Assembly: GCA_001790645.1 (NCBI GenBank) | Contig: MGDB01000107.1 | Coordinates: 1 to 12,787 of the forward strand | DNA from: Candidatus Schekmanbacteria bacterium GWA2_38_11 | Lineage (GTDB): Bacteria > Schekmanbacteria > GWA2-38-11 | Direction: 5' to 3' | Length of the DNA: 12,787 nucleotides | Part shown: positions 1 through 12,787 of the stretch, piece after piece | Numbering within the stretch: position 1 is the first letter of the stretch | Layout: the number at the start of each line of letters is the position of its first letter | The notes under the pieces: model-generated | Seen by the model: only the letters and a program-made list of their open reading frames with translations | Told to the model about the DNA's origin: nothing | Databases searched by the model: none | Made by a program: the position numbers and the translations under genes

Positions 1-513
1 AGACAAAAACCATGTGAATATATTGGTTGTCCCGCTGCCATCAGAACGGTGGGCAACAATTATTGGTAAATCAGGCATTTTCAAGCCCGGATTAATTTCT
101 CTAATTCTTTTGTCACTCCAGTTAATAATCTTTTTAAGAAAAATATCAGCAACCATCTCAGAGGTAAGTTTCAACCCTGACGGGATTCCGGGAATATTGT
201 AAATCATTGCCACTGCACCCGCTACCATTGGAAACTGAATCAAATTATTTTTTTCGAGATCTTCCTTCATTAATGGTGCATCGCTTGCGCCAAAATCAAC
301 TGTGCCTGCCTTTACCTGCTGAATACCGCCTCCACTGCCTATGGATTGGTAATTAATTTTCACTCCTGTAGCTTTCTCATATGTGTAAAACCATTTTGAG
401 TATAATGGATAGGGAAAAGTTGCTCCTGCACCATTCAGGATTTCCCCTGCCCCTGCAATCCAGAAAGGCAAAATCAATACAATTACCAATGTTAAACTTG
501 TAAGTATTTTCAT
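1..513 (-). CDS. pstS: PstS, periplasmic phosphate-binding protein of the Pst ABC importer (3' end cut by the window edge)
   Basis: Translating down from ATG at 513 gives 171 residues with no stop, so the C-terminal part lies left of the window. Residues 1-22 form a signal peptide (hydrophobic core followed by Ala-Gly-Ala). The mature N-terminus has the family signature GAGATFPYPLYSKW (28-41), then SIGSGGG (58-63), DFGASDAP (73-80) and HRSDGSGTT (155-163). These correspond to the phosphate-contacting loops of known PstS proteins: Thr32, Phe33, Ser60, Asp78, Arg156, Asp158, Ser160 and Thr162. The product should capture inorganic phosphate in the periplasm for PstCAB, whose genes would be expected further left but are not visible. 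AAGGAG sits 5 nt before ATG, and the gene has its own Pho-box promoter, separating it from the porin gene upstream. Usual family length is about 270-350 residues, so roughly half is present. Confidence 0.95.
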   Translation of the reverse strand, partial: MKILTSLTLVIVLILPFWIAGAGEILNGAGATFPYPLYSKWFYTYEKATGVKINYQSIGSGGGIQQVKAGTVDFGASDAPLMKEDLEKNNLIQFPMVAGAVAMIYNIPGIPSGLKLTSEMVADIFLKKIINWSDKRIREINPGLKMPDLPIIVAHRSDGSGTTNIFTWFLS

Positions 514-535
514 TTTTTCTCCTTTTATTTCACAT

Positions 536-587
536 ATTATATTTAGCCTGTAATTGGCATGTTAACTCCGTGTTAAATCTATGTTAA
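536..587 (-). promoter_or_regulatory. Pho-box promoter of pstS: three TTAACA repeats at 11-bp period plus TATAAT
   Basis: On the minus strand TTAACA occurs at 587-582, 576-571 and 565-560, exactly 11 bp apart with 5-bp spacers. A perfect TATAAT follows at 541-536, leaving 18 bp from the last repeat, which can also act as the -35 element. Known PhoB and PhoP boxes are direct repeats with 11-bp period, and PhoP boxes resemble TTAACA. The site lies between the porin stop codon and the pstS start, so it serves pstS. Assignment to the PhoB encoded nearby is inference. Confidence 0.82.
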
Positions 588-592
588 ATCTT

Positions 593-1864
593 TTAAAACT
601 TTATCTGGAACTGAACCCTGAAGCGGTTGTCCTGTTTATCATTACCACCTATATCTTGGGCAGTCAGGTAAGAATAATCAGCCTGGACCTTCAGATTGTG
701 CTTTTCAAAGTAATAGTTTAGTCCAAGAGTATGTTCTTTTTTAAGATCCTTAATGTCAGTTTGATCACTGATATTAAAATGCGGGTCAAGGTACCCATAC
801 CTTGCTACTGCTTCGAGCTTTTGAGGGATTATAAAATAACCTGCCTGAGTGTAAAAACCAAAGGACTTGTCATCAGCAAGGCTCTTTCTTGATACTTCAA
901 GATTCCTCCAAAAGTATTCACTTCTGAAAGAGAAGTCGCGCCACTGGAAATCTATATCAGCACCGAGTCCGTTTATATCCACATCTTCTTTTTTATCATC
1001 ATCATTTATGTCAATATCATCTCCGGTAAAATACCAGTTGGCTCCAAGAGAAAGCTTTGGGCTTGCCGGCCTATCAAGAGCAGCTTCCTTTGTCCCTATT
1101 CCCCACTCACCCTGGTTATAGGTTCCAAAGGGATTAAAGGTAATCCTTGCTGCATACATCATTTCATTATCTTTATTCTCTGCATTCTGCCCCTGTCCAT
1201 TAAAGATTCCAATAGCATATTCAAAGAGGTCATTTTGGGTCGTTCCAAAGAGTGATAATCCGATGTCTCTACTCGGTGTGAATTCATCTGATACTTCAGA
1301 ACGATCAACAAATTGCTGCTCTCCAGAAGAAGTTATCTCCTGCCTTCCAAATGGGACTTTATACTGACCAAGTCTGAGAGAAGCATACTTATACTTTGCT
1401 ACATCAATATACCAGTCCTTCATCTCCACATCATCTTTGGCAGCATCAAACTGAATTTTATATTTAAGCCATGGTTCGTATGCATGACCTGTCAAGAAGA
1501 GCCTTGCCCTTTTTATGGTGAAGGTCTGCGAATCATCCCTTTCCTCATCCCTTCCTTCATCCACATTATTGAATGTGTAGCGGACTTGAAGTCTTGCTCC
1601 TAAGGTTAGAGAAAACTTATCATCCTTGGTCTTAAGGTAGAAACCTTTGCCCTTGGCATACCCTACATCAATTTTATCAAGAAAAGTTTGTTTTGCTTCA
1701 ATCTCCTTTTTTGCTTGCTCATACTCTTCATCAGTAATGATTCCCTTTTCCCTTAAGATCCTGATAGATGTTGATTCTTCGGCCTCTGATTCACCTGCTT
1801 TGGCTATTGGAACAAGGTAAATCATCAAAACTATTATACAAAATAGAAAAATAAATTTTTTCAT
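593..1864 (-). CDS. Phosphate-selective porin of the OprO/OprP family, outer-membrane beta-barrel
   Basis: The product has 423 residues. A signal peptide (1-23, cleavage after Ala-Lys-Ala) is followed by an acidic stretch and a short helical segment (33-58, ILREKGIITDEEYEQAKKEI) typical of porins in this family, possibly for trimer contacts or the cell wall. From about residue 70 the chain is a run of alternating beta strands (SLTLGARLQVRYTF, LRLGQYKVPFGRQE, LSLGANWYFTG), ending in FRVQFQIKF with the C-terminal Phe recognised by the BAM machinery. The LGQYKVPFGRQE segment and 'DIGLSLFG' are characteristic of Porin_O_P (PF07396). Family members take up phosphate or polyphosphate under starvation. 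Selectivity here is inferred from the setting between phoBR and pstS; some relatives are annotated only as general porins. AAGGAG lies 11 nt before ATG. No Pho box precedes it, so it is probably transcribed with the small Cys-rich gene 79 bp upstream. Confidence 0.88.
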   Translation of the reverse strand: MKKFIFLFCIIVLMIYLVPIAKAGESEAEESTSIRILREKGIITDEEYEQAKKEIEAKQTFLDKIDVGYAKGKGFYLKTKDDKFSLTLGARLQVRYTFNNVDEGRDEERDDSQTFTIKRARLFLTGHAYEPWLKYKIQFDAAKDDVEMKDWYIDVAKYKYASLRLGQYKVPFGRQEITSSGEQQFVDRSEVSDEFTPSRDIGLSLFGTTQNDLFEYAIGIFNGQGQNAENKDNEMMYAARITFNPFGTYNQGEWGIGTKEAALDRPASPKLSLGANWYFTGDDIDINDDDKKEDVDINGLGADIDFQWRDFSFRSEYFWRNLEVSRKSLADDKSFGFYTQAGYFIIPQKLEAVARYGYLDPHFNISDQTDIKDLKKEHTLGLNYYFEKHNLKVQADYSYLTAQDIGGNDKQDNRFRVQFQIKF

Positions 1865-1899
1865 CTAAAATTTTCTCCTTTAATTTTCATTTTGGTAGC

Positions 1900-1917
1900 C
1901 GCAGGCTTTAGCCTGCG
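1900..1917. repeat. Short perfect palindrome (REP-like hairpin) between the Cys-rich gene and the porin gene
   Basis: CGCAGGCT and AGCCTGCG are separated by two bases, giving an uninterrupted inverted repeat. It is GC-rich inside an AT-rich spacer and lies between two genes that probably share a transcript, so it could protect or partly terminate the mRNA. I infer it belongs to a dispersed repeat family; no second copy of this sequence is in the window. Confidence 0.6.
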
Positions 1918-1943
1918 TATAATTCTCAGAAACTCACTCATCC

Positions 1944-2147
1944 TTAAGCAGCCATTTGAATTTGTCTCTCTCTACCTTTAGATTTTCCTTTAAAATTTGC
2001 CTGAGCTGCCTGGTAAAAAGGACAATTTTTGTGGTTTTCCTTTGAACAGTATCCCTCATAACGGAATTCTACTGGATACAGGGGTTCCTCAAAGATTGAA
2101 TAACATTCAGGGAAACCAAAACTCTCTTTTAAATGTTGACATTTCAT
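1944..2147 (-). CDS. Small Cys-rich protein (67 aa), predicted Pho-regulated, function unknown
   Basis: I do not recognise a characterised family. The protein has four cysteines (Cys3, Cys15, Cys33, Cys42), a nearby histidine (His39) in a CSKENHKNCPFY segment, and a basic tail (KGKSKGRERQ). The spacing C-x11-C-x17-C-x8-C suggests a small metal-binding (zinc) or redox fold, which is inference. There is no signal peptide or membrane segment, so it should be cytoplasmic. It is a real gene on three counts: a near-perfect AAGGAGGTGA ribosome site lies 4 nt before ATG, a promoter with two Pho-box repeats lies upstream, and it opens the probable transcript that continues into the porin. A role as a small regulator or metal-dependent accessory factor in phosphate starvation is possible but unproven. 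Confidence 0.78.
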   Translation of the reverse strand: MKCQHLKESFGFPECYSIFEEPLYPVEFRYEGYCSKENHKNCPFYQAAQANFKGKSKGRERQIQMAA

Positions 2148-2198
2148 TAAATCACCTCCTTTGAAATTATTTTTTTCAGTAGGTAATTTAATAAGGAG

Positions 2199-2238
2199 TT
2201 ATTACAAACGAATTATGAGGATGTTAAAAGGATGTTAA
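2199..2238 (-). promoter_or_regulatory. Pho-box promoter of the Cys-rich protein / porin transcript
   Basis: On the minus strand TTAACA lies at 2238-2233 and again at 2227-2222, 11 bp apart. TAATAA at 2204-2199 follows after 17 bp and is a reasonable -10 box. Repeat sequence and phase are identical to those upstream of pstS. The inferred start of transcription leaves a leader of about 45 nt before the ATG at 2147. Confidence 0.72.
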
Positions 2239-2252
2239 ATTTTTGAAGTCTC

Positions 2253-2400
2253 TCTCTAAAATAAATTCTAAATTCTAATATCTAAATCCTAAACAAATTC
2301 AAAATGCTAATGATCAAAATTCAAAACAATTTGGAACATTTAAATTTTAGGTTTTGATATTGTTTAGAATTTAGGATTTCGTATTTAGAATTTTATAGAG
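2253..2400. repeat. Imperfect ~148-bp inverted repeat (MITE-like) after phoR
   Basis: The left arm (2253-2295, beginning CTCTAAAATAAATTC and ending ATCCTAAACAA) is matched by the reverse complement of the right arm (2360-2400, beginning CTCTATAAAATTC and ending AATCCTAAATTCTAAACAA), with small indels. The AT-rich middle also folds back (TTCAAAA at 2299 region against TTTTGATA). It fills the space between the phoR stop and the next promoter. It may be a non-autonomous mobile element and may also stop phoBR transcription; it has no coding capacity. Confidence 0.65.
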
Positions 2401-2410
2401 TTGAAAACAA

Positions 2411-4195
2411 TTATTTTTTTGGCAGGGTGAAGATAAATTTGCTTCCCTTATTTAGCTCACTTTCAACCCTTACCTTACCACCATGAGCTTCAACGATATG
2501 TTTAACAATGGATAGCCCTAATCCTGTACCACCGAGCTCCCTTGAACGGGCTTTATCAGCTCGATAGAACCGTTCAAAGATCCTGTCTATTTCATTAGAC
2601 GGTATTCCAATACCTGTATCAACAACCCGCACCTCAATATAATCTTTCAGGCTTCCTGCCTCAATCGAGATTTTACCATTTCCAGGTGTATATTTTATTG
2701 CATTATCAATAAGGTTATTAATAGCAAGTTCTATTTTGCTTTTATCCACAAAAACCCATTCGCTTTCTTCTTCTATCTTAAGTTCAAATGAAAGCTTTTT
2801 TCTATTAAGTTCTTCTTTATAAGATGCCAAACAACTTTCAATAAGACTTCTTAGAGAGTTTCTTGATTTTGTCACCCTGTAATCCACAGATTCGATCTTT
2901 GCAAGTTCAAGAAGATCTGAAATCAGTTTGTTCATTCTCTTAGCATGGGAATCTATAATATTTAAAAACCCTGTGAGACTTTCTGAATCATCTTTTGCAC
3001 CATCAATCAGGGCTTCGATATAACCAATAATCAGAGTAAGCGGCGTCTTAAGCTCATGAGATACATTGGCTACAAAATCCTGCCTTACTCTTTCAAGTTT
3101 TTTCATTTTTGTTATGTCATGAAATACAATTACCACTCCTGACGGAAATCCTGCTTCACCTTTAAAAAAGACCGATTGAAGCCTCATTATTTTTTCATCA
3201 GGCTGCCACAGTTTTACTATCTCACTTCTCCCCTCTTTGTTTTTAAATGTATCGTTTATTAAGTTTGCTATCTCGTGATGTCTGATAATTTCAATATACG
3301 GTTTGCCTAATGACTTTGGTCCTTCTAATCTTAACATCTTCTCTAAGGCCGGATTTGCTAAGATAATATTACCATTTTCTTCTATGGCTATTACTCCTTC
3401 TACCATGCTTGAAAGAACAGCTTGAACCTGAGATTTCTCCTTATTTATTTCTCTTAACTTTATGCCAAGCTTCTCTGCCATCTCATTGAATATATCACCT
3501 AACTCCTGCAGTTCGTCTCCGGTCTTAATTTTTATTCTTTGGGTTAAATCTCCTTGAGAAATTTTTTTTGCGACCTTCATCATCTGACTTAATGGAGAGG
3601 TTATTGTCCTTGAAAAAACGATACTTAAGACTAAAACCACGACGAAAACAGATACTAAGCTGTAGAATATTATTAGTCTTAGGCTCTTTATCTGGAAATC
3701 CAAATCTCTCAGGGACTTGGCTATCCTTGCAAATCCTATTATTTCATTTTTATCCTTTATTGTCATAGCTAAATAAGCCATATCCATTTTTATGGTATCA
3801 CTGTAGCGGATACTTGTGCCAATCCCTTCTCTTGTTGCTTCTTTTATCTCAGGCCTGTTAATATGGTTTTCCATATTGAGAAGATCTTTCCCGCTTTCAT
3901 AAGAATCTCCCAAGACAATCCCTTTTTTATCAATTATGGTAATTCTTGAATCTGTCTCAAGTCCGAGGGAGTCTACTAAAGGATCGATTTCTTCAGGTAT
4001 TGGATTTGTGCTTAAGGGCCTTGAAAATATTTCAGCTAAGAGATAGACCTCTGCCTGCATAGCATTTTTTGTCTGGCTGGCAAAGTTTCCCTTGACTGAA
4101 AAAAGGATGAGTTCACCTGTTATTGAGATAAAAATCAAAAGAATTAAAGAAAAGATGAGAAAAAGCTTGAATCTTAATTTAAAGTGAAGAAACAT
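2411..4195 (-). CDS. phoR: PhoR-type membrane sensor histidine kinase of the phosphate regulon
   Basis: The protein has 594 residues with a complete layout: TM1 (about 10-32), an extracytoplasmic sensor region (33-170), TM2 (172-194), HAMP (195-250), PAS (253-360), HisKA with phospho-acceptor His380 in [14 protein letters not shown], and HATPase_c with N box (Asn493/Asn494, Asn498), DTGIGIP (526-532), F box FERFYRAD (540-547) and GGTGLGLSI (555-563). It should autophosphorylate His380 and transfer to Asp53 of the adjacent PhoB. The large periplasmic domain makes it resemble Gram-positive or thermophile PhoR/WalK-like kinases more than E. coli PhoR, which has almost no periplasmic loop. It follows phoB after 87 bp. 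No clear ribosome site precedes ATG at 4195 and no in-frame earlier start is evident, so the start is somewhat uncertain. The phosphate assignment rests on phoB, pstS and the porin nearby. Confidence 0.9.
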
Positions 4196-4230
4196 AATAA
4201 TATTGTTATTTGTGCTTTGGATTTATTTTG

Positions 4231-4250
4231 CCTGCCTGACGGTAGGCAGG
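4231..4250. repeat. Short GC-rich hairpin between phoB and phoR
   Basis: CCTGCCT (4231-4237) and AGGCAGG (4244-4250) form a 7-bp stem with a 6-nt loop. It sits in the 87-bp gap of the presumed phoBR operon. No T-run follows on the minus strand, so it is not a typical terminator. It is probably another short dispersed palindrome that could tune phoR expression. Confidence 0.55.
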
Positions 4251-4282
4251 AATTTTGAACTTTGGTATTTGAATTTTCGACG

Positions 4283-4969
4283 CTAAGGGTTTTCTTTGAA
4301 TTTATATCCCAGTTGCTTAACTGTAACGATATATTTGGCTATGTCTGGAAGTTTTTCCCTAAGTCGCCTTATATGTACATCAACAGTCCTTGTAGTCCCG
4401 TAGTAATCATAACCCCATATATCATTCAAAAGCTTGTCCCTTGTCAGCACTCTTTCCTTGTTGCGCAAAAGTGCTTCAAGAAGCCAGAACTCTTTTGAAG
4501 TAAGGTTTACATCTTTGTCATTAATCCTTACTTCATGACTTTCTAAATCAAGTATGAGGTTTTTAAACTGATAAACCTTTCTGCCTTCTTCTTTTTTTTC
4601 AGTTCTTCTGAAAATTGCTTTTATCCTTGCAACAAGTTCTCTTGGACTGAATGGCTTTGTAATATAATCATCAGCTCCAAGTTCAAGGCCTATAATTCTG
4701 TCAGTTTCATCTCCTTTGGCAGTGAGCATTATTATAGGAATAGATGTACTTTTACTATCAGCCTTTATTCTTTTGCATACCTCAATGCCGTCAATTTTGG
4801 GAAGCATCAGGTCAAGAATAACCATATCAGGACTCTTCTCTTTCACAAGCTCCAGCCCTTTTGCTCCGTCAGAGGCTGAAATGGTTTTAAAACCATCCTT
4901 CTCAAGGTAATGTGCTATCAGCTCAACAATGTCCTTCTCATCCTCAATTATCAGAATTTTTTTTGACAT
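4283..4969 (-). CDS. phoB: PhoB-type response regulator (receiver plus winged-helix DNA-binding domain)
   Basis: At 228 residues it has the usual OmpR/PhoB length. The receiver domain (about 3-118) carries the acidic pair Glu9/Asp10, phospho-acceptor Asp53 in VILDLMLP, Thr83 and Lys105 in ITKPF. The C-terminal Trans_reg_C domain (about 130-226) has the LTSKEFWLLEALLRN entry helix, the RDKLLNDIWGYDYYGTTRTVDVHIRRLREKL recognition region (split here as 174-205) and the final wing YIVTVKQLGYKF. Phosphorylated dimers would bind the 11-bp-period TTAACA repeats found upstream of pstS and of the Cys-rich gene. It is the first gene of phoB-phoR and has a promoter with Pho-box-like repeats of its own, suggesting autoregulation. 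The TAG stop lies 87 bp before phoR. Confidence 0.93.
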   Translation of the reverse strand: MSKKILIIEDEKDIVELIAHYLEKDGFKTISASDGAKGLELVKEKSPDMVILDLMLPKIDGIEVCKRIKADSKSTSIPIIMLTAKGDETDRIIGLELGADDYITKPFSPRELVARIKAIFRRTEKKEEGRKVYQFKNLILDLESHEVRINDKDVNLTSKEFWLLEALLRNKERVLTRDKLLNDIWGYDYYGTTRTVDVHIRRLREKLPDIAKYIVTVKQLGYKFKENP

Positions 4970-5006
4970 TTAATTATCTCTTCAATTTTTTTTAATTTTT
5001 AAATAG

Positions 5007-5035
5007 ATTGTACAAGATAGTCAAGAAATGTTTAA
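5007..5035 (-). promoter_or_regulatory. Probable phoB promoter with degenerate Pho-box repeats
   Basis: On the minus strand TTAAAC (5035-5030) is followed 11 bp later by TTGACT (5024-5019), a degenerate pair in the same phase as the other Pho boxes. TACAAT (5012-5007) lies 17 bp after TTAAAC and is a good -10 box. The leader to ATG at 4969 would be about 30 nt. It is weaker than the other two sites, so confidence is moderate. Confidence 0.5.
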
Positions 5036-5193
5036 TGAGGTCTCTGAAAAAATACATGAGACTTCTGATTATAGTGACTAATTAAAGATTACAGAGATCA
5101 AAAGATATTGAGAATATTACAAAATCGTTGTAATCATTTTTCCAATCTGTGTAATCAAGAGAGCAAAAAAGGACTTTTTCAGAGCTCTCTTAA
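5032..5193. repeat. Nested inverted-repeat element flanked by TTAA (MITE-like)
   Basis: Three inverted-repeat pairs are nested around one centre: CTCTGAAAAA (5042-5051) with TTTTTCAGAG (5175-5184), GATTACAGAGAT (5087-5098) with ATCTGTGTAATC (5145-5156, 10 of 12 matching), and ATTACAA (5116-5122) with TTGTAAT (5128-5134). TTAA occurs just outside at 5032-5035 and 5190-5193. It accounts for most of the gene-free stretch between phoB and the cassette region and has no ORF of note. A non-autonomous transposon remnant is the likeliest reading. Confidence 0.5.
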
Positions 5194-5200
5194 TATTTGC

Positions 5201-5257
5201 TTGACATCCCTATAGCAACATATAAGATTTTTGACAATTGTAGAATAAGCATAAAAA
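5201..5257 (+). promoter_or_regulatory. Two candidate sigma-70 promoters reading into the cassette array
   Basis: TTGACA at 5201-5206 is followed after 16 bp by TAAGAT (5223-5228). A second TTGACA at 5231-5236 has the poorer -10 candidate TAAAAA 15 bp on (5252-5257). Both read rightwards into cassette 1 and could drive the cassette genes in the absence of a visible integron promoter. Such matches are common in AT-rich DNA, so this is tentative. Confidence 0.4.
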
Positions 5258-5265
5258 TAAATGGT

Positions 5266-5871
5266 ATGTTTCATATGAAGCTCCTGCCTGAAGTGATGCG
5301 CCATAGGACCCTCGCCATTGTTCTATGGACAGCGTTTATCGTCAGCGCGGTTCTGATGGTGAAGTCAAGCAGCAATGAGTTGATCCCGTTGCTTCAGGGT
5401 ACTGCGACAGAACCCATCTTTTCGCAATTCAAAACTGGCAATCAGATAATCTTTGACATCTCGGTCGGTATCATTGTTAGTCTACTTATCTACGTTCTTG
5501 TGGTATGGCTTCCCGAGCGATTCAAGCAAAATCGAATCCGGAGAAATCTTCAGCATCAGTACAGCTCGTTCAAGGAAGAGTGTATAAAGGTTTTTCTTTG
5601 GGCATTACACCAAACCTACGATCCTGAGTTAATAAATCGCCTCAAAAACCGTAATGAGTTTAGGAGGTTCATCAAAGAAAAAGTTTCGCTAGATCGGGAG
5701 CGGTGGCACGCGGTTCTCAATGGACTCGACGAGTATATGGTTAAGAACCTCATTGTCGATCTTGAAATCCTCAAGGCGGAGATTCAATTCACTCTGAGCG
5801 CCATAGAACGTCGAAAAGCAAGAAGTGTTCGCCTTCCTGAAGCGATGAGAATAAGTGGTTTATCGAGTTAA
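5266..5871 (+). CDS. Cassette 1 gene: two-TM membrane protein of unknown function, frameshifted at its 3' end
   Basis: I do not recognise the family. From ATG at 5266 (ATG at 5275 is equally possible; neither has a clear ribosome site) the frame gives 201 residues. TM helices are near 15-32 (TLAIVLWTAFIVSAVLMV) and 61-82 (IIFDISVGIIVSLLIYVLVVWL) with a loop of about 28 residues between. A charged, helical cytoplasmic part then includes RFKQNRIRRNLQHQY and LRDRERWH-like segments. Reading further upstream to a TTG at 5197 enters AT-rich non-cassette DNA and is unlikely. Codon use is richer in G and C than in the flanking genes, consistent with acquisition. The stop at 5869-5871 appears to result from a frameshift, because the +1 frame stays open for 43 further codons up to the attC site. 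Full length would be about 245 residues. Confidence 0.6.
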   Translation: MFHMKLLPEVMRHRTLAIVLWTAFIVSAVLMVKSSSNELIPLLQGTATEPIFSQFKTGNQIIFDISVGIIVSLLIYVLVVWLPERFKQNRIRRNLQHQYSSFKEECIKVFLWALHQTYDPELINRLKNRNEFRRFIKEKVSLDRERWHAVLNGLDEYMVKNLIVDLEILKAEIQFTLSAIERRKARSVRLPEAMRISGLSS

Positions 5872-6001
5872 GAACTGGTCAGAACAAAGTGAAGAGCTGA
5901 AACAGCTTTCTCAGTTCATGTGGTCTGTTCACGCTGGATGGAGCGTAATCAAAGACTATCTTGAGAAATACGTAATAGCAGAGATGATTGAATCAATATG
6001 A
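5852..6001 (+). pseudogene. Out-of-frame C-terminal tail of the cassette 1 protein
   Basis: In the +1 frame relative to the upstream ORF, a coherent sequence runs from about 5855 (VYRVKNWSEQSEELKQLSQF, then MWSVHAGWSVIKDYLEKY and VIAEMIESI) to TGA at 5999-6001. That is two bases before the attC R'' arm, the normal place for a cassette stop codon. A one-base insertion or two-base deletion between about 5852 and 5870 would explain the break. It may be a true mutation or a sequencing error. Confidence 0.55.
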
Positions 6002-6002
6002 A

Positions 6003-6092
6003 ACATAACAAGTCCATCAACCGGACGCCCAAAAAGCTACGCTTTTTGGGTTTGCGCCCTTCGGGCGCCGCCGGTTATGTCCAACGTTAGCC
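6003..6092 (+). other. attC recombination site 1 (integron cassette site, ~90 bp)
   Basis: R'' is ACATAAC (6003-6009) and R' is GTTAGCC (6086-6092), with the expected cut between G6086 and T6087. L'' CATCAACCGG (6015-6024) pairs with L' CCGGTTATG (6071-6079) over 9 bp, leaving a single extrahelical C, a hallmark of attC folding. The central variable part holds two strong hairpins: CCCAAAAAGC/GCTTTTTGGG (6028-6050) and GCGCCC/GGGCGC (6054-6068). The site directly follows the cassette 1 stop codon and precedes the cassette 2 start by 15 bp. Confidence 0.88.
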
Positions 6093-6107
6093 GAAAACAA
6101 GGGTGTC

Positions 6108-6662
6108 ATGGGTTTATTTGGAAGAAAGAAAATTTATATAAAACGGGAGGACTTTCCGGTTGTCATTAATAACATCGCACGATCATTAGAAGCATTAAGA
6201 GAAGAATATATCTTTGGCTCGTTATCCCAATTAAAAAGAGAAGGAGTGGATGTTTCCAATATATCAAGAGACATCAGCCCGGGCAGTCAGTTGGAAGATG
6301 CTCTAAAAGGGTTTCAGTTGACGTCGATGATGGGAATTACCTGGGATTATATTAGGAGTATAGAAGATAAATTAGCATTTGATCTCGCATTAAGTAAGCA
6401 TATGAACGCCGAGAAAGAATCGAGAGCGTGGGATTATCGGGAAAGATACATCGATTGCCAGGGAGATATGGATGCCCTTGCAAAAACATTATCCTTTGAT
6501 GTGTATAAATCCATCGGGTCACCTATACCGAGGGACGAATTTCTAATTCAATTTCAAGGTGGTGCATATGTCCTAATTGGGTTATGCCAAGCTGCTACAT
6601 ACTCAGCATGTGGAGATAGCAAAATGGAACGAAAAATAAGGGGAACAATGCGCTTCACATAA
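6108..6662 (+). CDS. Cassette 2 gene: uncharacterised 184-residue protein
   Basis: I do not recognise a domain. The sequence begins MGLFGRKKIYIKREDF, continues as mostly charged and amphipathic helices (NNIARSLEALREEYI, RSIEDKLAFDLALSKHMNAE), and has a more hydrophobic segment near 147-166 (FLIQFQGGAYVLIGLCQAAT) that is too polar for a confident membrane helix. No signal peptide is seen, so a cytoplasmic protein is likely. ATG lies 16 bp after the attC1 R' core with only a weak AAGGG ahead, and the TAA at 6660-6662 is 17 bp before attC2, so the ORF fills the cassette as in typical integron cassettes. Cassette ORFs are commonly without known homologues; phage defence, toxin or signalling roles cannot be distinguished here. 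Confidence 0.78.
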   Translation: MGLFGRKKIYIKREDFPVVINNIARSLEALREEYIFGSLSQLKREGVDVSNISRDISPGSQLEDALKGFQLTSMMGITWDYIRSIEDKLAFDLALSKHMNAEKESRAWDYRERYIDCQGDMDALAKTLSFDVYKSIGSPIPRDEFLIQFQGGAYVLIGLCQAATYSACGDSKMERKIRGTMRFT

Positions 6663-6679
6663 ATGAAAGGCACTTTTTA

Positions 6680-6743
6680 GGCTAACAAACGGCTCCACCG
6701 GATCACCGGAAAATTTGGCTCCCGGTGAGCCGAGACGTTCGTT
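6680..6743 (+). other. attC recombination site 2 (~64 bp)
   Basis: R'' is GGCTAAC (6680-6686), the exact reverse complement of GTTAGCC that opens cassette 2 at 6086. L'' GGCTCCACCGG (6691-6701) pairs with L' CCGGTGAGCC (6722-6731) over 10 bp with one extrahelical C, as in attC1. With the same 7-nt spacing after GGTGAG as seen in attC1 after GGTTAT, R' is GTTCGTT (6737-6743); GTTATAA at 6741-6747 is an alternative. The R' half is degenerate, as often seen at the last site of an array. The element defines cassette 2 as about 651 bp (6087-6737). Confidence 0.85.
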
Positions 6744-6766
6744 ATAATATGAAAAGAAGTAAAGGA

Positions 6767-6786
6767 CCCCTCAGCAAGCTGAGGGG
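6767..6786. repeat. Perfect 9-bp-stem palindrome followed by CATTCTGG
   Basis: CCCCTCAGC and GCTGAGGGG are separated by AA, and CATTCTGG follows at 6787-6794. A second hairpin with the same trailing ATTCTGG lies about 100 bp downstream, suggesting a pair of REP-like units. It could act as a terminator stem for the cassette transcript, but no T-run follows. Confidence 0.6.
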
Positions 6787-6868
6787 CATTCTGGGATTAA
6801 GATATTTGAACTTTCAAAACTCATAATGTTAAACCAAAATATACGACTAACAAAGTCTTTTTAAATTG

Positions 6869-6913
6869 ATGCCATTCATCCCTCCAGCAAGGAGGGTATT
6901 CTGGCATATTTTT
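6869..6913 (+). terminator. Two-part hairpin with T-rich tail, possible terminator of the cassette transcript
   Basis: ATGCCA (6869-6874) pairs with TGGCAT (6902-6907) and CCCTCC (6880-6885) with GGAGGG (6891-6896), with a symmetric 5/5 internal loop and the apical loop AGCAA. ATTTTTAT follows at once. The trailing ATTCTGG is shared with the hairpin at 6767. It may be a Rho-independent terminator, a REP-like unit, or both. Confidence 0.45.
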
Positions 6914-6999
6914 ATAAATCTGAATCCTCAGAATCTTAAATCCCCTCTCTGTCCATGTTCTAAGATTAGCGGCCTGAAAAAACAGCAAAAAAGAAAAAA

Positions 7000-7031
7000 A
7001 TACTTGGAATAAATCTTTTTTTAAGTATGAT
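7000..7031 (+). promoter_or_regulatory. Candidate promoter of the phosphoesterase gene, with an inverted repeat
   Basis: TTGGAA (7004-7009), a 16-bp spacer and TATGAT (7026-7031) form a plausible sigma-70 promoter about 30 nt before the start codon. ATACTT (7000-7005) and AAGTAT (7023-7028) are inverted repeats overlapping both boxes and could be an operator. Evidence is only sequence similarity. Confidence 0.4.
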
Positions 7032-7064
7032 AAATCTTAGTAAAACCTTAAAGGAGGAAAGGGA

Positions 7065-7550
7065 TTGAAATTAGGTCTAATTGCTGACACCCACGATAAT
7101 ATTCCAAATATAAGAAAGGCGATAAAAATATTTAATGAAACGGGGATCAGGTTAATTGCCCATGCAGGAGATTTCATAGCACCCTTTTCTGCAAAGGAAT
7201 TTAAAGCCTTTAAAGGTAAGATTATTTCCGTGTTTGGAAATTGCGACGGCGAAAAGAAAGGGCTAAAAGAGGCTTTTAAAGGAATTGGTGAAATCTATGA
7301 GGAAGGATTTTCTTTCAGAGCAGGCAGGAGACATATTTTTCTAACTCATGTCCCTGATAACCTCGAATCCGACTCTATGATTAAAGAGTATGACCTTTTG
7401 ATTTTTGGCCACACCCATAAGGCTGAAGTTAAAAAAATTGGAGGTTCAGTTATTGTTAACCCCGGCGAAGCCGGTGGATGGCTCTACGGGAAGGCAACAA
7501 TTGCTATTGCTGACCTTGAAAGTTTAAGCGTTAAGATTATAAGTTTATAA
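7065..7550 (+). CDS. YfcE/MJ0936-type metallophosphoesterase
   Basis: The 161-residue product is a compact calcineurin-like phosphoesterase with all metal-ligand motifs: Asp8 and His10 in ADTHDN, Asp36 in HAGDFI, Asn59 in FGNCD, His95 in LTHV, and His116/His118 in GHTH. Members of the YfcE/MJ0936 group hydrolyse phosphodiesters with Mn or Ni bound; the physiological substrate is generally unknown, so none is assigned. The start is TTG at 7065, supported by AAGGAGG at 7051-7057 with 7-nt spacing and by alignment of the first beta strand (KLGLIADTH) with the usual family N-terminus. It is a single gene on the plus strand, convergent with the flavin-reductase gene 33 bp downstream. That gap holds only a 12-bp AT palindrome (7550-7561). 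Confidence 0.9.
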   Translation: MKLGLIADTHDNIPNIRKAIKIFNETGIRLIAHAGDFIAPFSAKEFKAFKGKIISVFGNCDGEKKGLKEAFKGIGEIYEEGFSFRAGRRHIFLTHVPDNLESDSMIKEYDLLIFGHTHKAEVKKIGGSVIVNPGEAGGWLYGKATIAIADLESLSVKIISL

Positions 7551-7583
7551 TAAAATTTTATCCTATTCATACATTCTCTTTGT

Positions 7584-8198
7584 TTATTTTTTTTCAAAAT
7601 CCGGTTTAATATCAGGAGAAAAAACTTTATATTCATCTATTATCCCAAATGTACTCCCGCCACCTTTAGAAGGGCCAAAGTATACCGGAAGGTTCATTTC
7701 CCTTATCCTTTCATCCCTGCTTAGATTTAAAAATTTTTCATCAATTGATATGTCAACAATATCCGCAACAAAAGTTATCTGGGTTTTACTTGGTCTAATC
7801 GTTTGGGCAACGCGACATTCGAGATGCTCTCTGCATTCTTTTATCCGGGGAGGCTTGACCTTATTTGATGGAATAACTGAGAGCTTTGCATATTCAAGCT
7901 CATTTACTCCTTGGGGATAAAACCTTCCTGTTTCTGCTACCTCCCTGCAAAGTTCAGCACCGGGATAATTTACCACAAATTCTCCTGTAGCTTCTATATT
8001 ATGCGGAGTATGCCAATGACTGTTACAAGATAATAGTATCTGTGGAGTTTCAGGTGATGCACAAAAAGGGATAACAAGAGAATAGGGAGCAGCATTAATT
8101 CTCCCTTCTTTATCCACAGTAGTTATTATGGTAACAGGAAATGGTAAAACAATCTGGTCAAGGTGCCACAATAATTCAATATCTATGCTTTTTTTCAT
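7584..8198 (-). CDS. Flavin-reductase-like FMN-binding split-barrel protein
   Basis: The 204-residue product matches the flavin_reductase-like domain (DIM6/NTAB family): a first strand PVTIITTVDKEGRINAAPYSL (21-41, split by a turn at Asp29-Gly32), LLSCNSHWHTPHNI (55-68), which would contact FMN phosphate, and GEFVVNYPG (72-80). The C-terminal part has the strand TFVADIVDISID (142-153) and LPVYFGPSKGGGSTFGII (170-187). Relatives bind FMN and are flavin reductases or small flavin-dependent oxidoreductases; the substrate here cannot be told. Its ATG overlaps the stop of the upstream exonuclease fragment (ATGA), which indicates translational coupling and a shared transcript even though the upstream gene looks broken. 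Confidence is high for the fold and low for the reaction. Confidence 0.85.
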   Translation of the reverse strand: MKKSIDIELLWHLDQIVLPFPVTIITTVDKEGRINAAPYSLVIPFCASPETPQILLSCNSHWHTPHNIEATGEFVVNYPGAELCREVAETGRFYPQGVNELEYAKLSVIPSNKVKPPRIKECREHLECRVAQTIRPSKTQITFVADIVDISIDEKFLNLSRDERIREMNLPVYFGPSKGGGSTFGIIDEYKVFSPDIKPDFEKK

Positions 8199-8554
8199 AA
8201 CTTTTCCCTTTTAATAAATAGTTGTTCTATAGTCTCAACACCTTTTTTAGAAAAATCGTCTACGAAAATATCAAATATCTTCTTTGTAACCTCAGCGTCT
8301 GCCATTGACCTGTGAAGGTTTAATGCCCGAATCCCAAAACAACGTGCCAAGTTTTCAAGACTATTGCTTGGAAAATGGTAGTACCTTTTTGCTATGGCCA
8401 AAGTATCTATAACTAAATTTTCTGGAATGGAAATCCCCAAGTCTACAAACTGAGTCGAAAGGAAACTCATATCAAAAGATGCGTTGTGAGCAACAATTAT
8501 GGAATCCTCAATAAAATTTATAACATTCCGGGCAATGTCCCGAAAGCAAGGCAT
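8195..8554 (-). CDS. DnaQ-like 3'-5' exonuclease, C-terminal fragment (after frameshift)
   Basis: This frame has 119 codons from ATG at 8554 and continues the exonuclease fold begun in 8508-8792. It carries the Exo II motif HNASFD (Asp28 of this frame) and the Exo III motif HRSMADAE (His81 and Asp86), so two of the four DEDDh catalytic residues plus the general-base histidine are here. The internal ATG has only a weak ribosome site (GAG 9-10 nt upstream), so independent translation would have to rely on termination-reinitiation from the N-terminal frame. The TGA overlaps the ATG of the flavin-reductase gene. Without the N-terminal Asp-x-Glu motif it should not be an active exonuclease alone. 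A two-base deletion in the parental gene or a sequencing error would account for the split. Confidence 0.75.
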   Translation of the reverse strand: MPCFRDIARNVINFIEDSIIVAHNASFDMSFLSTQFVDLGISIPENLVIDTLAIAKRYYHFPSNSLENLARCFGIRALNLHRSMADAEVTKKIFDIFVDDFSKKGVETIEQLFIKREKL

Positions 8555-8792
8555 TTTTCACCATCTCATCAGTTATATTATTTACTGCCTGAGCACCCTG
8601 TGAAATCTGTCTCTCCGGATTTACTAAAGTATGGAAAGAATCAATTATTTTTTTCCCTCTTCTTTTTAAAATCGCTATCTCGCAAATCCTGTCTCCAAAG
8701 GATGGCGACAGACCTGTTGTCTCGACATCTATAAAAGAAAATACTGCCTCCTCAATTAACGTATTGCCAAATTCCCCTAAGACTTTGTTCAT
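8508..8792 (-). CDS. DnaQ-like 3'-5' exonuclease, N-terminal fragment (frameshifted)
   Basis: This frame gives 94 residues, of which about the first 81 are genuine: FIDVETTGLSP (20-30) with catalytic Asp22 and Glu24 (Exo I), ICEIAILK, the HTLVNPER strand, and the ITDEMVKNA segment typical of DNA polymerase III epsilon-like proteins. The last 13 residues (LLSGHCPECYKFY) have no family character and are out of frame. The sequence resumes as PCFRDIARN in the overlapping frame, so the parent was about 200 residues long. The break lies near 8547-8558. DEDDh exonucleases of this size, with no polymerase domain, act in proofreading, repair or RNA/DNA trimming. A weak AGGA 14 nt upstream is the only ribosome-site candidate for ATG 8792. 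Confidence 0.78.
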   Translation of the reverse strand: MNKVLGEFGNTLIEEAVFSFIDVETTGLSPSFGDRICEIAILKRRGKKIIDSFHTLVNPERQISQGAQAVNNITDEMVKNALLSGHCPECYKFY

Positions 8793-8875
8793 TTTAATTC
8801 TCTATCCTGCTCCATTTTTACTATCTTCCTAAACTATTCCAGACCTATTCATCATAATTCAATTTGTCAATAAAA

Positions 8876-8960
8876 TTCTTGATAAAGCCCTTAGCTTTAA
8901 GCTATAAGCTTTAAGACGTCTTTACCTTAGCCCAATAAGTGTGATTAACAAATTCATCAC
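8876..8960. promoter_or_regulatory. hemF-like gene upstream region with short repeats
   Basis: The 189-bp spacer between the divergent exonuclease and HemF-like genes contains the direct repeat AGCTTTAAG (8901 region, twice within about 25 bp) and an inverted repeat GTGAT-N10-ATCAC (8941-8960) close to the HemF-like start. The latter could be an operator; its 10-nt spacer does not match the FNR or CRP consensus. No clear -35/-10 pair stands out. Confidence 0.3.
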
Positions 8961-8981
8961 TATTAAATAAAGGACACTGAG

Positions 8982-9782
8982 ATGGATATATTAAAAGAAA
9001 TTGATGATTTTTTTGCTTCCATGAAAAAAAAGGCTTTGGATGCCTTTATAAAAATTGAAGGTAAGGATTTGGTTGAGCAAAGAGTCTGGGACAGCCCATC
9101 AGGGAGAACCGTGCTTAATATTACAAGAGGAAAGGTTTTTGAAAAAGTAAGCCTGTGCCTCACAAACAAAAGGAAAAAGATTCCTGGGTCAGTAAACCTT
9201 CCGGATATAATGAAAGACTTGGAGAAAAGTAAAGATACTGAAGTCATAATGAAAGTTTTTGAAATATGCAGCCACATGGCAAACCCAAAAGTTCCGGTAG
9301 GAAACATAAGCCTCCGTTACCGTAAGGCAAAAGAGGGAAGGTTTGCAGGCGGGACGGATTTATCACCGTATTTTCCATTTAAAGAAGATGTAGAGTTCTT
9401 CAGGAAAGAGATGCAGAACCTGTGCAAAAGACACGGAAAACAATACGAACCAATGAGGGAACAATTACAAAAAAATTTCTGGCTGAAGTATAGGAATGAA
9501 CCAAGGGGCGGATGCAACGGAATCGGTTTTGATGTTTCTGATGAAGAATTCCCATTTATCAAAGACCTCGCAGAAACATTCTTAAAGACTTATATTTCAA
9601 TAGTTGAGAAACGCAAAGATGAACCTTTCACTGAAGCAGAACGGGAAAAACAACTCTATAGAAGAGGCAGGTGGGTAGAGTTTAATCTGGTTGAAGACGA
9701 GGGGTTCAGGTTTGGTCTTGAAATGGGAATTGACCCGGAGATTATGGTTCTCCAAACCTTACCACCGCTTGTAAGGTTTTAA
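8982..9782 (+). CDS. hemF: HemF-family coproporphyrinogen III oxidase homologue, divergent
   Basis: The 266-residue product aligns with oxygen-dependent coproporphyrinogen III oxidase across its length. It has GKVFEKVS (50-57), NPKVP (101-105), GGTDLSPYFPFKED (123-136, with Asp126), LKYRNEPRGG (168-177) and the C-terminal signature RRGRWVEFNLV (227-237) to LPPLVRF (260-266). Classical HemF oxidatively decarboxylates two propionates of coproporphyrinogen III using O2. Compared from memory with E. coli HemF, His98 is kept (equivalent of His96), but the positions equivalent to His106, His145 and His175 appear to be Asn108, Phe/Arg (139-141) and Tyr170. The roughly 25-30 residue tail after VRW/VRF is also absent. 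Arg112 and Asp126 are kept. AAAGGA lies 7 nt before ATG, and it stands alone on the plus strand. It may have an altered function, so the name reflects family and not proven activity. Confidence 0.82.
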   Translation: MDILKEIDDFFASMKKKALDAFIKIEGKDLVEQRVWDSPSGRTVLNITRGKVFEKVSLCLTNKRKKIPGSVNLPDIMKDLEKSKDTEVIMKVFEICSHMANPKVPVGNISLRYRKAKEGRFAGGTDLSPYFPFKEDVEFFRKEMQNLCKRHGKQYEPMREQLQKNFWLKYRNEPRGGCNGIGFDVSDEEFPFIKDLAETFLKTYISIVEKRKDEPFTEAEREKQLYRRGRWVEFNLVEDEGFRFGLEMGIDPEIMVLQTLPPLVRF

Positions 9783-9992
9783 ACTCAAAAATCAAAGATA
9801 AAAAATCAAAAATTTCAGTTTTATTAAAAAAACAAAGATTATGAATATTTTCTACTTCAATTGGAATGCTTCATTAAATATCATTCTCTCATAAGCGGGA
9901 ATCCAGTAAAATTAACGTTCTCAGGATTCCTGCTGGAGTTTACCCCGTACTTGATACGGGGCAGGAATGACAAAGAGAAAGTGGAAGATTTA
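9783..9992. repeat. Repeat debris between convergent hemF-like and usp genes, including a cruciform
   Basis: The stretch starts with A/T-rich runs of the type AAAATCAAA and then contains a two-step inverted repeat: ATTCCTG (9926-9932) with CAGGAAT (9962-9968), enclosing CCCCGTA (9943-9949) with TACGGGG (9955-9961). Outside it, TTCTC (9919) and GAGAA (9975) extend the symmetry. A fragment GCGGGAATCC (9895-9904) resembles the arm of a related element. I see no gene. The hairpin could serve as a terminator for either convergent transcript. Confidence 0.55.
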
Positions 9993-10895
9993 TCAATCTC
10001 CTTTAACTGTCAGCACCGGACATTCGGCAAGCCTGACTACTCTTTCTGCAACACTTCCCATGAGAAGGTGAGAAAATCCTGTTCGACCGTGGGTACCCAT
10101 TACAATCAAATCAGCCTTAATTGATTTCCCTTTTTCAAGGATATCCTGAAAAGGTTCACCAATCTGAATATTATATGTTATATCTTTGTAACCTTCTCCT
10201 TTTTCCCTTATTAATGATTCTAATCTATCCTTAACTTCTTCCTCCATCTTTATAATTACTCCTTCACTTGAAAAATATTCACCATAATAATAGGGATAAA
10301 AAGATATGGGCTGCAATACATATAATATATGTATCCTGGCATTGAACAATCTGGCCAGTTTAACTGAAAGTTTGAATCCCTTTTCAGAATGCTCTGAAAA
10401 GTCTACAGGAACAAGGATATTCTTGACGTCAAACTTATCAAAGTTAATCTCATTACCAAGCTTGGTAGTTAGAACAGGGCACGGAGAAGTTCTTAAAACC
10501 TTTTCTGCTATGCTCCCTATAAATGCATGTTTCAAAATCTTCCTTGCATGAGTTGCCATAACTATCAAATCAGCTTCAATCTTTTTAGCTGATTCAACAA
10601 TTTCAGAGGCAGCATAGCCTTTTGTAATTAAAGTATCAATCTCGCTTATCCCTCTGGCTTTTTTAATGTAAACTTCTCCCATTTCCTTTTCTATCTTGCC
10701 CTTGATCTCTTCAAAACTCATTTTTTGATGGATATCAGAAGCATATAAAGGATCAATTATTTGAGGGTCGGAAATTATGTGGGAGAGATAGATTTTTGAG
10801 TTTTGTTTTTTAGCTAACGATAAGGCAAGATTAAAAGCATTGGTACATCCGTGGCAAAAATCAACCGGAACAAGAAGTTTCCACATTTTCTCCAT
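9993..10895 (-). CDS. Tandem-domain universal stress protein (UspA family)
   Basis: The 300-residue protein has two Usp domains, 5-145 and 157-299, each starting with a ILVPVDF-like strand (LLVPVDFCHG, NILVPVDFSEHS). The second has the full nucleotide-binding pattern G-2x-G-9x-G-S (Gly267, Gly270, Gly280, Ser281) followed by VAERVVRLAECPVLTVK. In the first the two leading glycines are Ala114 and Ala117 (MATHARK), with only Gly127-Ser128 kept, so only domain 2 is likely to bind ATP. Family members are cytoplasmic stress or energy-state proteins. ATG 10895 is preferred over ATG 10886 because AAAGGA lies 8 nt before it. It is transcribed alone, converging on the hemF-like gene. Confidence 0.92.
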   Translation of the reverse strand: MEKMWKLLVPVDFCHGCTNAFNLALSLAKKQNSKIYLSHIISDPQIIDPLYASDIHQKMSFEEIKGKIEKEMGEVYIKKARGISEIDTLITKGYAASEIVESAKKIEADLIVMATHARKILKHAFIGSIAEKVLRTSPCPVLTTKLGNEINFDKFDVKNILVPVDFSEHSEKGFKLSVKLARLFNARIHILYVLQPISFYPYYYGEYFSSEGVIIKMEEEVKDRLESLIREKGEGYKDITYNIQIGEPFQDILEKGKSIKADLIVMGTHGRTGFSHLLMGSVAERVVRLAECPVLTVKGD

Positions 10896-10936
10896 ATATT
10901 CTTTCCTTTAAAAATCTGGTTTCTAAAACTTCTGCT

Positions 10937-11005
10937 GGTAATTTATTTTTTTAAATTACCAATTTCTTATGTTATAGAATTTATTAATAAAACCCCTATT
11001 GTCAA
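10937..11005 (-). promoter_or_regulatory. usp upstream region: -35-like TTGACA and a palindromic operator-like hairpin
   Basis: On the minus strand TTGACA (11005-11000) is followed after 16 bp by TAAATT (10983-10978), a weak -10. Between this and the start codon lies a 9-bp inverted repeat GGTAATTTA/TAAATTACC (10937-10945 and 10952-10960) with a 6-nt loop, which may be an operator or leader hairpin. Evidence is limited to pattern. Confidence 0.35.
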
Positions 11006-11238
11006 GGTAAGAATTTCTCTGAACTTTAGCTAATAGGATATAACGGTTAAGGATTAAAGTTGGCAAAGGGTTTGACTTTCTTATTTTAAGCAAGGATAGG
11101 CGGGACATTCCTGTCCAGCTAAAATAAAATGGCGGAGTTAGAAAACCCTATCTATCGGCTGATTTATATAAAGTAAGACTGCTTCGCTCGCAATGACTCC
11201 AACATAGACCCTTTTCCAACAGCCTGTAAGAATTTTTG
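11006..11238. other. Gene-free spacer with repeat fragments between usp and the HD phosphohydrolase
   Basis: No ORF with coding character is visible. The stretch holds a small inverted repeat GGACA-TTCC-TGTCC (11103-11116), a segment GACTGCTTCGCTCGCAATGAC (11168-11188) that looks like a piece of a dispersed repeat, and CTTTTCCAACAGCCTG (11210-11225), which looks like the edge of another repeat copy. I read it as decayed repetitive DNA. Confidence 0.45.
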
Positions 11239-12678
11239 TTATACGTTTGTTTTTATACCATCTTTTTTGGGTTTCAATCCCTTTTCCGCAGCTTCGCACA
11301 GTTCTTTGTCAAAACTATGGTCTAAAGCAAAAACTCTGTAGTGAATAATCTTTGACGGTATATATTCAAAAAGCTCTTTTAGCATCTCTGTGGAAACTTT
11401 TTTTGTTATAGGGTCAAAGATGTAAATCTGCCTCTGCTCCATGGAAACAGGATTTTCAGGTCTTGGGTCCTGGACAGCAGTGTCTACTAAGAACTTATGT
11501 TCTTTAAACTTTGTTGGAAGATTAGCTCTTATCCTTTTTTCTAAATCTTCATCTTTAATTACTGTTCTGCCAACCTCAAGTTCTTTTATTGAAATGGTTT
11601 TATCATAAACCATTTTCCATTTTGGCTGCCTCTGGAGGATCATATCCCATTCCTTTGAAAGCTTTTTCTTATCTTTCTCTCCAGAATGTTTCCACAGCAT
11701 CACCTCTTGCGTTAAGGACCAGTCAGAAAGTTCCAGATATTCCTTAAGATTTTCTATAGGGTTATAGGGAAAAATTTTTCCGATTGTGTCATTAAAAATT
11801 TCTTTGAGGTGCATATCAATCGCCCTTGTTGTTCTATGATAATATACATTAGAATAAAGGTATAGCCTGGCGTTTAAAAACATTGTAAGTGCTGAAGTTC
11901 CTGATTTGTGAAGAGTCAGTCCTTTTTCTGTATAAAAAGTATAATAAATCAGCCTGTCAATATCCACAGGTCCGATAGCAACACCACACATATAGGAATC
12001 CCTCAAAACATAATCCATATTATCAACCGTATAGATCCCATTAAATAAAGGAAGAAGCAGTTGAAGCCATTTGGGATAATAATTGGTAGTATTAACTTCA
12101 GTTTTTTTAATGAGGAATGCCACATATTCAGGGTTTAGTCTTTCATTTTTTCTAAAAGAACCACCCGGGCTTCGCCTTATCTGTTTGATTATTCTGCCAA
12201 GTTCCTTTATAATTATTGCCTGGCCTATATCTTCATGCGTAATTCCAAATTGATCCAGAAAATTCTCATCAAAGAAATGTCCAAAGGGACCGTGACCAAC
12301 ATCATGCAGGAGGGCTGTGACTCTAAGAAGTTCCTCGATAAAATTTTCTGACGGGCAATTTTTAGCAATTTTTTTAAGGGTTGGATATAAATGTTTTGCA
12401 AATCTACCCGCAACATGCATTGCTCCTATTGAATGCTGGAAGCGGCTGTGCTCAGCAGAGGGATAAACCCACTTGGAACTCTGCAGTTGACATATCTGCC
12501 TTAATCTTTGAATCCATGGAGAATCAATAAGATCTTTTTCAGCTTTTTCTCCAGGAGTAACCGGAATTGTAAAGGCTATATATTGATGGATCGGGTCCGC
12601 AAAGAGGGCCATTCCATCATATAATAAATTCAGAGGATCTCCTTTCAGTATTTTCTCTTTTCCAATCTTCACACTCAC
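11239..12678 (-). CDS. HD-domain phosphohydrolase (COG1078/SAMHD1-like dNTPase superfamily)
   Basis: The 479-residue protein carries the H...HD...D metal site: RFQHSIGAMHVAG (His82), LLHDVGHGPFGHFFD (His125, Asp126, plus His130 and His134) and YTVDNMDYVLRD (Asp219 as the last ligand). The spacing and surrounding residues match COG1078 and SAMHD1-like proteins, which hydrolyse dNTPs to deoxynucleosides and triphosphate or act on related nucleotides; the exact substrate is not known. The catalytic core spans about 25-300, and the C-terminal 180 residues are charged and helical, with no recognised domain. The start is GTG at 12678, because a TAG stop precedes it directly in frame; no clear ribosome site is seen, and GTG 12674 or ATG at codon 23 are alternatives. 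Translation probably depends on the gene ending 13 bp upstream, implying an operon. Confidence 0.88.
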   Translation of the reverse strand: MSVKIGKEKILKGDPLNLLYDGMALFADPIHQYIAFTIPVTPGEKAEKDLIDSPWIQRLRQICQLQSSKWVYPSAEHSRFQHSIGAMHVAGRFAKHLYPTLKKIAKNCPSENFIEELLRVTALLHDVGHGPFGHFFDENFLDQFGITHEDIGQAIIIKELGRIIKQIRRSPGGSFRKNERLNPEYVAFLIKKTEVNTTNYYPKWLQLLLPLFNGIYTVDNMDYVLRDSYMCGVAIGPVDIDRLIYYTFYTEKGLTLHKSGTSALTMFLNARLYLYSNVYYHRTTRAIDMHLKEIFNDTIGKIFPYNPIENLKEYLELSDWSLTQEVMLWKHSGEKDKKKLSKEWDMILQRQPKWKMVYDKTISIKELEVGRTVIKDEDLEKRIRANLPTKFKEHKFLVDTAVQDPRPENPVSMEQRQIYIFDPITKKVSTEMLKELFEYIPSKIIHYRVFALDHSFDKELCEAAEKGLKPKKDGIKTNV

Positions 12679-12691
12679 CTAAAATATTTTT

Positions 12692-12787
12692 TTAATCCTC
12701 GACCAACATCCAGGGTTCAAGAATATCTTGAGAAATATCAGCAATACACCTTGATGGTTTTGACAAAACAACTCTGGTTGAATTATC
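12692..12787 (-). CDS. C-terminal end of an unrecognised protein, cut by the right window edge
   Basis: The minus strand is open from the window edge for 31 codons (DNSTRVVLSKPSRCIADI, then SQDILEPWMLVED) and ends in TAA at 12694-12692. It is supported by continuous coding-like sequence and by the 13-bp gap to the HD phosphohydrolase start, as in an operon. The fragment is too short to identify. Confidence 0.6.
   Translation of the reverse strand, partial: DNSTRVVLSKPSRCIADISQDILEPWMLVED

Follow-up and report, generated by a model that had tools for sequence, protein, structure and literature searches.

How did two gene cassettes come to stand in a stretch of DNA that holds no integrase, and what lies at their left end? 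The window analysed here, 12,787 nt at its full length (bases 1-12787 of the 46,560-bp contig C107), belongs to G000, a 2.1-Mb genome in 158 contigs that is 70% complete, and was compared with three other genomes of the phylum (G001, G002, and G003, making a phylum sample of four) and with two from outside it (G231 and G232). The cassettes occupy the intergenic region between phoB and a phosphoesterase gene (Table 1). No IntI match was found within the window, in agreement with the view of the first-pass annotation that no integrase gene stands beside the cassettes; with two attC sites and no intI nearby, the locus falls within the definition of a CALIN (at least two attC), and it is not a complete integron, in which a functional intI would adjoin attI. 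An Rfam search of the window gave no match, and no empty site was seen by comparison with G001, where synteny stops at phoB. On either side of the locus, 5036-5207 and 6757-6918 resemble other G000 contigs, and farther along, at 8195-8792, a DnaQ-like exonuclease, recognised by eye, is divided between two overlapping frames.

Table 1. Features of the cassette locus in window coordinates
Feature	Position	Strand	Description
attI+Pc-like module	5195-5263	+	promoter-like boxes and 20-bp motif, ends at junction G; R3 42.9 bits (match 5195-5265; this copy is itself one of the 14 R3 seeds)
-35-like box, TTGACA	5201-5206	+	63 nt before junction
-10-like box, TAAGAT	5223-5228	+	weak; 16-nt spacer, read from sequence
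20-bp motif, AATAAGCATAAAAATAAATG	5244-5263	+	attI core-like; adjoins cassette 1
Cassette 1	5264-6086	+	bounded by 20-bp motif and attC1 R'
Cassette 1 opening, GGTATGT	5263-5269		6/7 against predicted GTTATGT
Cassette 1 ORF	5266-5871	+	201 aa, MFHMK..., shortened
attC1	6003-6092	+	R'' ACATAAC 6003-6009, R' GTTAGCC 6086-6092; 36.5 bits (R1), 33.2 bits (R2)
Cassette 2	6087-6737	+	opening and R'' exactly complementary
Cassette 2 ORF	6108-6662	+	184 aa, all-helical model, no known family
attC2	6680-6743	+	R'' GGCTAAC 6680-6686, R' GTTCGTT 6737-6743; 13.9 bits (R1), 8.5 bits (R2)

Both attC structures stand where the first-pass annotation had placed them. The attC1 arms, CAT(C)AACCGG and CCGGTTATG, form 9 pairs with one extra base, within the 9-10 bp it gave for the two sites; the attC2 stem exceeds that range, with 11 pairs and one extra base. 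Folding of the bottom-strand DNA gave z-scores of -4.4 for attC1 and -3.0 for attC2, the best attC2 fold departing from the canonical attC register. An alternative attC2 R' at 6741 fitted the stem equally well and was set aside, 6737 being favoured by the attC alignment and by a similar attC in G002. Loose structural rules matched 22 times in 511,480 shuffled bases (both strands) and also at window position 2829 on the minus strand, and a second loose scan gave 0.77 matches per shuffled window (one strand) with an extra window match at 7339, so that such rules are insufficient. Strict rules, set after the sites had been seen, returned 2 loci in the window and 3 loci in 300 shuffled windows, none of which held two, with 0 matches across 15 control loci (155,010 bases).

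We also scored the sites with covariance models. Of 141 genomes in the order to which a Geobacter MAG discussed below belongs, 57 have IntI above the cut-off, and we took the regions beside ten of those genes, four of them short owing to contig ends. Model R1, built from six attC sites sharing a single geometry in integrase-carrying genomes (loci L102 and L098) and containing no window sequence, recognised attC1 at E 2.3e-7; attC2 was weak (E 0.098), the next window match reaching 11.0 bits. Under the broader model R2, attC2 came out at E 1.2 and was outscored by a chance site at 9.2 bits. The covariance check suggested by the annotation thus succeeded for attC1 and gave a weak result for attC2. 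Because these model scores are weak, the case for attC2 is made by its structure, by the exact complementarity of opening and R'', and by its gene family.

That complementarity, claimed by the first-pass annotation, is complete: the opening of cassette 2 (GTTAGCC) pairs with the R'' of its attC (GGCTAAC) at 7/7 positions. A family search with the cassette 2 protein gave 53 proteins including itself, with four genome loci. At one, in a Geobacter MAG (L046), the homolog has the opening GTTAGCC, the R'' GGCTAAC, and attC on both sides; at a second, in Desulforhabdus sp. TSK, the opening GTTAGCCGAAAA is identical to that in the window, with no attC after it; at the remaining two (L045 and L047) no clear cassette boundary was seen by eye. 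Recurrence of the cassette elsewhere with precise boundaries, which the annotation had proposed looking for, therefore holds at one of four loci, with the opening alone at another. The protein has no match in Pfam, NCBIfam, or PADLOC, and its all-helical structure model (pLDDT 94.1) has no PDB match at E under 0.001; no relatives were found in plasmids or viral contigs. A reading without cassettes, in which the hairpins are ordinary terminators behind chromosomal genes, could appeal to attC2, which taken alone is weak by model, but has to contend with the E value of attC1, the strict-rule control, and the cassette 2 homolog lying between attC sites elsewhere, and we regard it as exceedingly improbable. 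The two cassettes of the window are genuine.

Cassette 1 opens one base off the sequence predicted from its R'', just where GC content changes from 0.322 (4751-5250) to 0.440 (5251-5750), as the first-pass annotation had described. Its gene is broken: the C-terminal part of the family falls into a different frame, which is interrupted by in-frame stops (5791-6002), and this part is present in all 15 homologs other than P0054, 12 of which are 240-247 aa long. The N-termini of two of these 15, MDVMFH and MNVMFH, are compatible with the GTTATGTTT opening and support the left boundary at 5263. P0054, 98% identical to the cassette 1 protein, is truncated at the identical place; as it may derive from the window genome itself or from one very close to it, this argues only mildly against a sequencing error. 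For cassette 1, Pfam gave no match above cut-off, and for its homolog P0055 (structure model pLDDT 79) neither NCBIfam nor PADLOC gave any. Among plasmids the family has a single distant match (26%), and among viral contigs one (43%), where R1 sees no attC up to E 1.

The first-pass annotation saw no attI and considered that the cassettes might have entered a secondary site behind host promoters. Neither point is supported: at the left end, 5195-5265 match a conserved module that is found again at cassette junctions and that, in G231, separates a complete intI from the first cassette. The pattern AATAAGYATAAAAAN{0,3}AATG, covering the 20-bp motif, occurs at exactly 2 places in G000, the cassette junctions of the window and of contig C66, and once each in G001 and G002; read backwards, it occurs at none. 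The bases that follow these four exact sites are TT, except in the window (GT). A motif query that included TT and allowed up to 3 mismatches found 15 sites (4 in G000, 6 in G001, 5 in G002, and 0 in G003), compared with 1, 2, 0, and 1 when read backwards. At 13 of the 15, a TTGACA box (at least 5/6) stands 61-66 nt before the junction, the search pattern having contained no promoter; among dinucleotide shuffles this happened in 1229 of 30,000, and seven other offset windows gave 0-1 of 15. Of the two exceptions, G002:C15:28492 was excluded from the model described next and G001:C23 was kept. In the window the motif ends in ATG at the junction (5261-5263), and a short leader ORF could continue from there into the cassette.

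From 14 such sites we built a sequence-only model, R3, and ran it on 116 genomes, finding 22 strong copies (E<1e-4) in five genomes, 13 of them seeds and 9 new. Seven are in G000 (C103, C107, which is the window, C7, C66, C108, C152, and C134), six in G001 (C18, C19, C24, C32, C21, and C10), and five in G002 (C9, C2, C15, C14, and C16); outside the phylum there are three in G232 (C238, C28, and C107) and one in G231 (C64). Weak matches carry no meaning, since 72 of the 116 genomes have one at E<=0.5. On 30 Geobacterales intI loci R3 gave a single match, at E 0.6, so the module is neither a general promoter nor a general attI. Copies are up to 94% alike over 74-96 bp. In G001 the resemblance among copies begins only at the -35 box (C18 and C19, 93% over 74 bp), with similarity starting at the module edge in C18, C19, C24, and C10, and two G232 copies are alike over about 140 bp; the left edge of the module is therefore not uniform. 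At 4136-7170 of L183 (G002:C3), three weaker matches follow in series 1-2 kb apart, each ahead of a gene.

Reading 1.9-4.5 kb downstream for most copies, and less at contig ends, we recognised attC beyond the module at 7 of the 22: the window, C66, and C103 in G000, G001:C19, G232:C238 (40.2 bits), G232:C107 (by structure scan only), and G231:C64. C134 could not be judged, its contig ending there, and none was recognised downstream of the five strong G002 copies. Opening and R'' agree at 7/7 positions in C103 (attC 26.6 bits) and G001:C19 (24.8 bits) and at 6/7 in C66 (41.3 bits); in G001:C18 and C24 an exact R'' stands close to the gene end, with no hairpin. Junctions depart from what is expected of cassette openings at C108, C152, C134, C16, C21, C2, and G232:C28, as they do in the GGT opening of the window and the C66 opening one base off its R''. 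Five of ten downstream genes have Pfam matches above cut-off (ParE-like toxin, PLD, AbiV, HNH, and N6/N4 methyltransferase). The C66 cassette gene has an HNH_2 domain (22.3 bits; cut-off 21). When R1 alone was run over the four phylum genomes (E<=5), it found three attC loci in G000 (C66:20494, attC1, and C76:13460 at 30.1 bits), four weak matches in G001 and two in G002 (E 0.03-3.5), and no attC in G003; the C103 attC was absent from this genome-wide scan and emerged on scanning that locus. R3 leads to seven module loci in G000, and the module offers a way of locating, by sequence, intI-less cassette loci to which attC searches are blind.

The G231 copy points to what the module is. Contig C64 of that genome encodes a full-length integrase on the plus strand (1962-3206, 414 aa, 393.6 bits against an integron integrase cut-off of 265), and the module lies on the minus strand at 1792-1865, divergent from intI and 96 bp from its start. 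Beyond the module follow GTTAGCC, an Mrr-type gene, a HigB-type gene, and an attC-like site (19.1 bits, E 0.027). Because it sits between divergent intI and the first cassette, the G231 module occupies the place of attI, the position by which attI is defined; the window copy has no intI beside it. On the strength of this divergent arrangement, 96 bp from intI and at the attI place, the module is most likely attI plus a cassette promoter. In G232 and G231 a palindromic stretch (L185, L186, and L187; ATAAATATTTAT core in G232) precedes the module, placed between attI and intI in G231, and is possibly an intI operator.

Two other readings of the left end have to be weighed at this point. Insertion at a secondary site (attG) in ordinary chromosomal sequence has in its favour that IntI, in the published accounts as far as consulted, can use genomic sites with little sequence requirement, and that attI-like sites are reported to be frequent across genomes (PMC10127599, consulted in part). 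The left end of the window is conserved, however, with a -35 box at a fixed distance and close copies at other loci, and the same module occupies the attI place in G231, so that we consider attG insertion quite unlikely. A module that is simply the common promoter of short genes, without any relation to integrons, would fit its resemblance to a sigma-70 promoter and the fact that most copies precede genes with no recognisable attC, yet it leaves aside the G|TTRRRY-type openings that the module adjoins, the attC sites beyond seven strong copies, the position beside intI in G231, and the lack of any match at E<1e-4 in 111 of the 116 genomes; we find it very unlikely.

No IntI exceeds the TIGR02249 cut-off in any of the four phylum genomes (the window genome being 70% complete). 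Larger fragments are found at G000:C114 11555-11704 (48 aa, 67% identical to G231 IntI), G001:C25 (72 aa, 67%), and G002:C13 (55 aa, 64%), and G232:C28 has two intI pieces on the cassette side. We searched the divergent strand at 20 strong copies besides G231, G232:C238 having too little upstream DNA, and found short intI pieces on this expected strand at five. IntI N-termini begin 93 bp (G000:C66), 95 bp (G000:C103), and 96 bp (G232:C107) from the module; no shuffle in 100 reached the scores at C66 and G232:C107, and the C103 piece (E 0.007) was masked out of the shuffle test. C-terminal IntI motifs are present in G000:C7 (NGYDIRTIRELL, 11/12 residues, 26-61 bp from the module) and G000:C108 (TKNILGCQEPLDK, 11/13 residues, about 1.4 kb from the module, close to the gene end in G231 at 1338 bp), each reached by 0 of 8 shuffles, a control of 8 shuffles only. 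The pieces are short and singly weak (E 0.004-0.043; 0.12 for G232:C107). At the other 15 tested copies, the window included, no clear piece was seen (G002:C2 and G001:C18 being doubtful), and an N-terminal test at the window module was matched by 92 of 100 shuffles. The search for intI in flanking sequence that the first-pass annotation had recommended thus found nothing beside the window module and, elsewhere in G000, the C114 fragment and shorter pieces by other modules.

Two of the fragments have arrangements of their own. At 9038-9921 of L061 (G001:C25, in a sister genus), a relict integron comprises a C-terminal intI fragment, a short ORF, and an attC, all in one orientation in contrast to the usual divergent order. 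In G002:C13 (L149 5698-5912), a weak attC-like site overlaps with a piece of the intI N-terminus, the arrangement that would be expected had a cassette entered intI itself.

Because the pieces lie at or near the place of intI in G231, at least five copies once carried the gene, and since five of 20 other copies keep such pieces, the window is best seen as one of several scattered whole integrons now without intI. We therefore judge it likely that the locus is the remnant of a small integron, consisting of an attI with a built-in promoter and two cassettes, its intI gone, and that G000 contains at least seven modules of this kind, the window copy included. In this lineage the intI-attI platform would have multiplied, IntI would have joined attC-bearing circles to each attI at G|TT, and the predicted module promoter would have driven cassette expression; intI may then have been lost copy by copy, and fully at the window. 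Alternatively, attI-promoter copies could have spread without intI, with one integrase acting in trans and then decaying. Consistent with this are the 15 tested copies without a clear piece, the mere 225 bp from the phoB start to the window module, and the G001 copies whose similarity starts at the module edge; the five copies that hold pieces at or near the G231 place speak against it, and we think it rather unlikely. A distributed integron, with many attI-promoter sites per chromosome, each with one or a few separately expressed cassettes, one integrase in trans, and no long array, is an arrangement that we offer tentatively, judging it rather improbable.

The remnant of a small integron that we favour has parts in common with known systems. 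CALINs, proposed to be degraded integrons and reported from two attC up (PMC9024848, consulted in part), share with the window its two attC sites, two cassettes, and absence of a nearby intI; they are defined by attC alone, whereas the window has an attI- and promoter-like module that recurs in its genome. Sedentary chromosomal integrons have the standard order seen in G231 (intI, a divergent attI-like module, and cassettes), unlike G000, G001, and G002, with 5-7 strong modules each and only intI fragments found. In Xanthomonas, several intI-less cassette loci per genome are read as past integron activity (PMC12444791); these too lie at several chromosomal places, but they are tied to attC and to conserved positions, and the consulted portions of that report mention no shared attI-promoter module. 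Insertion of cassettes into genomes at attG (Loot et al. 2024, as cited in PMC12901181 and PMC12444791) likewise leaves cassettes outside an intact integron platform, the difference being the conserved attI-like module at the left end of the window. Integrons are usually described, in the sources as consulted, with one attI beside one intI. The parts are thus known; genomes with five to seven attI-promoter copies and a decayed intI were not found described, nor was a publication on multiple dispersed attI sites, in the literature searched, which consisted mostly of journals outside subscription. A genome with at least seven attI-promoter loci, each with a short set of cassettes, could express many cassettes simultaneously and would show a lineage of multiplied integron platforms whose integrases were later lost, and platform multiplication becomes testable in closed genomes.

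Comparing module loci between genomes, we found that G001:C32 and G002:C9 have in common a same-strand gene that by eye resembles HigA (77% over 97 aa; L141 563-956 and L148 1158-1572) and ends 72 bp and 89 bp, respectively, before the module, with different genes behind, which would fit either an ancient locus whose cassettes have been exchanged or a unit that travelled as a whole. An adjacent gene pair downstream is common to G001:C24 and G000:C103 (75-79%, in opposite orientation) and another to G001:C23 and G002:C2 (71-79%, at differing distances), and G000:C108 and G001:C18 have a common upstream gene pair (49-53%, in opposite orientation); other module loci have single genes in common. 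The sequence after attC is also common to G000:C76 and G001:C25:29037: in L114, at the end of C76, which stops near attC, and in L112 it is near-identical across both genera, resembling a shared array end.
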